Positions 1 through 64,000 of a stretch of 64,000 bases of DNA are shown piece after piece. The notes below the pieces were generated by a model. It searched no databases and was not told the DNA's origin. It worked only from the letters and a program-made list of their open reading frames with translations. The position numbers and the translations under genes were made by a program. The DNA comes from Apibacter raozihei. Lineage in GTDB: Bacteria > Bacteroidota > Bacteroidia > Flavobacteriales > Weeksellaceae. The stretch spans positions 2,771,716 to 2,835,715 of the forward strand of contig NZ_CP034930.1 of assembly GCF_004014855.1 (NCBI RefSeq), in the 5' to 3' direction. How positions within the stretch are numbered: the stretch's first letter is position 1; each line of letters begins with the position of its first letter.

Positions 1-404
1 TCTGTTCCTGATTTCGTTTCTTTTAAACCGGAAAATCCTTCAGAAACTAATTTATCTGCTTGTTCTTTAGATAAAACAAAAGCTTTTTCTTTGGTATTTT
101 TATTTTTCAAGGAATAAATCGGTCCCTTCTCATATTTAGAGAGTTCTGCCAAAACTTTTGCTGCTTCGAGCGTTTTACCTTGATCTAAATAAGTAGCCCC
201 TTTAACATAAAGATATTTGGCATATAGTTCTGGTTCAATAGATGAAATTTTAGTATTAACTAAAGGGTCAGCCTGTTGAATAAGAGTCTGTGCCTGAGAT
301 TTGTTACCTCCTTCAAATGCATTAAAAGCATCTTTTATTTCTTTATCCTGTCCAAACGAGAACAAAGCCATAAGAGTAAGTAATGATATTGTAATTTTTT
401 TCAT
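1..404 (-). CDS. TPR-like secreted protein, N-terminal part only (cut by window edge)
   Basis: A reading frame starts at an ATG at 402-404 on the minus strand and runs off the left edge, leaving 134 complete codons. It begins with a short signal peptide (MKKITISLLTLMALFSFGQ) and continues with alternating helix-forming stretches rich in Ala, Leu and Lys, as in tetratricopeptide-type helical repeats; segments such as AFNAFEGGNKSQAQTLIQQA and YLDQGKTLEAAKVLAELSKY fit TPR hairpins. It lies 20 bp downstream of gyrA on the same strand and is probably co-transcribed with it, an arrangement I recall from other Flavobacteriia. The C-terminal part and any partner domain lie outside the window, so no specific function can be given. 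Confidence 0.75.
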   Translation of the reverse strand, partial: MKKITISLLTLMALFSFGQDKEIKDAFNAFEGGNKSQAQTLIQQADPLVNTKISSIEPELYAKYLYVKGATYLDQGKTLEAAKVLAELSKYEKGPIYSLKNKNTKEKAFVLSKEQADKLVSEGFSGLKETKSGT

Positions 405-424
405 ATCATAATAAATTATAAAAA

Positions 425-2995
425 TTATTCTGTTACTTCTGTGTTTGCATCATCCTGTATAGAAGAATTTTCTTCGGTTACATCTGAAGGATTAACATTA
501 CCTTCATCAATATATTCACCGTTTTCATCTTCGTCTACTCCTTCTTCTTTTTCAATTTTCGTTATGGCAGCAATTTCGTCGTTTTTCTTTAAATTTATTA
601 ATCGGACTCCCTGTGTATTTCTACTCATTACTCTGAGTTCTTCCACAGACATACGTATAGCAACTCCTGATTTATTTATTATCATTAAATCATTTTCATC
701 AGTTACTTTTTGAATAGCAATCAGATTACCTGTTTTATCTGTAATATTTAAGGTTATAACTCCTTTTCCTCCCCGATTGGTGATTCGATAGGCATCTGCG
801 TGAGTTCTTTTACCGTAACCTTGTTCTGAAACTACCAATATGGTATCGCTTTCAGGTTCTGAAATAATAACCATTCCGATAACTTCATCTGTCTCGTCGC
901 CTAAGGTTATTCCTCTTACACCTGATGCATTTCTTCCTATGGATCTTAATTTTTCCTGAGGAAAACGAATTGCTTTTCCATATTTGGTAGCAATCATTAT
1001 CTCATCATTTCCTGAGGTAAGACTGGCGCTTACTAATGTATCTCCTTCACGAACATTAATCGCATTGATACCGTTCGATCTTGGTCGGGAATAGGCCTCA
1101 AGAGTTGTCTTTTTTACTGTTCCTTTTTGAGTAACCATAACTAAGAAAGTATTATTGGTATACTCCTCGTTTTTCAAATCGTGAGTTAAAATGTAAGCTT
1201 TAATTTTATCGTCCGATTCAATATTTATTAAATTCTGAATAGGTCTTCCTTTGGCTGCTTTGGAACCTTCGGGTATTTCAAAAACTCTTAGCCAAAAGCA
1301 TTTTCCTTTTTCGGTAAAAAACAGCATGTACTGGTGAGCAGTCGCAGAAACAACGTATTCCAAAAAGTCTTCATCTCTGGTTGAAGCCGCACGATTACCT
1401 ACTCCACCTCTTGATTGGGTTCTGTATTCTGATAAAGAAGTTCTTTTAATATAACCCATTTTTGAAATTGTAAGTACAACTTTTTCATCTGGAATTATAT
1501 CTTCTATGCTCATTTCTCCGCCGGCAAAATCTATATCCGTACGTCTTTCATCTCCATATTTTTCTTTAACCTCTACCAGCTCTTCTTTGATTATCTGGTA
1601 ACGTAACACTTCATCGTTAAGAATACTTTTTAAGTACTCTATTTCTTTCATTATGGCCTCATATTCATCTCTGATTTTGTTTAACTCCATACCGGTTAAT
1701 CGAGCCAGACGAAGATCCAAAATGGCCTGAGCCTGAATTTCAGAAAGTTCAAATGCTTCAATTAAACCAGATTTAGCTTCCGACGGGTTAGAACTGTCTC
1801 TGATGATTTTGATTGCCAAATCCAAAGTATCCTGCGAAGCGATTACTTTCATAAATCCTTCGAGAATATGAGCTCTTTCTTCAGCTTTTCTTAACAAATA
1901 CTGGGTACGCCTAACAACTACATCATGCCTGTGATCTACAAAATGATGAATTATATCTTTTAAATTCAACTGTACCGGTTTCCCTTTAACCAGGGCTATA
2001 TTATTAACGCTGAATGATGTCTGAAGTGCTGTATATTTATACAAAAGATTTAAAACAACATTAGGAATTGCATCGTTTTTTAGGATATAAACGATTCTCA
2101 TTCCTTTTCTATCCGATTCATCCCTGATTTCTGAAATACCCTGTAGTTTATCTTCTTTTATCAGTTCGGCAGTACGAGAAATCATATCTGCTTTGTTTAC
2201 CTGATAGGGTATTTCTGTCACTATAATTGCTTCTCTGCCATGAACTTCTTCAAAGTTGGCTTTTCCTCTAAGAACAATTCGTCCCCTTCCGGTTTCGAAT
2301 GCAGATTTAACTCCCTCATATCCGTAAATAGTACCTCCGGTAGGAAAATCAGGAGCCTTAATATGCTTCATCAGTCCCTCAATGGTTATTTCTTTATCAT
2401 CAATGTATGCACAGATAGCATCAATGGATTCTGAAATATTGTGCGGTGCCATATTAGTAGCCATACCAACAGCAATCCCTGAGGCTCCATTAATTAATAA
2501 ATTGGGTATACGGGTAGGCATTACTTTAGGTTCTTCTAAAGTATCATCAAAATTAAGTTGAGTGTCCACCGTATCTTTATCTATATCTGAAAGAATTTCT
2601 TCTGAAATCTTTTTTAATCTTGCTTCTGTATAACGCATTGCAGCAGGTGGATCTCCGTCTACTGAACCGTAATTCCCCTGACCGTCTACTAACTGATAGC
2701 GCATAGACCATTCCTGGGCTAAACGTACCATGGTATCGTACACTGAGGAATCTCCGTGCGGGTGATATTTACCCATTACCTCCCCTACAATTCTGGCAGA
2801 TTTTTTGTAGGCACTGTTTGAAGATACACCTAATTCATACATTCCAAATAAAACCCTTCTGTGTACGGGTTTTAATCCATCCCTTACATCAGGTAATGCT
2901 CTGGAAACTATTACAGACATTGAATAATCTATATAAGATGATTTCATCTCATCTTCAATGTTAATAGGAATTAATTTTTCCCCTTCTCCTGTCAT
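425..2995 (-). CDS. gyrA: DNA gyrase subunit A
   Basis: 856-residue breakage-reunion subunit of DNA gyrase, which with GyrB introduces negative supercoils. The N-terminal winged-helix and tower region reads clearly: the catalytic Tyr is residue 122 in [10 protein letters not shown]. Numbering matches E. coli exactly through the quinolone-resistance region, where residue 83 is Ser and residue 87 is Asp, so the usual resistance substitutions are absent. A GyrA-box-like SRGGVG near residue 530 marks the start of the DNA-wrapping beta-pinwheel and separates gyrase from ParC. The protein ends in an acidic tail of about 40 residues ([16 protein letters not shown] and following), which in other GyrA proteins tunes wrapping. 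The start ATG is followed directly by conserved sequence. Cytoplasmic; essential. Confidence 0.98.
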
Positions 2996-3127
2996 ATTTA
3001 TATATTTATTTTTAAATAGTATAAGTGTGTAAAATTACTATTTTTTTATTGAATAAACAACGTTTTAGCTTCTTAATATAGCTTGGAAATCCATGATTAT
3101 TATTGAAAAAATTAATATATTTGGACT

Positions 3128-3550
3128 ATGAAAATTAATCGTTTACTATTTCTCTTTTTGTTGATATCTTGCTTTGCCAGTTCTCAGCAAAAAAATTTAA
3201 ATTGTCTGGATTTCTCAAAAGGTGAATTTCGAAATATTGATACAAACACGGGTAGTATTTCAATTATTATTAGAAACGGTGAAAAACAACTGGAAATTTC
3301 CAATGGAACTGAAAGTTACAAGAAAGTTCGATGGCTCGATGATTGTAGCTATGTTTTATACTTTCCAAGCAAGGAAGCCCGAAAAGATAAATTTAAAAAA
3401 TTTATTAATGAAAACGGAGGAATAACGGTTACTATGGAAAGAACAGATGGTAAAACTTTATACTATAAAACTTCTTATAATGATGGTAAACAAATCATTA
3501 CTTCTGAAGGAAGGCTTGTTAAACTAAGTAATAAAGCTTCTTTTAACTAA
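3128..3550 (+). CDS. Small secreted protein of unknown function
   Basis: 140 residues with a signal peptide (MKINRLLFLFLLISCFASSQ) and a compact beta-rich body. The sequence has two Cys in the mature part (NLNCLDFSKGEF and WLDDCSYVLYF) spaced as for a possible disulphide. I recall short proteins of this type in Flavobacteriia, sometimes carried in databases under a topoisomerase IV label; nothing in this sequence supports topoisomerase activity. It is divergent from gyrA (132 bp apart) and convergent with the GT2 gene, with the two stop codons overlapping at 3547-3550. Probably periplasmic or exported; function unknown. Confidence 0.75.
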   Translation: MKINRLLFLFLLISCFASSQQKNLNCLDFSKGEFRNIDTNTGSISIIIRNGEKQLEISNGTESYKKVRWLDDCSYVLYFPSKEARKDKFKKFINENGGITVTMERTDGKTLYYKTSYNDGKQIITSEGRLVKLSNKASFN

Positions 3551-4596
3551 GATTGGGTATGATAATGTGAAGGAAATGCTTTTTCCGGACTAATTTTTAA
3601 AATATTTAAAGCAATATATGATTTTAGAAAGCCAAATCCATAGGAAAAAAATTGTATAAATGTTGTAACAATTGACAAAAATCCGACTTGAATACTTTTA
3701 TTTTTAATTGTTGAGTCTATAAAAATCAATGCATAATATATACTTAAAAATAAAAACGGAATGGTGGCTAAAACTTTTACTAAAAAAGGTAAATTAGTAT
3801 AGTAAGAAAACAGTAAACTTAAAGAAACTATAGTATAGATAAAAAACAAGCTGGGAAACCAAAATGTTAATTTGACATATTCAGGATGTCGTAAATTTAA
3901 AATAGGACGCGCTATTCCAAAATGATACACTTGCCTAGAAAATTTTTTTAATGAGGTTCTTCTTTTGTGAAAAACTTTGCAATCGTTGAAAAAACGGGTT
4001 TGGAACCCTTTTTCCCATAAAGTTAAACTTAAATCCGGATCTTCTCCAATCCTCAGTTCTGAAAAACCTCCGGTAACTTGAAAAGCCTCTTTTGAAATTC
4101 CCATATTAAAACTTCTGGGTTGAAACTTATCCACTGATTTTTTATTCCCTCTAATTCCTCCGGTAGTTAAAAGCGAAGTCATAGAATACGAAATTGCTTT
4201 TTGTAAATTATTAAAACTTGCATCCGCTGAATCTGCTCCTCCAAAAGCATCCACATATTTTGATATGAGGTTAGACCGAACTTTATATATGTAATTATCT
4301 GGAGCAATACAATCGGAATCCAAAAAAATAAAATAATTTCCGGAGGCAAGTCTTACACCGTAATTACGAGCCAATCCTGCTCCGGAATTTTCTTTGTAAA
4401 AATATTTTATATCCAGTTTATCAGAATATTTTAAAGCACAAGATTCTAATTTTTCTGAGGAACCGTCATCTACAATTACTACTTCAAAATCTTTATCGGA
4501 CTGTTTTACAAGACTATTTAACAAGTCCTGAAGTTCATCTTTTCTATTGAAGACTGCAATAATTATTGAAAGTTTAAGTCGAAAACTACCGTGCAT
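3547..4596 (-). CDS. Family 2 glycosyltransferase with C-terminal membrane segments
   Basis: 349 residues. The N-terminal GT-A fold is clear: LSIIIAVFNRKDELQDLLNS opens the nucleotide-binding domain, VVIVDDGS follows at residues 39-46, and the DxD metal site is D93-S-D95 in FLDSDCIAPDNY. RIGEDPDLSLTLWEKG near residue 185 matches the acceptor/base ED motif of this family. The last third has two or three hydrophobic segments (around residues 245-325) and is probably membrane-anchored. It starts 8 bp after the murA stop, so it is likely in the murA operon. The acceptor sugar cannot be read from the sequence; a role in cell-envelope glycan or glycolipid assembly is inferred. Confidence 0.88.
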   Translation of the reverse strand: MHGSFRLKLSIIIAVFNRKDELQDLLNSLVKQSDKDFEVVIVDDGSSEKLESCALKYSDKLDIKYFYKENSGAGLARNYGVRLASGNYFIFLDSDCIAPDNYIYKVRSNLISKYVDAFGGADSADASFNNLQKAISYSMTSLLTTGGIRGNKKSVDKFQPRSFNMGISKEAFQVTGGFSELRIGEDPDLSLTLWEKGFQTRFFNDCKVFHKRRTSLKKFSRQVYHFGIARPILNLRHPEYVKLTFWFPSLFFIYTIVSLSLLFSYYTNLPFLVKVLATIPFLFLSIYYALIFIDSTIKNKSIQVGFLSIVTTFIQFFSYGFGFLKSYIALNILKISPEKAFPSHYHTQS

Positions 4597-4604
4597 ATTA
4601 ACTA

Positions 4605-5915
4605 TTAGACTTTTATTCTCTGAATATCTGCTCCTAAAGCTTTTAAGCGTTCATCAATATTTTCATATCCTCTGTCAATCTGATAAATATTATGTATCTG
4701 ACTTGTACCTTTGGCTGACATAGCAGCTATTAGTAAAGCGATGCCGGCACGTATATCGGGAGATGTCATCATAGTTGCTCGTAAAGGAGCTTCCTGATTT
4801 AAACCTATAACAGTAGCTCTATGCGGATCACATAGTATTATCTGAGCTCCCATATCAATTAATTTATCTACAAAAAAGAGTCTGCTTTCAAACATTTTCT
4901 GATGAATCAGAACACTACCTTTAGCCTGAGTAGCAACTACCAATACAATGCTTAATAAATCTGGGGTAAAACCTGGCCAGGGGGCATCTGAGATGGTAAG
5001 TATAGAGCCATCAATAAAATTTTGGATTTTGTAATGCTCTTGTTCAGGGATATGCATATCATCGCCTTTCCTATTTATTTCAATCCCTAACCGCCTGAAT
5101 GTATCTGGTATGTTCCCTAAGTTTTCCCAGCTAACATCTTTTATGGTAATCTCAGATTTAGTCATTGCTGCCAAACCGATGATACTTCCAATTTCTATCA
5201 TATCAGGAAGTATGGTGTGCTCGGTACCTTTAAGTTCTGTTACTCCCTGTATCGTGAGAAGATTAGAACCAATACCTTCAATTTTTGCACCCATTGAATT
5301 GAGCATTTTGCATAATTGCTGTATATAGGGTTCGCAGGCTGCATTGTATATTTGCGTTTGACCTTTTGCTAAAATTGATGCCATAACTACGTTTGCAGTA
5401 CCTGTTACAGATGCTTCTTCTAAAAGCATATAACTTCCTTTCAGTTCATCGGCTGTAACTGAATAAAATTTTTCATCATCATCGTATTCAAACTTAGCTC
5501 CTAAACTTATGAAACCTTGAAAATGTGTGTCCAGTCTTCTACGACCAATTTTATCGCCTCCCGGTATTGGTATGTAGGCTTCTTTAAATCTTCCCAATAA
5601 TGGTCCCAGCAACATAATTGATCCTCTTAACTGAGCACCATTTTTACGAAATTCTTTACTTTTTAAAAAGTCAAAGTCTATTCCATTAGAACAAAATGTA
5701 TAGTCACCTTTGGCATTTCGGGATACTTTTACACCTACAGTTTTTAATATTTCAATCAGTTTAAGAACATCCTGAATTTCCGGAATATTTTTAATTCTAA
5801 CAGGTTCGGATGTTAATAAAACTGCACAGATTACTTGTAAAGCTTCGTTTTTTGCACCCTGAGGATAAAAATCGCCGGAAAGTTTCTTACCTCCGACAAT
5901 CTGAAACGTATTCAT
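4605..5915 (-). CDS. murA: UDP-N-acetylglucosamine 1-carboxyvinyltransferase, Asp-type active site
   Basis: 436 residues. MurA transfers enolpyruvate from PEP to UDP-GlcNAc, the first committed step of peptidoglycan synthesis, in the cytoplasm. Recognisable parts are the N-terminal GAKNEALQ with catalytic Lys22, the UDP-sugar contact region around RGSIMLLGPLLGRF, and the flexible catalytic loop PGGDKIGRRRLDTHF. In this loop the residue equivalent to E. coli Cys115 is Asp121. That substitution is known from mycobacterial and chlamydial MurA and removes the nucleophile that fosfomycin alkylates. The start codon overlaps the stop of the upstream DUF4290 gene by one base (TAATG), implying translational coupling. 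Confidence 0.97.
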   Translation of the reverse strand: MNTFQIVGGKKLSGDFYPQGAKNEALQVICAVLLTSEPVRIKNIPEIQDVLKLIEILKTVGVKVSRNAKGDYTFCSNGIDFDFLKSKEFRKNGAQLRGSIMLLGPLLGRFKEAYIPIPGGDKIGRRRLDTHFQGFISLGAKFEYDDDEKFYSVTADELKGSYMLLEEASVTGTANVVMASILAKGQTQIYNAACEPYIQQLCKMLNSMGAKIEGIGSNLLTIQGVTELKGTEHTILPDMIEIGSIIGLAAMTKSEITIKDVSWENLGNIPDTFRRLGIEINRKGDDMHIPEQEHYKIQNFIDGSILTISDAPWPGFTPDLLSIVLVVATQAKGSVLIHQKMFESRLFFVDKLIDMGAQIILCDPHRATVIGLNQEAPLRATMMTSPDIRAGIALLIAAMSAKGTSQIHNIYQIDRGYENIDERLKALGADIQRIKV

Positions 5916-6646
5916 TACTTATTATTTTTTTTTAAATAATTGTTGTTATTATTCTTGTTTTTATTTTTGTAGTTATTGTTATTAGTGTTATTATTCCTGT
6001 TATTATTATTATTATTATTGTTATTGTTATTGTTATTTCTGTTCTTATTTTTATTATTAGAATAACTGGAATTGTTGTTACTATAGCTATTATGATTATT
6101 CTGAATAACTACATGCATTAAAGATTCTCCTTCATTGGCTTTAAGATTCCCATCTGATAATTCTTCTAAATGATTGAATATCACTTCATCTTCTACCTGA
6201 TCTTTATTCCACTTCAGGTAATTTTTTTTCATTTGATTGGCAATGGCATATTTTAACCCGTCTTTCATATCACCATCTTCCCATGTTCTGGCAACATCAA
6301 TCATTTTTTTAACATTTGTTCCGTAATATCTGTATTTGGATTCGTTTGCCGGATATTCCATTTTTTTCGGAGGAACGTTTAATTCGGCATGTGTAGGTAT
6401 GGGATACGGAGATTCAACTTGCAACTTAAATTCAGACATTATAAAGAGCTGATCCCACAACTTGTGTTGAAAATCGGGAACATCCCTTAGATGTGGATTT
6501 AAATCTCCCATTACTTCTATTATAGATCTTGCGAATTTATTTCTCTCTTCATCTTCTTCAATAGTCAGACAATGATCGACTAACTGTTGAATATGTCTTC
6601 CGTATTCCGGAATAATTAATTTTTTTCTTTGAGTATTGTACTCCAT
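5915..6646 (-). CDS. DUF4290 protein with asparagine-rich C-terminal tail
   Basis: 243 residues. The first ~175 residues match the DUF4290 family, found in Bacteroidota beside murA: MEYNTQRKKLIIPEYGRHIQ, followed by a helical segment with NPHLRDVPDFQHKLWDQL. The family has no known biochemical role; conserved coupling to murA suggests a link with envelope synthesis, which is inference. The last ~60 residues are almost only Asn with scattered Lys, Arg, Tyr and Ser, encoded by AAT/AAC runs. This tail is low-complexity, probably disordered, and its DNA is prone to length change. The stop overlaps the murA start by one base. Confidence 0.88.
   Translation of the reverse strand: MEYNTQRKKLIIPEYGRHIQQLVDHCLTIEEDEERNKFARSIIEVMGDLNPHLRDVPDFQHKLWDQLFIMSEFKLQVESPYPIPTHAELNVPPKKMEYPANESKYRYYGTNVKKMIDVARTWEDGDMKDGLKYAIANQMKKNYLKWNKDQVEDEVIFNHLEELSDGNLKANEGESLMHVVIQNNHNSYSNNNSSYSNNKNKNRNNNNNNNNNNNNNRNNNTNNNNYKNKNKNNNNNYLKKNNK
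5935..6090 (-). repeat. Imperfect AAT/AAC trinucleotide tract coding the Asn-rich tail
   Basis: On the plus strand this reads as runs of (ATT)n interrupted by GTT and CTT, with the purest block at about 5996-6037. It encodes the poly-Asn tail of the DUF4290 protein. Length changes in units of three would keep the frame, so it can vary between strains without disrupting the gene or the downstream murA coupling. Confidence 0.85.
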
Positions 6647-6903
6647 TCTTTTAATCTGTATAGTAAATAAATATTTTAAAACTGATAATATTCTCTATTA
6701 AAATTATCAGTAGAATTTTATCAATTATGTTTCACTTTATAATATATCTTTCAAGTAGAAAGACAAAGTCTTTCTTATAGTATTGACTTTTGTAAGTTTT
6801 GAAGAGCTATATCTGTCAATACATAACCTACAAATGTAAAGATAATTCCCGAATTTATTGAAAAAGATTTTTTTTTATCTGCAATTATGTAAAAGGCATT
6901 CAA

Positions 6904-7299
6904 CTACCAATTATTTTTATTTCTTAACTTTTTTATTTCAGAAACTTTTTTCTTGAAAGAAAGCCTTTTCTCAATAGATGATTTGGTTCTTCTGGAAGGT
7001 CTTCTGCTTTTAGGTATGTAAAGAGATACATCTACAAGTTCAATGATTTTTTTTGTTGCTATTTCTTTATTCTCCAATTGCGATCTGCTTTCAGAGCTTC
7101 TTACTAATAACTCGCCATCTTTATTAATGCGGTTAACCAATTTTAAATGAATACGCTCTTTCTCTTCTTCGGAAAAAAACAGGGAATTTTTTACAATCCA
7201 TATAGCTTCTACCATTGTCTCAACTTTATTAACGTTTTGACCTCCCTTTCCTCCGCTTCGTGCTGTCCTGTACTTTATTTCTGAACTGAAATTACGCAT
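6904..7299 (-). CDS. arfB: Peptidyl-tRNA hydrolase ArfB (ribosome rescue)
   Basis: 131 residues. ArfB enters the empty mRNA channel of stalled ribosomes and releases the nascent chain by hydrolysing peptidyl-tRNA. The catalytic GGQ motif is at residues 19-21 in RTARSGGKGGQNVNKVETMV, the N-terminal position typical of ArfB/YaeJ and not of full release factors. The C-terminal tail is strongly basic (YIPKSRRPSRRTKSSIEKRL and beyond), as needed to bind the mRNA channel. It follows the DUF4290 gene after 257 bp of AT-rich sequence in which I see no gene, and it lies 5 bp downstream of ccsBA, so it is probably the last gene of the ccsBA transcript. Confidence 0.93.
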   Translation of the reverse strand: MRNFSSEIKYRTARSGGKGGQNVNKVETMVEAIWIVKNSLFFSEEEKERIHLKLVNRINKDGELLVRSSESRSQLENKEIATKKIIELVDVSLYIPKSRRPSRRTKSSIEKRLSFKKKVSEIKKLRNKNNW

Positions 7300-7304
7300 T
7301 TGTA

Positions 7305-10300
7305 TTAAACTTTTTTTACTTCTTTGAAGTTTCGATTATGCAATATATATGAAACTATAGCCAAAATAATTACGATTACTATAACAATATACACCCATAA
7401 AGGTATTGGAACCGGATCACCTTGTGCATAGGAATGAAGACCGGATAAATAGTAGTTAACACCAAAATAAGTCATAATAACTGAAGAAAATGCAAGTAAG
7501 GAAAGTAAGTTGAAAATATATCTGCCTCGCCAACCGGGTACTAATCTTAAATGCAATACAACAGCATAAATAATAACGGAAATAAAGGCCCAGGTTTCTT
7601 TGGGATCCCAACTCCAATAACGCCCCCAACTTTCATTTGCCCAAATACCTCCTAAAAATGTACCTATAGTTAAAAGAAATATACCAATGGCTAAAGATAT
7701 TTCGTTTACAATAGTTAATTCTCTTATTGAATCTTCTACTTTGTGTGATATTCTCTTGTTATTAATTATAAATAAGAGTAATACAACAGTTCCTATGAGT
7801 GCACTCAGTCCAAAAAATCCGTAGCTAGAGGTAATTACTGCTACATGTATCATCAGCCAATACGATTTTAATACCGGAACCAGCGGAGTAATCTGCGGAT
7901 TCATCTGGTCTCCACCATGTGCAAATCCCATTAAAATTACTGCTACCAAACATCCTGCAGCCGGAATAAATCCGTTGCGGTTTTTATAAAGTAAAAATCC
8001 GGCTAATACTCCTATCCAGCTTATAAACATAACAGCTTCATATCCATTAGACCAAGGTTCATGTCCGGATACAAACCACCGAACTCCTAATCCAAGACCA
8101 TGTATAATAAATCCTAAAAATATAATTCCAAGCAATATGTACTCAAAAATTGAAATAGTTTTCAGCTTTATCAAAAATAGTTTTGCAAAAGCTACTATTA
8201 GCAACAATGTACCAACAATAGCATACAAAATCATCATCTTAAAAAATACATCCCAGTTGTTGTATCTAATCTCCCATTTCACTTTAGCTTCAGAAGGAAT
8301 CACTTGTCCTCCCCATTTATGCTGATATTCTGAAACAACCTGAAGCTGTTTATCTGCAGTTCCCCAATTTCCTGTTTCTTCAGCACTAATTACTGATTTG
8401 AAGTAACCTCCTATCAGATCTAAAGCAATATCATTTTCCTTAAAGTCTGAAGTTATCCACGAAGTCCAGGTATGATTCGGATCATTTTGTAGAGGAATAA
8501 AACGTAAGTACAAACCAGCTATTAATGCTTCCATTACTTGTAACTTATCATTAATTTCTATTACTTCTTTATCATAATTGGATTGATCTGCTGGTTTTTT
8601 AGCAAAGGCTTTTTTGAAATCTTCTTCTAAAATAAATCGTGGACTTCCATCTGAACCTGCAGGATATAAGTTAATTAAAGTTGTATATCCTTCATCATCA
8701 GCTTTAACACGTTTTTTGAGCTCATCTCCGCCCCTGTTACCTATTTTTATTAAAGGAACTTGCGCCCAACTCATAGGATCTATAGATATAGATATTAAAA
8801 ACTGGTTTGCATCCAGATTATAGAAGTTATTACTTTTATGTAGTTTTCTTAGTATTTCAAGAGCTAATGTATTTACAGGTTCAATTCTTCCGTCAAATGA
8901 CTGAACTAAAAGTGAACCAAATTTATCCGAATGTTCTTTGGGTATTTTAATGCTTTCTGCAAAGATTTTCGGATCCAACGGTGTTGCCGGAATTGAAGAA
9001 CTTTTTTCCTGTTTAGGATGGTTGTGAGCATTTTCTGCTGTAGGTTCTACTTCGGGAGTATAAATTTCATTGTTACTATGTACGGTTCCATCAGAATGAA
9101 CATGAGTATCGTTAGAATTTTTTATAACTGTTTCTTTTTTTATTTTTCCATCTTCTGTTCCATGCATATCTATGGTCTGAGAAGATAATAATAAACTACT
9201 TAACAGTAATAAAATTAGGTATGTTTTCTTATTTTGTGAAATCTTTTTCAATTGATCATTCAATTTCCAGAAACGTGTCCCTTTCCAAAATAGGGTAACA
9301 AACATTCCTAAAATAAGTAAAGCATATCCTATATAAGTCACAGTAGTCCCCCAGAAATCGTGATTAACGGAAAGAATGGTTCCTTTTAAATCCTGATCAA
9401 AGCTAGACTGGAAAAAACGATATCCTTTATAATTAAGAATATGATTCATGTATATTTTGTAAGGAGTTTCTTTACCTTCATCAATTATTGAAACTTTAGA
9501 TTCGTAAGAAGAGGGACTATTACTTCCCGGATATCGTTCCATGATAAATTCATCCAGTTTCAAATAGAATGGTTCTGTTTTATATATTTTAGCTCCATAT
9601 CCTACTGAAACTAGTAAGTTGTCTAATAAAACCTGCTTTTGAACTCCAGTCATTCCTTTTTTACCATAAAATGAAATATTTTGGGTTTCTTTATCAGTTG
9701 AAACTTCCATAAATATTAAATCAGGGGAACTCTGGTTTTTATTTTTATCTCCTTCAAAATATATAATTTTACCTTGTTTGGGTGGCTGGGGAACAACAAA
9801 ACTTGCATTGGGAAACTGATATAAACTCGCTAAATGTAACTGTTGGATTTTATCTTCTCCATCAACAGCTACTTCTTCTTGTGTTGCCATAATTAAGCGT
9901 CTACCCATCATAGGCGAGGTAAGTGACATCTCACCATTTTTTATGGTTATATTAATAGCTTGAGGCATGGGTGCATTGAAACTAATGGTTGCATTTTGAA
10001 CCTGTCTTGCTGAACCTTCTTCTATATACACGTTTTCTCTTCCCCCTTCACCAATAGTTACAATGTGAAGAATGGGTTTTCCAGTATTTGAAAATTGAAC
10101 GGAATCCTGTGCCCTAGGTATATAGTCAATAGTTTTAACTCTGACTTTCTTTCCGTAAAAATCGTATTGAGCTTTAAAATCTTTTTGAAAAGGTTTTAAC
10201 AGTATGGGAATATTTTTTGAGGTCAGTGTAAAGGGTACATCTTGATAAGCTCTTGTTTCTCCTTGTGCATTGGCTATTTGAACTTTAAAAAATGTTGCCT

Positions 10301-10652
10301 CTGAAATTACTTCATTACTTTTCTCACCTTGACGAATGTGCATAGTTCCTTCATAGCTAATGTAACGAGTAATTGCACCGCCAATAAAAATGAAAATAAA
10401 TGCAAGGTGAAAAACGAGAATCGGCCATTTTTTAAGTTTCCATAACTGATATTTTTGCATATTCCCAATAAAATTTAAAATAAGTATCAGCATTACTAAC
10501 TCAAACCATTTGGCATTATATATTAGTGCTTTGGCTGTAGGTGTACCGTAGTCATTCTCAACGAAGGTGGCACAAGCCATTGATACCGCATAGATAACAA
10601 GCATAACTGCTGTTGTTTTCGTAGAAAATAATAGAGCAAGAATTTTCTTCAT
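7305..10652 (-). CDS. ccsBA: Fused cytochrome c biogenesis protein CcsBA (ResB-CcsA)
   Basis: 1115 residues. This system II synthetase exports haem and attaches it to CXXCH apocytochromes outside the membrane. The N-terminal half is ResB/CcsB-like: three membrane segments within residues 8-95, a long periplasmic domain, and another segment near 432-455. The C-terminal half (from ~795) is CcsA-like, with many membrane segments and the tryptophan-rich haem-handling WWD motif at ~1005-1020 (WANESWGRYWSWDPKETW). Between them, after a hydrophobic stretch at ~478-493, lies a His-rich insert (~495-550) with THVHSDGTVHS and NAHNHPKQ. The fusion is the form common in Bacteroidota. It is followed by arfB after 5 bp. 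Confidence 0.95.
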   Translation of the reverse strand: MKKILALLFSTKTTAVMLVIYAVSMACATFVENDYGTPTAKALIYNAKWFELVMLILILNFIGNMQKYQLWKLKKWPILVFHLAFIFIFIGGAITRYISYEGTMHIRQGEKSNEVISEATFFKVQIANAQGETRAYQDVPFTLTSKNIPILLKPFQKDFKAQYDFYGKKVRVKTIDYIPRAQDSVQFSNTGKPILHIVTIGEGGRENVYIEEGSARQVQNATISFNAPMPQAINITIKNGEMSLTSPMMGRRLIMATQEEVAVDGEDKIQQLHLASLYQFPNASFVVPQPPKQGKIIYFEGDKNKNQSSPDLIFMEVSTDKETQNISFYGKKGMTGVQKQVLLDNLLVSVGYGAKIYKTEPFYLKLDEFIMERYPGSNSPSSYESKVSIIDEGKETPYKIYMNHILNYKGYRFFQSSFDQDLKGTILSVNHDFWGTTVTYIGYALLILGMFVTLFWKGTRFWKLNDQLKKISQNKKTYLILLLLSSLLLSSQTIDMHGTEDGKIKKETVIKNSNDTHVHSDGTVHSNNEIYTPEVEPTAENAHNHPKQEKSSSIPATPLDPKIFAESIKIPKEHSDKFGSLLVQSFDGRIEPVNTLALEILRKLHKSNNFYNLDANQFLISISIDPMSWAQVPLIKIGNRGGDELKKRVKADDEGYTTLINLYPAGSDGSPRFILEEDFKKAFAKKPADQSNYDKEVIEINDKLQVMEALIAGLYLRFIPLQNDPNHTWTSWITSDFKENDIALDLIGGYFKSVISAEETGNWGTADKQLQVVSEYQHKWGGQVIPSEAKVKWEIRYNNWDVFFKMMILYAIVGTLLLIVAFAKLFLIKLKTISIFEYILLGIIFLGFIIHGLGLGVRWFVSGHEPWSNGYEAVMFISWIGVLAGFLLYKNRNGFIPAAGCLVAVILMGFAHGGDQMNPQITPLVPVLKSYWLMIHVAVITSSYGFFGLSALIGTVVLLLFIINNKRISHKVEDSIRELTIVNEISLAIGIFLLTIGTFLGGIWANESWGRYWSWDPKETWAFISVIIYAVVLHLRLVPGWRGRYIFNLLSLLAFSSVIMTYFGVNYYLSGLHSYAQGDPVPIPLWVYIVIVIVIILAIVSYILHNRNFKEVKKV

Positions 10653-10775
10653 AATTTATTTACCCTTGTAATTAAAATCTGTCAAAAATACATTAAGTAT
10701 ATTCGATAGCAAAATGTTTGTAATAAAAAAGATGGAAGTTAGGATTGTTCTAAATTATAGCTGTCATTCTTACTT

Positions 10776-11459
10776 TTATTGAATTTGGTTTTTTGATCCT
10801 ACAATTGGTTTTAAATCACCAAATTCGTAGGCTCTTATCAGTATAGATTCAACATAAGCATCATCTCTGATATGATAAGGATCAAAAGGTTCTTTTAAAT
10901 CTATATCAAATGCTCCTGCTTTAGCATTCCACCAAAATGCAGACCATCCGTTTTTTAATTCTTTAATAATGTCATAAACACTTTTACCTGTAGATCTGTA
11001 CATGAGTTTAGAAAAAATTTTACCTTCAGACTTTGTTAATTTCTTCAATTGTGTTTCGTATTTTTCTGAAAGTTCCTTCTGCCTTTTTTTTATATATTTT
11101 TTAAAATCAGAACTATTATTATCTAACTTAATTGAATCTTGTAAGTTATTGTATTCTTTTACGGCTAATTCCAAATAGGGGTATAGATTGTATACTTTCT
11201 TTTTTAATCGATTATACTGGTATCTGTCTAATTGATTGTTAAATTTAGGAAGACTTGAGACATTAATTAATTTAAGATCAATAGATATACTATCTTCATA
11301 TGATTTAAAATCTGTCGCTTCTTCTTTAATAATTTTTTCAGGATCAAAGGAATAATTAGATATTGAATCTTGATTTTCAGATAGCGGTAAAACTTCCTGT
11401 GCTTTATATAAGCTGAAAATAAATAAAAAGAAAACCTTTATTAATACAGTGAGTTTCAT
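10776..11459 (-). CDS. DUF4294 secreted protein
   Basis: About 227 residues from the ATG at 11457-11459; an in-frame ATG six codons upstream (11477) is possible, but the shorter form begins with a normal signal peptide (MKLTVLIKVFFLFIFSLYKA). The C-terminal half carries the DUF4294 signature: YNLYPYLELAVKEYNNL, the helix KYETQLKKLTKSEGKIFSKL, then the tryptophan-rich GWSAFWWNAKAGAFDIDLKE and DPYHIRDDAYVE. The family is confined to Bacteroidota and has no assigned activity. It is divergent from the M42 peptidase gene, sharing a ~70 bp intergenic region, an arrangement I recall in related genomes. Likely periplasmic. Confidence 0.85.
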   Translation of the reverse strand: MKLTVLIKVFFLFIFSLYKAQEVLPLSENQDSISNYSFDPEKIIKEEATDFKSYEDSISIDLKLINVSSLPKFNNQLDRYQYNRLKKKVYNLYPYLELAVKEYNNLQDSIKLDNNSSDFKKYIKKRQKELSEKYETQLKKLTKSEGKIFSKLMYRSTGKSVYDIIKELKNGWSAFWWNAKAGAFDIDLKEPFDPYHIRDDAYVESILIRAYEFGDLKPIVGSKNQIQ

Positions 11460-11487
11460 TAAAAAGAAAATACACAAAAATTATTCC

Positions 11488-11504
11488 CAAATTTACTATT
11501 TTTG
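11488..11504. promoter_or_regulatory. Back-to-back Bacteroidota -7 elements between DUF4294 and M42 genes
   Basis: TAnnTTTG occurs on the plus strand as TATTTTTG at 11497-11504, 24 bp before the M42 start, and on the minus strand as TAAATTTG at 11488-11495, 28 bp before the shorter DUF4294 start. Neither has a well-spaced TTTG -33 box, so the call rests on the -7 match and position only. Confidence 0.4.
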
Positions 11505-11528
11505 TAGAAATAAATTATTACAACTCTG

Positions 11529-12614
11529 ATGAAAGATAGTATAATAAATAAAAAATCGATAAAATTTTTAGAAAAATATCTCAATACTCCATCTCCAACC
11601 GGTGCTGAAAGTGAAGGTCAAAAAGTATGGATAGATTACATCAAACCTTATGTAGATGTTATTCAAACAGATAATTATGGTACCGCTTATGGGGTCATAA
11701 ATCCTAAAGCAAAATACAAAGTAGTTATAGAGGCTCATGCAGATGAAATATCCTGGTTTGTTAATTATATTACTGAGGAAGGTTTGATCTATGTTGTCAG
11801 AAATGGAGGTTCTGATCATATGATAGCTCCTTCTAAAAAAGTAAACATACATACTAAAAAAGGATTGGTTGAAGGTGTTTTTGGTTGGCCAGCAATTCAT
11901 ACAAGAAATTATACTGGGGTTGAGGAAGCTCCTAAGGTAGAAACTATATGGGTTGACTGCGGTGCTTCTTCTAAAAAAGAAGTGGAAGATTTAGGAATCC
12001 ATGTTGGGTGTATTATAACTTACCCAGATGAATTTTTCATTTTGAATGATTCCTATTTTGTTTGCCGGGCATTAGACAATCGTGTGGGTGGATTTATGAT
12101 TGCTGAAGTAGCCCGTTTACTTAAAGAAAATAATGATAAACTTAGTTACGGTTTATATATAACAAATTCAGTTCAGGAAGAAGTAGGACTTAGAGGAGCT
12201 GAAATGATTACTCAGACAATTAAACCCGATGTTGCTATTGTTACGGACGTAACTCATGATACTACAACACCTATGATAGATAAAAAGAAACATGGGGAAA
12301 TAAAATGTGGTAGTGGTCCTGTAATATCTTATGCACCAGCAATTCAAAATAATTTACGGGAACTGATTATTGAATCTTCTGAAAAAAATAATATTCCTTT
12401 TCAAAGGAATGCCTGTAGCCGTGTAACCGGAACAGATACTGATGCGTTTGCCTATTCCAACGGTGGAATTCCTTCAGCTCTTATATCCCTTCCTTTGCGC
12501 TATATGCACACTACAGTAGAAATGGTTCATAAAAATGATGTGGAAAACGTTATTAAAATGATTTATTATTCTTTGAAAAATATTAAAAACGAACAAAGTT
12601 TTAAATACTTATAA
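11529..12614 (+). CDS. M42 family metallo-aminopeptidase
   Basis: 361 residues. M42 enzymes are cytoplasmic dodecameric aminopeptidases with two metal ions. The metal and catalytic residues are in place: His70-x-Asp72 in EAHADEIS, bridging Asp183 in ALDNRVGG, catalytic Glu217 with metal ligand Glu218 in VQEEVGLRGA, Asp240 in TDVTHD, and the final His in the region HTTVEMVHKND. SGPVISYAPAIQ is also typical of the family. No signal peptide. It is transcribed divergently from DUF4294 and ends at a bidirectional hairpin terminator. Substrate preference (glutamyl, leucyl or other) cannot be read from the sequence. Confidence 0.95.
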   Translation: MKDSIINKKSIKFLEKYLNTPSPTGAESEGQKVWIDYIKPYVDVIQTDNYGTAYGVINPKAKYKVVIEAHADEISWFVNYITEEGLIYVVRNGGSDHMIAPSKKVNIHTKKGLVEGVFGWPAIHTRNYTGVEEAPKVETIWVDCGASSKKEVEDLGIHVGCIITYPDEFFILNDSYFVCRALDNRVGGFMIAEVARLLKENNDKLSYGLYITNSVQEEVGLRGAEMITQTIKPDVAIVTDVTHDTTTPMIDKKKHGEIKCGSGPVISYAPAIQNNLRELIIESSEKNNIPFQRNACSRVTGTDTDAFAYSNGGIPSALISLPLRYMHTTVEMVHKNDVENVIKMIYYSLKNIKNEQSFKYL

Positions 12615-12621
12615 AAATAAA

Positions 12622-12648
12622 AGGGAGCTTATTACAGCTCCTTTTTTT
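12622..12648. terminator. Bidirectional Rho-independent terminator
   Basis: GGAGCT at 12624-12629 pairs with AGCTCC at 12636-12641 around a 6-nt loop, flanked by A and T runs on the two sides. It lies between the convergent stops of the M42 peptidase (plus) and the nuclease gene (minus) and can serve both. Confidence 0.85.
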
Positions 12649-13754
12649 TATTTCCATTGATTTTCATCTATGGAATTTTTAATTTCTTCTGCTATTTTTG
12701 GAAAGAATACAAAATTTGTTAAATCTTCTAGCTCTTTTACTGTGAGCTGATAAAGTTTAAAATTTGTGTTATTTGTTGGTGAAACATTATCCATTTTATA
12801 TGCAATTGAAGTAAAATTATTTTTGGTTCTTTTGAGTAAAGCTTTAAAATAATATTTGGGAATTGCTATTTTATTTTTATTATTATCATAAGCATAATTG
12901 ATTTTTGAGTCTGTGGATGATGTAATCATAGCACCTGTAACTACATACAATGTATCGCATTGGTAAGTCCAGGTTCGTACTTTATTTTCAAGATTTGCCC
13001 ACAACTTTTGATTAAGATCCTTATTTTGGGGAGTCATATTTGAAAAATAAAAAGTCGTTTTGTTATTATTTTTTGAACTTGTCCTATCTGCACTCGGTAT
13101 CTGATGCCCTCTGTCATAACCAGAAATACCTTTAAACAAAGAAGCTTGTTGACTTTGAGATATATTTGGATCAAAATCCCAGGCATCTGTTCGACCAGAG
13201 CTTCCTATATAAGATGAGTGCATGGGATATGCCACCCAATAAGCAACCTTTTGTTCTGTATCATATAACATTGAATAGTTACGAATGGTCGGATTATCTG
13301 GTAAAGAATGCCTTACAAACATTGTGTTTGTTAAATTTTTTCTTTCAGGCAATTCTACCCAACCTAAATTTCCCGTATCTGTTCCCGGATTCGGCTCTTG
13401 GGTTAAACGTACTTTTAAATCATTAGATCCGTTTGAAACTGATATAATAGCACTCCTGCTTTCTGATGTACTGTTTGCATCTACTGATATATTAACTGTT
13501 GAGTTACCTACCCCTTGATCTGCTGAAAATGAAACCCAAGTTCTGTCTTTTTCATCAACGGTTATATACCACTGTTGCGTTGTGGTTATATTTAATTTTA
13601 CCGTTGTAGCAATAGAAGATATATTTACAGTAGATAATGAAATGGAAAAATTATCAGTTTCATTTTGTCCATCATCACTTGATGAGCAACTTTGATACAC
13701 CGATGATGAAATCAAAATTATTAAAGAAAAAATTACATAATATATATTCCTCAT
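12648..13754 (-). CDS. Surface lipoprotein DNA/RNA non-specific endonuclease with BACON domain
   Basis: 368 residues. The N-terminus is a lipoprotein signal ending at Cys23 (SVYQSCSSSDDGQ). The Ser/Asp-rich stretch after the Cys resembles the surface-export signal of Bacteroidota lipoproteins. Residues ~35-120 look like a BACON beta-sandwich (QQWYITVDEKDRTWVSFSADQG, ending VRLTQEP). The C-terminal domain is a beta-beta-alpha-metal NUC family nuclease, with DRGH at 214-217 (GYDRGHQIPSADRT; His217 is the general base) and the metal-binding Asn239 in SNMTPQ. Probable role: degrading extracellular nucleic acid for nutrients or phosphate. The gene stands alone between terminator and YqgE. Confidence 0.93.
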   Translation of the reverse strand: MRNIYYVIFSLIILISSSVYQSCSSSDDGQNETDNFSISLSTVNISSIATTVKLNITTTQQWYITVDEKDRTWVSFSADQGVGNSTVNISVDANSTSESRSAIISVSNGSNDLKVRLTQEPNPGTDTGNLGWVELPERKNLTNTMFVRHSLPDNPTIRNYSMLYDTEQKVAYWVAYPMHSSYIGSSGRTDAWDFDPNISQSQQASLFKGISGYDRGHQIPSADRTSSKNNNKTTFYFSNMTPQNKDLNQKLWANLENKVRTWTYQCDTLYVVTGAMITSSTDSKINYAYDNNKNKIAIPKYYFKALLKRTKNNFTSIAYKMDNVSPTNNTNFKLYQLTVKELEDLTNFVFFPKIAEEIKNSIDENQWK

Positions 13755-13894
13755 AATAGCTATACTTATTATGTAGCAATATATAAATTTATTTTTGTTA
13801 ATAATTTAACTTATTTATTAAATGCTTATGATTTATTTCAGTATATCTGTTTGACAATTATTTACAATAAAAAAATTAATCAAAAATTAATATT

Positions 13895-14437
13895 TCAGTT
13901 CAATTCAGGATTAGCGGGTGAGTTAACCCAAATAATATTTGTTTTATCAATCTTAATTAATTGATTTTTCCAAATATTCTCATCCCATTTTAGTATATTA
14001 ACTTTTTCACTATCTGTTACAAGCCAATCTTCTCTGTTTAATTCTCCTTCTAATTGTCTTTTCCCCCATCCGGAATAACCCAGAAAAAATCTTATTTCTT
14101 CTTCTTTAATTAATTTGTCGTTAACTGCATTTTTAATTTGCTCATAATCTCCTGACCAGAAAAAATCCTCATTAATGGATACTCCTCCTTGTATTACGTC
14201 TGGACGCGAATGTATTACAAATAAATGATCCTGATTAACCGGCCCTCCTACGTATACTGTCATATCTGTTTCAACATCCGGAATTAAATCAGATAGTTTT
14301 TTTTCGTATGTCTTATTAAGGACAAAACCTACAGCCCCTCTTTTCTCTTCATAATCTGTTATATAAATTACAGTTTTGGAAAAAAAGGAATCATTCAAAA
14401 TAGGTTTTGCAATTAATAATTTACCTTTGTAGTTCAT
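13895..14437 (-). CDS. YqgE/AlgH family protein (UPF0301)
   Basis: 180 residues. The family signature is present from the start: MNYKGKLLIAKPILNDSFFS, then RGAVGFVLNK, VYVGGPVNQDHLFVIHS, and the C-terminal FFLGYSGWGKRQLEGEL with NREDWLV. YqgE/AlgH proteins are small cytoplasmic alpha/beta proteins; AlgH has been linked to regulation of alginate synthesis in Pseudomonas, but a general biochemical role is unknown. It is divergent from pdxH with only 42 bp between starts, so their promoters must overlap. Confident in family, not function. Confidence 0.95.
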   Translation of the reverse strand: MNYKGKLLIAKPILNDSFFSKTVIYITDYEEKRGAVGFVLNKTYEKKLSDLIPDVETDMTVYVGGPVNQDHLFVIHSRPDVIQGGVSINEDFFWSGDYEQIKNAVNDKLIKEEEIRFFLGYSGWGKRQLEGELNREDWLVTDSEKVNILKWDENIWKNQLIKIDKTNIIWVNSPANPELN

Positions 14438-14479
14438 TGTATACTTAATTTACATCCTAAAATTACATATTTTTTCATT

Positions 14480-15127
14480 ATGGAAGATCTATCTGATAAA
14501 AGAAAAGTGTATAATTCAGGTTATTTGCTTGAATCTGAGTTAAAAGAAAACCCTATAGAAATGTTTAGAGACTGGTATTTTATGGCTGAAAACAGTTCTT
14601 TAATCTCGGAACCTAATGCCATGTGTATTACCACTATAGAAAATAATTTAATCCCTCGTTCACGAATGGTTCTTTTAAAGCAATTTACCTGGGAAGGGTT
14701 TATTTTTTATACCAATTATTTAAGTAGAAAGGGTAAAGCAATACTTGAAAACACACAAGTCTGCTTGCATTTTTTTTGGGATGTGTTAGAAAAACAAATT
14801 ATTATTAATGGTAAAGCAGAAAAACTTGCTGAAAATCTTTCCGATGGTTATTTTCATTCCCGCCCCCGCGGAAGTCAATTGGGAGCTATGGCATCACCGC
14901 AAAGCAAAGTAATACCTAATCGGGAATACTTAGAAAACAAACTTTCAGATCTAGATAATAGTACAAAACATTTAGAAGAACTTACACGTCCTGAAAATTG
15001 GGGTGGATACTTAATAAAACCTACCCAAATAGAATTTTGGCAGGGAAGACCCAATCGGTTGCATGATCGAATTATTTATGAATTAAATACGGATGGTGAA
15101 TGGGTGGTTAGTAGACTAGCTCCATAA
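14480..15127 (+). CDS. pdxH: Pyridoxamine 5'-phosphate oxidase
   Basis: 215 residues, the usual length. PdxH is an FMN-dependent cytoplasmic enzyme that oxidises pyridoxamine or pyridoxine 5'-phosphate to pyridoxal 5'-phosphate. FMN and substrate motifs are intact: SRMVLLKQFTWEGFIFYTNY with the phosphate-binding Arg, SRKGKAILENTQVCLHFFW, SRPRGSQLGAMASPQS, and the C-terminal signature EFWQGRPNRLHDRIIYE. PLP is the cofactor of the PseC and LegC aminotransferases encoded elsewhere in this window, though this is only a general link. It is convergent with priA, 49 bp between stops. Confidence 0.97.
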   Translation: MEDLSDKRKVYNSGYLLESELKENPIEMFRDWYFMAENSSLISEPNAMCITTIENNLIPRSRMVLLKQFTWEGFIFYTNYLSRKGKAILENTQVCLHFFWDVLEKQIIINGKAEKLAENLSDGYFHSRPRGSQLGAMASPQSKVIPNREYLENKLSDLDNSTKHLEELTRPENWGGYLIKPTQIEFWQGRPNRLHDRIIYELNTDGEWVVSRLAP

Positions 15128-15176
15128 AAAATGATTAATTTATGATTTAACTTATATTAAAAAACAATTAATCCAA

Positions 15177-17600
15177 TTATACAGGATCTACATCTATATC
15201 AATTTTGACGGATCGATATGCTTGAATCTGCATTAGTTTTTCAATTATATCTTTAATATATGTTTTAATATTTCTTGTTGATTTATTTGACGGATGTTTA
15301 ATTAATAATTTATAAATATATTGATTGTTTATACGAGGTATAAGGCCTTCTTCCGGGCCCAAAATATATGGATCCTGTATATAATTCCTTAAATATTCTC
15401 CTGTAATCGTAGCTACATTTTTTACTCTTTCCTGTTTTTTATGTTTAAATGTTATTTCGATTAACCTGAAATAGGGTGGATAAAAAAACTCTTTTCTATC
15501 CTGTAAAATAGCTTCTTTTGCCAGCTCGTAATTATTTTCTTTAACAAAGAGATAAAAAGGATTTTCAGGTTCAAAAGACTGTATAAGTACTTTCCCTTGT
15601 TTTCTTCTACCCGCTCTCCCACTCACCTGAGTTAATAACTGAATTGCTTTTTCTTCTGCTCTGAAACTGGGTAAATTAAGCAAAGAATCTGCTCGGATAA
15701 CTCCAACCAGTTGTACAGATGCAAAATCCAAACCTTTGGTAACCATCTGAGTACCAATTAATATATCTATTTCATGCAAAAACATTTTTTCAAATAAAAT
15801 TTCATACGCATGTTTTTTCTTCATTGTATCCACATCCATTCTGGCTACGCGCGCTTCAGGAAAAAGAATTTTAATTTCTTCCTCAATTTGCTGAGTACCA
15901 ATACCTTTTGTTTCTAACGAATGAGAGTGACAATTTGGACAACGATTGGGTAATGCCATAGAATATCCACAATAATGGCATCTTAATGCAGAAGTTGCTT
16001 TATGGTAAGTCAGTGAAACATCACAATTTGGGCAACTTGGAGAATGACCACAACTGTTGCATTCCAAAATGGGAGAAAATCCTCTTCTATTGTGAAATAA
16101 TATAATCTGGTGTTTTTGTTCCAGATTTTTTTTTATTTCTTCGTTTAATTCTAATGAGATATTGGGAGAAACAGTCGGTTTTTTTAAAGAAATCATTTCC
16201 GTTTCCGGTAAATTTATTTTACCAAAACGCTCTTTTAATTCAACCCAACCAAATTTCCCTAACTCATGATTATAAAAACTTTCCATTGAAGGAGTTGCTG
16301 AGCCTAAAAGAATTTTTGATTTATTTTGTTTTGCCAATATCTGAATACAATCTCTGGCTTGATAATAAGGTCTTGTATCGTTTTGCTTATATGAACTGTC
16401 ATGTTCTTCATCTACAATTATTAAACCTAATTGACTTAAAGGTAAAAAAATTGCAGATCGAGCTCCTATAATAATTTTATATTTGTTATTCAGGGTATTT
16501 TTCCAAATTTCTACCCTTTCGTTCTGACTAAGTTTAGAATGATAAATACCTACTTCATCTCCAAATCTTTTCTGTATTTTACCTACCAACTGAGTAGTTA
16601 TCGATATTTCAGGAAGTAATAATAAAGAGTTCTTATTTTGAGAAATTTGTTTTTCAATCAGCTGAAAGTATAGTTCTGTTTTACCTGAACCAGTTATTCC
16701 ATGTAATACTACGGTAGAAAATTTTTGAAACTGTTCCTCAATTTCCTGTAATGATTTTGTTTGCGCTTCAGAAAGTTGGAAAGCATCTTCAATATTATCA
16801 TCATATTCTTCCATTCTATCTTTTTGCAATTGAAACTCTTCTAAAAAATGTTTTTCAACTAAACCTTTTACAACTGATTGTGAATATTTATCAACTAATT
16901 CTTTTTTTTCAATATAAGTGGTTCTTTGTTGTTGTATTTGGATAAAAAACAAAAATGCTTCCCTTTGTTTAGGGGCTCTATCAATTTCAGCTAGTGCATT
17001 TTTAAATATTTCTGCATTATCAAAATCCGGGTTTAGCTGAAGATAAGTAATTTTTTTTGGTTTGTATTTTTCAATAACCTGTTCATCTAATTCTAAAAGA
17101 TTTTTGTCATATAAAGATCTTATAGTTGGTATGATATATTTTTTTGCAAGAAATGCTTCAACCTCTTTTAAATTAATAGAGGTTTTGATTTCCAGGCTCT
17201 GCATAACAAAAGTTTCTTTTTCATCTAATTCTTCCCAGGGAATCTCTTTTATAGTCTTTCTTATAAATGTTTCGCTTTCCAATTTAAGAGCTGAAGGAAA
17301 TGCATTACGATACACGTCTCCTAAAGAACATAAATAATATTCTGAAATCCATTTCCAAAAAGATATTTGTTGAGACATTACCATGGGATAATCTTCTAAT
17401 ATAGAGTAAATTTCCTTGGTTTTGTAAAGTTCTGGTTTTCGATTATGTACTTCTTCAACTATTGCAGTATATAATTTTTTTCCACCAAAAGGAACTACTA
17501 CTCGTTGTCCCACGCAAATATCATCCTTTAACTCATCAGGTATCTGATAAGTAAAAACTCCATCTATGGATAAAGGAATGATAACATTAGCAAATTTCAA
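15177..17600 (-). CDS. priA: Primosomal protein N' (replication restart helicase PriA)
   Basis: 807 residues. PriA recognises stalled forks and D-loops and reloads the replicative helicase. An N-terminal 3'-end-binding domain (FANVIIPLSIDGVFTYQIP, VVVPFG) is followed by the helicase core: Walker A GITGSGKTELYF at about residue 300, DEEH box (VDEEHDSSYKQ) at about 397, and GSATPSMES. The Zn region inserted between helicase lobes has paired Cys motifs (CNSCGHSPSCPNCD, CHYCGYSMALPNRCPNCH). Motifs V and VI are present (GTQMVTKGLDF, QVSGRAGR). Full length. It follows queG on the same strand after 79 bp. Confidence 0.97.
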   Translation of the reverse strand: MKFANVIIPLSIDGVFTYQIPDELKDDICVGQRVVVPFGGKKLYTAIVEEVHNRKPELYKTKEIYSILEDYPMVMSQQISFWKWISEYYLCSLGDVYRNAFPSALKLESETFIRKTIKEIPWEELDEKETFVMQSLEIKTSINLKEVEAFLAKKYIIPTIRSLYDKNLLELDEQVIEKYKPKKITYLQLNPDFDNAEIFKNALAEIDRAPKQREAFLFFIQIQQQRTTYIEKKELVDKYSQSVVKGLVEKHFLEEFQLQKDRMEEYDDNIEDAFQLSEAQTKSLQEIEEQFQKFSTVVLHGITGSGKTELYFQLIEKQISQNKNSLLLLPEISITTQLVGKIQKRFGDEVGIYHSKLSQNERVEIWKNTLNNKYKIIIGARSAIFLPLSQLGLIIVDEEHDSSYKQNDTRPYYQARDCIQILAKQNKSKILLGSATPSMESFYNHELGKFGWVELKERFGKINLPETEMISLKKPTVSPNISLELNEEIKKNLEQKHQIILFHNRRGFSPILECNSCGHSPSCPNCDVSLTYHKATSALRCHYCGYSMALPNRCPNCHSHSLETKGIGTQQIEEEIKILFPEARVARMDVDTMKKKHAYEILFEKMFLHEIDILIGTQMVTKGLDFASVQLVGVIRADSLLNLPSFRAEEKAIQLLTQVSGRAGRRKQGKVLIQSFEPENPFYLFVKENNYELAKEAILQDRKEFFYPPYFRLIEITFKHKKQERVKNVATITGEYLRNYIQDPYILGPEEGLIPRINNQYIYKLLIKHPSNKSTRNIKTYIKDIIEKLMQIQAYRSVKIDIDVDPV

Positions 17601-17679
17601 TATTTTTGAATTTTTAAGAGATCAAAGATACGATTTTATAGGTAGTTTTTAAACTTCCGGTTAGAAGCTTTTCCAACTA

Positions 17680-18606
17680 TTACTCATCTTTATTAAAATC
17701 AATATTTCTCTTAAAACCTGTAAATTTTGTTCTTTTGACAGCAGATCCTTTAAAAAGATTACTAAAAGCTTCTTGTTGTAAATCCTGCCAATCTTTACGA
17801 GTAAAATGAAGTAATTCCGGAGGTGGTTCAAATTGAGGCTCCGAATGCTGTTTTGAAAATCTATTCCAAGGACAAACATCCTGACATACATCACATCCAA
17901 AAATCCAATCCTGCATTTTACCTTTAAATTCTTCTGGGATTTGGTCTTTCAGTTCAATGGTAAGATATGAAATACATTTATTTGCATCTATAACTCCATT
18001 TTTAACAATTGCCTGAGTAGGACAAGCATCTATGCAACGGGTGCAGCTCCCACAATGATCTGTTTTAAGTGGATAATCATACTCAAGCTCTAAATCACAA
18101 ATTATCTCAGCTAAAAAGAAAAAAGATCCTTTTTGTTTAGATAGCAACAGTGAATTTTTCCCAATCCAACCTAAACCTGACTTTTTTGCCCAAGTTCTCT
18201 CCATTACAGGTGCTGAATCGGTAAAAACCCTATATGTGAATTCTCCAATATGTTTTTGAATTTCTAAGACTAACTGACCAAGTTTTTCTTTTATGACTGT
18301 ATGATAATCTTTACCATACGCATATTTCGCAATTTTATATGAATCTGAGTTCTGTTTATGTTCAGGATAATAATTATATAAAAATGAAATAACAGATTTT
18401 GCACCTTCAACTAATAAGGAGGGATTCAATCTTTTATCAAAGTTTTTTTCAAGGTAATGCATTTTACCTTGATAGCCTTTGTTTAACCATAATTCTAAAT
18501 TAGGTGCTTCTTCTTCGAGAAAACCGGATTTCGATATTCCACAGTCTAAAAAAGAATATTCAAAGGCTTTTGATTTGATAAATTTAGTTAACTCCTCTTT
18601 ATTCAA
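17680..18606 (-). CDS. queG: Epoxyqueuosine reductase
   Basis: 308 residues, typical length. QueG is a cobalamin- and iron-sulfur-dependent enzyme that reduces epoxyqueuosine in tRNA to queuosine. Two 4Fe-4S motifs are visible: [16 protein letters not shown] and [13 protein letters not shown]. The N-terminal DUF1730/cobalamin-binding region includes [39 protein letters not shown] and [10 protein letters not shown] -7-like TACTTTTG lies on the minus strand at 18623-18630, 17 bp upstream of the ATG. Probably co-transcribed with priA downstream. Confidence 0.96.
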
Positions 18607-18941
18607 TTTTTTAAATTATATGCAAAAGTAAAACTCATATGGGTTTAAATAAAATTTACTTTTTAGAAACATCAAATATCAATTAAGAAACTTTTAAACA
18701 ATAAAATAAACATTTGAACGAAACAATAATAATAGATTTTTATAATTTATTTATATAAAAATATATTTTTTTTAGCTTTTATATTCTAAGTACAACTATT
18801 TGAAAATAAATGATATAAACACATTGAATTAATCTAAATTATGAATATAAATAATATATTTAATGCAAATATTGTAATATATTATTTCAATATTGTTATA
18901 TTTTAGTAATTTTGTATTGACTATTATATAAAACAAACGCC
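18607..18941. other. AT-rich intergenic region between queG and the membrane-protein gene
   Basis: 335 bp, very AT-rich, with no ORF, hairpin terminator or repeat that I can support. It carries a -7-like element for queG at its left end (TACTTTTG on the minus strand, 18623-18630) and one for the rightward gene at its right end (TAATTTTG, 18907-18914), neither with a properly spaced -33 box. Nothing else seen. Confidence 0.6.
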
Positions 18942-20207
18942 TTGCTTACAAATAAATTTAATTTTTTAATTCTTTTGTGTCTATTATTAACACTATATTT
19001 TAATATATCAAGTGGATATACTAAAGAATCATGGGTTATTTCAGAATTTTTAATAAATTATGAAGGTGGATTTGTTAGAAGAGGTCTATTAGGACACATA
19101 CTTCTGATTATGAGTAAAAAATATTCTATCCAACCCTATTATACCGTTATTTTAATTTGCTTAATTATTTATGTATATGTGTGTTTATTTTTTTTATACT
19201 ACTTGAAAAAATTTCAAATACCATTTATATTATTATTATCCGCCTGTTTATTAGGAGGACCAATAATCTTTGATTTTGTAATAAGAAAGGATTGTTTATT
19301 AATAGTATTTTTTATATCAACCATTCAATTAATTTATAACACAAGAATAAATTTTACATTAAATTTACTTTTAATAAACGTTTTAGGAATTCTAGCTATC
19401 TTAATACATGAAAGCTATATTTTTTGGGCATTAATTCCAATAATCATTTCTTTAGCATTTAGAATAAATTTTAATCAAAATAGTAAGTTTTTGAATTCAA
19501 TGGTAAAATCATTGATATTACTACTTCCTAATTTTATTTCTATTTTAGCTTGTCTATATTTTAAAGGTAATGAAAAAATTAGGATGATCATATGGGACTC
19601 CTGGGGCTCAATAAATTTCCCTTATAATTCAAAAGAAATGACAGAGGGATGGGCTATAAATGCTTTAGGCTGGCCTTTTTCAACCGGAATAAAAATGTTC
19701 TTTTCTTCATTCTATCATTTTTCATTTGGGGTTTATGTACCTTTAGGTATTTTTTTATCTGTTTCCATATCATTAGCATTTATTTATAGAATCTTAAATC
19801 TTTCACCTCATAGAAGTTCAAAGTTTTCAAATGGAAGATTATTTTTAAGTCTATTTTTGCTTCAACTTCCTGGGATTTTATTTCTATGCATAATGGGATG
19901 CGATTATGGGAGATGGATATTTTTATGGTTTAGTTCATCATTAATCATGTATTTTTTAGCAGATATAAAGTTTTTAGAATTTTTGAGTTTAAAAACTATT
20001 AAATTTTCAAATCTCTGTCTAAAAACTGGCTCTAAGCTTTATCTAAATAAAATAAACTGCTATATTTTGTTTTTACTATCAGGAATATCTTTAGTACATT
20101 GGAATTTTCTTTCTTATTTATATTCTACACCTGTGGGATATTTTATTAATTTGGTATTATATTATTTTGATTATGTAACTTTTATTGGATATCATTCTAA
20201 AGTATAA
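18942..20207 (+). CDS. Multi-pass membrane protein of unknown function, TTG start
   Basis: 421 residues with roughly ten hydrophobic segments along the whole length. The start is a TTG; the next in-frame ATG would be about 56 codons in and would delete the conserved-looking YEGGFVRRGLLGHILL, and a TGA stop lies eight codons upstream, so TTG is the only reasonable choice. The architecture, with a loop after the first membrane segment carrying GGFVRRG and another with WDSWGSINFPYN before the C-terminal helices, resembles membrane proteins of surface-glycan assembly, but I do not recognise the family. It lies outside the leftward polysaccharide operon and on the opposite strand. Low GC, like that operon. 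Confidence 0.7.
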   Translation: MLTNKFNFLILLCLLLTLYFNISSGYTKESWVISEFLINYEGGFVRRGLLGHILLIMSKKYSIQPYYTVILICLIIYVYVCLFFLYYLKKFQIPFILLLSACLLGGPIIFDFVIRKDCLLIVFFISTIQLIYNTRINFTLNLLLINVLGILAILIHESYIFWALIPIIISLAFRINFNQNSKFLNSMVKSLILLLPNFISILACLYFKGNEKIRMIIWDSWGSINFPYNSKEMTEGWAINALGWPFSTGIKMFFSSFYHFSFGVYVPLGIFLSVSISLAFIYRILNLSPHRSSKFSNGRLFLSLFLLQLPGILFLCIMGCDYGRWIFLWFSSSLIMYFLADIKFLEFLSLKTIKFSNLCLKTGSKLYLNKINCYILFLLSGISLVHWNFLSYLYSTPVGYFINLVLYYFDYVTFIGYHSKV

Positions 20208-20385
20208 AATAAAACATTTAATTAGAACTAAGTTTCAGTATTCTTAAGTTTTAATATTTTGATAAATAAAGATTTATTGCAAAATAATTTATTCTATTTA
20301 ATTGTTTTTATATTAAATAAAATAAAATGATACTTTATAATATGTAACATCTTCTTTTAAAAACAGTAATTTTACAGATAAAAAG

Positions 20386-20416
20386 TTGTTTTTATTTAAT
20401 ATTTCATTTACATTTG
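20386..20416 (+). promoter_or_regulatory. Bacteroidota-type promoter for the OmpA-family gene
   Basis: GTTG with its TTG at 20386-20388, a 20-bp spacer, then TACATTTG at 20409-20416 match the Bacteroidota housekeeping promoter (TTTG, about 20 bp, TAnnTTTG). The ATG follows 24 bp later. With the strong terminator behind the gene this marks a single-gene transcription unit. Confidence 0.75.
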
Positions 20417-20440
20417 TCTACAATTTTTATTTAAATTTAT

Positions 20441-21628
20441 ATGAAAAAGACGATATTGGTTTTTTCTTTAGCACTGACATCTTTAGGAATGTATGCACAA
20501 GAAGGTGCAACTAATGCAGGCTATAAAACAAACGGTTTTTGGGACAATTGGTTCGCTAATGCAGGCGGAGGAGCTTCAATGTACTTTGGAGATACTCAAC
20601 AAGACGAAGCTAATCTTGCGGAAAGATTAACTTGGGGAGCTTCAGCTAGTTTAGGTAAATGGTTTTCACCACTAGTAGGTGCCAGATTTACTGTTCAAGG
20701 AGGTAGAAAACATACTTTTAATGAGAAAGGAGCTGCTAGTAATCCGGGACATAAAATGGCTACAGGTAATTATATTTCTGCTCATGCAGACGCTATGCTA
20801 AATTTTTCTAATTTAGTTGCAGGATATAAAGAAAATAGATTTTACAATCTAATTCCATATCTTGGTGTAGGTATGGCTGTTGATCATAAAAAAATTAACA
20901 AATATAAAAGTGCTGTTGTAGCAGCTGGACTTTTAAATACTTTTAGAGTTACTGATGGTTTTGCTATTACTTTAGACATTTCTGGTCAGGCAGTACAATC
21001 TAAATTTAACGATGCAAGGTTCGATACAAGAACTACTAAAGGAATTGAAAAAACTACTAAAGGTTATAACAGACAAGACTGGGATGGAATAGGTTCAGTT
21101 ATGCTAGGATTCAATTTCGGATTAGGAGGAAAACAAAAATTTGAAAAAGCTGAAACAGTTACAACTGTTATTGATAATACTGATAATTCTTTGGTTGATG
21201 ATTTAACCAGACAATTAAATGATTTATCATCAGAAAACGAAAGACTTAAAAATCAGTTGAATAATCAAAAACCAGTTCAAGCTCCTGCTGCAACTGTAGC
21301 TTTAAATGTACCAAACCCAGTACAGTTTGAAATTAACAGTAGCACTATTGAAGCTAAACAAGAGGCTGTTATTTACAATGTAGCTGAGTTCTTAAAAAAC
21401 AATTCAAATACATCTGTTCAAATTGTAGGTCTTGCTGATAAAAAAACAGGTACTCCTGCTTACAATAAAGCTTTATCTAAGAAAAGAGCTGAAGCTGTAG
21501 AAAGCAAATTAGTTAAAGAATATGGTATTTCTAAAAATAGAATAAGTACTTCTTGGAAAGGTGACACAGAGCAACCTTACCCTAATAATGACTGGAATAG
21601 AGTTGTTGTTATCACTGTTACTGAATAA
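20441..21628 (+). CDS. OmpA-family outer membrane protein
   Basis: 395 residues. A signal peptide (MKKTILVFSLALTSLGMYAQ) is followed by an N-terminal beta-barrel region with aromatic/Gly strands (WFANAGGGASMYFGDTQQ, GASASLGKWFSPLVGARFTVQGG, LGFNFGLGGKQKF). A short coiled-coil linker lies near residues 245-278 (LVDDLTRQLNDLSSENERLK). The C-terminal ~108 residues form an OmpA-like peptidoglycan-binding domain (PVQFEINSSTIE, YNKALSKKRAEAVESKLVKEYGI, NDWNRVVVITVTE). It anchors the outer membrane to the cell wall. The promoter, A/T-ending codons and near-perfect terminator fit a highly expressed structural protein. Independent of the adjacent polysaccharide operon. Confidence 0.93.
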   Translation: MKKTILVFSLALTSLGMYAQEGATNAGYKTNGFWDNWFANAGGGASMYFGDTQQDEANLAERLTWGASASLGKWFSPLVGARFTVQGGRKHTFNEKGAASNPGHKMATGNYISAHADAMLNFSNLVAGYKENRFYNLIPYLGVGMAVDHKKINKYKSAVVAAGLLNTFRVTDGFAITLDISGQAVQSKFNDARFDTRTTKGIEKTTKGYNRQDWDGIGSVMLGFNFGLGGKQKFEKAETVTTVIDNTDNSLVDDLTRQLNDLSSENERLKNQLNNQKPVQAPAATVALNVPNPVQFEINSSTIEAKQEAVIYNVAEFLKNNSNTSVQIVGLADKKTGTPAYNKALSKKRAEAVESKLVKEYGISKNRISTSWKGDTEQPYPNNDWNRVVVITVTE

Positions 21629-21650
21629 ATTTAGTCACATCACATACAAT

Positions 21651-21685
21651 AAAAAAAGCTATCAAATAATTGATAGCTTTTTTTT
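21651..21685. terminator. Strong Rho-independent terminator after the OmpA-family gene
   Basis: A 15-bp perfect stem pairs 21651-21665 (A run plus GCTATCAA) with 21670-21684 (TTGATAGC plus T run) around a 4-nt loop. It begins 22 bp after the stop. The A/T runs on both sides allow it to stop transcripts from either strand. Confidence 0.92.
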
Positions 21686-21913
21686 ATTGTACTAATTTAG
21701 TTTAATAATAATTTTATAGTACATCTGCTAATTAAAATTTATAGTAATCTGAATATTTAATAATAACATTCATCTTAATAAGTAACTAAATATTTTATTT
21801 AATAGTAATATAAAACTGTATTCGGAATTTTAATATGAATTTTGGAGCAGACAGAATCTTTTACAGGGCATATTTGATATATATTTTAATTATTTCATGA
21901 TAATATAAAAGAC

Positions 21914-23332
21914 TCAAATTGCTTTATCATCTCCTCCGATAGCTTTAAAAACTGTCCTTATAATTATAAACATATCTAACAAAAAAGACCAGTTTTTAAC
22001 ATAAAAAATATCCGCTATAATTCTTTTTTGCATATCTTCTTTAGAATTTATCTCACCTCTGAATCCTTTAACCTGAGCAAGCCCTGTTATTCCAGGTTTT
22101 ACATAATGTCTTAAACTATACTTTAACATAATTTCACTATAGTATTCATCTTGAACTACCATATGAGGTCTTGGTCCAACAATTGACATATTACCTTTAA
22201 GAACATTAAAAAACTGAGGGAGTTCGTCTAGACTAGTACGTCTGAGTATTAAACCGAATTTCGTGATTCTTGTATCTCCTTTAACTGTTGCTTTAACATC
22301 ATTATCTTTACTGAATTTCATTGTCCTAAATTTATAACAATAAAAAGGTTTTCCCTTTAAACCTATTCTTTTTTGCAAATAAAAAATAGGTTTTCCTGAG
22401 TCCAACAATATACCTAAAGCTATGATTGGAAACATCCAGCTAAGAAAAAACACAATAACTAGTAATGAAAATATTATATCAAAAATTCTTTTCAAAAATT
22501 GGTTCCCAAAATTATCCAACGGAAACTCTTTAAATACTAATACTGGAAATGTATCATAATATTCCATTTTTAAACTGCTAAAAGAATCATAAATAGTACT
22601 AGGAACAAATCTAATTTCGATATGTAACTTTTGAGCTAAATATATTATTTCTTCCTGTACTTCACAGGATAGTTTTCCATCTAAAGAAAAAAACACTATT
22701 TGTATATTATTTTTGAGCAAATAATATTTTAATTGATTAATGTTGAATTCAAAAAGCTTATCTTTATTTTGACTTTCAATTTCTTTTAAAAAAATACCAA
22801 AATTAACAAAACCATAGTCTTTTCTCTTTTCTAACATTCTTACAAAAGAACTTGTATTGCTATTTTCATCAACAAACACTACACGTCTGAAATTCCCTCC
22901 CCAAATCCTGTACTGTCGTAAAAATTCAAAGAAAACCAAACGTAAAAATGACGTTAAAACAAACATAATAAATAAAAAATATAAAGATAATCTATTAGAA
23001 AATAATTGAACATCTTTTAATCCTGAAACAGTAAACAATACAATTGAAAATAAGAAAATATGAAAAATATTTCTTTTTAAAATATCTAAAAAAGTTATAG
23101 GCCTGAATTCTTTGTATGCTCTATAGTCAATTGAAATCAAAAACCAGCTAAAAATGAAAAGTATGATCGCTTTATAGTGTAAGAGGATAAAATGTGTAAT
23201 GTTAAATTCAGTTCTACCATGTTCTTTATAATCAATTTTCACACATAAGTAAAAAAGAATAAAAATAATAATACTATCTATAATATTTATTATAAATGAT
23301 ATGTACTTAGAATATCTTGTTCCTTTATTCAT
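21914..23332 (-). CDS. Initiating sugar-phosphate transferase (WcaJ/WbaP-type polyprenyl glycosylphosphotransferase)
   Basis: 472 residues. It transfers the first sugar 1-phosphate to undecaprenyl phosphate and so starts each repeat unit. Four or five membrane segments lie in the first ~145 residues, followed by a Rossmann-like regulatory region. The C-terminal catalytic domain reads KRIFDIIFSLLVIVFF (re-entrant helix), then GKPIFYLQKRIGLKGKPF, YKFRTMKFSKDND, TSLDELPQFFNVLKGNMSIVGPRPHM, the standard bacterial sugar transferase motifs. It is the last gene of the leftward locus, separated by 293 bp from the one before; I see no promoter or terminator in that gap. Donor sugar unknown. Confidence 0.93.
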   Translation of the reverse strand: MNKGTRYSKYISFIINIIDSIIIFILFYLCVKIDYKEHGRTEFNITHFILLHYKAIILFIFSWFLISIDYRAYKEFRPITFLDILKRNIFHIFLFSIVLFTVSGLKDVQLFSNRLSLYFLFIMFVLTSFLRLVFFEFLRQYRIWGGNFRRVVFVDENSNTSSFVRMLEKRKDYGFVNFGIFLKEIESQNKDKLFEFNINQLKYYLLKNNIQIVFFSLDGKLSCEVQEEIIYLAQKLHIEIRFVPSTIYDSFSSLKMEYYDTFPVLVFKEFPLDNFGNQFLKRIFDIIFSLLVIVFFLSWMFPIIALGILLDSGKPIFYLQKRIGLKGKPFYCYKFRTMKFSKDNDVKATVKGDTRITKFGLILRRTSLDELPQFFNVLKGNMSIVGPRPHMVVQDEYYSEIMLKYSLRHYVKPGITGLAQVKGFRGEINSKEDMQKRIIADIFYVKNWSFLLDMFIIIRTVFKAIGGDDKAI

Positions 23333-23625
23333 AGTATAGTTAAGCTATTTAAAATAATATTTATTAATAATATTTTTAATTAATGCATATTATATCTGAA
23401 ACATAGACGAGCAAAGCATTTAGGGAGTTAAATAAGATTAAATATTTAATGGTTTTAGGAAAACAAGTTTTATAATTTTGTTCTTGAGCAGGTATCATAT
23501 TAATATTTATATTAAACTAAATTGTATAATTTTAAATTAAAAGTTTTATAATTCAATAGCAAATTCTAATTCTATTTAAGTCTTCAAATTATTTATTAAT
23601 AGATAAATTATAAAATATTAATAAT

Positions 23626-24969
23626 TTAAATGATTTTTTTATAAAAATATGATAGTATTATAAAAAATTTATCATTAAAAAATAAAGGTAAAGATATGAA
23701 AGATATAAATACATATTGATTTATATTAGAAATATAATTTAATTGTAACATTAAAAAAACTACAATAGATATTAGACAAATCAGCGGTAAATATAATAAA
23801 TTATTATGAATATATAATTCAAACCAAAACTTTTTAAATATAACTCCTAAAAAAATAAATAATATAATACCAAACCATCCAAAATCTAAATACCAATAAA
23901 AGAAAAATGTTGACCAGACACCTAATCTTGCATTTGCCTTATTGACTTCGGTATTAATATCTTTATAATTTTCAGAAATTCTAAATAATTTATAATATAT
24001 TTTGTAAAAAACTGGAAAAGTAGCCTTCCCATACATGTATTGTATATTATTGTTATCTACATTGTTTTTTACTTGAGAAAATTCGAATACAGCATGAATA
24101 GTATATTGTGAAGAATTTACATATCCTACTAAGAACGGATACCATAAAGTCCCTTTTGATTTTATAATTAAATTTTGAAATTTTTTTGTAACAGGAACTT
24201 TTTCTGAAAAAGCTGATGCTTTTCCATTTAATGCGTCAATAGGCTCCTTGTTCATATTTTCAATACGATTAATAAAAAAAAAGCCAACTACATAAAAAAA
24301 AGAAGAAGTTATGATTATTCCCCCTATTAACAATTTATATAAATTTAACTTATAATTTGAATATGAACTAAAAAATACAATAATTAAATAGATAAATGGA
24401 ACTATAATACCAAATCTGGAACCGAAAAATAAATTGCTAACAGGTAATAAAATAAATAATAGAAATGAAAAAATTTTAATTTTAAATGAGTGAAAATTTT
24501 TACATAGTAAATCTATGGTAATAGGAATATAGGAATAATACATTAAAAGATTTGCCAATGTAGAAAAAATTGACCCATCAGAAGATCTTCTTAAGTAAAT
24601 ATTTTGCAAAATATTATTTTGAAAAGAAATATTCTTATAAAAAAATAAATCTATATAGTAAAAAATAAATCCAGTAATTCCCAAACAAAACGAAATCCAA
24701 TATATTTTTTTTAGATTGTTAATTGAAATGAAGCATTTTAAATATTTATTATAGTTCTTTACATCATTTTTAGGTATTGAAATGATTTGTGTTCCTAAAA
24801 ATAGAGCTAAATAAGAAACTATTATGTAAATTAAAGAAATACTATCTATACTAGCTTTAATATCAACAGGAGCAATTACAAACATTAATATCCAAAACAA
24901 AAAGCTATAAACTATTATGAGTTCAGGCCTTAAAAAGCTTATAAATTGTTTATTTAATTTGATCTCCAT
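23626..24969 (-). CDS. Oligosaccharide repeat-unit polymerase-like membrane protein (Wzy candidate 1)
   Basis: 447 residues with about ten to twelve hydrophobic segments and a larger loop in the middle (about residues 235-325), the layout of Wzy-type O-antigen polymerases. The loop contains GKATFPVFYKIYYK, and the C-terminal part contains LGVWSTFFFYWYLDFGWFGI, similar to an oligosaccharide repeat-unit polymerase motif. Wzy joins undecaprenyl-linked repeats in the periplasm. Sequence conservation in this family is low, so the call rests on topology and context. A second candidate is at 27313-28716. Confidence 0.72.
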   Translation of the reverse strand: MEIKLNKQFISFLRPELIIVYSFLFWILMFVIAPVDIKASIDSISLIYIIVSYLALFLGTQIISIPKNDVKNYNKYLKCFISINNLKKIYWISFCLGITGFIFYYIDLFFYKNISFQNNILQNIYLRRSSDGSIFSTLANLLMYYSYIPITIDLLCKNFHSFKIKIFSFLLFILLPVSNLFFGSRFGIIVPFIYLIIVFFSSYSNYKLNLYKLLIGGIIITSSFFYVVGFFFINRIENMNKEPIDALNGKASAFSEKVPVTKKFQNLIIKSKGTLWYPFLVGYVNSSQYTIHAVFEFSQVKNNVDNNNIQYMYGKATFPVFYKIYYKLFRISENYKDINTEVNKANARLGVWSTFFFYWYLDFGWFGIILFIFLGVIFKKFWFELYIHNNLLYLPLICLISIVVFLMLQLNYISNINQYVFISFISLPLFFNDKFFIILSYFYKKII

Positions 24970-25057
24970 AAAACATAAAATATCAATCTATACTTTATCT
25001 GGCAATAATTTTTTTAATTACTAATATTGGATATTAATTAGATTAGATTTAATTAAT

Positions 25058-26149
25058 TTATCTTAAAATTTGATTAAAATGGTTGATATATTTTTCAACT
25101 ATAATATCCCAATTATATTTATCGTTTATCTTTTGTACATTAGATTTTATTTTGTCTTCATAATTTATTTTATTAATTGTTAAAATAATACGACATACAT
25201 CTTCAGAATTTTCAAAATATACTGCATCTTGATCCAATATTGAATAATTAAATATATTTTTATGTGCACAAATTAAAGCTTTTGAAGACATTGCTTCTAA
25301 TAATGATGGATTTGTTCCTCCAACTGTATGACCATGAAAATATAAATTGGAAAAATATCTTAAATTATTTAAAATATTTATATCATATATTCCTCCCAAA
25401 AATTTTATATTGGAATACTCTTGAAATTTATTTTTTAAATATTCTCCATATTTGGTTTCATGTTTACCAATTATTAAAAACGGATGATTATTTTTTGCTT
25501 TAGCTACACCTTCTAAAATTGTATCTACACTATTTTCAGGTTCTAAACGAGCAATTAGCATATTGTAATTAAATTTGAAAATATTAAATTGACTTATGCA
25601 AGAATCATCTGGACTATCAAATAAATCTGCTCCATAAGGTATATAGATTGAGTTTTGATTATATTTTTCTTTTAAATAATCTTGTATACCAATCGAATCT
25701 GATATTAAAAAATCGCTATATTTAACACCTAATTTTTCAGCAAACTGGAGAAATTTCTGAACTTTTTTTGAATACTTTGTTCGTTTCCATTCAAGGCCAT
25801 CCATGTTGGTAGTTACAACACTTTTACTTCTAGGCAACATCCACCCCCAAATAGAACTGCTGGTATATCCCAACTGTAAAATTATATCAAAATTCTTTTT
25901 GCGCGTATCTTTAATACAATTAAAATCATATATAAATTGCCCAGCGGTGCCCATTTTATCTTCTGGATCGTAACAATGCACAATACTTACTCCTTGCCAT
26001 TCTTTTTCTTGATAGGGATGGCTATGTGAATTGTAAACTGTAACCTGGTTACCTGCTTTTACCAATCCTAATGATAAATATTCTGCAAACTGTTCAAATC
26101 CGCCATAGTGATTAGGTATTCCTCTCGTTCCTATTATTGCTATATTCAT
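25058..26149 (-). CDS. DUF1972-type glycosyltransferase (rhamnosyltransferase-like, GT4)
   Basis: 363 residues. MNIAIIGTRGIPNHYGGFEQ is the hallmark of the DUF1972 N-terminal domain, and VYNSHSHPYQEKEWQGVSIVHC with GTAGQFIYDFNCI also fits. The C-terminal GT-B domain carries ARLEPENSVDTILEGV and HGHTVGGTNPSLLEAMSSKA. Characterised members such as pneumococcal Cps2T add rhamnose to the first lipid-linked sugar, but no rhamnose nucleotide genes are present in this window, so the donor here is open. Cytoplasmic face of the membrane. Confidence 0.88.
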   Translation of the reverse strand: MNIAIIGTRGIPNHYGGFEQFAEYLSLGLVKAGNQVTVYNSHSHPYQEKEWQGVSIVHCYDPEDKMGTAGQFIYDFNCIKDTRKKNFDIILQLGYTSSSIWGWMLPRSKSVVTTNMDGLEWKRTKYSKKVQKFLQFAEKLGVKYSDFLISDSIGIQDYLKEKYNQNSIYIPYGADLFDSPDDSCISQFNIFKFNYNMLIARLEPENSVDTILEGVAKAKNNHPFLIIGKHETKYGEYLKNKFQEYSNIKFLGGIYDINILNNLRYFSNLYFHGHTVGGTNPSLLEAMSSKALICAHKNIFNYSILDQDAVYFENSEDVCRIILTINKINYEDKIKSNVQKINDKYNWDIIVEKYINHFNQILR

Positions 26150-26195
26150 TAAATTATTTTAAGTCAAAAACTGTAATTAATAAAAAATATATCTT

Positions 26196-27293
26196 TTATA
26201 AGCAAGTAGTTAAATAATTATATAAATTATTGGATATTTTATCCCAGTTATAATTTTCTACTATTTTATCATGTATAAACTTATATGGATAATTTTTATC
26301 ATCTAAAACCTCTTTTAATTTTTCTTTAAATTCTTCAAAATTGTTAGGATTAAATGTGTATTTAAAAAAATTAAAATCTGACATCGCTGTTTGATTAGAA
26401 GATAAAACTTTACAATTATTAACTCCTGCCTCTAAAGGTGGAATACCAAAACCTTCTGCAAAAGAAGGGTATACAAAACATGATGATTCCTGATAAAAAT
26501 AATTCATTTCTTGTTCACTTAAATCATCAAAGAAAAATATTCGATTAGCAATGGTTGGAGGAATTTTTTTAACTAACATTTCGTATGTTTGTTTTTCAAC
26601 CTTATCTTTTTTTCTTCCAATAAATACTAAATCATATTCTTTATAAAGATTTAAGTTTAAATAGACCTCTAAAAGTCCTATTTGATTTTTCCTAGGTTCA
26701 AATCTGCTAACATAATGTATATAATTTCTAAGATTGTATTTATCTTTCATACTTATATTAGATTTTATTTCTTTAGATAACCTTACAGCATTAGGAGTAA
26801 TAAAAATTTTATTCGAATCAATTTTAAAATTTTTAGCTATTGCCTTTTTTGAATATTCTGAAACTGTAAGTATAATATCTGTCTTTTTTGCAGAATATCT
26901 AAATAATATTCCTTTGACTAATCTATAAGACCAAGGAAAATAATTTTTAAAATCTAAAAATAAAACATCATGAATAGTATTAATATATTTACATTTTTTT
27001 ATTGGAGGAACAATATACTGAAAATGTGCATAATCAAATTTATTATCCCTAATTATTTTAGGCAACTCAAAAAGTAAACGTTTTATCTTGGATTTCGATT
27101 GTAACTGTATATATTTAAAATTTTTATGTGGGAAAAAATTTTGTAACCTATTCACATCATGCGAACATAATGTTATTTCAATATCATCAAATCCAACTAA
27201 AGAATTATAAAGTCCCATCAAATAGCTTGTTGTACCTTGAAAAGAATTGTCAAATACATGAGCATCAACGAGTATTTTATTTGTTTTTTTCAT
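26196..27293 (-). CDS. Family 4 glycosyltransferase
   Basis: 365 residues with GT-B architecture. The acceptor domain begins KILVDAHVFDNSFQGTTSYL; the donor domain includes YVSRFEPRKNQIGLLEVYLN and the nucleotide-sugar motif SFAEGFGIPPLEAGVNNCKV (E-x7-E type). It resembles mannosyltransferase-like members of GT4, but substrate cannot be fixed. It sits between the DUF1972 transferase (46 bp) and the second polymerase-like gene (19 bp), so it is part of the same leftward operon and should add one sugar of the repeat unit. Confidence 0.88.
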   Translation of the reverse strand: MKKTNKILVDAHVFDNSFQGTTSYLMGLYNSLVGFDDIEITLCSHDVNRLQNFFPHKNFKYIQLQSKSKIKRLLFELPKIIRDNKFDYAHFQYIVPPIKKCKYINTIHDVLFLDFKNYFPWSYRLVKGILFRYSAKKTDIILTVSEYSKKAIAKNFKIDSNKIFITPNAVRLSKEIKSNISMKDKYNLRNYIHYVSRFEPRKNQIGLLEVYLNLNLYKEYDLVFIGRKKDKVEKQTYEMLVKKIPPTIANRIFFFDDLSEQEMNYFYQESSCFVYPSFAEGFGIPPLEAGVNNCKVLSSNQTAMSDFNFFKYTFNPNNFEEFKEKLKEVLDDKNYPYKFIHDKIVENYNWDKISNNLYNYLTTCL

Positions 27294-27312
27294 ATTAAAA
27301 GTTTATATAGGT

Positions 27313-28716
27313 TTAATAATTAGATTTATACCTTAATTTATTATTATTACTCAATTTAACATAAGAAAATAAGAATAATACAACGAAATATGGCATAAAT
27401 ATATCAGGAATATCAGTTCCTATAAGATGAATAATAACCCCTACAAACATTCCATACGAAAATATATTATTTTTTATTATTATAATTTCCGAAAACGCTA
27501 AAAGAAATAGAATCATTCCTAAAATTCCCATTTCTCCTAAGAGAGAAAAAATAAAAGCATCTGTTACCACATTATAGGACACAATACCTGCTCCTGAATC
27601 TATTTCAACATTTAAATCTGCTTTTTTGGATGTTAAATTACCGACACCTTCTCCTAAAATTGGTTTTTTTTCGAAAGCTGAAAGCGCATAATCTGAAAAT
27701 ATTTGTCTTTGAGATAATACATTTTTTTTAGAATTATCATTTGAAAATATATCAAATGTAGATGTAAAATCTACCAAATTATTATTTAAACTAATTGAAA
27801 CATTTCCAAACCCAATAATTATAAATGTAATAATAGAGATAATTATAAGCCCTATTTTAAAATTTTTATTTACTCTGAAATATATGAATAAAATCAATAA
27901 GAATATAAATACTATGATCCCACCCCTTGAGACTGTTGATAATGATACAGCAAACAGTAAACAAACCTCCAATAAATTTATATTCTTCTTCTTTTGTATA
28001 AGTATGTAAAAATAAATATATACAAAAATGCCTAAAATTCTTCCATCAAAAAAAATACCTTGATTTCTAATTAAATTAAAATAATCTATAAAAGGTATAT
28101 CGTTAGCCTCGCCGAATATAGTTCCTTCTTTATATAAAAAATTATTTGTTTCAATATAATTAGGCAATAAATAAGTTATAAGGGAAGTAATAAATATTAA
28201 TCTAAAATAGATTGTGATATGAAACAAATTAATATTTTTTATTTTATCGGAATAGAAAAGTATAGCAATAGCAAAGTATATAGGGGGAATTATCCTTTTA
28301 AATAATAAATCTGAAGATTTAGGAAGATTAAAAATAAAACTTAAAATTAAGAAAAAAAGAAAAATGAAAAAAAATTTGAATTTTGAACTTATTCTTTTTT
28401 TTATAAAAGCTAAATTTTTAACATTAATTAATATATACAATAAAAAAGGAAAATAAAAAGTACAAAATATAGTAAGCTTATAAAAAATGATATTATTAGG
28501 AACTATAAATCCATTAATAATTCTAGCCGAGAGAATAAGTATAATAATAATAAATAAATTATTATATTTAATTAAAATATAATAAGATAAAAAAAGAATT
28601 AAAACGCTAAATATTGGTATAATCGGTTGAAAAACATAAATTAAAATTTGTGAAATAGCAATTAATAAAGATAATGCATATATTAATTTAATTTCTTTAT
28701 TTTTTAAATATATCAT
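27313..28716 (-). CDS. O-antigen ligase/polymerase-like membrane protein (Wzy candidate 2)
   Basis: 467 residues with about twelve hydrophobic segments. The stretch ALSAFEKKPILGEGVGNL in a large periplasmic loop matches the Wzy_C (O-antigen ligase/polymerase) signature with its G-x-G region, and SLSTVSRGGIIVFIF upstream of it is also typical (SRGG). It may be the repeat-unit polymerase, leaving the other membrane protein for a ligase-like or side role, or the reverse. It overlaps the upstream KpsS-like gene by 4 bp, implying coupling. Confidence 0.8.
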   Translation of the reverse strand: MIYLKNKEIKLIYALSLLIAISQILIYVFQPIIPIFSVLILFLSYYILIKYNNLFIIIILILSARIINGFIVPNNIIFYKLTIFCTFYFPFLLYILINVKNLAFIKKRISSKFKFFFIFLFFLILSFIFNLPKSSDLLFKRIIPPIYFAIAILFYSDKIKNINLFHITIYFRLIFITSLITYLLPNYIETNNFLYKEGTIFGEANDIPFIDYFNLIRNQGIFFDGRILGIFVYIYFYILIQKKKNINLLEVCLLFAVSLSTVSRGGIIVFIFLLILFIYFRVNKNFKIGLIIISIITFIIIGFGNVSISLNNNLVDFTSTFDIFSNDNSKKNVLSQRQIFSDYALSAFEKKPILGEGVGNLTSKKADLNVEIDSGAGIVSYNVVTDAFIFSLLGEMGILGMILFLLAFSEIIIIKNNIFSYGMFVGVIIHLIGTDIPDIFMPYFVVLFLFSYVKLSNNNKLRYKSNY

Positions 28717-30065
28717 ATTGTTTTACCTAAAATTATTTTATAAAAAGCTTTCGAAACATTATCTATATTGATGCTTTCAATACATTTAGGATTACTTACT
28801 GGATCACTAATGATTCCTTCAAAGGAATTAGCAAAAATATATTTCTTTTTTCTTTCGTCATCTTCATTATTAGGTATAGTATCCATTATACTTAGAATAT
28901 TTTTACTAAATTTAAAATCATCTAATGATATTTTTTTCACATATGAAAAGTCAAAAAATACATCACATAAAATTAATGATTTCTTTTGTAATAATGCAGC
29001 TTCATAAGCTATGGTTCCGGATATAGTAACAACCGCTTGACAATATTCTAATAACTCATAAGAATCTGTTTTTTCATCGATAAATATCAAATTTTTATAT
29101 TTTCTCAGTTTATTATAAAACTTCCAAGATCTATCTCCTACTGCATTCGTGTGTTCTTTTATCACTAATAACCAGTCTTGTGGTAATTGCTTCCAGATAA
29201 CAATAATATTTGTAAACTGGTCTTCCATATATCTTCCCAAAACATCTACTGAAGCCTCTGGCTGTTTATGCAGAGTAAGCAAAATAAATTTTTTGTTTTT
29301 TATAGTATCTAGATTAATTTTAGGTATAAATTTATACGTTTCTTTGTTTAACTCTTCAATAAACGGAATGAAAAATCTATTAAATTTCCATTTTTCAGGT
29401 AAAGTAATATCATCAGAATCTAAATTTTCTGAAGTAATAAATTTTTTAATCCTTTTAATTCTTCCTTGCCATGAATTTTTCTTTTTTAATATTTGATCAT
29501 TTAATTGTAAATAATCTGGTTTTTTGGGAATAAACGCATCAACAGGATATTGCATTTTTTCATAGTTCAAATCAAATTCATACATTTTAGATTGAAATTC
29601 ATCCACAAAAAAAGCAAATCTTCCTCCGGGAATTCTAATAGTGTGCGGATTTAAAAATTTACAATTTAACTCTTGACAATATTTCGTCATTCTAAAAATC
29701 AATAACTCATGAGCCCACGTTAACTCTCCAAAGATATATTGAATGCGATTATCTTTAATAAAATCATAAACGGGTTTTTGTATTTTTGTCAGAAAATCAA
29801 CACCTTTATTAGTAGAGAATTTCAATATTCTATCTCCGTATACAATTTCGTTAAGTTTGAAATCATCAATAGCTGTGTTTTTAGTATCTAAAATTACACT
29901 CTTAGATAAATATAAAATGTTATTAGTATATTTTTCTAAAAAATTTTTGTTTGATTTATTAACAACAATCCAATAAATGTTAATATCATATTTCTCTGAA
30001 AGATATTTAGATATCTCAAAAAAGAATTGTGTTTTATGATAGTTAGCAATAAAACAAATATTCAT
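28713..30065 (-). CDS. KpsS/Kdo-transferase-like capsule glycosyltransferase; pseudaminyltransferase candidate
   Basis: 450 residues, no membrane segment. The C-terminal half has motifs of the capsule-polysaccharide synthesis family (KpsS/KpsC, LipB): LTLHKQPEASVDVLGR, then VIKEHTNAVGDRSWKFYNKL near residue 303, IDEKTDSYELLEYCQAVVTI, and SGTIAYEAALLQKKSLILCD near 348. These proteins use CMP-activated 3-deoxy sugars such as Kdo. Established knowledge: a KpsS-like enzyme of Acinetobacter (family GT118) transfers pseudaminic acid. Since a full CMP-pseudaminic acid pathway is encoded just upstream in this operon, this gene is the best candidate for the pseudaminyltransferase; that assignment is inference. 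Confidence 0.75.
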   Translation of the reverse strand: MNICFIANYHKTQFFFEISKYLSEKYDINIYWIVVNKSNKNFLEKYTNNILYLSKSVILDTKNTAIDDFKLNEIVYGDRILKFSTNKGVDFLTKIQKPVYDFIKDNRIQYIFGELTWAHELLIFRMTKYCQELNCKFLNPHTIRIPGGRFAFFVDEFQSKMYEFDLNYEKMQYPVDAFIPKKPDYLQLNDQILKKKNSWQGRIKRIKKFITSENLDSDDITLPEKWKFNRFFIPFIEELNKETYKFIPKINLDTIKNKKFILLTLHKQPEASVDVLGRYMEDQFTNIIVIWKQLPQDWLLVIKEHTNAVGDRSWKFYNKLRKYKNLIFIDEKTDSYELLEYCQAVVTISGTIAYEAALLQKKSLILCDVFFDFSYVKKISLDDFKFSKNILSIMDTIPNNEDDERKKKYIFANSFEGIISDPVSNPKCIESINIDNVSKAFYKIILGKTI

Positions 30066-30071
30066 ATAAAT

Positions 30072-30800
30072 TTATTTTCTTAAAAAGTAATATCCATTTT
30101 TTTTAACAACATTTTCATCATTTTGAAAATTTGCCACTTCTGATTTTTTAACTAAACCTGTAGAAACATAAAAACCTGATGAATTAATAGATTTTGAAAC
30201 AACTGTCCCAGATCCTACCGATACTTGATCACATATATTACAACCTGGTAATATAATTATTTTTGACCCCATATAACAGTTATTACCGATTTTGATCGTT
30301 GATTGTTTTTTAACATGCTTTAAATCAAAGCCATGAGTCCACAATTGAGATCCACTTCCACCTATGGTTACATCTTCTCCAATAATTATTTCATCTGATA
30401 AATCAAATGAATGTTTATTAGTAATTATGGAATTTTGTCCTATTTTTATATTTTCATACTCTTTAAACGGGCTTATATCTCCTGATGTTCCAAAAAAAAC
30501 ATTTGAAGAAACAATTATTACATTATTTTTAATTATACAATTATTAAGATTTGAAAATCTATTGAATTTAACAATAAAAGAATTTTCTCCAATACACATC
30601 TTGTTAACATTTCTTATTATATTAAAATATCCTGAAAATCCTGCATTAGGATATATTTTTAAATTTTGACATAAAATAAAATTTAATGGTTTAATTTTAC
30701 TATTATATGAAATATTATATTTCAATGTATTTCTATATAAAAAAATCCTCAAAATATTAAAAGGAATAAATGCAATTACTACTGCTAAAATTTTTTTCAT
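30072..30800 (-). CDS. Left-handed beta-helix acyltransferase (sugar O- or N-acetyltransferase)
   Basis: About 242 residues from the ATG at 30798-30800, which overlaps the upstream flippase stop in an ATGA arrangement; a longer reading from 30824 is possible but less likely. The N-terminus is hydrophobic and may anchor the protein. The body consists of hexapeptide repeats ([LIV]-G-x4): CIGENSFIVKF, IGQNSIITNK, IIIGEDVTIGGSG, IKIGNNCYMGSKIIILPGCN, VSVGSGTVV. A catalytic His is likely in SQLWTHGFDLK. It resembles maltose/virginiamycin-type acetyltransferases used in polysaccharide modification. Target sugar unknown. Confidence 0.85.
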   Translation of the reverse strand: MKKILAVVIAFIPFNILRIFLYRNTLKYNISYNSKIKPLNFILCQNLKIYPNAGFSGYFNIIRNVNKMCIGENSFIVKFNRFSNLNNCIIKNNVIIVSSNVFFGTSGDISPFKEYENIKIGQNSIITNKHSFDLSDEIIIGEDVTIGGSGSQLWTHGFDLKHVKKQSTIKIGNNCYMGSKIIILPGCNICDQVSVGSGTVVSKSINSSGFYVSTGLVKKSEVANFQNDENVVKKNGYYFLRK

Positions 30801-32011
30801 ATTAATTTTATTTTTTTTAAACAAAATAGTAGTAGAACAAATGATACTAGAACCGAAATAGCCATACAGAATGAAATGTAATTTACTGTTATATTAGCTA
30901 ACGGGTTAAATAATAAAAAGAAATATATAATCATACTAATACATGAAATATATAAAATCCATTTATTTCTATTCGTTTTGTTTAAATATTGTTCAAAGTA
31001 AGATTGCTGACACCAAATAAATACATATAACAATAAAAATATTGCCGTAACACCTAAATCAATTTTTGGTAAAAAATTTAATGTATTTATCACAAATATC
31101 ATCATTAAACACAATAAAACCGTTGAAAATAAAAATAGTGAATAAAATTTATATAAACGAAAATCTATTTTAGTAGTTGAATCTAAATAAATTTTTTTAG
31201 AATAATATGCTGAAATAGACACGTGAGCCATCTGAATAACCATAGAAATCCTCAATAGATAAGAAAAAGTATACATTTCTTCTTTTGAGAATCTTTGAAA
31301 AATATATATTTTTCCAAAATTATTCATTATAGTTATTAAAAGGACATTTAATATTACGGGCCAAGAATATTTAATTGCTTTTTTTAGATAATCCATACTA
31401 AATAAAATAGAGCTTTTATTTATATATTTTCCTTCTTTTATAGAAACCAAAACTATAAATAACATTTGGACTGAAAAAAAATAATACACTCCATTTGTAT
31501 TTGTAATAAATTTATTTAAAATAAATAATATCAATATAGTCAAACTGTTTATCAGTATTGAAATATACAATATATTTTGAGGCTTATCCAATAATCTAAA
31601 ATAAACTGAAAAATAATTTATAAATAAAACTATTAAACACCTTATGCTAATAAAAAAAATAATATTATTGATAAAGCTAGTTAGTGTGCATGTTAGTAAT
31701 ATTGCCAGTACTAATAAAATATAAAAAAAATTAAGTATGTAAAAAAAACCTTTTACTCCTTCTAAATATTTTTTTTTATCTTGTATATTGACGTACCCAT
31801 ACAACATATACGCTCTTCCTCCCAAATCTAGAACTACCACCATAATATTAGCTATAGAAAATATATATTCTATATCATTGTATAATGATATATTTTTAGT
31901 AAAATATAGAACAAATAATGGTAGTAAAAAAGCTAATCCTTTATCTATATAATTTAGAGAAATAAAATATAATAACGATTTATATTTTAAAATTTTCATA
32001 ATAAATATCAT
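30797..32011 (-). CDS. Wzx-like polysaccharide flippase
   Basis: 404 residues with about twelve hydrophobic segments and almost no large loops, the layout of MOP-superfamily flippases. The N-terminus (YKSLLYFISLNYIDKGLAFLLPLFVLYF) matches the first helix region of Wzx proteins, and KAIKYSWPVILNVLLITIMNNFGKIYIF matches the start of the second six-helix half. It would move undecaprenyl-linked repeat units to the periplasm. It overlaps the AsnB-like gene upstream; an internal ATG at 31999 would shorten the overlap to 20 bp. It is the only flippase in the locus. Confidence 0.85.
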   Translation of the reverse strand: MIFIMKILKYKSLLYFISLNYIDKGLAFLLPLFVLYFTKNISLYNDIEYIFSIANIMVVVLDLGGRAYMLYGYVNIQDKKKYLEGVKGFFYILNFFYILLVLAILLTCTLTSFINNIIFFISIRCLIVLFINYFSVYFRLLDKPQNILYISILINSLTILILFILNKFITNTNGVYYFFSVQMLFIVLVSIKEGKYINKSSILFSMDYLKKAIKYSWPVILNVLLITIMNNFGKIYIFQRFSKEEMYTFSYLLRISMVIQMAHVSISAYYSKKIYLDSTTKIDFRLYKFYSLFLFSTVLLCLMMIFVINTLNFLPKIDLGVTAIFLLLYVFIWCQQSYFEQYLNKTNRNKWILYISCISMIIYFFLLFNPLANITVNYISFCMAISVLVSFVLLLFCLKKIKLI

Positions 32012-33491
32012 TTAGTTTATTATCAAAAAAATCATAAACCTCATTTTCAATTATTCTTGGATTAGTAAATGTGCATTGATTTTTATCTTTTAGTTTTAAG
32101 ACATTTAATTGATTTTCTTTACTTACCGCATATTTAGGAAAAAAAATCTCATGAAAATTATCTTTATATTCAATAGTATGATAGATTAAATCTGGTATAG
32201 CAAAAGGCAAAATAACATTATTAAAACCAAAATATTTAGGAGCTTTTATTGCAACTTGATTATCAGAGCCTTGAAGAAAAGTATTGATTTTTATTAGCAT
32301 TTGTTTCATAAAAAGTTCAGTGACATCTTTGGTTATTGAAGTATTATATTCCTCAATACTTTTAATATATTCTAAGTCAAAATCATTTAATAAAAATATA
32401 TATTCTTTTTCATCCGTAAAGGCTATTAATTTTTCATTTTTATTTTTAGGTAATTTTAATTTTAAATTATTTTTATGTTCAAAAATTTTTTTAGGTAAAA
32501 ATGATACCCAATTAGGACTATATAGAATAATTCTTTTTAATAAAGAACCAATACCTTTTTCTGAAGGACCAAAAGATAAAATGCTATCTGAAGACTGCCC
32601 ATTAATAAAAATTGTATCTTTTGTAAAAATATCTTTCAATTTCTGAAATCCACCAAAGTGCAACAAAGAATAATGTTTATCAAAAAACATTTCATTAACT
32701 ATATTATCAATTAGATACTTTTTAGTTTTCTCCAAATCTACTTCCACCTTAATAAAATCAATATCTAAATGATCAGCTACTTCTTTCGCTCTTATAAAAT
32801 CATTATAATTAGACTCATACTCCGGATAAGCATATAAAAAAACTGCTTTAAAATTTATCTTTAACTCTTTTAGTATACTAACTAAAAAAACAGAGTCTTT
32901 TCCACCGGAAAACAATATCACTATTTCATTTTTAACATTGGTTAAATAAGAAAAAACCTCAATAATGTCTTTTCTTATTAGTTTTTTATGCAGATATTTA
33001 TCAGGCTTTCTTTTTAAATCCTTTTTAAAATAGCTTTTAACGGTATTTTTTCCATTTTTAAGAATTCTAAAAGTAGAATGAGGAGGTAATTTATTAATCT
33101 TTTTTATAAATGTTCTATCTCCAAATGTATATCTATGTTTTTTCCAAAACTTAACTTGAATTTCATCTATCTCCAAGTGTCCGCTATTTTTAATATAGTC
33201 TATTATTAAATTATAATTGTTAGTTAAAAATAAAATACTTTCATCTTCGTATTTATATAATCTATATCCCCCGGTAATATCTGAAGAAATTATTATTTCA
33301 TTATCATTATAGTATAAATATAAAAAATAACCTGAAATTTGATTTAGTTTTTCAGATAAATCTCCTTCCAATTCAAATAAATTAATTTTACTTATTGGAT
33401 ATCCCCACCAAATTACTTTATCTTTTTTATAGAAAAAACTATCATTTATATCTATTATAATTTTTTTTCTAAAATTGAACTCTAATCTCAT
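31980..33491 (-). CDS. AsnB-like ATP-dependent amidotransferase without the glutaminase cysteine
   Basis: 503 residues. The C-terminal half is the ATP pyrophosphatase domain of asparagine synthetase: PP-loop SGGKDS at residues 195-200, then LKINFKAVFLYAYPEYESN and later NGQSSDSILSFG. The first ~150 residues resemble the class II glutaminase fold (GYFLYLYYNDNEIIISSD, GGYRLYKYED), but there is no Cys after the initiator Met (MRLEFNF), so it should not make ammonia from glutamine itself. The start overlaps the pseI stop by one base (TAATG), tying it to the pseudaminic acid genes. It may form an amide or amidine on the sugar or another locus product; the substrate is inference. Confidence 0.85.
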   Translation of the reverse strand: MRLEFNFRKKIIIDINDSFFYKKDKVIWWGYPISKINLFELEGDLSEKLNQISGYFLYLYYNDNEIIISSDITGGYRLYKYEDESILFLTNNYNLIIDYIKNSGHLEIDEIQVKFWKKHRYTFGDRTFIKKINKLPPHSTFRILKNGKNTVKSYFKKDLKRKPDKYLHKKLIRKDIIEVFSYLTNVKNEIVILFSGGKDSVFLVSILKELKINFKAVFLYAYPEYESNYNDFIRAKEVADHLDIDFIKVEVDLEKTKKYLIDNIVNEMFFDKHYSLLHFGGFQKLKDIFTKDTIFINGQSSDSILSFGPSEKGIGSLLKRIILYSPNWVSFLPKKIFEHKNNLKLKLPKNKNEKLIAFTDEKEYIFLLNDFDLEYIKSIEEYNTSITKDVTELFMKQMLIKINTFLQGSDNQVAIKAPKYFGFNNVILPFAIPDLIYHTIEYKDNFHEIFFPKYAVSKENQLNVLKLKDKNQCTFTNPRIIENEVYDFFDNKLNDIYYENFKI

Positions 33492-34519
33492 TATTTAATC
33501 AAATCGAAATTTAACCGTTCACCTTTATTTACCTCTTGATTAACAGTCTTACCTAAAATTTCAGGTAAAAATTTTGGATGCAAACCATATCCAGGCCGTA
33601 TGGATTTAACATTATCATTTGTGATAACTTCGCCTTTTTTCATATTTTCGACCACATACAGTGATCTACAAAAATCTTTACCTTTAATTTGTTTGTCTGT
33701 CAAAGAGAAATCACTACTGCCTAAAGATAACTCTGCTTCTCTAACTGATTTAACCATTTTAGTGAACTCAATTTCATCTAAAGAAAATGATGCATCAGGG
33801 CCCCCTATGCTTTTATCTAATATAAAGTGTTTTTCAATGACCTTGGCTCCAAGCGCTACGGAAACTATAGGAACAGTAATCCCTAAAGTATGATCAGATA
33901 GTCCTACATTTGTATTGAATTCTTCAGCAAGCTTAGGAATCATAGTAAGATTAGCTTCGTCGATTGGTGCCGGATAAGATGAGGTACATTTTAATAAAGT
34001 TATATCGTTATTCCCTACCGAATGACAAGTTTCAATAGCTAATCTAATATCTTCATACTCTGCAATTCCCGTAGATATAATCATAGGTTTACCCTTAGAA
34101 GCTGTATATTTTATTAATGGTATATCAGTTATTTCAAAAGAAGCAATTTTATAAATAGGACAATCTAATTCCTCTAAAAAATCAACTGCTGAAAAGTCAA
34201 AGGGAGAAGAAAAACATAGTAAACCTTCTTGTTTTGCCGTATCAAACAATTCTTTATGCCATTCCCAAGGCGTATATGCTTCTTTGTATAAATCATATAA
34301 ATACTGGTCTTGCCATATTGTTCCTTTAATCCTAAAATCGTCTTTTTTACTATTTAAAGTTATAGTATCAGCTGTATATGTCTGAAGCTTAATAGCATCA
34401 GCTCCAGCTCGTTTAGCCGCTCTAATAGTTTCTTTAGCAACACTAATATCATTACCATGATTAGCGGATAACTCAGCAATCACAAAAACTGATTGTTTAT
34501 TAAATTTTGATATTTTCAT
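33491..34519 (-). CDS. pseI: Pseudaminic acid synthase
   Basis: 342 residues. PseI condenses PEP with 2,4-diacetamido-2,4,6-trideoxy-L-altrose to give pseudaminic acid. The NeuB-type TIM barrel is intact: FVIAELSANHGNDISVAKET, GADAIKLQTYTADTITL, YKIASFEITDIPLIKYTASK, ISTGIAEYEDI, LLKCTSSYPAPIDEANL, GLSDHTLGI, GAKVIEKHFILDKSIGGPDA. The last ~60 residues are the antifreeze-like SAF domain (RSLYVVENMKKGEVIT, IRPGYGLHP). PseI is favoured over NeuB or LegI by these variants and by the pse neighbours. It follows pseH after 148 bp that holds nothing I recognise. Confidence 0.95.
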   Translation of the reverse strand: MKISKFNKQSVFVIAELSANHGNDISVAKETIRAAKRAGADAIKLQTYTADTITLNSKKDDFRIKGTIWQDQYLYDLYKEAYTPWEWHKELFDTAKQEGLLCFSSPFDFSAVDFLEELDCPIYKIASFEITDIPLIKYTASKGKPMIISTGIAEYEDIRLAIETCHSVGNNDITLLKCTSSYPAPIDEANLTMIPKLAEEFNTNVGLSDHTLGITVPIVSVALGAKVIEKHFILDKSIGGPDASFSLDEIEFTKMVKSVREAELSLGSSDFSLTDKQIKGKDFCRSLYVVENMKKGEVITNDNVKSIRPGYGLHPKFLPEILGKTVNQEVNKGERLNFDLIK

Positions 34520-34667
34520 TGAATTATGATTCAGCGTATTTTCTTAAAGTTTAAATAATTATAATATTCTTTTTAAGAATTATTCAAAACATTGTATTAT
34601 AAATCTTAAATACAGTAAGTTTTAAAATAAAGTAATACTTTGCAAATATAATTATTTAGATTATTAT

Positions 34668-35207
34668 TTAAATTTTTAATAATTTACCTATATAAGCCTT
34701 CTTATTTTCCCATTCTTTTTTAAATAATGCTAATATATGTACATCTTCAAATTGATTATCTAAAATGTATTGCTCTTTTAAAATTCCTTCAGTAATAAAT
34801 CCAAATCTTTTATGTAATTGTATAACTTTTTTATTAAAATTCAGGACTTCGCATGAAACTTTATTCATTTCCAGATCTTCAAAAATATAATTTAAAATTT
34901 TAAATTCAACAATTGCTCCAATCCCCGAGTTTAAATATTCAGTTTCTCCAATGTATAAGCTAGCAAACTCACAACGATGATTATTGTAATCTATATTTTT
35001 CAGACATGCATAACCTACTGATTTCAAATTATTAGTTATTATCCAATGAATTTGGGATTTATTATTTTCTAAATTGGAAAACCATAATTTTTGATTTTCT
35101 TGAGATATATAGGCTCTATTATAAGAAACATTTTTAATTAAATCCGAATTTCTCCATTTTCTGATTTGTTCGATATCGGATTCATTAACTAACCTAAAAT
35201 TAATCAT
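34668..35207 (-). CDS. pseH: UDP-4-amino-4,6-dideoxy-N-acetyl-L-altrosamine N-acetyltransferase
   Basis: 179 residues, GNAT fold. PseH uses acetyl-CoA to acetylate the 4-amino group made by PseC. The start (INFRLVNESDIEQIRKWRNSDLIKN) is the usual RimJ/PseH N-terminus; the acetyl-CoA region is weakly spelled around YIGETEYLNSGIGAIVEFK, followed by NKVSCEVLNFNKKVIQLHKRFGF. It overlaps the end of pseG by 8 bp. RimJ-like ribosomal acetyltransferases look similar, but the position inside a pse operon decides the call. Confidence 0.9.
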   Translation of the reverse strand: MINFRLVNESDIEQIRKWRNSDLIKNVSYNRAYISQENQKLWFSNLENNKSQIHWIITNNLKSVGYACLKNIDYNNHRCEFASLYIGETEYLNSGIGAIVEFKILNYIFEDLEMNKVSCEVLNFNKKVIQLHKRFGFITEGILKEQYILDNQFEDVHILALFKKEWENKKAYIGKLLKI

Positions 35208-36165
35208 GAATTAAATTATTAAATATATTAAAATACCTTTCCTGCTGTTTACCATCAAAGAAATAATCTTGAAGTTGATAATTGGGTTCAAAATGGCTCC
35301 CTATAAAATAATTATTAATTGAGTCAGCTAAATTATTTCTTATCGAATATTCATAAAAATCCTTTTGATTATCTGCTGTTTTAACTAAATATAATTTGCC
35401 CTTACAAACAGATAAATATTCTAAGGCTACCGTACTCGGAGAACAAATTGAAATTTTGCTTTCAGTCATTATTTTAATTATTTCAATCGAGCTAATATTT
35501 GAATAAATTAAAACTCTATTTTCTAAATTATTTTGTTTAACGTAATCATCCAATTCATTTAAATATAGATACGCTGCTCCAACACAAATATTAATTTTTT
35601 CAAAACTGATAAGTTTCTTTAAAATTTTTAAAGTTATATTGTTTATATCTCCTCCCCCTAAGCATAAAAATATATTATTATTATCAGGAAATGCCTTTTT
35701 TTCACCAGAGAATTGTAAAAATTCATTTCTTAATAAAGCATATTGAAATCCTAAAAACATTTTTGTATAAGGTTGAACGGAGTAGTCATTTTTAGAAACA
35801 CCTTCAGATGGGTTAATTACAATATCCGAATAAAACTCTTTATCATGAACATCATCAATACATACTAGTTTAGATCCAAAATTTTTAATTTTTTTTTGAT
35901 ATTCTGTATTAAAAAAATAATTATCCAAAACTGCTATTACATTTCTATTAAGTTTAGATAAAAATTCATTTTCGTTTTTTATTAAAAAAAAATGAAAATT
36001 TTTATTTTTTATTTGACTGATTAATAAATCAGGAATTTTTTCACAAAAAAAAGTAACTTCAAAATAAGGTTTCAAAATTTCACCTAAAGCTAAGCATCGA
36101 AATAAATGTCCTAAACCAATTTGAGTATTACCATCCACTCTTATATAAACTTTCTTACTTATCAT
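35200..36165 (-). CDS. pseG: UDP-2,4-diacetamido-2,4,6-trideoxy-L-altropyranose hydrolase
   Basis: 321 residues. PseG removes UDP to give the free 6-deoxy sugar that PseI uses. The N-terminal motif VYIRVDGNTQIGLGHLFRCLAL, with the catalytic His in GLGH, is diagnostic; the GT-B-like second domain includes FLCLGGGDINNITLKILKKL and ICSPSTVALEYLSVCKGKLY. It overlaps both neighbours: pseF upstream by 11 bp and pseH downstream by 8 bp, so translation of the set is coupled. Cytoplasmic. Confidence 0.94.
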   Translation of the reverse strand: MISKKVYIRVDGNTQIGLGHLFRCLALGEILKPYFEVTFFCEKIPDLLISQIKNKNFHFFLIKNENEFLSKLNRNVIAVLDNYFFNTEYQKKIKNFGSKLVCIDDVHDKEFYSDIVINPSEGVSKNDYSVQPYTKMFLGFQYALLRNEFLQFSGEKKAFPDNNNIFLCLGGGDINNITLKILKKLISFEKINICVGAAYLYLNELDDYVKQNNLENRVLIYSNISSIEIIKIMTESKISICSPSTVALEYLSVCKGKLYLVKTADNQKDFYEYSIRNNLADSINNYFIGSHFEPNYQLQDYFFDGKQQERYFNIFNNLIHD

Positions 36166-36838
36166 TATTTAATTTATATTTAAGTTCAGCCAGCTTCCAA
36201 TCTGTTTCATTGTCTATATCCTGTACACTTAATTCTGATAATATAATTGAAGTTGAATTTTCCATAAATAAAGTATGAGAAAATTTTTTTACCATAAACC
36301 AATACCATTGTCCGGCGTCATGGTATACAGAGTCTAAATCTTGTGAACGTGAGTTACTATATTCAGGCCAAATCATTTTAGTTTTTCCATCAATTATTTT
36401 CACACTTCTCCAAACCGGATAACTAAAAGCTACTATAGGAAAAACTGAATCGAATATACCTTTTTGTAATGTTTCATATCCTTTTATTAAATCACCTTTT
36501 TTAATTAATGGAGCGGTCGGATATATACAACAGGCATGATCAAATTTTTTTCCTATTAATTCATAATTATCGAGTACCTCTTGCAACACATCCATTGTAG
36601 TTGAATAATCGTTAGAATTTTCTTCAGATCTCATAAAAGGTACTTTAGCCCCGTATTTTTGAGCAACTTCAGCAATTTCGCTATCATCTGTTGAAACCAT
36701 TATTTCGTCAAACAAATTACTATCTATTGCAGACCTGATAGAATAAGAAATAATTGGTTTTCCTAAAAAATTTTTGATATTTTTTCTCGGAATTCGTTTA
36801 CTTCCTCCTCTTGCAGGAATAATAGCCAAATTACTCAT
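36155..36838 (-). CDS. pseF: Pseudaminic acid cytidylyltransferase
   Basis: 227 residues, usual length. PseF activates pseudaminic acid with CTP to CMP-Pse. Motifs: IIPARGGSKRIPRKNIKNFL (nucleotide-binding, like NeuA), GKPIISYSIRSAIDSNLFDE, VSTDDSEIAEVAQKYGAKVP, CCIYPTAPLIKKGDLI, and the acceptor contacts in FSYPVWRSVK and DAGQWYW. The YPTAPL and DAGQWY wording is characteristic of PseF as against NeuA and LegF. Overlaps pseC upstream by 8 bp and pseG downstream by 11 bp. Confidence 0.95.
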   Translation of the reverse strand: MSNLAIIPARGGSKRIPRKNIKNFLGKPIISYSIRSAIDSNLFDEIMVSTDDSEIAEVAQKYGAKVPFMRSEENSNDYSTTMDVLQEVLDNYELIGKKFDHACCIYPTAPLIKKGDLIKGYETLQKGIFDSVFPIVAFSYPVWRSVKIIDGKTKMIWPEYSNSRSQDLDSVYHDAGQWYWFMVKKFSHTLFMENSTSIILSELSVQDIDNETDWKLAELKYKLNNDK

Positions 36839-38027
36839 TAAAAAATTCTTTAATTTTATCTATCACGTAGTTTTGTTCTTCATCCGTTAGTGTAGGATAC
36901 ATAGGTATACTTAGACAATTTTTATAATAGTTTTCCGAATAAGGCATATCTCCTTCTTTCCAACCTAAAGATTTATAGTAAGGCATTAGATGGCAGGGAA
37001 TATAATGAATTTGTGCAAAAATCTTATTCTCTTTAAGATAATTGTACAATCCTAATCTGTTTTTAACCTCCAAAATGTATAAATGATAAGCATGGCCTTC
37101 TACAAGTCCTGACTGACCCAAAATATAGTTTTCATCTTTGAAAGCATTATGGTAAATTTCAGCTATTTTTTTTCTTTTATCCAAACCTTTATCTGCTCTA
37201 TTAAGCTGGCTGATTCCCAATGCTGACTGAAAGTCAGTTAATCGATAATTATAGCCTAAGGTTTGCATCTCCATATACCATCCCGGATAATTTTCACTTT
37301 TTTGCTCACCATTAGCAAATTGCAAAGAATTATGAAATAAATTACTATCTCTGGTAATTCCATGAGTTCTTAAAGTTAATAGCTTATTGTAAATTTCCAG
37401 ATCATTTGTTGTAATCATACCTCCCTCTCCACAAGCTATATGTTTAACTGGGTGAAAAGAAAAAATAGCTACGTCTGCATTTAACCCATTACCACATTTT
37501 TCTATATTTCCGGTAGTTTTGGAAAAGTATCCTCCAGGTGCATGACAAGCATCTTCAATAATCCATAATCCATATTCATCTGCTAGTTTTCTGAATTTTT
37601 CCAATTCGACAGCTCTGCCTGCAAAATCTACAGGAATAACACCTTTATACGTTCCTTTAGGAGAACTTTTTACAAGCTTTTCAACCTTATCATAGTCCAA
37701 CAAATAAGTTTTTGGATCAATATCAGAAAAAACTACTTCTCCTTCACAATATCGAATACAATTGGCAGATGCCGCAAAAGTTATTGGCGTAGTTATTACT
37801 TTGTCATTTTTATTAACTCCTAATGCCATAACGGATAAATGTAAAGCAGCAGTACCATTAGAAACAGCTACAGCGTATTTGCTACCTACGTAATCTGCAA
37901 ATTTTTTTTCAAATTCTAAAATTTTAGGACCTTGAGTTAGATAGTCTGATTTTAAAGCTGTTATAACTTCCTGAACATCATCTTCTGTAATATTCTGTCT
38001 TCCATAGGGAATAATATTAGTAATCAT
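36831..38027 (-). CDS. pseC: UDP-4-amino-4,6-dideoxy-N-acetyl-L-altrosamine aminotransferase
   Basis: 398 residues. PseC is a PLP-dependent DegT/DnrJ/EryC1 aminotransferase acting on the 4-keto product of PseB with glutamate as amino donor. Seen: IIPYGRQNITEDDVQEVITALKSDYLTQGP (a PseC hallmark start), VAVSNGTAALHLSVMALGV, DPKTYLLDY, IIEDACHAPGGY with the PLP Asp, and the Schiff-base Lys near residue 194 in FSFHPVKHIACGEGGM. It starts inside the pseB stop (ATGA overlap). Confidence 0.96.
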   Translation of the reverse strand: MITNIIPYGRQNITEDDVQEVITALKSDYLTQGPKILEFEKKFADYVGSKYAVAVSNGTAALHLSVMALGVNKNDKVITTPITFAASANCIRYCEGEVVFSDIDPKTYLLDYDKVEKLVKSSPKGTYKGVIPVDFAGRAVELEKFRKLADEYGLWIIEDACHAPGGYFSKTTGNIEKCGNGLNADVAIFSFHPVKHIACGEGGMITTNDLEIYNKLLTLRTHGITRDSNLFHNSLQFANGEQKSENYPGWYMEMQTLGYNYRLTDFQSALGISQLNRADKGLDKRKKIAEIYHNAFKDENYILGQSGLVEGHAYHLYILEVKNRLGLYNYLKENKIFAQIHYIPCHLMPYYKSLGWKEGDMPYSENYYKNCLSIPMYPTLTDEEQNYVIDKIKEFFNE

Positions 38028-39034
38028 ATTTCAAAATCAGAATCGACATGTTCTTTTATCAAATTTCTTAAGATTTCAACTGTTTCCCAGTCTGTATTAT
38101 TTCCAGAATTATAGTTAAAACCATCAGCTACTTTTACCGCTTTAAATGCTAAAATAAAATCATTTAAATTCCAATTAGGAACACTTGGTAAAATAGTATA
38201 ATATTTCCCTAAATCATAGGTATAAAACGAGTCTGAAGAGGTAATCATTTCTTCATGTACTTTCTCTCCTGGCCTTATACCAATAGTTCTGTGTTCAATA
38301 TCAGGAGCTATAGCTTTTGCCACATCAGTTATTCTATAAGATGGAATTTTGGGTACGAAAATTTCACCTCCCCAAGCATGTTCTAATGCATGTAAGACCA
38401 TATCAACTCCTTGATCTAATGATATATTAAATCTTGTCATATTTTCATCTGTAATAGGTAAAAAACCTTCTTTTCGTTTATTCAAAAAAAATGGTATTAC
38501 AGAGCCATTAGAACCCATTACATTTCCATAGCGTACAACAGAAAATTTAATATTTTTAGTACCTTTAATATTATTAGCAGCAACAAATAATTTGTCTGAA
38601 GTAAGTTTAGTTGCTCCATATAGGTTTATAGGTGCACAGGCTTTGTCTGTTGATAATGCTACTACTTTTTGAACTCCAGTTTCTAAACACGCATATATAA
38701 CATTTTCAGCACCACCTATATTAGTTTTTACGCATTCATCCGGATTATATTCTGCGATTGGGACATGTTTCATAGCTGCTGCATGTATAACGTAATCTAC
38801 CCCATTCATTGCTCTTACTAATCTTTCTCTATCTCTAACATCTCCTATAAAAAATCGTATGGCTGAATATTTGGAATCACTATATTCCTGAGCCATTTGA
38901 AATTGTTTCTGTTCATCTCTCGAAAATATCACCAGTCTTTTAACATTCGGATATTGTTTAAAAATTCTTTCAGTAAGTTTTTTTCCTAATGATCCGGTTC
39001 CTCCTGTAATTAATATAGATTTATTATTTAGCAT
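38024..39034 (-). CDS. pseB: UDP-N-acetylglucosamine 4,6-dehydratase (inverting)
   Basis: 336 residues. PseB is the NADP-dependent short-chain enzyme that both dehydrates and inverts C5 of UDP-GlcNAc, committing it to pseudaminic acid. The Rossmann motif ITGGTGSLGKKL is at residues 9-20. The catalytic set is Asp130-Lys131 (STDKACAPIN) and Tyr139-x3-Lys143 (YGATK), the SDR arrangement specific to inverting dehydratases such as FlaA1/PseB. It is the first gene of a tightly overlapping pseBCFGH block and lies 42 bp after the nucleotidyltransferase gene. Confidence 0.96.
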   Translation of the reverse strand: MLNNKSILITGGTGSLGKKLTERIFKQYPNVKRLVIFSRDEQKQFQMAQEYSDSKYSAIRFFIGDVRDRERLVRAMNGVDYVIHAAAMKHVPIAEYNPDECVKTNIGGAENVIYACLETGVQKVVALSTDKACAPINLYGATKLTSDKLFVAANNIKGTKNIKFSVVRYGNVMGSNGSVIPFFLNKRKEGFLPITDENMTRFNISLDQGVDMVLHALEHAWGGEIFVPKIPSYRITDVAKAIAPDIEHRTIGIRPGEKVHEEMITSSDSFYTYDLGKYYTILPSVPNWNLNDFILAFKAVKVADGFNYNSGNNTDWETVEILRNLIKEHVDSDFEI

Positions 39035-39076
39035 AACTATTATTTTAGTTTTTATTATCGCGTATTGTTCAAGGGT

Positions 39077-39787
39077 TTAAACTTTTAAAAAGTCTAAATT
39101 TTCAATGTTTCCGGCATCAATCCAGTTTTTTTCATCAATTAAAAAAACACCTATTTTACCTTTACGATTTTTTATATTTTGAATTAATTCTGTAATGTGA
39201 TAAAACATATTATCAGGTATCTCATTCAATAAATGAGGTTCCAGAATATACATTCCACAATTAATTATATATGTTGTGTGGGGTTTTTCAATAATATTTG
39301 CAAAATTACCATTTGAATCAAGATTAACTACTCCGTAAGGAATAATATTTGATTTGGATGTAGCAATTATTGTCAACTCATAGTTTTTATTTTTATGAAA
39401 TTTGTAAATTTCAGAGTAATCTTCATCTATCAATACATCACAATTGGTAACAAATATGGATGTTTTAAATTGATTTTTTAACAAAGACAAACTTCCCGCA
39501 GTACCTAAAGGCTTCTTCTCAAATACAAAATGTATCAAATAATTTTTATTTTTTAGGTTACTAAAGTAAAATTCAATTATCTCAGCTTTATAGTTTACTG
39601 ATAAGTAAAATTCCCTACAATTAAATTTTATAAATCGATTCATAATATTTTCGATTATTGTAGAATCTCCATAAGGTAATAAAGGCTTAGGTAAAATATT
39701 AGTTAAAGGTTTTAAACGTAAACCTTCACCTCCTGCCATAATAATAACAGGTATATTTAAAATTTTATCATTCTTTTTTACACTCAC
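39077..39787 (-). CDS. Sugar-1-phosphate nucleotidyltransferase (PtmE/GlmU-like)
   Basis: 236 residues. The N-terminal signature IIMAGGEGLRLKPLTNILPK with PKPLLPYGDSTIIENIM is that of NTP-transferases that activate hexose 1-phosphates; FVTNCDVLIDEDYSEIYKFH holds the metal Asp and NCGMYILEPHLL and FLIDEKNWIDAGNIENLDFL complete the fold. It lacks any acyltransferase or second domain. In legionaminic acid loci a similar protein (PtmE) makes GDP-GlcN, the start of the LegB/LegC route. Location right after legB and legC supports that, but the base (GTP, CTP or UTP) cannot be read from sequence. Confidence 0.85.
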   Translation of the reverse strand: MSVKKNDKILNIPVIIMAGGEGLRLKPLTNILPKPLLPYGDSTIIENIMNRFIKFNCREFYLSVNYKAEIIEFYFSNLKNKNYLIHFVFEKKPLGTAGSLSLLKNQFKTSIFVTNCDVLIDEDYSEIYKFHKNKNYELTIIATSKSNIIPYGVVNLDSNGNFANIIEKPHTTYIINCGMYILEPHLLNEIPDNMFYHITELIQNIKNRKGKIGVFLIDEKNWIDAGNIENLDFLKV

Positions 39788-39824
39788 TATATTATAATCT
39801 TATCTTTTTTTAGATCAATATATT

Positions 39825-40964
39825 TTAAATTTTAATACTACTAGGAACGTTAACAATTCTTTCGTATGCCCATAGAGTATTGATCAATTCTCCTGATTGG
39901 CAATTTTTATAAATATCAAGCTGATTTATCGGTTTCCATATTGATCTTGTCATGATTCCGGCTGAATTTGTAAACTTAAGAAAATCATCTTTTTCCTTTA
40001 TATTATTTAAAATAAATGCATTTAACCAATAATTTGATTTACTATTATTAGGTTCAATTACAAAATTAATATTATTTTGTTTACAAAAATCTTTATATTT
40101 ATTAGCAAGCTGTCTTTGATAAGAAACAATTTTATCCAGGTTTTCCATTTGTGCACATCCCAGAGCTGCATTTATACTTGGTAATCTATAATTATATCCG
40201 ATAGAATCGTGTTCAAAATTCCACTGATGGTAAACTTTAGCCTGAGTACTCATATGTTTTGCATATTTACTTAATGCAGAATTCTTAAGCAAGAGAATTC
40301 CGCCACCTCCGGTAGTTATAGTTTTATTTCCGTTAAAGCTTATCACTCCAATTTCTGCAAAAGTTCCGGTATGTTTACCCTTATAAAAACTTCCAATACT
40401 TTCTGCCGCATCCTCAATTAGCTCAATATTATAAAACTTACAAATATCATATATATCATCAATTTTAACCGGATGCCCAAATGTATGCATAGGGATACAA
40501 GCTTTGATTCGCTTTCCTGAATTTTTATTATAGCAAACTTTGTTTTTAAATAAGGTATTTTTTGAAAGCCAGTCTTCCAGTTTTAATGGAGACATTCCTA
40601 AAGTATCTTTATCAATATCTATAAATACTGGATCTGCATTTACATATTTAATGGCATTTACACCCGCGACAAAAGTTAATGCTTGAGTTAGTACTTCATC
40701 ATTTTTTTCAACTCCTGCCACAATTAAAGCTAAATGCAGGGCACTTGTCCCATTAACACATGCTACAGCTTCATTAGAACCCGTATATTCTTTAATTTTT
40801 GTTTCAAATAAATCTACATATTTACCTACTGAAGATACGAAAGTAGAGTCAACACAATCAATTATATATTTTTTTTCATTTCCAAAAAAAACAGGCTGAT
40901 GCAAAGGTATAAACTGATCTGAATCATACAGTTTTCTAATAAAATATTTAAAACTTTCAAACAT
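39825..40964 (-). CDS. legC: LegC-family sugar aminotransferase
   Basis: 379 residues, PLP-dependent DegT/DnrJ/EryC1 fold. FIPLHQPVFFGNEKKYIIDC with FVSSVGKYVDLFETKIKEYT and VNGTSALHLALIVAGVEKND follow the LegC family closely and differ from PseC. PLP contacts are in LIEDAAESIGSFYKG; the Schiff-base Lys is in ISFNGNKTITTGGGGILLL near residue 211. LegC makes 4-amino-4,6-dideoxy-GlcNAc on a nucleotide carrier. Overlaps legB by 8 bp. Having both LegC and PseC in one operon implies two different amino sugars. Confidence 0.9.
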   Translation of the reverse strand: MFESFKYFIRKLYDSDQFIPLHQPVFFGNEKKYIIDCVDSTFVSSVGKYVDLFETKIKEYTGSNEAVACVNGTSALHLALIVAGVEKNDEVLTQALTFVAGVNAIKYVNADPVFIDIDKDTLGMSPLKLEDWLSKNTLFKNKVCYNKNSGKRIKACIPMHTFGHPVKIDDIYDICKFYNIELIEDAAESIGSFYKGKHTGTFAEIGVISFNGNKTITTGGGGILLLKNSALSKYAKHMSTQAKVYHQWNFEHDSIGYNYRLPSINAALGCAQMENLDKIVSYQRQLANKYKDFCKQNNINFVIEPNNSKSNYWLNAFILNNIKEKDDFLKFTNSAGIMTRSIWKPINQLDIYKNCQSGELINTLWAYERIVNVPSSIKI

Positions 40965-41934
40965 TATAAATATATGGATTGAACATTTTTAAATTATTTT
41001 TATCGGAAAACCATTCTATTGTTTTTTTTATACCTGATTGAATATCATATTCAGGTGTGTAACCTGTCAATGAATGTATTTTTCCATTATCGCCCTTTAA
41101 CCTTAATACTTCAGAGTTTTTAGGTCTTAATCTTTCAGTATCTTCAGTTATCGTTCCTTTATAATCCATAATAGTACTAATCAAATAAACTATATCTTTA
41201 ATAACTATTTCAGTATTACTGGAAATATTAACCTCTTGACCTATGGCCTCATTACATTTAGCTAATTGTATAAATCCTTTACACGTATCTTTTACATAGT
41301 TAAAATCACGACTTGTAGATAAATCCCCTAATTGAATGTTACTTTTACCATATGCGATTTGAGTAATTATTGTAGGAATTATGGCTCTGGTTGATTGTCT
41401 CGGACCATATACGTTAAAAGGTCTAACAACAGTTACAGGAAGGTCATACGAATAATAAAAACTTAATGCCAAAGAATCTGCCCCTATTTTAGAAGCGGAA
41501 TATGGAGATTGAGGCTGTTTAGGGTGATTTTCATCAATAGGTACATATTTAGCCGAGCCATATACTTCTGAGGTAGATGTTACTAACAGTCGATTCACTC
41601 CTGTTTCTTTGGCAGCCTGACAAATATTCAACGTACCTTTAATATTTACATCTACATAATTATCCGGAGATATATAGGAATACGGTATTCCGATTAATGC
41701 CGCTAAATGAAAAACTGTATCAATTCCTACCATTATATTTCTACAAAAATTAGGATCTCTTATATCACCGCTAATGATTGTTAAATTAGGATGTACTATA
41801 TGTTCCAGCCATCCGCTATAATTAAAGGAATTATAATAAGATAAAGCAACAACAATATATCCTTCATCTAACAAACTTTGAGTTAAATGAGAACCAATAA
41901 AACCATCTGCTCCTGTTACTAATATTTTTTGCAT
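40957..41934 (-). CDS. legB: LegB-family nucleotide-sugar 4,6-dehydratase
   Basis: 325 residues, extended SDR fold. ILVTGADGFIGSHLTQSLL gives the NAD site at residues 4-22; FHLAALIGIPYSYISPDNYV, TSTSEVYGSAKYVPIDENHP, catalytic Tyr145-x3-Lys149 (YSASKIGAD), and VVRPFNVYGPRQSTRAIIPT follow the LegB (GDP- or UDP-GlcNAc 4,6-dehydratase, retaining) family. With legC and the nucleotidyltransferase it forms a three-gene block at the head of the sugar genes, 31 bp after wzc. It is not a PseB duplicate: the two belong to different SDR branches. Confidence 0.9.
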   Translation of the reverse strand: MQKILVTGADGFIGSHLTQSLLDEGYIVVALSYYNSFNYSGWLEHIVHPNLTIISGDIRDPNFCRNIMVGIDTVFHLAALIGIPYSYISPDNYVDVNIKGTLNICQAAKETGVNRLLVTSTSEVYGSAKYVPIDENHPKQPQSPYSASKIGADSLALSFYYSYDLPVTVVRPFNVYGPRQSTRAIIPTIITQIAYGKSNIQLGDLSTSRDFNYVKDTCKGFIQLAKCNEAIGQEVNISSNTEIVIKDIVYLISTIMDYKGTITEDTERLRPKNSEVLRLKGDNGKIHSLTGYTPEYDIQSGIKKTIEWFSDKNNLKMFNPYIYNV

Positions 41935-41965
41935 TGAGATAGTATATAGTAGTAAAAAATATTAA

Positions 41966-44362
41966 TTAGCGACTCTTATTTTTAAAATTAAATATTTTTT
42001 TATACCAGACAATGTCTTTATCCTGATCGCTATATCCATACCCATATCCATATCCATAATTAAATCCATTTTTCATATCAACATCATTAATGAGTATAGC
42101 CGTTTTATGATTTTTGAGCTTTTTATCTTTATATAGTTGTTCTGGTATTTCGAGTAATTTTTTATCTAAATAATTGGATCTTACAACATAAAGCAACAGA
42201 TTAGCGTAATCATTAATTAGTAAAGTATCAGTTACTGCACTAACAGGAGCTGTATCAACAATGACAAAATCATAATTTTCAAGTCCGTAATCTACAATAT
42301 CTTTGAAACGTCCATTCATAAATAATTCAGAAGGATTAGGAGCCTTTCTTCCTGAGGGAAATATATCAATTTTAATAGATTCACTTTGAGGATATTTTGC
42401 AATAATTATATTATCATTAAGATTAGATATATTTTCAGATAAATATTCAGTTATACCGTTAGGGTTTTCTTTAATTTTCAAATATTCTCTGACCTTAGGC
42501 TTTCTTATGTCTGCTTCTATAATTAGTACTTTTTTATTTGTTAATGCTAACGTATAAGCTAAATTTACAGCTACATAGGTTTTACCCTCTCCACTAATAG
42601 TAGAGGTTATGTAAATACATTTTGAATTATTTTTATCTCCTGGAAGTAAAAAATTAATGTCAGTTCTTAATACTCTAAAAGCTTCTGCAGATGGTGAGTT
42701 TGCACTATTAATATCAATCAGCTCATCTTTAGAATGAGGTATATATCCACTTATAGGAATATTAGTAATTACCTTCTCAATATCTTTCTTAAATTTAACT
42801 TTATTATCTAATATGAATCTAATATAAAGTATAACCACAGGTATAAGCACCCCAAAAACTAAGCTAAATAATATAACTAAATTTTTTTTAGGTGAAACAG
42901 CTCTGTCTGTATAAAAAGATTTATCGACCACTTTTACTACATTTGGAGTAGAAGCAGTTGATATTTCAGTTTCTTCCCTTTTTTGTAACAATAGAAGATA
43001 TAAAGCTTCTATTGTCTGTTGTTTTCTGGCTATATCTCTAAATCCACGTTCTTTTGAAGGTAATTCAGAAATACTTCCTTTTACTTCTCCTAATTGAGAC
43101 TTTAAATTTCCAATCGCTAACTCTGTTGTTGATTTATAGTTTCTAAGACTTGATATTAAATTATTATTAAATTCTTTTAACCTGCTATCCAAATTTACAA
43201 TTATAGGATTTTCTTCTGTTGAACTTTTTAAAAGATTATCTCTTTCCAGTACTAATTGATTATATTGCTGTGTAGCTTGTGCAATTGAAGGATCAGTCAA
43301 TCCAATATTACTAGGTACCAAAGACTTTCTATTATTTCTAATAAAGTTATCCATATAGTTAACCAGACTCAACTGAATTAGATATTGTTTTAGCTGATCG
43401 TCAATTTTAGAAGATTGCTGAACAGATATTTGGCCTTCTGTAACAATATCTGTAATAGCTTTTTTGGATTTAAACTTTTCCATACTTTGATCCGTTGTAC
43501 TTAAATCTTTGGAGATTAAATCCAATCGATCATTAATAAAAGTTATAGTATTTATACCAACTTTATTTTTATCTTCAATAATATCTTTTTCATACTGAGA
43601 AACCAACAAATCAATAATTTTATTTGAATTGTTAGGAAGTATATTTTCCATTTCCAAGTTAACTATATTACCATTTTTGGTATTAGCTTTAACATTGATT
43701 TGACCAATGTAATGTAAAGCTGTTGAGTTCATGGGGAAAATAGATATTCTTAACTTATTATTTTTCTCAACTGCATCTTTTAACAAAGGATTATACTGGA
43801 AAATAATGTGTCCAAATGAAAATTTTATAGGCTTATCAAATGAAGCCGTTTTTTCATCTGATAAATCATTTACTTCGTAGGTAAAAGTTTTTGCATCTTT
43901 AACTTTAATTTTGAAAGAATACAATGAATCTACCAAATATTTAGATTTAGAATCTAAAAAATGTACTGTGACTGGTGATTCTTCTTTGTAAATTTCATTA
44001 GTTATTAAGCTATTTCTCTGATAATAATGTACATTTAAGTCCAAAGAATCTATAACTTTTGTCATTAGCCGTCTGGATTTAAGCACCTCTATCTGATCTT
44101 CTATTTTTGAACCATTTGATCCGGTAAGAGCAGTTAAATCTTGCAATCCTAATAAAGACGAACCTTTATCTGAATCTAAATTTAACAGTATCTTGGCTTC
44201 TGATCTGTATTTTTTTGGGGTTAATTTCAGATAAACAAATGATATTGACAACATTAATACTATAGATACGACAAACCATTTCCAATATATAAGATATTGA
44301 TATAAAACCTCTTTGATATCAATATTACTTTCTTCTGGATATTCTGTGTTAGAGTCTTTCAT
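41966..44362 (-). CDS. wzc: Wzc-type polysaccharide co-polymerase and tyrosine autokinase
   Basis: 798 residues. The N-terminal Wzz-like part has a membrane segment at ~28-50, a long periplasmic coiled-coil region, and a second segment near residue 490 just after the PNVVKVVDKSFYTDRAVSPK motif. The cytoplasmic BY-kinase domain carries Walker A (SGEGKT, near 588), Walker A' (VLIIEADIRKPKV) and Walker B (FVIVDTAPVSAVTD). The C-terminus has a tyrosine cluster of alternating Gly-Tyr (NYGYGYGYGYSDQDKD), the expected autophosphorylation site. Wzc controls chain length and export together with Wza. It follows wza after 8 bp. Confidence 0.96.
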   Translation of the reverse strand: MKDSNTEYPEESNIDIKEVLYQYLIYWKWFVVSIVLMLSISFVYLKLTPKKYRSEAKILLNLDSDKGSSLLGLQDLTALTGSNGSKIEDQIEVLKSRRLMTKVIDSLDLNVHYYQRNSLITNEIYKEESPVTVHFLDSKSKYLVDSLYSFKIKVKDAKTFTYEVNDLSDEKTASFDKPIKFSFGHIIFQYNPLLKDAVEKNNKLRISIFPMNSTALHYIGQINVKANTKNGNIVNLEMENILPNNSNKIIDLLVSQYEKDIIEDKNKVGINTITFINDRLDLISKDLSTTDQSMEKFKSKKAITDIVTEGQISVQQSSKIDDQLKQYLIQLSLVNYMDNFIRNNRKSLVPSNIGLTDPSIAQATQQYNQLVLERDNLLKSSTEENPIIVNLDSRLKEFNNNLISSLRNYKSTTELAIGNLKSQLGEVKGSISELPSKERGFRDIARKQQTIEALYLLLLQKREETEISTASTPNVVKVVDKSFYTDRAVSPKKNLVILFSLVFGVLIPVVILYIRFILDNKVKFKKDIEKVITNIPISGYIPHSKDELIDINSANSPSAEAFRVLRTDINFLLPGDKNNSKCIYITSTISGEGKTYVAVNLAYTLALTNKKVLIIEADIRKPKVREYLKIKENPNGITEYLSENISNLNDNIIIAKYPQSESIKIDIFPSGRKAPNPSELFMNGRFKDIVDYGLENYDFVIVDTAPVSAVTDTLLINDYANLLLYVVRSNYLDKKLLEIPEQLYKDKKLKNHKTAILINDVDMKNGFNYGYGYGYGYSDQDKDIVWYKKIFNFKNKSR

Positions 44363-44370
44363 AAATTTTA

Positions 44371-45144
44371 TTAACGGGTAAGTACGGAAATCACTGAAAT
44401 TATTACACCTGCCAATGAAACAAAAACTGATGTTGTTGCACTATAAGCAGAAGATGTCCTTTTTGCACTGTTGGGATGAACATACACCACATCATTTTGT
44501 GACAAATAATAGACTGGAGATCGAAATATATCTTTAGATGTTAAATCGACATGTGTAAATGTTTTGTTACCATCAATCTCTCTTACAACTATAATATCCT
44601 TTCTTTTTCCATAAATAGTTAAATCTCCAGCTAACCCTAAAGCTTCTAAAATAGTAATTTTTTCATTGGCTAATGTATAAGTTCCTGGCTTGGTAACTTC
44701 TCCCAAAACAGTTATTCTGAAGTTTGTTATAGAAATATTGACTGATGGATCTTTTATGTACTTAGATAATTTATTTCTCATAAAATCCATAGCCTCATTT
44801 CTAGTTAATCCTCCTAATTTTAATTTCCCTAATACAGGAAAATCTATATCTCCATTTTCATCTATCAAGTAGGTTTTTAGTCTAGGATTTGTTGTTGTAA
44901 CACTTTCGGTCACATTATTATAATTATACGCATTTTGTTGATTGAATGGTAATGTTGATTCCAAATCCAAAGCAGAAACTGTAATCACGAGTAAATCATC
45001 CGGTTTTAAAGTAGGTGTATATTTATATACATCTTTTAACAAAATTTCATCTCCCTGAAAATAATACATTTCTTTTTTGGAAGCACAAGATGATAAAATA
45101 AACAAAGACAAAATAACAATATAATAGAAGTTACTTTTTTTCAT
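44371..45144 (-). CDS. wza: Wza-type polysaccharide export lipoprotein
   Basis: 257 residues. The lipoprotein signal ends at Cys20 (LFILSSCASKKEMYYFQGD). A polysaccharide export (PES) domain follows: YTPTLKPDDLLVITVSAL, LKTYLIDENGDIDFPVLGKL, LTRNEAMDFMRNKLSKYIKD; then an SLBB domain: FRITVLGEVTKPGTYTLANE and ITILEALGLAGDLTIYGKRK. The C-terminal hydrophobic stretch (VFVSLAGVIISVISVLTR) is the amphipathic or membrane helix typical of the Flavobacteriia form. It forms the outer-membrane exit channel for the polymer. First gene of the leftward locus, with a ~170-bp leader. Confidence 0.95.
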   Translation of the reverse strand: MKKSNFYYIVILSLFILSSCASKKEMYYFQGDEILLKDVYKYTPTLKPDDLLVITVSALDLESTLPFNQQNAYNYNNVTESVTTTNPRLKTYLIDENGDIDFPVLGKLKLGGLTRNEAMDFMRNKLSKYIKDPSVNISITNFRITVLGEVTKPGTYTLANEKITILEALGLAGDLTIYGKRKDIIVVREIDGNKTFTHVDLTSKDIFRSPVYYLSQNDVVYVHPNSAKRTSSAYSATTSVFVSLAGVIISVISVLTR

Positions 45145-45188
45145 TTTTTATAATTTAAGTTGTTAACTTTAGTAAATATATCAAAGAA

Positions 45189-45219
45189 TGTAGATTTTTT
45201 TTTTAAAAAAAAATCTACA
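45189..45219 (-). promoter_or_regulatory. A/T-core inverted repeat in the wza leader
   Basis: TGTAGA at 45189-45194 and TCTACA at 45214-45219 flank a run of ten T and nine A, giving two 15-nt arms around one base. On the minus-strand transcript it would fold in the 5' leader about 45-75 nt before wza. It lacks a GC-rich stem with a following U tract, so it is not a standard terminator; an attenuator, RNA-stability element or protein site are possible. Confidence 0.5.
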
Positions 45220-45312
45220 AAAAGTTTATAACTTCTTATATATGTTTGATCAGTTATAACAGGGGTGCTATTTAATAAATTCATTAATTAGTATTAAACT
45301 ATTAAGTAACGG

Positions 45313-45344
45313 CAAAAATAATGTATTTTTATGTATAAGACAAA
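45313..45344 (-). promoter_or_regulatory. Bacteroidota-type promoter for the polysaccharide operon
   Basis: On the minus strand TTTG (plus 45341-45344), a 20-bp spacer and TATTTTTG (plus 45313-45320) match TTTG / TAnnTTTG exactly with ideal spacing. Transcription would start about 160 nt before wza, leaving a long leader. Confidence 0.75.
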
Positions 45345-45460
45345 ACTAACTAGATTTTAATGATAAATAATATATTATAACATTAAAAAAATCATAGTTT
45401 TTTTAAATTTGAGTATTATCAAAATAATAACAATAAACCTAATATGGTATAATTATTGTC

Positions 45461-45477
45461 ACCATATATGGTTAACC
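45461..45477. promoter_or_regulatory. Overlapping palindromes, operator candidate
   Basis: ACCATATATGGT (45461-45472) and GGTTAACC (45470-45477) are perfect palindromes sharing three bases; another TATGGT half-site lies at 45443-45448. They sit just upstream of a TAATTTTG -7-like box (45483-45490) for the small gene, where a repressor or activator could act. Confidence 0.35.
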
Positions 45478-45513
45478 TTCTATAATTTTGACAAAAATTA
45501 AAAAAACTATTTT

Positions 45514-45765
45514 ATGAATAATTATAATAATAATTTAGATGATGAATTCGAAGTATTTATAAAAGCTATATATGAATTTTCTAAAACTGTAAAAAATGAT
45601 ATTCAACTTCAAATTTATGTTTCCGAAACAAGAAAATATATTGAATTTCTAATCACTTATTATTTAAGGCTTGGTAAATTGGATGAAGTAAGAGACAGAA
45701 TAAATGAATTGGACATGATTCTTTTAAAAGAAATTGAAAATATTGAAAATAGAATTAACAGATAA
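45514..45765 (+). CDS. Small helical protein of unknown function
   Basis: 83 residues, predicted to be almost all helix, charged and cytoplasmic (no signal peptide): DDEFEVFIKAIYEFSKTVKN, then YIEFLITYYLRLGKLDEVRD and a Glu/Asn-rich C-terminus. I do not recognise the family. It has its own upstream -7-like element and ends just before a strong hairpin terminator, so it looks like a real single-gene unit. It is divergent from wza across a regulatory region; a role in regulating the polysaccharide locus is possible, but nothing in the protein shows a DNA-binding motif. Confidence 0.6.
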   Translation: MNNYNNNLDDEFEVFIKAIYEFSKTVKNDIQLQIYVSETRKYIEFLITYYLRLGKLDEVRDRINELDMILLKEIENIENRINR

Positions 45766-45776
45766 ATTTTAGTACG

Positions 45777-45820
45777 AAAAACATTAAAAGCGGTAATAAA
45801 TTACCGCTTTTAATGTTTTT
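45777..45820. terminator. Bidirectional Rho-independent terminator
   Basis: A perfect 20-bp stem pairs 45777-45796 with 45801-45820 around a TAAA loop; the core is AAAAGCGGTAA / TTACCGCTTTT with A and T runs outside. It lies between the convergent stops of the small gene (plus) and the beta-helix lipoprotein (minus). Confidence 0.93.
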
Positions 45821-45844
45821 GAATTAATGTATGTATTATGAAAA

Positions 45845-47020
45845 TTATAAATTTGCTGTCCATCCTTGCGCCCAGGTAGGAATAGCTGTTCCATTTCCGG
45901 CTCCGGTTGCTGTATTATCAACAGTATATGCATTCGTAACATTTACTACAGTTTTGTCTGATTTTTTTCCACTGGACTCTGTTGTAATATTATCAAATTT
46001 TATTTTGGTTATTTTTAATGAGCCAGTGGCTACATTGTCCAAAGTAGAATCATGTTCGATATCCACTCCGGTTGAAAATCCGGATACAACGATATTCTCG
46101 AAACTTCCTTTAGTACCGTATCTGAGTTTTAAAGCTTGCGATTCACTTCCTGCTGTTGCCCCTATAAATGTAGCATTTTTAATTGTAGGATTTGAAACGG
46201 GAGCCGCTAGTTCATTAACCTGACTGTTATCAGCTTCTACTCCACGATTACCCGTACCATCGGTTCTTCGGGTCGTATATATATATTCACTGGTACCTGT
46301 CCATCCTTCCGTATAATCAAAAGCATCATCCTCATTACCATTAGAAACAATATGATAAGCATTAACAGTTCCACCAAAAAATTCAATACCGTCATCATTT
46401 CCCTGATAGATTTGTACATAATCAATGGTTGTTCCGTTACCTACTCCAAATAAAGATAAGCCATTAAATTCCTTTTCTGAATTAAAAGCAGCTCCCGAAT
46501 ATTCAATTCGGCAATATTTAATAGAGCCTGAGTTATCACTAACACTGGTTCCTCCGTATGTCAAAGAAGCTACCTCAGAAGTTGCTGTTCCATTACCTAC
46601 ATTGATAGGAGCTCTACCACATAAAACCAGACCTCCCCAGTCACCACCTGCCGGAGTCGTATTACCTGAAGTAAAGACTACCGGTGCAGAGGCCGTTCCG
46701 TTAACAAAAATTTTACCCCCCTGAGCAACAGCCAGGTAGGAAGAAGTTCCTCCGGTTGCTTCAATTCGAGTACCCGCTGGTATTTCCAAAGACGCACCAT
46801 CTCTTATCGTAAATCCTCCGGTCAGCTTATAAACTTTAGATGGATCTAATTTTGCTTGTTGTCCGGACTTTAGTTCTCCTTTAAAATTAGATGGGTCTAT
46901 AGTCACCAATTGTGGAGTAGCAATGTTTTCATTTTTACTATCATCGCTCCCGCATGATATAATTGTTGACGAAACTGCTCCTAAACCCAATAAAAATTTG
47001 ATAATAGTTTTACTTGCCAT
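45845..47020 (-). CDS. Surface lipoprotein with parallel beta-helix-like repeats, TonB-receptor partner
   Basis: 391 residues. Lipoprotein signal with Cys23 (STIISCGSDDSKN); the Ser-Asp-Asp after the Cys fits surface exposure. The rest is Gly/Thr/Asn-rich and repetitive in the manner of a right-handed beta-helix: SLEIPAGTRIEATGGTSSYL, GGKIFVNGTASAPVVFTSG, GDWGGLVLCGRAPINVG, IDYVQIYQGNDDGIEFFGGT, GNEDDAFDYTEGW. Members of this family occur beside TonB-dependent receptors in Flavobacteriia. It follows the receptor gene by 30 bp and ends at the strong terminator, so the two form an operon. It probably helps capture the receptor's ligand at the cell surface; ligand unknown, possibly a phosphorus source given the neighbours. 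Confidence 0.82.
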   Translation of the reverse strand: MASKTIIKFLLGLGAVSSTIISCGSDDSKNENIATPQLVTIDPSNFKGELKSGQQAKLDPSKVYKLTGGFTIRDGASLEIPAGTRIEATGGTSSYLAVAQGGKIFVNGTASAPVVFTSGNTTPAGGDWGGLVLCGRAPINVGNGTATSEVASLTYGGTSVSDNSGSIKYCRIEYSGAAFNSEKEFNGLSLFGVGNGTTIDYVQIYQGNDDGIEFFGGTVNAYHIVSNGNEDDAFDYTEGWTGTSEYIYTTRRTDGTGNRGVEADNSQVNELAAPVSNPTIKNATFIGATAGSESQALKLRYGTKGSFENIVVSGFSTGVDIEHDSTLDNVATGSLKITKIKFDNITTESSGKKSDKTVVNVTNAYTVDNTATGAGNGTAIPTWAQGWTANL

Positions 47021-47050
47021 AATGTTTTGATTTATTTTTATTTAATTAGC

Positions 47051-49783
47051 TTAAAATTGTTGTGATAAACTTAATCCGAAATATCGTCCTTTATCATATG
47101 ATCTCTGAGTTATATCTCCGGCAATGGTTTTTTGTTTTCTTTCATATTTAGGATTTAACAGATTTTTAGCTGTAAATCCTAAGGAAGTATCTTTAGATAA
47201 ATTAAATTTAAGAGTAGCGTCCAGTAAATGCAGCTCCTGTTCAACAAGATTTCCTGTAAGATTATAGCTTAAGGCATAAATGTTACTTCCTACATAAGCA
47301 TAAGAAATAACCATATCCATAGACATTCTTCCCATTTGCTGGTTATATCCCAGATTAACATTAGCTAAAAAATTAGCTGCACCCTGTAAATCATCCTTTT
47401 TTTTATCAAAAGATGCATTAATAAAACCGTTTGTTTCCCTTTCAATTTTTCCCGAATTCAGATCAGATTGGGTTTTCATTACAGTAGCATTTAGAAAACT
47501 ATATATTTTACCTGTTGAAAATTTTATAAGATCCTTTCGAATTTCTATCTCTGCTCCATAAACATAGGCATTATCGCCTACGTTGGCGTATGATATCTCA
47601 TTAGCTGAAGATGATAAGGTTAGCTTAGCTATTGGATTTTTAATATATTTTCCAAATGCAGTTAAAGATAGCACCTCTCCCGATTTAGGAAAAAGTTCCC
47701 ATTTCAAATCAAAATTATAATTATCCGATGGATATAAATACGGATTTCCCATTCGTATTTCAGTCACATCTTCATAATAAAATGGTGCCACCTCTATAAA
47801 CTGAGGCATAGTATATGTTTTCGAAAAAGCCATACGTAAATTATGATTGGGAGTTAATGAGTATTTTAAGTTTAAAGAAGGCAGGAATTTGGTCTTTTCG
47901 AGCTTCATATCTTCAGTACTCACACTTAAGTTGGTATCCCAGTTAATCTTTTGATTAACATTCTCAGCTCTTGCACCTGCCTGAACCGTGAATCTATCTG
48001 AAAGTTTATAAATAATGTTAACAAATCCTGCATGAGTGATCTGTGTTCCTTTGAATTCACTGGGATTTAATGCTCCCGGGGTAAATATATTTCCTCTGAA
48101 TGTTCTCATGATAAAAGAACCGGACTCAAATCCCGACTGATTAAAAAAAGAATCAAAATTATTCACATCAGCAAACATTTCCATGGTAGGAATTTTAAAA
48201 TTAATTTGAGTAGCTTCAAATTTTCTTTCCTTGCTTTTTCCCTGATATCCCAGACTTATTTTATTTTCTCTATCACTTCCAAAAAAATAATAAAGTGATG
48301 CCCCGCCTGTGAATTCATTATCTTTAAGCTTGTCAAAATATCGATTCTGATCTGAATCTGAATTACTGATAAAAATGGAATTTCCTGATAATTCAGATGT
48401 TTTCGTTGTTGTTTGCTGTCTGTCCGGATTTTTACTATCTAATATATTGTATGCAACATTCCAGTCAGCCTCTACTCTATCTTTAAATTTATGACTACCC
48501 AGCAATTGGTTTACCCATAAAGACGATAATTTATATTCTGCTCTCCGTATAACTCCCGTTGCATCTTCTGCCAGATCTTTAATATACCCTTTCATAACTC
48601 GGTTGGTCTGATCCGAAGAGTTTACAAATAATGAATGGTAACTGATTTTATTTCTTTGATTGATTTTATATATGATATTGGCCATACCGGTCGTATTGGT
48701 TGAATATTCATACTTTTCGGAAGTTAAATCTTTAAGTGCATTTCCCTGGGCATTTAAGGTTTTTTCTATACCTTTACTATACACATAATCATTATCAAAA
48801 GATAAAGTTGCAGATAAAGATAACTTACCTTCCGAGCCTAAAGAAAAGCTTTTTCCTGCCTCCAGATTTAATCCTGAATCAAATGGATTTCTAATATTCT
48901 TCCAATTCCATGAAGTTGAGAAATTATAACCGGATAGAGCCTGAGAAGGTATATGGGTATTCTTAAAACCCCAGAAATTAGTTCCGTCTTTTTGCCAGAA
49001 TTTATCCTGAGCTATAGCCTGAGTATTCACTCCGGAGTTCAGTCCTAATTTTACATAACCTTTTGCTTTAGGCTCTTTAGAGACAATATTGATATTAGCG
49101 CCAGCTACGTCTCCAAACATGGGTGATGAAAAAACCTTTTCTAAACTAATGTATTCAACAATACCTGTCTTAAAAATAGACAAATCAATGTTTTTCATAT
49201 CCGGATTGTCGGAGGGAATCGGAAGACCGTTTAAAGTTGTTGAATTATATCTGTCTCCCAACCCTCTGATAAAAATAGTTCCTGTGCCCTCCTGTTTAAA
49301 CGTACCAGTTGCTTTAGCCACAGCAGAAGCAACATCGCCAACTCCTTGCTTGCTAAGTTGTGCAGAAGATACATTCTCAGTAATTTCAACGGACTTTTTT
49401 TGCAATGAAACCAAACCTGTTTCCGTATTTAATGCTGATTGACCGGTAACCACTACTTTTTGAAGAACTTTTTCCTGACTTTCCTGAACCAATTTTACTG
49501 GAAGAATTGTATATTGTTCTTTAGTAACAGTAACTCTCTCCGTTATTTCTTTAAATGTAGAAGATGTAAACTCCAGTGTATATTCTCCAGGCTCTATTTC
49601 CAGCTGATAATTACCAGAAGCATCTACTTGTGTAAAATAATCCGTTCCCTGAACAAAAATATTGCAATCGGTAACTGCACGATTCGTATTATCTGTTACT
49701 TTACCACGTACACCTTGTTGAGAATATAAAAAAACTGAATAAATAATTAATAGAAAAGAAAGAATGGGTTTTGTCTTCTGCAT
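47051..49783 (-). CDS. TonB-dependent outer membrane receptor with carboxypeptidase-regulatory domain
   Basis: 910 residues. Signal peptide (MQKTKPILSFLLIIYSVFLYS) followed by a CarboxypepD_reg-like beta-sandwich (VRGKVTDNTNRAVTDCNIFV to ILPVKLVQE). The plug domain follows (SVEITENVSSAQLSKQGVGD, GTIFIRGLGDRYNSTTLNGL, PSDNPDMKNIDLSIFKTGIV), then the 22-strand barrel, including LKYSLTPNHNLRMAFSKTYT and MGNPYLYPSDNYNFDLKWEL, ending in a short strand with terminal Phe (GRYFGLSLSQQF). It imports a ligand using TonB energy. Codon use is less AT-rich than in the polysaccharide operon. It lies directly downstream of the pst-pho operon behind a terminator. Confidence 0.94.
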   Translation of the reverse strand: MQKTKPILSFLLIIYSVFLYSQQGVRGKVTDNTNRAVTDCNIFVQGTDYFTQVDASGNYQLEIEPGEYTLEFTSSTFKEITERVTVTKEQYTILPVKLVQESQEKVLQKVVVTGQSALNTETGLVSLQKKSVEITENVSSAQLSKQGVGDVASAVAKATGTFKQEGTGTIFIRGLGDRYNSTTLNGLPIPSDNPDMKNIDLSIFKTGIVEYISLEKVFSSPMFGDVAGANINIVSKEPKAKGYVKLGLNSGVNTQAIAQDKFWQKDGTNFWGFKNTHIPSQALSGYNFSTSWNWKNIRNPFDSGLNLEAGKSFSLGSEGKLSLSATLSFDNDYVYSKGIEKTLNAQGNALKDLTSEKYEYSTNTTGMANIIYKINQRNKISYHSLFVNSSDQTNRVMKGYIKDLAEDATGVIRRAEYKLSSLWVNQLLGSHKFKDRVEADWNVAYNILDSKNPDRQQTTTKTSELSGNSIFISNSDSDQNRYFDKLKDNEFTGGASLYYFFGSDRENKISLGYQGKSKERKFEATQINFKIPTMEMFADVNNFDSFFNQSGFESGSFIMRTFRGNIFTPGALNPSEFKGTQITHAGFVNIIYKLSDRFTVQAGARAENVNQKINWDTNLSVSTEDMKLEKTKFLPSLNLKYSLTPNHNLRMAFSKTYTMPQFIEVAPFYYEDVTEIRMGNPYLYPSDNYNFDLKWELFPKSGEVLSLTAFGKYIKNPIAKLTLSSSANEISYANVGDNAYVYGAEIEIRKDLIKFSTGKIYSFLNATVMKTQSDLNSGKIERETNGFINASFDKKKDDLQGAANFLANVNLGYNQQMGRMSMDMVISYAYVGSNIYALSYNLTGNLVEQELHLLDATLKFNLSKDTSLGFTAKNLLNPKYERKQKTIAGDITQRSYDKGRYFGLSLSQQF

Positions 49784-49820
49784 CGTAAATTTTTATGCAA
49801 AGAAATACGTACTATATTAA

Positions 49821-49853
49821 TTAGTCATTACAAAAAGATAAAGATTTAGTTAC
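49821..49853 (-). promoter_or_regulatory. Degenerate Pho-box-like repeats upstream of the TonB receptor
   Basis: On the minus strand GTAACTAAATC (plus 49843-49853) and GTAATGACTAA (plus 49821-49831) lie 22 bp apart, i.e. two 11-bp steps with a weak middle unit. The first matches the pstS-box unit TTAACCAAATC at 9 of 11 bases. It is 38 bp upstream of the receptor start. Confidence 0.35.
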
Positions 49854-49879
49854 AAAAAATAAGATACTATTTTTTTGAC

Positions 49880-49912
49880 TAAAAAACAAAAGACTGTGAA
49901 ACACAGCCTTTT
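49880..49912 (-). terminator. Terminator of the pst-pho operon
   Basis: AAAAGACTGTG (49888-49898) and CACAGCCTTTT (49902-49912) form an 11-bp stem with a 3-nt loop. On the minus-strand RNA the one mismatch becomes a G-U pair and the hairpin is followed by a U run. It lies 27 bp after the phoR stop. Confidence 0.8.
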
Positions 49913-49938
49913 AAAATATAAATTTAACAAATAAAAAA

Positions 49939-51666
49939 TTACTTTTTCAATGTGAATAAGAATTCCAAACCTCCATGATTATGCTTTTTAACGTGAATTT
50001 CACCGTTATGCAACAATATTGCATTCTTAACTATAGAAAGTCCCAATCCTGTTCCCCCGCTATTACGGGTTCTCCCTTCATTAACACGGTAAAACCTTTC
50101 AAAAAGACGATTTAAATGCTTTTCTTCCACTCCCTCTCCGGTATCATAATAAGAAAAATACACAAAATTGGAATCTTCCATATAATTACTGATGTGAATT
50201 TCAATATTTTCTCCTCCATAATTGATTGTATTTTCCATAAGATTCTGAAAAACAGAATACAACAAAGTATAATTCCCATTAACCTTCAAATGTTCATCAA
50301 TAGAAATTTTAAGTTTTATCTTATGTCTCAATAAGCCATCCATCAGATTTATTCTTACTTCATTGATTAGCTGAGATATATTTACAAATTCTTTTTTAAA
50401 CAAATTTCCTGCCTCTTCCATTTTACTGATTAAACTAATATCATCAATTAAATGAGATAAGCGAACCGATTGTAAAAATGCTCGGTTTATAAATTGTTTT
50501 TGTTTATCCAACGGAAGATCCTGTTCTTCCAGAGTTTCCAGATAAGCCCGTATACTCGCCACAGGAGTACGAAGTTCGTGAGTGATGTTATTAGACATTT
50601 CCTGCTTAATCAAACGCGTCTTTTCCGATTTGGTAATATCTTTAATAATTATTTCAAAGCTTTGGTCCTCAAACTTAATGGTTTGCAATGAAAAAACTTT
50701 TTTACCCTTATTAATCTGTACTAAAAAATGATTTTCCTTATTATTTTCGTCTAAAATAAAGGCTTTGATTGGAAAAAATAGTTCATGATCAAATAGTAAA
50801 CTTACATCAAGAATCGGATCATCAACAATAAAATTTAAATATTGAATAAACTGCGAATTTGAATATATACTTTTTAAATCCGGATTAAAAATACAGACAC
50901 CTTCATTCACATATTGAAAGTGAAGGATTAATTTTTCTCTCTCCAGTTCAATCTCCTGTTTGCTTTGTTCTTTTTGTTTAACTATAGCCGCAAGTTCCGT
51001 TCCTATTTCCCCCAAATCATCATCAGGAAAATGAACATTTTCCGGAATGCTTTTTCCATTTTTAACATCAATAACATAATTCTTTAAACGAATAATAGAT
51101 TCGTTAAAACGATCAGATACAAAATTCAATAAAAAAAGAACAATGATAAACATACCCAGTGTCAGGTATAAAAAAACATTGTCGGCTTTAAAAAATTTTT
51201 CCGTCTGAATATTATAAGGTAGTGCTACACGAACAAAATACTGGTTGTATGATGAAGCATAGTACATATACTCCTCCCGTGTAGAAGTTGACATGCGTAC
51301 ATTAGATCCCTTCCCCTGAAAAATAGCTTTTTGAATTTCGGGCCTTCTGAGATGGTTTTCCAGTGTTTTAACGTTTTGTACATCATTGTCGAACAATACA
51401 TCTCCTTTTTTACTGATCACCGTTATTCTTATCTGCTTGGGCAACAATTGAGACAATTCCTGTAATCTGTCTGAATTTCCTTCCAGAAGCTTTTCGTGAA
51501 GAATATACGAATTAATAACATTAGCATAACTCTCTAATGTTGTTTCGATTGTCTGGGTTTTATAATTTTTTTCTTTTTTTCTTTCAAAAAGCACCAGAAT
51601 TATAGTGAATAGGGCAAAAATGGCAAAAAAGTAAAAGAATATGCGCTGTTTATAAGATAATTTCAT
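49939..51666 (-). CDS. phoR: PhoR-like sensor histidine kinase
   Basis: 575 residues. Two membrane segments (about 9-27 and 164-183) bracket a ~135-residue periplasmic domain, followed by a HAMP-like linker, a PAS-like region (~245-340) and the kinase core. The phospho-accepting His is near residue 363 in SNNITHELRTPVASIRAYLE; the ATPase domain has NLMENTINYGG (N box), YDTGEGVEEKHLNRLFERFY (G1/F box) and SGGTGLGLSIVKN (G2). Being the last gene of pstSCAB-phoU-phoB, it is the phosphate-limitation kinase. A large periplasmic domain is unusual compared with E. coli PhoR. Confidence 0.93.
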   Translation of the reverse strand: MKLSYKQRIFFYFFAIFALFTIILVLFERKKEKNYKTQTIETTLESYANVINSYILHEKLLEGNSDRLQELSQLLPKQIRITVISKKGDVLFDNDVQNVKTLENHLRRPEIQKAIFQGKGSNVRMSTSTREEYMYYASSYNQYFVRVALPYNIQTEKFFKADNVFLYLTLGMFIIVLFLLNFVSDRFNESIIRLKNYVIDVKNGKSIPENVHFPDDDLGEIGTELAAIVKQKEQSKQEIELEREKLILHFQYVNEGVCIFNPDLKSIYSNSQFIQYLNFIVDDPILDVSLLFDHELFFPIKAFILDENNKENHFLVQINKGKKVFSLQTIKFEDQSFEIIIKDITKSEKTRLIKQEMSNNITHELRTPVASIRAYLETLEEQDLPLDKQKQFINRAFLQSVRLSHLIDDISLISKMEEAGNLFKKEFVNISQLINEVRINLMDGLLRHKIKLKISIDEHLKVNGNYTLLYSVFQNLMENTINYGGENIEIHISNYMEDSNFVYFSYYDTGEGVEEKHLNRLFERFYRVNEGRTRNSGGTGLGLSIVKNAILLHNGEIHVKKHNHGGLEFLFTLKK

Positions 51667-51698
51667 TAAATTAGGTTCTTAAGTACAATTAAAATATT

Positions 51699-52388
51699 TT
51701 ATTTCATTGAAAAACTATATCCGTATCCCGTTTTGTTAACGATCAGCTTACCATAGCTACCAATCTTTTTTCTGAGTCTGGCAATATGCACATCCACAGT
51801 ACGTTCCAGTACAAACTCATTGTTCCTCCATACTTTATTCAGTATCTCTGCACGTGAATGAATCTTATTTTCATTTTTAAGCAGGAAAACAAGAATTTCA
51901 AATTCTGTTTTAGTTAAATCAACCGTGTTTTTATCAATTGTAACCTGTTTAGTTTCAAGATTTACTTCCAGACCATCAATCGTTACCATATTGCTCTCCT
52001 TTTCAACAAGTACCGGCTTATCCGATCTTTTAAGCACACTTTTGATCCGGGCCACTACCTCTTTGATTGAAAAAGGTTTGGTAATGTAGTCATCACCTCC
52101 GATTGAAAAACCCGTTAACATATCATTTTCCGTATTTTTTGCGGTAAGAAAAATAATTGGTACCTGATTTTTAGACTTTCTTAATTTTTCGGCCATTTTA
52201 TATCCGGACATTCCTTCCATCATAACATCCAGAAGAATCAGCTCATGACTGGAATCAAATATTTCCAGAGCCTCTTCCGCAGATTCCGCTAAATCCACCT
52301 TAAAACCTTCACTTTCCAGATTAAACTGTAAAATTTCACGAATATCGGTTTCGTCTTCAACAATCAGTATAGTGGGAACAGTTTCCAT
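51699..52388 (-). CDS. phoB: PhoB-like response regulator
   Basis: 229 residues, OmpR/PhoB subfamily. The receiver domain has the acidic pocket (VEDETD, residues 10-15), phospho-accepting Asp54 (LILLDVMMEGMSG), the Thr switch (PIIFLTAKNT) and Lys in DDYITKPFSIKEV. The winged-helix DNA-binding domain includes VDLTKTEFEILVFLLKNENK and VLERTVDVHIARLRKKIG. It should bind the tandem 11-bp repeats in front of pstS. It is 32 bp upstream of phoR and 15 bp downstream of phoU. Confidence 0.95.
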   Translation of the reverse strand: METVPTILIVEDETDIREILQFNLESEGFKVDLAESAEEALEIFDSSHELILLDVMMEGMSGYKMAEKLRKSKNQVPIIFLTAKNTENDMLTGFSIGGDDYITKPFSIKEVVARIKSVLKRSDKPVLVEKESNMVTIDGLEVNLETKQVTIDKNTVDLTKTEFEILVFLLKNENKIHSRAEILNKVWRNNEFVLERTVDVHIARLRKKIGSYGKLIVNKTGYGYSFSMK

Positions 52389-52403
52389 AATGCTCTTTCT
52401 AGG

Positions 52404-53081
52404 TTATTTTTTATGTCTTATATCTCTTCCTTCAGTCAAATAAATGGCTGATTCGGCAATATTGGTTGCACCGTCACCGATACGCTCAAGATTCTGATTA
52501 ATAGAATTTATAATCAAAAGATTTTCAATATCGGTTCTGGCCAGGATTTTATCGGAGAAAGTTTCCTGTAAGTTACTATTTATTTTATGAAATAAGGTAT
52601 TCACCTTTTTATCCTCTCTAATAATTTTATAGGCCAACACATTGTCATGAGCTGTAAATGAAATCAGAGCATTCCGAACCATTTCACTCACAATTTCCAG
52701 CATTTTGCTGAGCTCTTTTTTAAATTCCGAAAAATTGGTAACGGCACTATCATTATAATCCTTGATAAAATGAATGATGTTTAAAAGAATATCACCGATT
52801 CGTTCCAAATTGGTAGTCATATCCTGATAAGCTATAATTCTTCTAAGGTCTTCCGCCAGCGGATTAAAAGTAAATATCGTGAATACCACTTCCTCACGTA
52901 TTTTCATCTCCAGCCGGTCAATAATAATTTCATTTTCCCGTCCTTCTTCGTACAGTTCATTGATCTGGTGGTTATCCAAAAGTTTTTTGGTAATCTGAAT
53001 CTGAGTTAATACCGTTTTGGATATCAATTCAAAATCGTTTTGCAGAATTTCTAACTGTTTAATTTTTATATTTGTCGGCAT
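52404..53081 (-). CDS. phoU: Phosphate signalling protein PhoU
   Basis: 225 residues of two three-helix bundles. Each repeat has the E/D-x3-D metal-ligand pattern: TTNLERIGDILLNIIHF in the first and NQNLERIGDGATNIAESAIY in the second. PhoU links the Pst transporter to PhoR and represses the regulon when phosphate is sufficient. Position between pstB and phoB fits exactly. Cytoplasmic. Confidence 0.95.
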   Translation of the reverse strand: MPTNIKIKQLEILQNDFELISKTVLTQIQITKKLLDNHQINELYEEGRENEIIIDRLEMKIREEVVFTIFTFNPLAEDLRRIIAYQDMTTNLERIGDILLNIIHFIKDYNDSAVTNFSEFKKELSKMLEIVSEMVRNALISFTAHDNVLAYKIIREDKKVNTLFHKINSNLQETFSDKILARTDIENLLIINSINQNLERIGDGATNIAESAIYLTEGRDIRHKK

Positions 53082-53101
53082 ACTATCAACTTGTTTTATA
53101 A

Positions 53102-53884
53102 TTAACTAAATACTCCTGTAAGATAATCTTCTGTTCTTTTATGTTTAGGCTTGGTAAACATTTGTCTGGTTGAATCGTATTCTACCAGTTCACCTAAATA
53201 CATGAACATAGAATTATCGGAAATTCGGGCAGCCTGAGACATATTGTGAGTAACCACCAATATAGTATATTCTTTTTTAAGTTCCAACACCAATTCTTCC
53301 ACACGGTTAGTTGATATCGGATCCAGAGCAGACGTAGGTTCATCCATCAACAGAACTTCCGGTTTCAATGCCAGTGCCCTGGCAATACACAAACGTTGCT
53401 GCTGGCCACCGGATAGAAAAGTTCCCCTTTTATTAATGGAGTCTTTAACTTCATCCCACAATGCCACATCCTGCAAACTTTTTTCAACAATTTCTTCTTT
53501 TTCCGATTTTTTAAGTTTAATACCGTTTAAACTATATCCCGCCAGCACATTTTCCAGAATACTCATCGTAGGAAATGGATTAGGTCTTTGAAAAACCATT
53601 CCGGCCATTCGCCTTACTTTCATAGGATTCATATCAAAGATATTTTCACCTTTAAGAATAATTTCTCCGGTTGTTTTTATGCTGGGATATAATTCATGCA
53701 TTCTGTTAATGGCTCGTAAAAGCGTACTTTTTCCGCATCCCGAAGGCCCCATGATTGCAGTAATTGTATTTTTGTTCACTACGGCATTAACATTTTCTAC
53801 GGCATTTTTTCCCGGAACGTAAGAAACGCATACATTTTTTAATTCCAGAATCGGCGTATCATGATTAATTACTGAATTTTCCAT
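53102..53884 (-). CDS. pstB: Phosphate ABC transporter ATP-binding protein
   Basis: 260 residues. Walker [10 protein letters not shown] at residues 46-54, the PstB-specific [19 protein letters not shown] around the Q loop, ABC signature [17 protein letters not shown], Walker [14 protein letters not shown], and H-loop [14 protein letters not shown] are all present. Family-typical length. Its start overlaps the end of pstA by 16 bp, so production is coupled to the membrane subunits. Confidence 0.97.
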
Positions 53885-54738
53885 TTTTTAGAAATACTTT
53901 TTGCTGTTAGGTTGATAACCAAAATAATTAATAATAACAATAAAGATGAAGACCAGACCAGGTCTGATAAATTAGGATCATTATAAAATTCCCAGATTAA
54001 CAGAGGTATGGAGCTGGTGGGTTTTGTAAAATCCCAGTTCACTATAGAGGCACCTAATGCGGTAACCAATAGTGGTGCCGTTTCACCCATTACCCGTGAA
54101 ATAGCCAGCAATATCCCTGTGAACAAGCCTCCAAAGGCAGAGGGTATTAATACTTTAAATACCACATTTACATACGAACCACCCAGGGCCAGTGCTGCCT
54201 CTTTAAGAGTAACGGGAAGCATCCGGATACTTTCTTCGGTAGAACGGATAATCATAGGGAGCATCATAATGGATAGAGCCACACTCCCGGCTAATGCCGA
54301 ATAAGAATGCATCGGACGTACTACCCAGATATACACGATAATACCCACAACAATAGAGGGAATTCCCTGAAGCAAATCTGTTAAATTACGAATCAGGTTA
54401 GCAAAAAAACTGTTTTGTTTTTCCGCCAGGTAAACCCCTGCAAAAATCCCTATAGGAATAGATATGACAATGGCAATACCTAAAATTAAAAGTGTCCCGG
54501 TAATTCCATTTAATATACCGCCGGGAATTAAATCATCGCTCATTTTTGCCAGCATGGCATCCATAGAAGTCGGAGCCGTTTCGGTAAATAAGCTGAGGTT
54601 AAATTGCCGATATCCTTTTTTTAAAAGTTCCCAAAGAATTAAAAATAAAGGAACCATAGCCAGAAAAGAGAAAATACAAATAATATAAAAGAAAAATTTG
54701 CTTTTCAGTTCCCTGTATTTTATACTGGATGTAAACAT
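53869..54738 (-). CDS. pstA: Phosphate ABC transporter permease PstA
   Basis: 289 residues with six hydrophobic segments. The ABC permease EAA loop reads [20 protein letters not shown], with [20 protein letters not shown] after it, and the [20 protein letters not shown] start of the permease domain is typical of PstA. It pairs with PstC in the inner membrane. It overlaps pstB by 16 bp and starts 3 bp after pstC. Confidence 0.96.
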
Positions 54739-54741
54739 GGT

Positions 54742-55593
54742 TTAAGCTTTGTTAATTAATTTCATACTGTATTTAGCTATAAAATTGATGACAGCCGTTA
54801 TCAAAAACAATAACAGGCCAATCGCAATCAGCGAGCTCAATTTAAGACCGTCTGCTTCACCGAACTGGTTGGCAATAATACTGGCCATGGTATTTCCAGT
54901 ACCTGTTATTCCGGTAGGAATGGCATTTGTATTACCAATCAGCATAGTTACGGCCATGGTTTCCCCCAAGGCTCTTCCCAATGCCAATATATAGGAAGTA
55001 AGAATGCCTGAACCGGCAGCCGGAAGACTTACCCGGGTAACTACCTCCAGGCGGGTGGCTCCAAGGCTGTAAGCTGCTTCTTTAAGTTCATTGGGAACCA
55101 TAGAAATAAATTCCGCACTTAGAGACGATGCATAAGGAATAATCATAATAGCCAGCACAATAGATGCCAACAGCACACCAAAACCGGTATCGCTGAACCC
55201 TAAATCAACCAAAACAGGACAAACTACATAAAACCCCCATAATCCGTAAACTATGGAGGGAATACCTGCAAGCAGATCCACTATTGAACTGACTACTGTC
55301 GATATCTTTTTTCCCCGGAAATATTCCCCGTTAAACAAAGCCACCGGTAAAGAAAACAATACACAGAAAGCTAAAGCCAGTACAGAGGTCATAAGGGTTC
55401 CTGATATAAATGATAAAGCACCATATTTATCTGTTTTAGGATTCCAGGAATCTGAAGTAAGAAATTTGAAAAATCCTATTTCGGAAAATGTTCGTAAACT
55501 CTGGCTGATTAGAGCGTATACAATACCCGCAGTTAACAGCAGTATGAGAAACGAGGCTAAAAATAATACTATTTTAAATAATCTATCTTTCAT
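54742..55593 (-). CDS. pstC: Phosphate ABC transporter permease PstC
   Basis: 283 residues, six hydrophobic segments. KFLTSDSWNPKTDKYGALSF is the conserved PstC N-terminal motif with the permease domain starting right after it, FISGTLMTSVLALAFCVLFS. The EAA loop is MVPNELKEAAYSLGATRLEV and ALGRALGETMAVTMLIGNTN is a further PstC hallmark. It follows pstS after 39 bp. Confidence 0.97.
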   Translation of the reverse strand: MKDRLFKIVLFLASFLILLLTAGIVYALISQSLRTFSEIGFFKFLTSDSWNPKTDKYGALSFISGTLMTSVLALAFCVLFSLPVALFNGEYFRGKKISTVVSSIVDLLAGIPSIVYGLWGFYVVCPVLVDLGFSDTGFGVLLASIVLAIMIIPYASSLSAEFISMVPNELKEAAYSLGATRLEVVTRVSLPAAGSGILTSYILALGRALGETMAVTMLIGNTNAIPTGITGTGNTMASIIANQFGEADGLKLSSLIAIGLLLFLITAVINFIAKYSMKLINKA

Positions 55594-55632
55594 TATATCA
55601 GAACTTGACAGTTATAGATAGTTTTTGTTTTA

Positions 55633-56679
55633 TTAAGGATTAATTGCTTTTTTATTGAAAGTGATAGATTTGATATTGGTTTTATTTAACTCAACCGCTT
55701 TCTGTGGAAGAGGTGCATAATGAGTTTTCGCCGCCACTTTCTGACCTTCTTCTCCGATTACGTAATCAAGAAGTCCTACTAAAGCTTTAGCGGTATTTTC
55801 GGTACGGTTGTTATACGATTGTTCTTTAAACAGGATGATCCAGGTAAATGTACTGATAGGATATGCATCTGCTGAAGAAGAATTGGTAATCATTACGCGG
55901 GTATCTGCTGGTAAATCTACATTTGCAGACGCAGATATTGATTCAGTAGTAGCTTCCACGAATTTACCGGAAGAATTTTTTAACGAAGCACTAGGTATGT
56001 TGAGTGCCAATGCATATTCAGAACCGATATATCCGATAGAACCTTTAGTTTTTGATATGATTCCGGCAACTCCCGGATTTCCTTTTGCCGCTATACCTGC
56101 CGGAAATTCCAATGATTTTCCTTTTCCTATTTCTTTATTCCATAACTCATCCGCTTTAGACATATAGTCGGTAAACACATAGGTTGTTCCGCTTCCGTCT
56201 GAACGGTATACCGGAGTAATTGCCAAATCAGGGAAAGTGATTTCCGAATTGATGGCTTTTATTTTAGGATCATTCCAGTTTTTTATTTTTCCTCTGTATA
56301 TTTCAGAAATAAGTTCAGCGGTAAGTTTTAATCCTTTTACGTCCGGAAGGTTGTAAGATAAAACCACTGCACCCAAAGCCGTAGGGATATGAACAATCTC
56401 TCCTCCCATTTCCTTAAGCTCATCATCGGATAAAAATACGTCCGTAGCACCAAAATCTACCGTACGATCTTTCAAACTTCGTATTCCGCTTCCACTTCCG
56501 GTAGCTCCATACGTAACTTCGTTTCCCGATTGTTCCGAATAATTTTTAAAAACAATATTGTAAAAAGGAGCCGGAAAGGTTGCTCCTGCTCCTGAAAGCT
56601 TAGCCTTACCTTCTTTGTCTTGGTTACAGGCAGTTAACATCATAACCGCTCCTGATAGTAAAAGAATTATCTTTTTCAT
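55633..56679 (-). CDS. pstS: Phosphate-binding lipoprotein PstS
   Basis: About 348 residues from the ATG at 56677-56679. A longer reading starts at TTG 56697 but overlaps the -7 promoter element, so the ATG is preferred; it gives a normal lipoprotein signal (MKKIILLLSGAVMMLTACNQ). Phosphate ligands lie in SGAGATFPAPFYNIVFKNYS, GATGSGSGIRSLKDRTVDFG with GATDVFLSD, and YRSDGSGTTYVFTDYMSK. PstS delivers phosphate to PstCA in the periplasm. It is the first gene of the pst-pho operon and lies behind four tandem Pho-box-like repeats. Confidence 0.96.
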   Translation of the reverse strand: MKKIILLLSGAVMMLTACNQDKEGKAKLSGAGATFPAPFYNIVFKNYSEQSGNEVTYGATGSGSGIRSLKDRTVDFGATDVFLSDDELKEMGGEIVHIPTALGAVVLSYNLPDVKGLKLTAELISEIYRGKIKNWNDPKIKAINSEITFPDLAITPVYRSDGSGTTYVFTDYMSKADELWNKEIGKGKSLEFPAGIAAKGNPGVAGIISKTKGSIGYIGSEYALALNIPSASLKNSSGKFVEATTESISASANVDLPADTRVMITNSSSADAYPISTFTWIILFKEQSYNNRTENTAKALVGLLDYVIGEEGQKVAAKTHYAPLPQKAVELNKTNIKSITFNKKAINP

Positions 56680-56694
56680 TATGTAATTTTTATG

Positions 56695-56702
56695 CAATAC
56701 TA
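56695..56702 (-). promoter_or_regulatory. -7 element of the pstS promoter
   Basis: TAGTATTG on the minus strand is one base from TAnnTTTG and lies 15 bp before the pstS ATG and 4 bp downstream of the Pho-box array. No good -33 TTTG is present, as expected for an activator-dependent promoter. Confidence 0.5.
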
Positions 56703-56706
56703 AAGG

Positions 56707-56750
56707 TATTTCGTAACAATGTTGTTACAGTTTTGTTGCGATTTGGTTAA
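56707..56750 (-). promoter_or_regulatory. Pho box: four tandem 11-bp repeats upstream of pstS
   Basis: Reading the minus strand from 56750, four consecutive 11-bp units are TTAACCAAATC, GCAACAAAACT, GTAACAACATT and GTTACGAAATA. Each has a core close to (G/T)TAAC(A), followed by an A/T-rich half. The 11-bp period is that of PhoB direct-repeat binding in other bacteria. The array ends 4 bp before the -7 element, the right place for an activator. Confidence 0.72.
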
Positions 56751-56769
56751 GATTTATTTGAAAGGAAAA

Positions 56770-56803
56770 TTTGCACTCAGGGCAAAGAAAATGCGTATTT
56801 TTG
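56770..56803 (+). promoter_or_regulatory. Bacteroidota-type promoter for the DUF6348-like gene
   Basis: TTTG at 56770-56773, a 22-bp spacer and TATTTTTG at 56796-56803; the ATG follows 15 bp later. The spacer is slightly long. Confidence 0.55.
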
Positions 56804-56818
56804 GAAAAAATATATTAA

Positions 56819-57472
56819 ATGACGGCTCAGGAAATTTTAGGAAACATATTAAAGGCTCACGATTTGAATACGTTAGAGTACAAAGGATGGCTTTTGGTTG
56901 ACGAACAGCTGCCTGCCATGAGTGCTGCTACACAAAATCTGAAAGAATATGAAAACGGAGCCAGCATACGTTTGGATATCACTCTTCTCTTAGGAGATAA
57001 AAAAGTGATATACGAAAGCTTTGCAGGAGTAGGTAAAGACGAGCTTTCCGCTACTCAGGATGCTTTCCAGAATTTTGCTGCTAACTCTCTGCATGTTTTT
57101 TTATCTGCTTTCTGGCAGGTGGACGAACATGAGCATATAGGTATTGAAGAATGGGAAATTGATGGTGAAATGTGGAAAGTTTACATTGGTAATTTCGGCT
57201 GCAAGGGAGATTACAATATTCCTCAGGATCTGTTTTCCACCATTGAAGAACAGATTAAAAACGATACCCTTACTGAAGATCTTAACTGGTACAGGATTTA
57301 TTATGCTAATATTTCCAAAGACGAAAAAATGATTGAATCGCTGAAAAATAATGAAGACTGGCCATTGCTCGGAGATAAACTTAAAGACATCCACTGGACA
57401 GCTTCCGATAAATTTTACAGCCTTCGGAATTTCATATTAATTAAAAAGATGGATGTAAAAGACTCTATATGA
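56819..57472 (+). CDS. DUF6348-like protein
   Basis: 217 residues, no signal peptide. The pattern EYKGWLLVDEQLPAMSAATQ, then IRLDITLLLGDKKVIYESFA, AFQNFAANSLHVFLSAFWQV and VEEWEIDGEMWKVYIGNFGC-like wording resembles the DUF6348 family as I recall it, whose members have no known activity. It is divergent from pstS across the Pho box and its stop overlaps the M28 peptidase start (ATGA), so the two are coupled. A phosphate-related role is possible only by position. Confidence 0.72.
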   Translation: MTAQEILGNILKAHDLNTLEYKGWLLVDEQLPAMSAATQNLKEYENGASIRLDITLLLGDKKVIYESFAGVGKDELSATQDAFQNFAANSLHVFLSAFWQVDEHEHIGIEEWEIDGEMWKVYIGNFGCKGDYNIPQDLFSTIEEQIKNDTLTEDLNWYRIYYANISKDEKMIESLKNNEDWPLLGDKLKDIHWTASDKFYSLRNFILIKKMDVKDSI

Positions 57473-58401
57473 AGAAAATCCTTTTTTTGGTCTGCCTGTC
57501 GGTTTTAGGAAAGGCGCAGACTACAGATACCCTGTTTTCCGCTAGCAAGATACAATCCATTATAAAAGTACTGGCTTCCGATGATATGAAAGGCCGGGAA
57601 ATATTCACTCCGGAAATTGACAGTGCCGCGGCTTTTATTGCTTCCCGTTTTCAAAAAACCGGACTGACTCCCTATACCTCAGACTCGTATTTTCAAACAT
57701 TCAGTTATGAACGTTATCCGCAAGGAACGCTTACCAATGTGATAGGTATACTGGAGGGTAAATCCAGAAAAAATGAATATGTGATTTTTTCGGCTCATTA
57801 TGATCACTTGGGCATGCGTTCCCCTCAAATGGGAACTGATTCCATTTACAACGGAGCAAATGACGATGCTTCCGGGGTTGCTGCAGTACTGCTTCTTGCT
57901 GAATATTTTAAAAAACTGAACCAAAACGAAAGAACTCTTATTTTTGTCTGTTTTACCGGTGAAGAGGAAGGTGGACTAGGTTCCCGGTATTTTTCAAAGC
58001 AATACGATCCTAACCAAATTACTGCTATGTTTAATATTGAGATGATTGGAACGGATAGCAAATGGGGGAAAAATTCAGCCTTTATTACCGGTTATAAAAA
58101 ATCGGATTTCGGCACAATTCTTCAAAAAAACCTATCCGGCACCCCTTTTAGTTTTTATCCGGATCCATATAGAAAAGAAAAACTCTTTTACCGTTCAGAT
58201 AATGCCACTCTGGCCTATCTGGGAGTACCGGCCCACACTATCAGCACCTCAAAAATGGATAATGAACCCTACTACCATCAGGTAAACGATGAAATCGATA
58301 CCCTGGATCTTTCCAATATGAGTGAAATTGTTAAAGCGATTGCCCTAAGTGCGCAATCCATTATTTCCGGAGTAGACACTCCTACCCGAATCAATGAATA
58401 A
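57469..58401 (+). CDS. Secreted M28 family zinc peptidase
   Basis: 310 residues. Signal peptide (MKKILFLVCLSVLGKAQ) followed by an M28 catalytic domain. Zinc and catalytic residues: His110 in FSAHYDHLGM, bridging Asp in GANDDASGVAAVLL (residues 132-133), Glu165-Glu166 in FTGEEEGGLGSRYF, Asp in NIEMIGTDS, and the last His in PAHTISTSKMDNEPYYHQ. M28 enzymes are mostly aminopeptidases. Probably periplasmic or outer-membrane associated. Coupled to the upstream gene by a 4-bp overlap; 15 bp precede the next gene. Confidence 0.94.
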   Translation: MKKILFLVCLSVLGKAQTTDTLFSASKIQSIIKVLASDDMKGREIFTPEIDSAAAFIASRFQKTGLTPYTSDSYFQTFSYERYPQGTLTNVIGILEGKSRKNEYVIFSAHYDHLGMRSPQMGTDSIYNGANDDASGVAAVLLLAEYFKKLNQNERTLIFVCFTGEEEGGLGSRYFSKQYDPNQITAMFNIEMIGTDSKWGKNSAFITGYKKSDFGTILQKNLSGTPFSFYPDPYRKEKLFYRSDNATLAYLGVPAHTISTSKMDNEPYYHQVNDEIDTLDLSNMSEIVKAIALSAQSIISGVDTPTRINE

Positions 58402-58416
58402 CTAATATCAAACCGT

Positions 58417-58914
58417 ATGAAATATCGTAAAACACCTTTAAAAAAAATTATTATACCTATACTGATCGGACTCGTTTTTATTTCTGCAACACAAGAACAA
58501 AAAAAGAGGAAAAAAATTTCCGAAATTAAGAGACTGGTAAAAGAAATTAATGCAGATCAGGAGTACGAAATCATTAAAAAACATTACAAAGGGATTCTTT
58601 TATCCGGCTACTTTAAAAACGGAGAACTTAAAAAGATAGTAGCCGATACGCACAGCTTCATAGGCAGGTACATAACCGAATATTTTTTCTTCTCAGGTAA
58701 ACTTATCTTTATTTATAATTACGACAAAGCTTTTGAGATAAACGAAAAAACCCAGGAGCCGGATTCGTCTCGTATCAGCCGTATTCTCGAAACCCGCACC
58801 TATATTAAAAATGATAAGATACTGGAATTTAAATTTCGTGGCAATTCTCATCATGACGATGAGGACATCGATATTTCCGATGCCTATAAGTTTGCCCGTC
58901 AGCTCAGAAACTGA
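58417..58914 (+). CDS. Small exported protein of unknown function
   Basis: 165 residues with one N-terminal hydrophobic segment (KKIIIPILIGLVFISATQ), preceded by basic residues, acting as a signal peptide or anchor. The rest is charged and mixed alpha/beta (IKKHYKGILLSGYFKNGELK, ITEYFFFSGKLIFIYNYDKA), with a His/Asp-rich stretch near the end (NSHHDDEDIDISDAY). I do not recognise the family. It is third in a rightward operon after the M28 peptidase; its stop is adjacent to the stop of the convergent DUF488 gene. Confidence 0.7.
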   Translation: MKYRKTPLKKIIIPILIGLVFISATQEQKKRKKISEIKRLVKEINADQEYEIIKKHYKGILLSGYFKNGELKKIVADTHSFIGRYITEYFFFSGKLIFIYNYDKAFEINEKTQEPDSSRISRILETRTYIKNDKILEFKFRGNSHHDDEDIDISDAYKFARQLRN

Positions 58915-59277
58915 TTACGCTTTCATTTTTTTATCTAAAAAATCCTTGAGAATCAGAGCATGGTTTTGCTCTTTATTTTTAGAAGCATACAGTAAGGTTA
59001 TCTTGGGATGAGAAGCCAGCAGGGGCATAAGTTTTTCTACCGCATCCGACTGACTGAGCTCTTCCCGGTAATGAGAAACAAAAACCGGCCAGTGATGCTC
59101 CGGATCTGAATGAAACCATTTGCGCAACCCTGACGAAGGAGTTACCTCTTTCGCCCACATATCGTAGGGCAAATTTTCTTTTTTTATTCCTCTGGGCCAT
59201 AAACGATCCACCAAAATACGGTACCCGTCCTCGGGATCGTAAGGCTCATACACCCTTTTTACTACAATTTCTGGCAT
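58915..59277 (-). CDS. DUF488 family protein
   Basis: 120 residues. The signature VKRVYEPYDPEDGYRILVDR with LWPRGIKKENL, then WAKEVTPSSGLRKWF and HDPEHHWPVF-like sequence, ending in ITLLYASKNKEQNHALILKD, is typical of the short bacterial DUF488 family. Function unknown; no membrane segment. Convergent with the preceding gene with no space for a terminator; upstream lies the ~290-bp region in front of vgrG. Confidence 0.92.
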   Translation of the reverse strand: MPEIVVKRVYEPYDPEDGYRILVDRLWPRGIKKENLPYDMWAKEVTPSSGLRKWFHSDPEHHWPVFVSHYREELSQSDAVEKLMPLLASHPKITLLYASKNKEQNHALILKDFLDKKMKA

Positions 59278-59407
59278 AAGTTACCTAATTATTTATTTAT
59301 TTACTGCGAAAAAAATGCCAGAAGTTTCGATTTACGGAAACCATCTATCCACACATTCCCTGAGGCACCTTGCAGGTAGAAATTCTAGGTAAACCTAACC
59401 TTTAGTT

Positions 59408-59458
59408 TGTTTAATATATTAAACACAATAAACATAAAATATACTATTTTAGTAGTAT
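59408..59458. promoter_or_regulatory. Palindromes in the vgrG upstream region
   Basis: TGTTTAATATATTAAACA at 59408-59425 is a perfect 18-bp palindrome, and ATACTA-N6-TAGTAT lies at 59441-59458. They are ~100 and ~70 bp upstream of a TATTTTTG -7-like box (59518-59525) for vgrG. AT-rich palindromes arise easily by chance in such sequence, so a regulatory role is only a suggestion. Confidence 0.35.
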
Positions 59459-59517
59459 AAATTTAATAATATAGATAATTTTAACCATCTATTAATATAA
59501 TTAATAACTATTTTTCG

Positions 59518-59525
59518 TATTTTTG
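59518..59525 (+). promoter_or_regulatory. -7 element candidate for vgrG
   Basis: TATTTTTG matches TAnnTTTG 41 bp before the preferred vgrG ATG. No TTTG -33 box at the right distance. It also argues against the upstream TTG at 59534 as start, which would be only 8 bp downstream. Confidence 0.4.
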
Positions 59526-59566
59526 CTTTATTATTGTTTAAAAGTTGTAACTTATACGGTATCTCT

Positions 59567-61534
59567 ATGAATTCAGATGAAATTTCACGCAAACGCCTTA
59601 AAGAAACAGATTCTTCAGAGGAATATTCAAACTTTAAGCTTTATACCCAACAAGAGATAGAGCAGTTAAACAAAGGGAGCTACTATGCCCGCTACGGAGG
59701 AAACAAAGACAGCCAGTACGGCAACAGCTCGCTGGTCAGCATAAGTGTACAGATACAGGGAGTGGATTATTTCAACCAGACCAACCTGAAGCTGGAGCTG
59801 AAGCAGTCCTTTAGCGGACACCACGAGTTTGAGCTTACCGCCGACCCCGACGAATTTTCCGAATCCAAAGCCTATCCGCTGGAAAACTCCCGCCGCCATC
59901 TGGGTAAGAGGATCACATTTTCCTTCCGGCAGTACGGCCGGGTGATGAGTCAGTTTATTGGCGTAATCACCCAGATATCCAGCCGGATACAAAACGGCTC
60001 CAAACATATTGTTTTACGCGGAAAATCGCCCTCTGTCCTGATGGAAAACGGAAGGCACTGCCGCAGCTTTGAAGATTCCAGCTTCGAAGACATTGTAAAA
60101 AAAGTAACCGCCGGCTATCCGCAGGATTTGGTAAACTTTGACCTCAATCCTAATTACAAAGAAAAACTTCCCTATACCGTACAGATGAACGAAAGCGATT
60201 ACCACTTTTTGCGGAGGCTTTCCCAAAGGTACGGGGAAAATTTGCACTATACCGGCGAGCAGTTCCGTTTCTCCGCCTGGGGCGGAAAAATCGTAGAGCT
60301 TACCGAAGGCGAAGATATTTACGATTATGAGCTTAAAATGGAAATCAAGCCTCAGCAGTTCAGCAGCTCGGTGTACGATCCCAAGCAGGCGGAAGACTAT
60401 AGCGTAGATTCCTCCTCGCAATCCGTGCAGGCCTCGGAAAACCCTTTCCAGCAATTTGCCCAGAATGCCTCGGCCTCAGCCTTTAACGTATCCCCTTCGG
60501 GACATTACCTTCAAAATCCTGCCGATGCCTCGCAGCTGCAACGCTCGGTAGAAAGGGAAAAAAGAAACAGGCAGAACCTGGTGTATATGGAAGCCACCAC
60601 CAACCATCCGGAGCTACAGGTAGGCACGGTCGTAAAGATGATGGCCTGGATGCCAGGCCATGAAATATTCAAATCGGGAAAAGTACCGGTAGAATCCTAT
60701 AAAATCACGGAAATTACCCATCATTTTGCCGATGGCGAAGGCTATACCAATAGTTTTAAAGGCATACCCAAAGACCTTAGCGTACCCGATGTGTACGAAG
60801 AAAACGCCTTTCCGAAAGCCGATTTGCAGCATGCCACCGTAACCGACAATCAGGACCCGCTGAAGATGGGACGTGTGCGGGTACAGTTTACCTGGCAAAA
60901 GCCCGAAAACAGCCAGAGCCCCTGGGTGCAGGTCATACAGCCCCATGCGGGAAGCGGTAAAGGCACCTACCTGAATCCTGAGATAGGCGAAACCGTATTG
61001 GTAGCCTTTCAGGGAGGCAATGCCGAATATCCGGTAGTCTTGGGAACCGCTTACAATGGAGGAGAAATAGCGGCCTACTATACCGAAGGAAACGACCTCA
61101 AAGTCATACAGACCCGTAGCGGAACCAAAATCGTATTTAACGATGCCGAAGGACAGGGTTCCATTCTGATTGAAGACCCCAGCGGTAACCGTATGTTTAT
61201 GGACGGAGAAGGAAATATCTCCATGAATGCTCCCAGGAATTTTTCGGTAAGTGCCGGAGAAGATATTGTGTTAAGTGCCGGTAAAAATATGATTACCACG
61301 GTGGGAGCCGACCAAACCACCAGTGTAGGGAAAAACTCCGCCACTACCGTAGGAAGGCAATATACCCTGTTTGCAGGGGATATACAGGAAGAAGCTACCG
61401 GAAGTATTAGCTCCAGAGCCCAAGAAGCGCAATCGTACGCACAGGAAAGAAATACCTCCACCGAGGGAAAAACACAGTTTCATTCCGACCAGAATTTTAA
61501 TAACAACAGTGGTGAAAAATCCAAATTATTCTAA
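59567..61534 (+). CDS. vgrG: Type VI secretion system spike protein VgrG
   Basis: 655 residues from the ATG at 59567; an in-frame TTG at 59534 would add 11 residues but overlaps promoter-like sequence. The gp27-like domain covers residues ~50-270 (FNQTNLKLELKQSFSGHHEF, SRIQNGSKHIVLRGKSPSVL, YTVQMNESDYHFLRRLSQRY). The gp5/OB-fold region follows (DNQDPLKMGRVRVQFTWQKP, SPWVQVIQPHAGSGKGTYLN, GETVLVAFQGGNAEYPVVLG), then the beta-helix needle (TRSGTKIVFNDAEGQGSILI, repeated SAGKNMITTVGADQTTSVGK). It is the Bacteroidota form used by T6SS subtype iii. No effector domain is fused to it; the tail is short and polar. Cargo is probably the next gene. Locally high GC (a 60-bp sample reads 55%). Confidence 0.95.
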   Translation: MNSDEISRKRLKETDSSEEYSNFKLYTQQEIEQLNKGSYYARYGGNKDSQYGNSSLVSISVQIQGVDYFNQTNLKLELKQSFSGHHEFELTADPDEFSESKAYPLENSRRHLGKRITFSFRQYGRVMSQFIGVITQISSRIQNGSKHIVLRGKSPSVLMENGRHCRSFEDSSFEDIVKKVTAGYPQDLVNFDLNPNYKEKLPYTVQMNESDYHFLRRLSQRYGENLHYTGEQFRFSAWGGKIVELTEGEDIYDYELKMEIKPQQFSSSVYDPKQAEDYSVDSSSQSVQASENPFQQFAQNASASAFNVSPSGHYLQNPADASQLQRSVEREKRNRQNLVYMEATTNHPELQVGTVVKMMAWMPGHEIFKSGKVPVESYKITEITHHFADGEGYTNSFKGIPKDLSVPDVYEENAFPKADLQHATVTDNQDPLKMGRVRVQFTWQKPENSQSPWVQVIQPHAGSGKGTYLNPEIGETVLVAFQGGNAEYPVVLGTAYNGGEIAAYYTEGNDLKVIQTRSGTKIVFNDAEGQGSILIEDPSGNRMFMDGEGNISMNAPRNFSVSAGEDIVLSAGKNMITTVGADQTTSVGKNSATTVGRQYTLFAGDIQEEATGSISSRAQEAQSYAQERNTSTEGKTQFHSDQNFNNNSGEKSKLF

Positions 61535-61540
61535 CACATT

Positions 61541-63226
61541 ATGGCAGGAGGAAAAATAGTACGAATAGCCGGAGGGAAAATAATAGAACGTTATGGAACC
61601 CTTACCTATTATCAGGAAAATTTTACTATTAACGCCGGCGGGCCCATAGAACTTACTACCGATGGGGAAATGATTTACGGGGAACCGGAAGAACCTAAAG
61701 CCGCGGGCATTTATATTATTCGCGGATGGTGGAGCTCCGATAAGGAAGGAAATAATAAAATAAGGGAAGCTTACCTGGGAGATACGGTATACTTTCAGTT
61801 TGAAACCCGTAACATACCTGTCTATGATTATAAAAACGATGATAAAGATGAAGGCCTCAGCCGGCTGAAAATTTCTTTTTACGATTCACAGCTGGGCTGG
61901 CTGGGTATAGATTGTATTGCCTGGGACCGAAGACTGGATGGAGCGCAGAAGTATGCCTATGTAGAATCTGAAAACAGGGCATATGCCACCTTAAAATTTC
62001 TTTATAATAAATATACCATTCAATTGGTTAAAGAAGATGATACACCGGGTGACATTGAAGTTTACTGCAAAGCTGAATATAGTCCCAAAACCCTGAAAAG
62101 CAGCTTTAACGGAGGGCCTGTGTACCAACTTGCCCACCTGCCGGTCAGGTTTACGGATTATCTCAGGGTAAAACTACCGGAAATTCCAGATTTATACTTT
62201 ATCCGACCGGGTATTGACTACCAGTTTCCCGAAATACGAAGCAGTGAAGGAAATGCTATTTATATGGAATTGTTACTGAATGAAGATACGAGTTCCCAGC
62301 AAAAGATAGAACATGCCCAGGAAAAAATAAAAGCTAAGATAACAGACCAGGCAAAAGAAAAAGTTAAAAATGAAGTGGGGAAAGGATTGGAGTATCTGAA
62401 AAAGAAAACCTATACGCTGGCTATACGGGAATTGGAAAAGGGATATTTGATGTATACGGACGGAAGCATCACCTTAAGGAAAAACGTATACGAAAATAAA
62501 ACCATTACCATGATAGACGGAAATGTGCACCGCATAAAAAGGGCTTCCGATACTGCATTTCGTATTGCCCACCCCACCCTGCAGGGAGAAACCCGCTACG
62601 CTACCACCAAAGGACTGAACCAGCTGGAAGTACTTGCTCAAAAAAATCCCATACATACTGCCACCCAGCTTAGTACCCAACTATTTGAAACGATGGGCTA
62701 TGTGATAGACCTTCAGGGAATGGAGGAAAGCATGGCTTCCGGAACTCCGGATTATAAAGGAATGGGAAGCTTTTTACTGAAAAAATTCTTTGGGTTTTTC
62801 CCTTCCTGGGTAGGACAGCTGGCTGGCCAGCTCTCCCTTCCGGTAGCTCTGATGATAGAACAATACTCCCAAGAACTAGAGGAACTGATTAAGGAAGAAG
62901 CGTTTAAAACCTTTTTAAAGAAAAAAGAAGAGGGAATGAAAGCTATGGAACTCTTTTTAGGGCAGGATAAACCTAATAAAACTTTAGCGGAAGAAAAGAT
63001 CATTGAATTAGGCTTTGGTTTTCTACGAATTAGTACCTCTACCTTACAAAAACTTTTAGCTAAAGAATTTGACACTCTTGAAAAGTTAAATGATTTTGAA
63101 TGGAATTTACGAAATAAAGATTTATTACACGGAGTAGTAATAAGAAAAATAAAAAATATTGATTATAAGAGGTATGATTATTTTATTTACTGTATTTTTA
63201 TTGATGATAAAAATTTAGACTTATGA
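61541..63226 (+). CDS. Candidate T6SS effector with unknown C-terminal domain
   Basis: 561 residues, 6 bp after vgrG. The N-terminus (KIVRIAGGKIIERYGTLTYY, ENFTINAGGPIELTTDGEMI, YGEPEEP) resembles leader modules I recall on proteins encoded beside VgrG in Bacteroidota. A beta-rich Ig-like region follows (~55-180; GDTVYFQFETRNIP). Residues ~246-290 are charged and helical. The region ~300-380 includes YLMYTDGSITLRKNVYENKT and HPTLQGETRYATTKGLNQLE; ~407-446 is hydrophobic (KKFFGFFPSWVGQLAGQLSL and on). The C-terminal ~55 residues are highly AT-rich in DNA. No PAAR, RHS, nuclease, lipase or amidase motif is visible. No signal peptide. The stop overlaps the next gene's start (ATGA), as in effector-immunity pairs. 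Confidence 0.8.
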   Translation: MAGGKIVRIAGGKIIERYGTLTYYQENFTINAGGPIELTTDGEMIYGEPEEPKAAGIYIIRGWWSSDKEGNNKIREAYLGDTVYFQFETRNIPVYDYKNDDKDEGLSRLKISFYDSQLGWLGIDCIAWDRRLDGAQKYAYVESENRAYATLKFLYNKYTIQLVKEDDTPGDIEVYCKAEYSPKTLKSSFNGGPVYQLAHLPVRFTDYLRVKLPEIPDLYFIRPGIDYQFPEIRSSEGNAIYMELLLNEDTSSQQKIEHAQEKIKAKITDQAKEKVKNEVGKGLEYLKKKTYTLAIRELEKGYLMYTDGSITLRKNVYENKTITMIDGNVHRIKRASDTAFRIAHPTLQGETRYATTKGLNQLEVLAQKNPIHTATQLSTQLFETMGYVIDLQGMEESMASGTPDYKGMGSFLLKKFFGFFPSWVGQLAGQLSLPVALMIEQYSQELEELIKEEAFKTFLKKKEEGMKAMELFLGQDKPNKTLAEEKIIELGFGFLRISTSTLQKLLAKEFDTLEKLNDFEWNLRNKDLLHGVVIRKIKNIDYKRYDYFIYCIFIDDKNLDL

Positions 63227-63975
63227 GAAACTATATTTTAGTATTATTTGTTTTACTTTTTATAAGCTGTAAAACTACTCCGGAAGATTATTCAGCTTAT
63301 CCATTTATAGATCAAGAGATTCGAAGTGAAAAATATGAAACATATACACTTATTCCTCAAGGATATGAATTGAGAAGTGTGTATGGACATCGGTACCCTT
63401 CTTCTTCAAATTTATCTGGAAATATTGAAAAAACATTAGCTCTTCCTTTTATCCTTTTTGATAAAAAATTGAATACTATTTTTTTCTTTTCTACTAAAGA
63501 AGATAAATATACTCCGTTTACTATAAAGTACAATTTTGAAAAAAATAAAATTGACACTATTTCTTACAATGGCGATACTATCCGAGAATTATATGACAAA
63601 AAAAAATCTGATCTAACAAACTTTAAATTTTCTGAAGCAAAAAAATACTATAAGGTAGTAAATAGAGAATATCATAGTGAAATTTCGGAGGAAAAGAAAA
63701 AAAGAATATTTGAAGAATATAAAAATAGCAGTGAAGAAACCAAACAAGATATTATAAAAACTTTTTCTATACGGTATAATACTCTCTATGTAGAATTGCA
63801 AATGCCTAATGAGAAGATACATTTTAAATTTAGTACTTCTAATGATAAAATAATATTCTTTGGTAATGAAGAGTTGTACAAAATGGGCTATATATATATA
63901 TATATATACGATAATTTAAATATGTTTCCTCATTCCGGAGGATTGTATGTAATTAGGCCTAAAGAAAAAAAATAA
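63223..63975 (+). CDS. Lipoprotein, putative immunity protein for the T6SS effector
   Basis: 250 residues. Lipoprotein signal with Cys16 (LVLFVLLFISCKTTPEDYS). The mature part is charged and mixed alpha/beta: IEKTLALPFILFDKKLNTIF, FSTKEDKYTPFTIKYNFEKN, YHSEISEEKKKRIFEEYKNS. I do not recognise the family. Its start overlaps the effector stop by 4 bp. An envelope-anchored partner would protect against a toxin acting in the periplasm or membrane, so immunity is inferred from position and lipidation. Near the end a (TA)10 repeat encodes alternating Tyr-Ile (residues ~222-229). Very low GC, unlike vgrG. Confidence 0.8.
   Translation: MRNYILVLFVLLFISCKTTPEDYSAYPFIDQEIRSEKYETYTLIPQGYELRSVYGHRYPSSSNLSGNIEKTLALPFILFDKKLNTIFFFSTKEDKYTPFTIKYNFEKNKIDTISYNGDTIRELYDKKKSDLTNFKFSEAKKYYKVVNREYHSEISEEKKKRIFEEYKNSSEETKQDIIKTFSIRYNTLYVELQMPNEKIHFKFSTSNDKIIFFGNEELYKMGYIYIYIYDNLNMFPHSGGLYVIRPKEKK
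63889..63908 (+). repeat. (TA)10 dinucleotide repeat inside the putative immunity gene
   Basis: Ten perfect TA units in the coding sequence, translated YIYIYIY. A gain or loss of one unit would shift the frame for the last ~20 codons of the lipoprotein. Confidence 0.9.
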
Positions 63976-64000
63976 AAAAGTGTTTATAATATTCTAGTAT

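Follow-up and report, generated by a model that had tools for sequence, protein, structure and literature searches.

What does a KpsS-like protein transfer in a capsule-type locus that also encodes synthesis of a nonulosonic acid (NulO)? The window, by which we mean the whole 64,000-nucleotide stretch of Apibacter raozihei DNA that was analysed, holds such a locus, and a first-pass annotation had proposed its KpsS-like open reading frame (ORF) as a candidate pseudaminyltransferase. The ORF was confirmed at exactly 28713..30065, within the following set of genes:

21914..23332, minus strand: initiating sugar-phosphate transferase (PF02397, 218 bits)
23626..24969, minus strand: second repeat-unit polymerase candidate (TIGR04370, 53.1 bits, cut-off 40)
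25058..26149, minus strand: GT4 glycosyltransferase with DUF1972 (PF09314, PF13439)
26196..27293, minus strand: GT4 glycosyltransferase (PF00534)
27313..28716, minus strand: Wzy-type polymerase (PF04932, Wzy_C, 41.6 bits, cut-off 31.7)
28713..30065, minus strand: predicted CMP-pseudaminate glycosyltransferase, GT118-related, GT-B fold (450 aa, ATG start, uninterrupted)
30072..30824, minus strand: hexapeptide acyltransferase adjoining the transferase (PF00132, 26.9 bits, just short of cut-off 27)
30797..32011, minus strand: multi-pass protein, putative Wzx flippase
31980..33491, minus strand: Asn-synthetase-like PP-loop protein (TIGR01536, 38.9 bits, far under cut-off 267; PF00733, 19.6 bits, cut-off 21)
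33491..34519, minus strand: PseI (TIGR03586, 518.7 bits)
34668..35207, minus strand: PseH (TIGR03585, 109.6 bits, cut-off 93.1)
35200..36165, minus strand: PseG (TIGR03590, 173 bits, cut-off 153.55)
36155..36838, minus strand: PseF, CMP-Pse synthetase (TIGR03584, 295.7 bits, cut-off 205.7)
36831..38027, minus strand: PseC (TIGR03588, 446.8 bits, cut-off 423.5)
38024..39034, minus strand: PseB (TIGR03589, 519 bits, cut-off 407.75)
41966..44362, minus strand: Wzc-type chain-length/tyrosine kinase (Wzz, GNVR, AAA_31)
44371..45144, minus strand: Wza-type export protein (PF02563, 58.5 bits)

PseB, C, F, G, H and I each score above their NCBIfam equivalog cut-offs, completing the pathway to the CMP-pseudaminic acid that the first-pass annotation had ascribed to the same operon (pseudaminic acid, Pse, is a bacterial relative of sialic acid), and PseI was the single NeuB-family synthase match in the genome in a search with the PseI model. 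The ORF of the Wzy-type polymerase shares 4 bases with that of the transferase, at the stop codon of the latter, and the two further glycosyltransferases are both of GT4 type (Pfam), the nearest NCBIfam model to the one at 25058..26149 being the Cps2T rhamnosyltransferase (205 bits, under the cut-off of 500). The earlier description of Wzx, Wzy and Wzc features without KpsC held for Wzy_C, the Wzc-type protein and the missing KpsC; the multi-pass protein at 30797 had no Pfam or NCBIfam match, and only its position and size make it a candidate Wzx. A search for inverted repeats throughout the locus gave AT-rich ones, none of them notable. We consider the KpsS-like protein to be very probably the pseudaminyltransferase of the locus, transferring Pse in plain or modified form, a reading based on homology, fold, conservation and genomic linkage in which the donor is a prediction.

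By library models the ORF appears only weakly KpsS-like, with scores below the Pfam gathering thresholds for both PF05159 (Capsule_synth, 18.4 bits, cut-off 20) and PF02350 (Epimerase_2, UDP-GlcNAc 2-epimerase, 24.2 bits, cut-off 30.6). Classification by such models alone was dropped, as all Pfam and NCBIfam matches were sub-threshold and PHROGs gave none. In a genome-wide profile search this same sub-threshold ORF was the sole PF05159-type match, so that neither a KpsC nor a second KpsS was seen in the genome, and the search returned no KpsC partner of the kind expected for a group 2 (ABC-transporter) capsule. The top match in a PDB sequence search was a WbbB entry, at a suggestive but not significant E-value of 0.49.

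Comparison of profiles was more informative. The family profile (41 rows) gave 144.8 bits to KpsS1, the GT118 transferase of Pse5Ac7Ac from an Acinetobacter baumannii Wzx/Wzy capsule locus, against 26.2 and 18.0 bits for E. coli KpsC and KpsS, 2.2 for NeuE and −1.6 for NeuS; the KpsS1 reference came from an A. baumannii K locus (L023) and was labelled from locus order and Tyr131-Glu132, not from the deposited sequence. Homology to KpsS1 extends over most of the length, with a hhalign probability of 99.9% (E 3.8e-34, 376 columns) between the family and the KpsS1 group, whereas the match to the Kdo group of KpsC and KpsS was weak (95.8%, E 7.4e-9, 113 columns). The profile comparison with GT118 that the first-pass annotation had called for is thus positive. 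Its view that a Wzx/Wzy setting is odd for a KpsS-type enzyme needs amending: the transferase is not out of place there, since the A. baumannii KpsS1-type protein also lies in a Wzx/Wzy locus and the transferase lacks the QxxxD signature of the Kdo enzymes. The two proteins share the HxxPE motif, the base Glu (E132 in KpsS1, E114 here), the K-x-H motif and adjoining pse genes; they differ in length (450 versus 480 aa) and in the stretch QPEASVD, which reads HPESSTS in KpsS1. BLASTP identity is 26% over 328 alignment columns (E 2e-17), and in a tree built by a quick method, with long branches, KpsS1 falls on a separate branch from the 50-row clade of the query; the identity and the branching were both counted against the main reading.

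Maf flagellin NulO transferases and the sialyltransferases of GT42, GT52 and GT80 also use CMP-NulO donors, as predicted for the transferase. No Maf (PF01973) match was found in the genome, and a GT52 (PF07922) search of the genome was without a match, but its control was equally silent.

In their genomic setting, members of the transferase family are strongly and specifically linked to genes for making CMP-nonulosonates. A homologue was found in 2 of 296 same-family genomes, one of them the genome under study, and because of this patchiness phylum-level genomes and a species collection served as the source of the family. Nonulosonic acid genes adjoin the homologue in 49 of the 55 loci so obtained (at least 30% identity, >70% coverage), with pseI in 39, another NulO synthase in 9 and only pseB/C in 1; among the six loci without NulO genes, four have contig ends within 3.3 kb on one side and two (L099, L105) have full flanks. 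The nine loci with another synthase and the six with none were counted against Pse as the donor. Of the 11 homologues in another, separate sample of genomes, 10 adjoin NulO genes, compared with 1 of 20 regions around relatives of the neighbouring GT4 (Fisher p 2.6e-6), a control that covered 18 genomes, included seven regions shorter than 14 kb and drew on relatives of mostly 25–32% identity. PseI exceeded its cut-off in all seven genomes of a 198-genome sample whose homologue reached E 3.5e-5 or better (on a different contig from the homologue in one, G329), and in 9 of 11 when four weaker matches were included. A pse operon was present in all four loci examined from nine matching records of a plasmid collection. 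Distant relatives, such as those of Inquilinus, have no pseI nearby, a further point counted against the main reading. As a whole, the linkage supports the pseudaminyltransferase candidacy alongside the homology to KpsS1.

The donor may be a modified Pse, given the nearby Asn-synthetase-like and acyltransferase genes: the Asn-synthetase-like protein is possibly a Pse modifier, and the hexapeptide acyltransferase possibly O-acetylates the repeat unit. A refinement that overlaps the main reading holds that the donor is a Pse modified, for instance, by O-acetylation or through amidation by the neighbouring Asn-synthetase-like protein, and that plain CMP-Pse5Ac7Ac is a poor substrate. We regard it as rather unlikely, although the two genes lie beside pseI and the transferase, respectively, and PMC6388019 and PMC6120980 describe a Tannerella forsythia transferase, encoded in a cluster with asnB, as stringent for the fully modified CMP-NulO. 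Homologues of the Asn-synthetase-like gene occur in only 2 of the 55 loci, so it is not required by the transferase family; those of the hexapeptide acyltransferase occur in 25 and those of the GT4 at 26196..27293 in 31. According to the same papers, T. forsythia GtfS (Tanf_01245, 445 aa) is an in vivo Pse5Am7Gra transferase of a Bacteroidota O-glycan. By description only, it resembles the transferase in its length, its pse cluster with asnB and an HP-type motif, but it acts on a protein O-glycan, whereas the transferase studied here lies in a Wza/Wzc polymer locus. A scan of 393 genomes from the order of the Phocaeicola genome that holds locus L087, with the family profile and with the BFO_1060 model, gave six loci above the cut-off of the latter model, none of them recognisable as from T. 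forsythia.

The predicted structure (pLDDT 91.9, pTM 0.90) has the fold of the retaining Kdo transferases of GT99, GT107 and GT140 in VIA-align, with WbbB at the top (5fa0, Z 15.0, rmsd 4.5 over 290), followed by KrkA (9yfy, Z 13.1, rmsd 4.5) and KpsC (6mgb, Z 13.1, rmsd 4.2). UDP-GlcNAc 2-epimerases reached Z 12.9, level with KrkA and KpsC, and came first when Foldseek ranked matches by E-value (KpsC at row 39, where rmsd was equally poor); this ranking and the VIA-align tie were also counted against the main reading. Together with the sub-threshold Epimerase_2 match, they would suit an ordinary GT-B enzyme or a 2-epimerase type acting on NDP-sugars, with Pse moved by one of the GT4 enzymes. 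Such an assignment is most improbable: WbbB is ahead by 2 Z units, superposition of the Kdo enzymes gives rmsd 4–5 as against 8–11 for the epimerases, the GT4 relatives lacked pse genes in 19 of 20 regions (seven of them <14 kb), and it is the transferase family that tracks NulO genes.

For the pseudaminyltransferase, alignment and conservation point to four sites on the fold:

29724..29726, minus strand: codon of Glu114, predicted general base, paired by hhalign with KpsS1 Glu132
29244..29270, minus strand: HKQPEASVD, residues 266–274, His266 and Glu270 aligned by hhalign with KpsC Gln156 and its nucleophile Asp160
29151..29159, minus strand: KEH, residues 303–305, counterpart of the (K/R)xHP CMP-binding motif (PMC12887879)
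29001..29021, minus strand: SGTIAYE, residues 349–355, predicted CMP phosphate/ribose contacts, which would pair with KrkA

Residue 114 aligns with KpsS1 Glu132, whose role was suggested in PMC12887879, and is Glu in all 48 close rows, among them the query, and in 77 of 91 rows of the wide set; its context is Gly-Glu, compared with Tyr-Glu in KpsS1. The CMP motif reads KEHT (KDHK in the KpsS1 reference), keeping Lys and His, with Thr in place of Pro, a loss that was counted against the main reading; the CMP contacts of KrkA are Ser272 and Glu276 (PMC12887879). The species collection was scanned with two patterns, one with HxQPE and one spanning residues ~347–356, so that the patterns themselves account for part of the conservation of these residues in the scanned loci; among the 15 homologues recovered independently of any pattern, Glu270 was kept in all 15 and His266 in 13, and Glu114 was aligned in only 6.

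The fold and the Lys and His of the CMP motif are shared with the retaining Kdo transferases WbbB (GT99), KpsC (GT107), KpsS and KrkA (GT140). The fold raises the question of whether the sugar that the enzyme adds to the repeat unit is Kdo, drawn from the CMP-Kdo that would be made for lipopolysaccharide; early annotators of A. baumannii kpsS suspected Kdo too (PMC3628348). We consider this very unlikely, since the QxxxD with its nucleophilic Asp is replaced by His266 and Glu270, KpsC and KpsS score 5 to 8 times below KpsS1, and NulO synthases accompany the homologues. A KpsC-type gene was not detected in the genome. The replacement of QxxxD by HxxPE leads us to favour Glu270, by a small margin, as the catalytic nucleophile in place of Asp. 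A different view of the mechanism alone, possible but distinctly less probable, is that Pse is transferred by an inverting or front-face route and Glu270 has a structural or binding role: PMC12887879 calls the mechanism of the Pse transferase unclear, the side chain of Glu exceeds that of the aligned Asp by one methylene, and Asp274 is likewise invariant in the close family. Against it, 90 of 91 rows carry Glu at residue 270, E. coli KpsS alone having Asp there; KpsS1 has Ser at the position of Asp274; and the Discussion of PMC12887879, citing Walklett 2024, reports KpsS1 to be retaining.

In the mechanism proposed for the pseudaminyltransferase, PseBCHGIF would supply CMP-Pse, or a modified CMP-Pse, as the donor. 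By homology with the retaining Kdo transferases, Lys303/His305, Thr351 and Glu355 would hold CMP, Glu270 (with His266 at the Gln position) would attack the donor to form a Pse adduct, Glu114 would activate the acceptor hydroxyl, and the product would retain the configuration. The presumed acceptor is the lipid-linked repeat unit while it is being assembled in the cytoplasm, where the transferase would act later than the initiating enzyme and alongside the two GT4 enzymes, in an order of sugars that is likewise a prediction; the Wzx/Wzy/Wzc/Wza set would then flip the unit, polymerise it and export the product.

The first-pass annotation had named CMP-Pse as the only known reason for such an enzyme in this locus, which is too strong, as relatives lie in Kdn-type or Leg-type loci; the fold therefore indicates a CMP-nonulosonate donor and the neighbouring pse genes indicate Pse. 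The Kdn-type locus L073 encodes a NeuB-type synthase and a cytidylyltransferase-phosphatase fusion, which scored 179.8 bits against the KDN-9-phosphatase model (cut-off 180); L084 is a further locus of Kdn type, and L028 is of Leg type. A comparison of close homologues, 6 of them Kdn-linked and 36 Pse-linked, yielded just two substitutions that satisfied the thresholds, His141 to Gln and Val345 to Ile, and the three L065-type rows yielded a single one, Gly88 to Ser, too little to call donor specificity from these residues. With such relatives the family resembles a set of CMP-nonulosonate transferases with switching donors. It is conceivable, though we lean somewhat against it, that within the retaining Kdo-transferase fold it makes up a broad branch acting on CMP-nonulosonates, where the Asp of QxxxD became the invariant Glu of HxxPE and the donor, mostly Pse but also of Kdn and Leg type, was switched more than once.

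The family is a widespread and for the most part uncharacterised group of enzymes, and keyword searches of a collection of papers found few enzymes that transfer Pse. Glycan synthesis, and the prediction of surface structures from genomes, call for an enzyme for every nonulosonic acid; the family offers many candidates from several phyla with a readable signature, it allows the identity of the catalytic nucleophile to be tested cleanly, and it includes natural pairs of close relatives that differ in the donor their loci seem to produce.

The 450-residue open reading frame of the predicted pseudaminyltransferase was confirmed as real, and its placement at 28713–30065 (minus strand) in the first-pass annotation is exact. 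It shares 4 bases at its stop codon with the start of the wzy-like gene downstream, and only 6 bases separate its own start from the preceding acyltransferase gene, which places it within a single gene run:

45144 to 21914, minus strand, with the wza-type gene at the 45144 end and the gene for the sugar-phosphate transferase at the 21914 end

Within the window, PseB, PseC, PseF, PseG, PseH and PseI all score above the NCBIfam cut-offs. Models also support Wza, Wzc, an initiating transferase, a Wzy_C protein and another candidate repeat-unit polymerase in the locus; of the Wzx, Wzy and Wzc features ascribed to it previously, Wzc and Wzy_C are backed by models, with the flippase (Wzx) assigned from position only. 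The transferase is the sole PF05159-type match found in the source genome, in line with the claimed absence of KpsC, and PseI is the sole NeuB-family synthase found there by the PseI model; CMP-pseudaminic acid (CMP-Pse) is therefore the only CMP-nonulosonate that the cell is seen to make.

Two polymerase-type membrane proteins are encoded in this one locus (23626–24969, minus strand, above the TIGR04370 cut-off; 27313–28716, minus strand, above that of PF04932); either one of them acts as a ligase, perhaps, or the locus may polymerise two different units. Adjoining the pse genes, the minus-strand stretch 39077–41934 encodes a LegB-like protein (462 bits, slightly below the cut-off of 475), LegC (524 bits, above cut-off) and a sugar-1-phosphate nucleotidyltransferase; despite the LegB-like and LegC genes, the PseI model finds one NeuB-family synthase in the genome, and the stretch looks like a truncated Leg pathway that would supply the repeat unit with a 4-amino-4,6-dideoxy sugar instead of making Leg. 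Adjoining pseI, 31980–33491 (minus strand) encodes an asparagine-synthetase-like PP-loop protein with SGGKDS, scoring far below the asparagine synthase cut-off, with homologues in 2 of 55 related loci (L097 and L100). In T. forsythia, an asnB gene within the cluster is suspected of a part in the Am modification of Pse (excerpts of PMC6120980).

A scan of a species collection returned 79 loci with homologues at most 50% identical to the window transferase. Nine records of a plasmid collection match it, and all four that were opened carry pse operons (A. baumannii, Sphingobium, Klebsiella and Mesorhizobium). In the A. baumannii K locus (L023), the homologue comes after pseBCFGHI (psaABCDEF), flanked by a gene of flippase size on the pse side and one of polymerase size on the other, both named by position. 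Because this homologue carries Tyr131-Glu132, as does KpsS1 according to excerpts of PMC12887879, and kpsS is placed in KL2 (excerpts of PMC3628348), it was taken as the KpsS1 reference, a label matched by residues and locus rather than by deposited sequence. The L023 record (NZ_CP077849.1, 3.66 Mb) is listed as a plasmid yet bears a chromosomal-type K locus, and is probably a mislabelled chromosome.

KpsS1, the founder of GT118 (PMC12887879 in part, citing Walklett 2024), is the nearest described enzyme. The profile comparison with GT118 proposed in the first-pass annotation came out in favour of this relationship: a family profile of 41 sequences, the window's among them, gave 144.8 bits for KpsS1 against 26.2 for KpsC and 18.0 for KpsS, in agreement with profile–profile comparison, and about 0 for the polysialic-acid enzymes NeuE and NeuS. 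A PDB sequence search gave a weak hint to WbbB only. The second-nearest described enzyme, Tannerella GtfS, which adds Pse5Am7Gra as shown by knock-out (excerpts of PMC6120980 and PMC6388019), is likened by description, not sequence; its cluster, too, has an asnB-like gene. In a 91-sequence tree built by a quick method, the query falls in a 50-row clade (SH-aLRT 99), with the KpsS1 group on a branch apart. Next to the query stands a protein of Pseudomonas delhiensis (SH-aLRT 85, not starred), encoded 34 bases away from pseI. Keyword searches of the available papers found no characterised member of this large clade. Four closely alike distant homologues (L102, L103, L104 and L106) come from Inquilinus limosus and a genome labelled Mycobacterium sp. 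KBS0706, a label that may be wrong; no pseI was found near them.

Loci were labelled Pse where PseI is at least 44% identical to the window's, and other nonulosonic acid (NulO) where the synthase is at 25–36%. The 79 loci comprise 43 Pse, 17 other NulO, 2 with pseB/C only and 17 with none; for the 55 homologues with at least 30% identity and >70% coverage, the counts are 39, 9, 1 and 6. In a further sample, of 395 phylum genomes, 11 homologues (E < 1e-7) were found besides the window's own: 5 with pseI, 1 at a contig end with pseB and pseC, 4 with a different NulO synthase (1 of these truncated where the extracted stretch stops) and 1 with none. Among relatives of the neighbouring GT4 enzyme, pseI occurs in 1 of 20 regions, which contains a transferase homologue too, and PseI exceeds its cut-off in 30 of 198 phylum genomes (the window's included). 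The homologue-locus counts, set against the GT4 control, argue that the NulO link is specific to the transferase and not general to capsule loci. The earlier idea of a pseudaminyltransferase is right in substance; we file the protein as a predicted pseudaminyltransferase related to GT118, ordinary in kind.

The other-NulO loci are not noise. A short synthase (~290–304 aa), NeuB-type by model in both loci scanned (L073 and L090), recurs in six of them (L073, L075, L081, L084, L090 and L096) together with a long cytidylyltransferase (~381–386 aa), which in L073, the only locus scanned for it, is fused to a phosphatase (179.8 bits against a KDN-9-phosphatase cut-off of 180); their transferases group together (SH-aLRT 94, not starred). 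These Kdn-type gene pairs (5244–7285 in L073) come from Flavobacteriaceae and Dyadobacter, and each locus also carries a transferase closely homologous to the window's. L028 is Leg-type (LegB, PtmE-like nucleotidyltransferase, Epimerase_2 protein, NeuB-type synthase); its transferase is only distantly related and does not fall in the 50-row clade. Since the other recognisable glycosyltransferases in L073, L084 and L028 are GT4 types (part of the ORFs scanned; three proteins lacked a Pfam match), the homologue is the remaining candidate for the CMP sugar there. Tying the donor to the operon's CMP-Pse fits the window but would not extend to homologues in Kdn-type and Leg-type loci; the locus seems to set the donor, which in the window would be Pse. 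L065 (4090–8287), L067 and L071 encode PseB (75–78%), PseF (51–52%), a PseH-like protein and a NeuB-type synthase (30–32% to PseI, the type checked by model in L065); these clusters possibly make another nonulosonic acid from the PseB product.

The predicted structure is confident (pLDDT 91.9, pTM 0.90). VIA-align placed WbbB first (Z 15.0, rmsd 4.5, 290 residues), followed by KrkA and KpsC (Z 13.1) in a tie with UDP-GlcNAc 2-epimerases, whose Z reaches 12.9, with superposition rmsd of 4–5 for the Kdo enzymes versus 8–11 for the epimerases; in Foldseek alone the best E-values belonged to epimerases and KpsC ranked 39th, with poor rmsd for all. The mechanism of WbbB and KrkA is a double displacement via the Asp of QxxxD (excerpts of PMC9587256 and PMC12887879). 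Profile alignment to KpsC equates His266 with Gln156 and Glu270 with Asp160. Residue 270 is Glu in 90 of the 91 aligned rows (Asp in E. coli KpsS only) and residue 266 is His in 86, a conservation partly built in by the construction of the scan; Glu270 is also kept in 15 of 15 homologues found without a pattern. From this alignment we infer that Glu in the NulO branch would take the role of Asp in the Kdo branch. Glu114, the counterpart of KpsS1 Glu132, never varies within the close family, though not all distant relatives have it. The clade, its Glu-for-Asp switch and its donor variety make a good setting in which to test donor choice and donor handling by retaining ulosonic-acid transferases.
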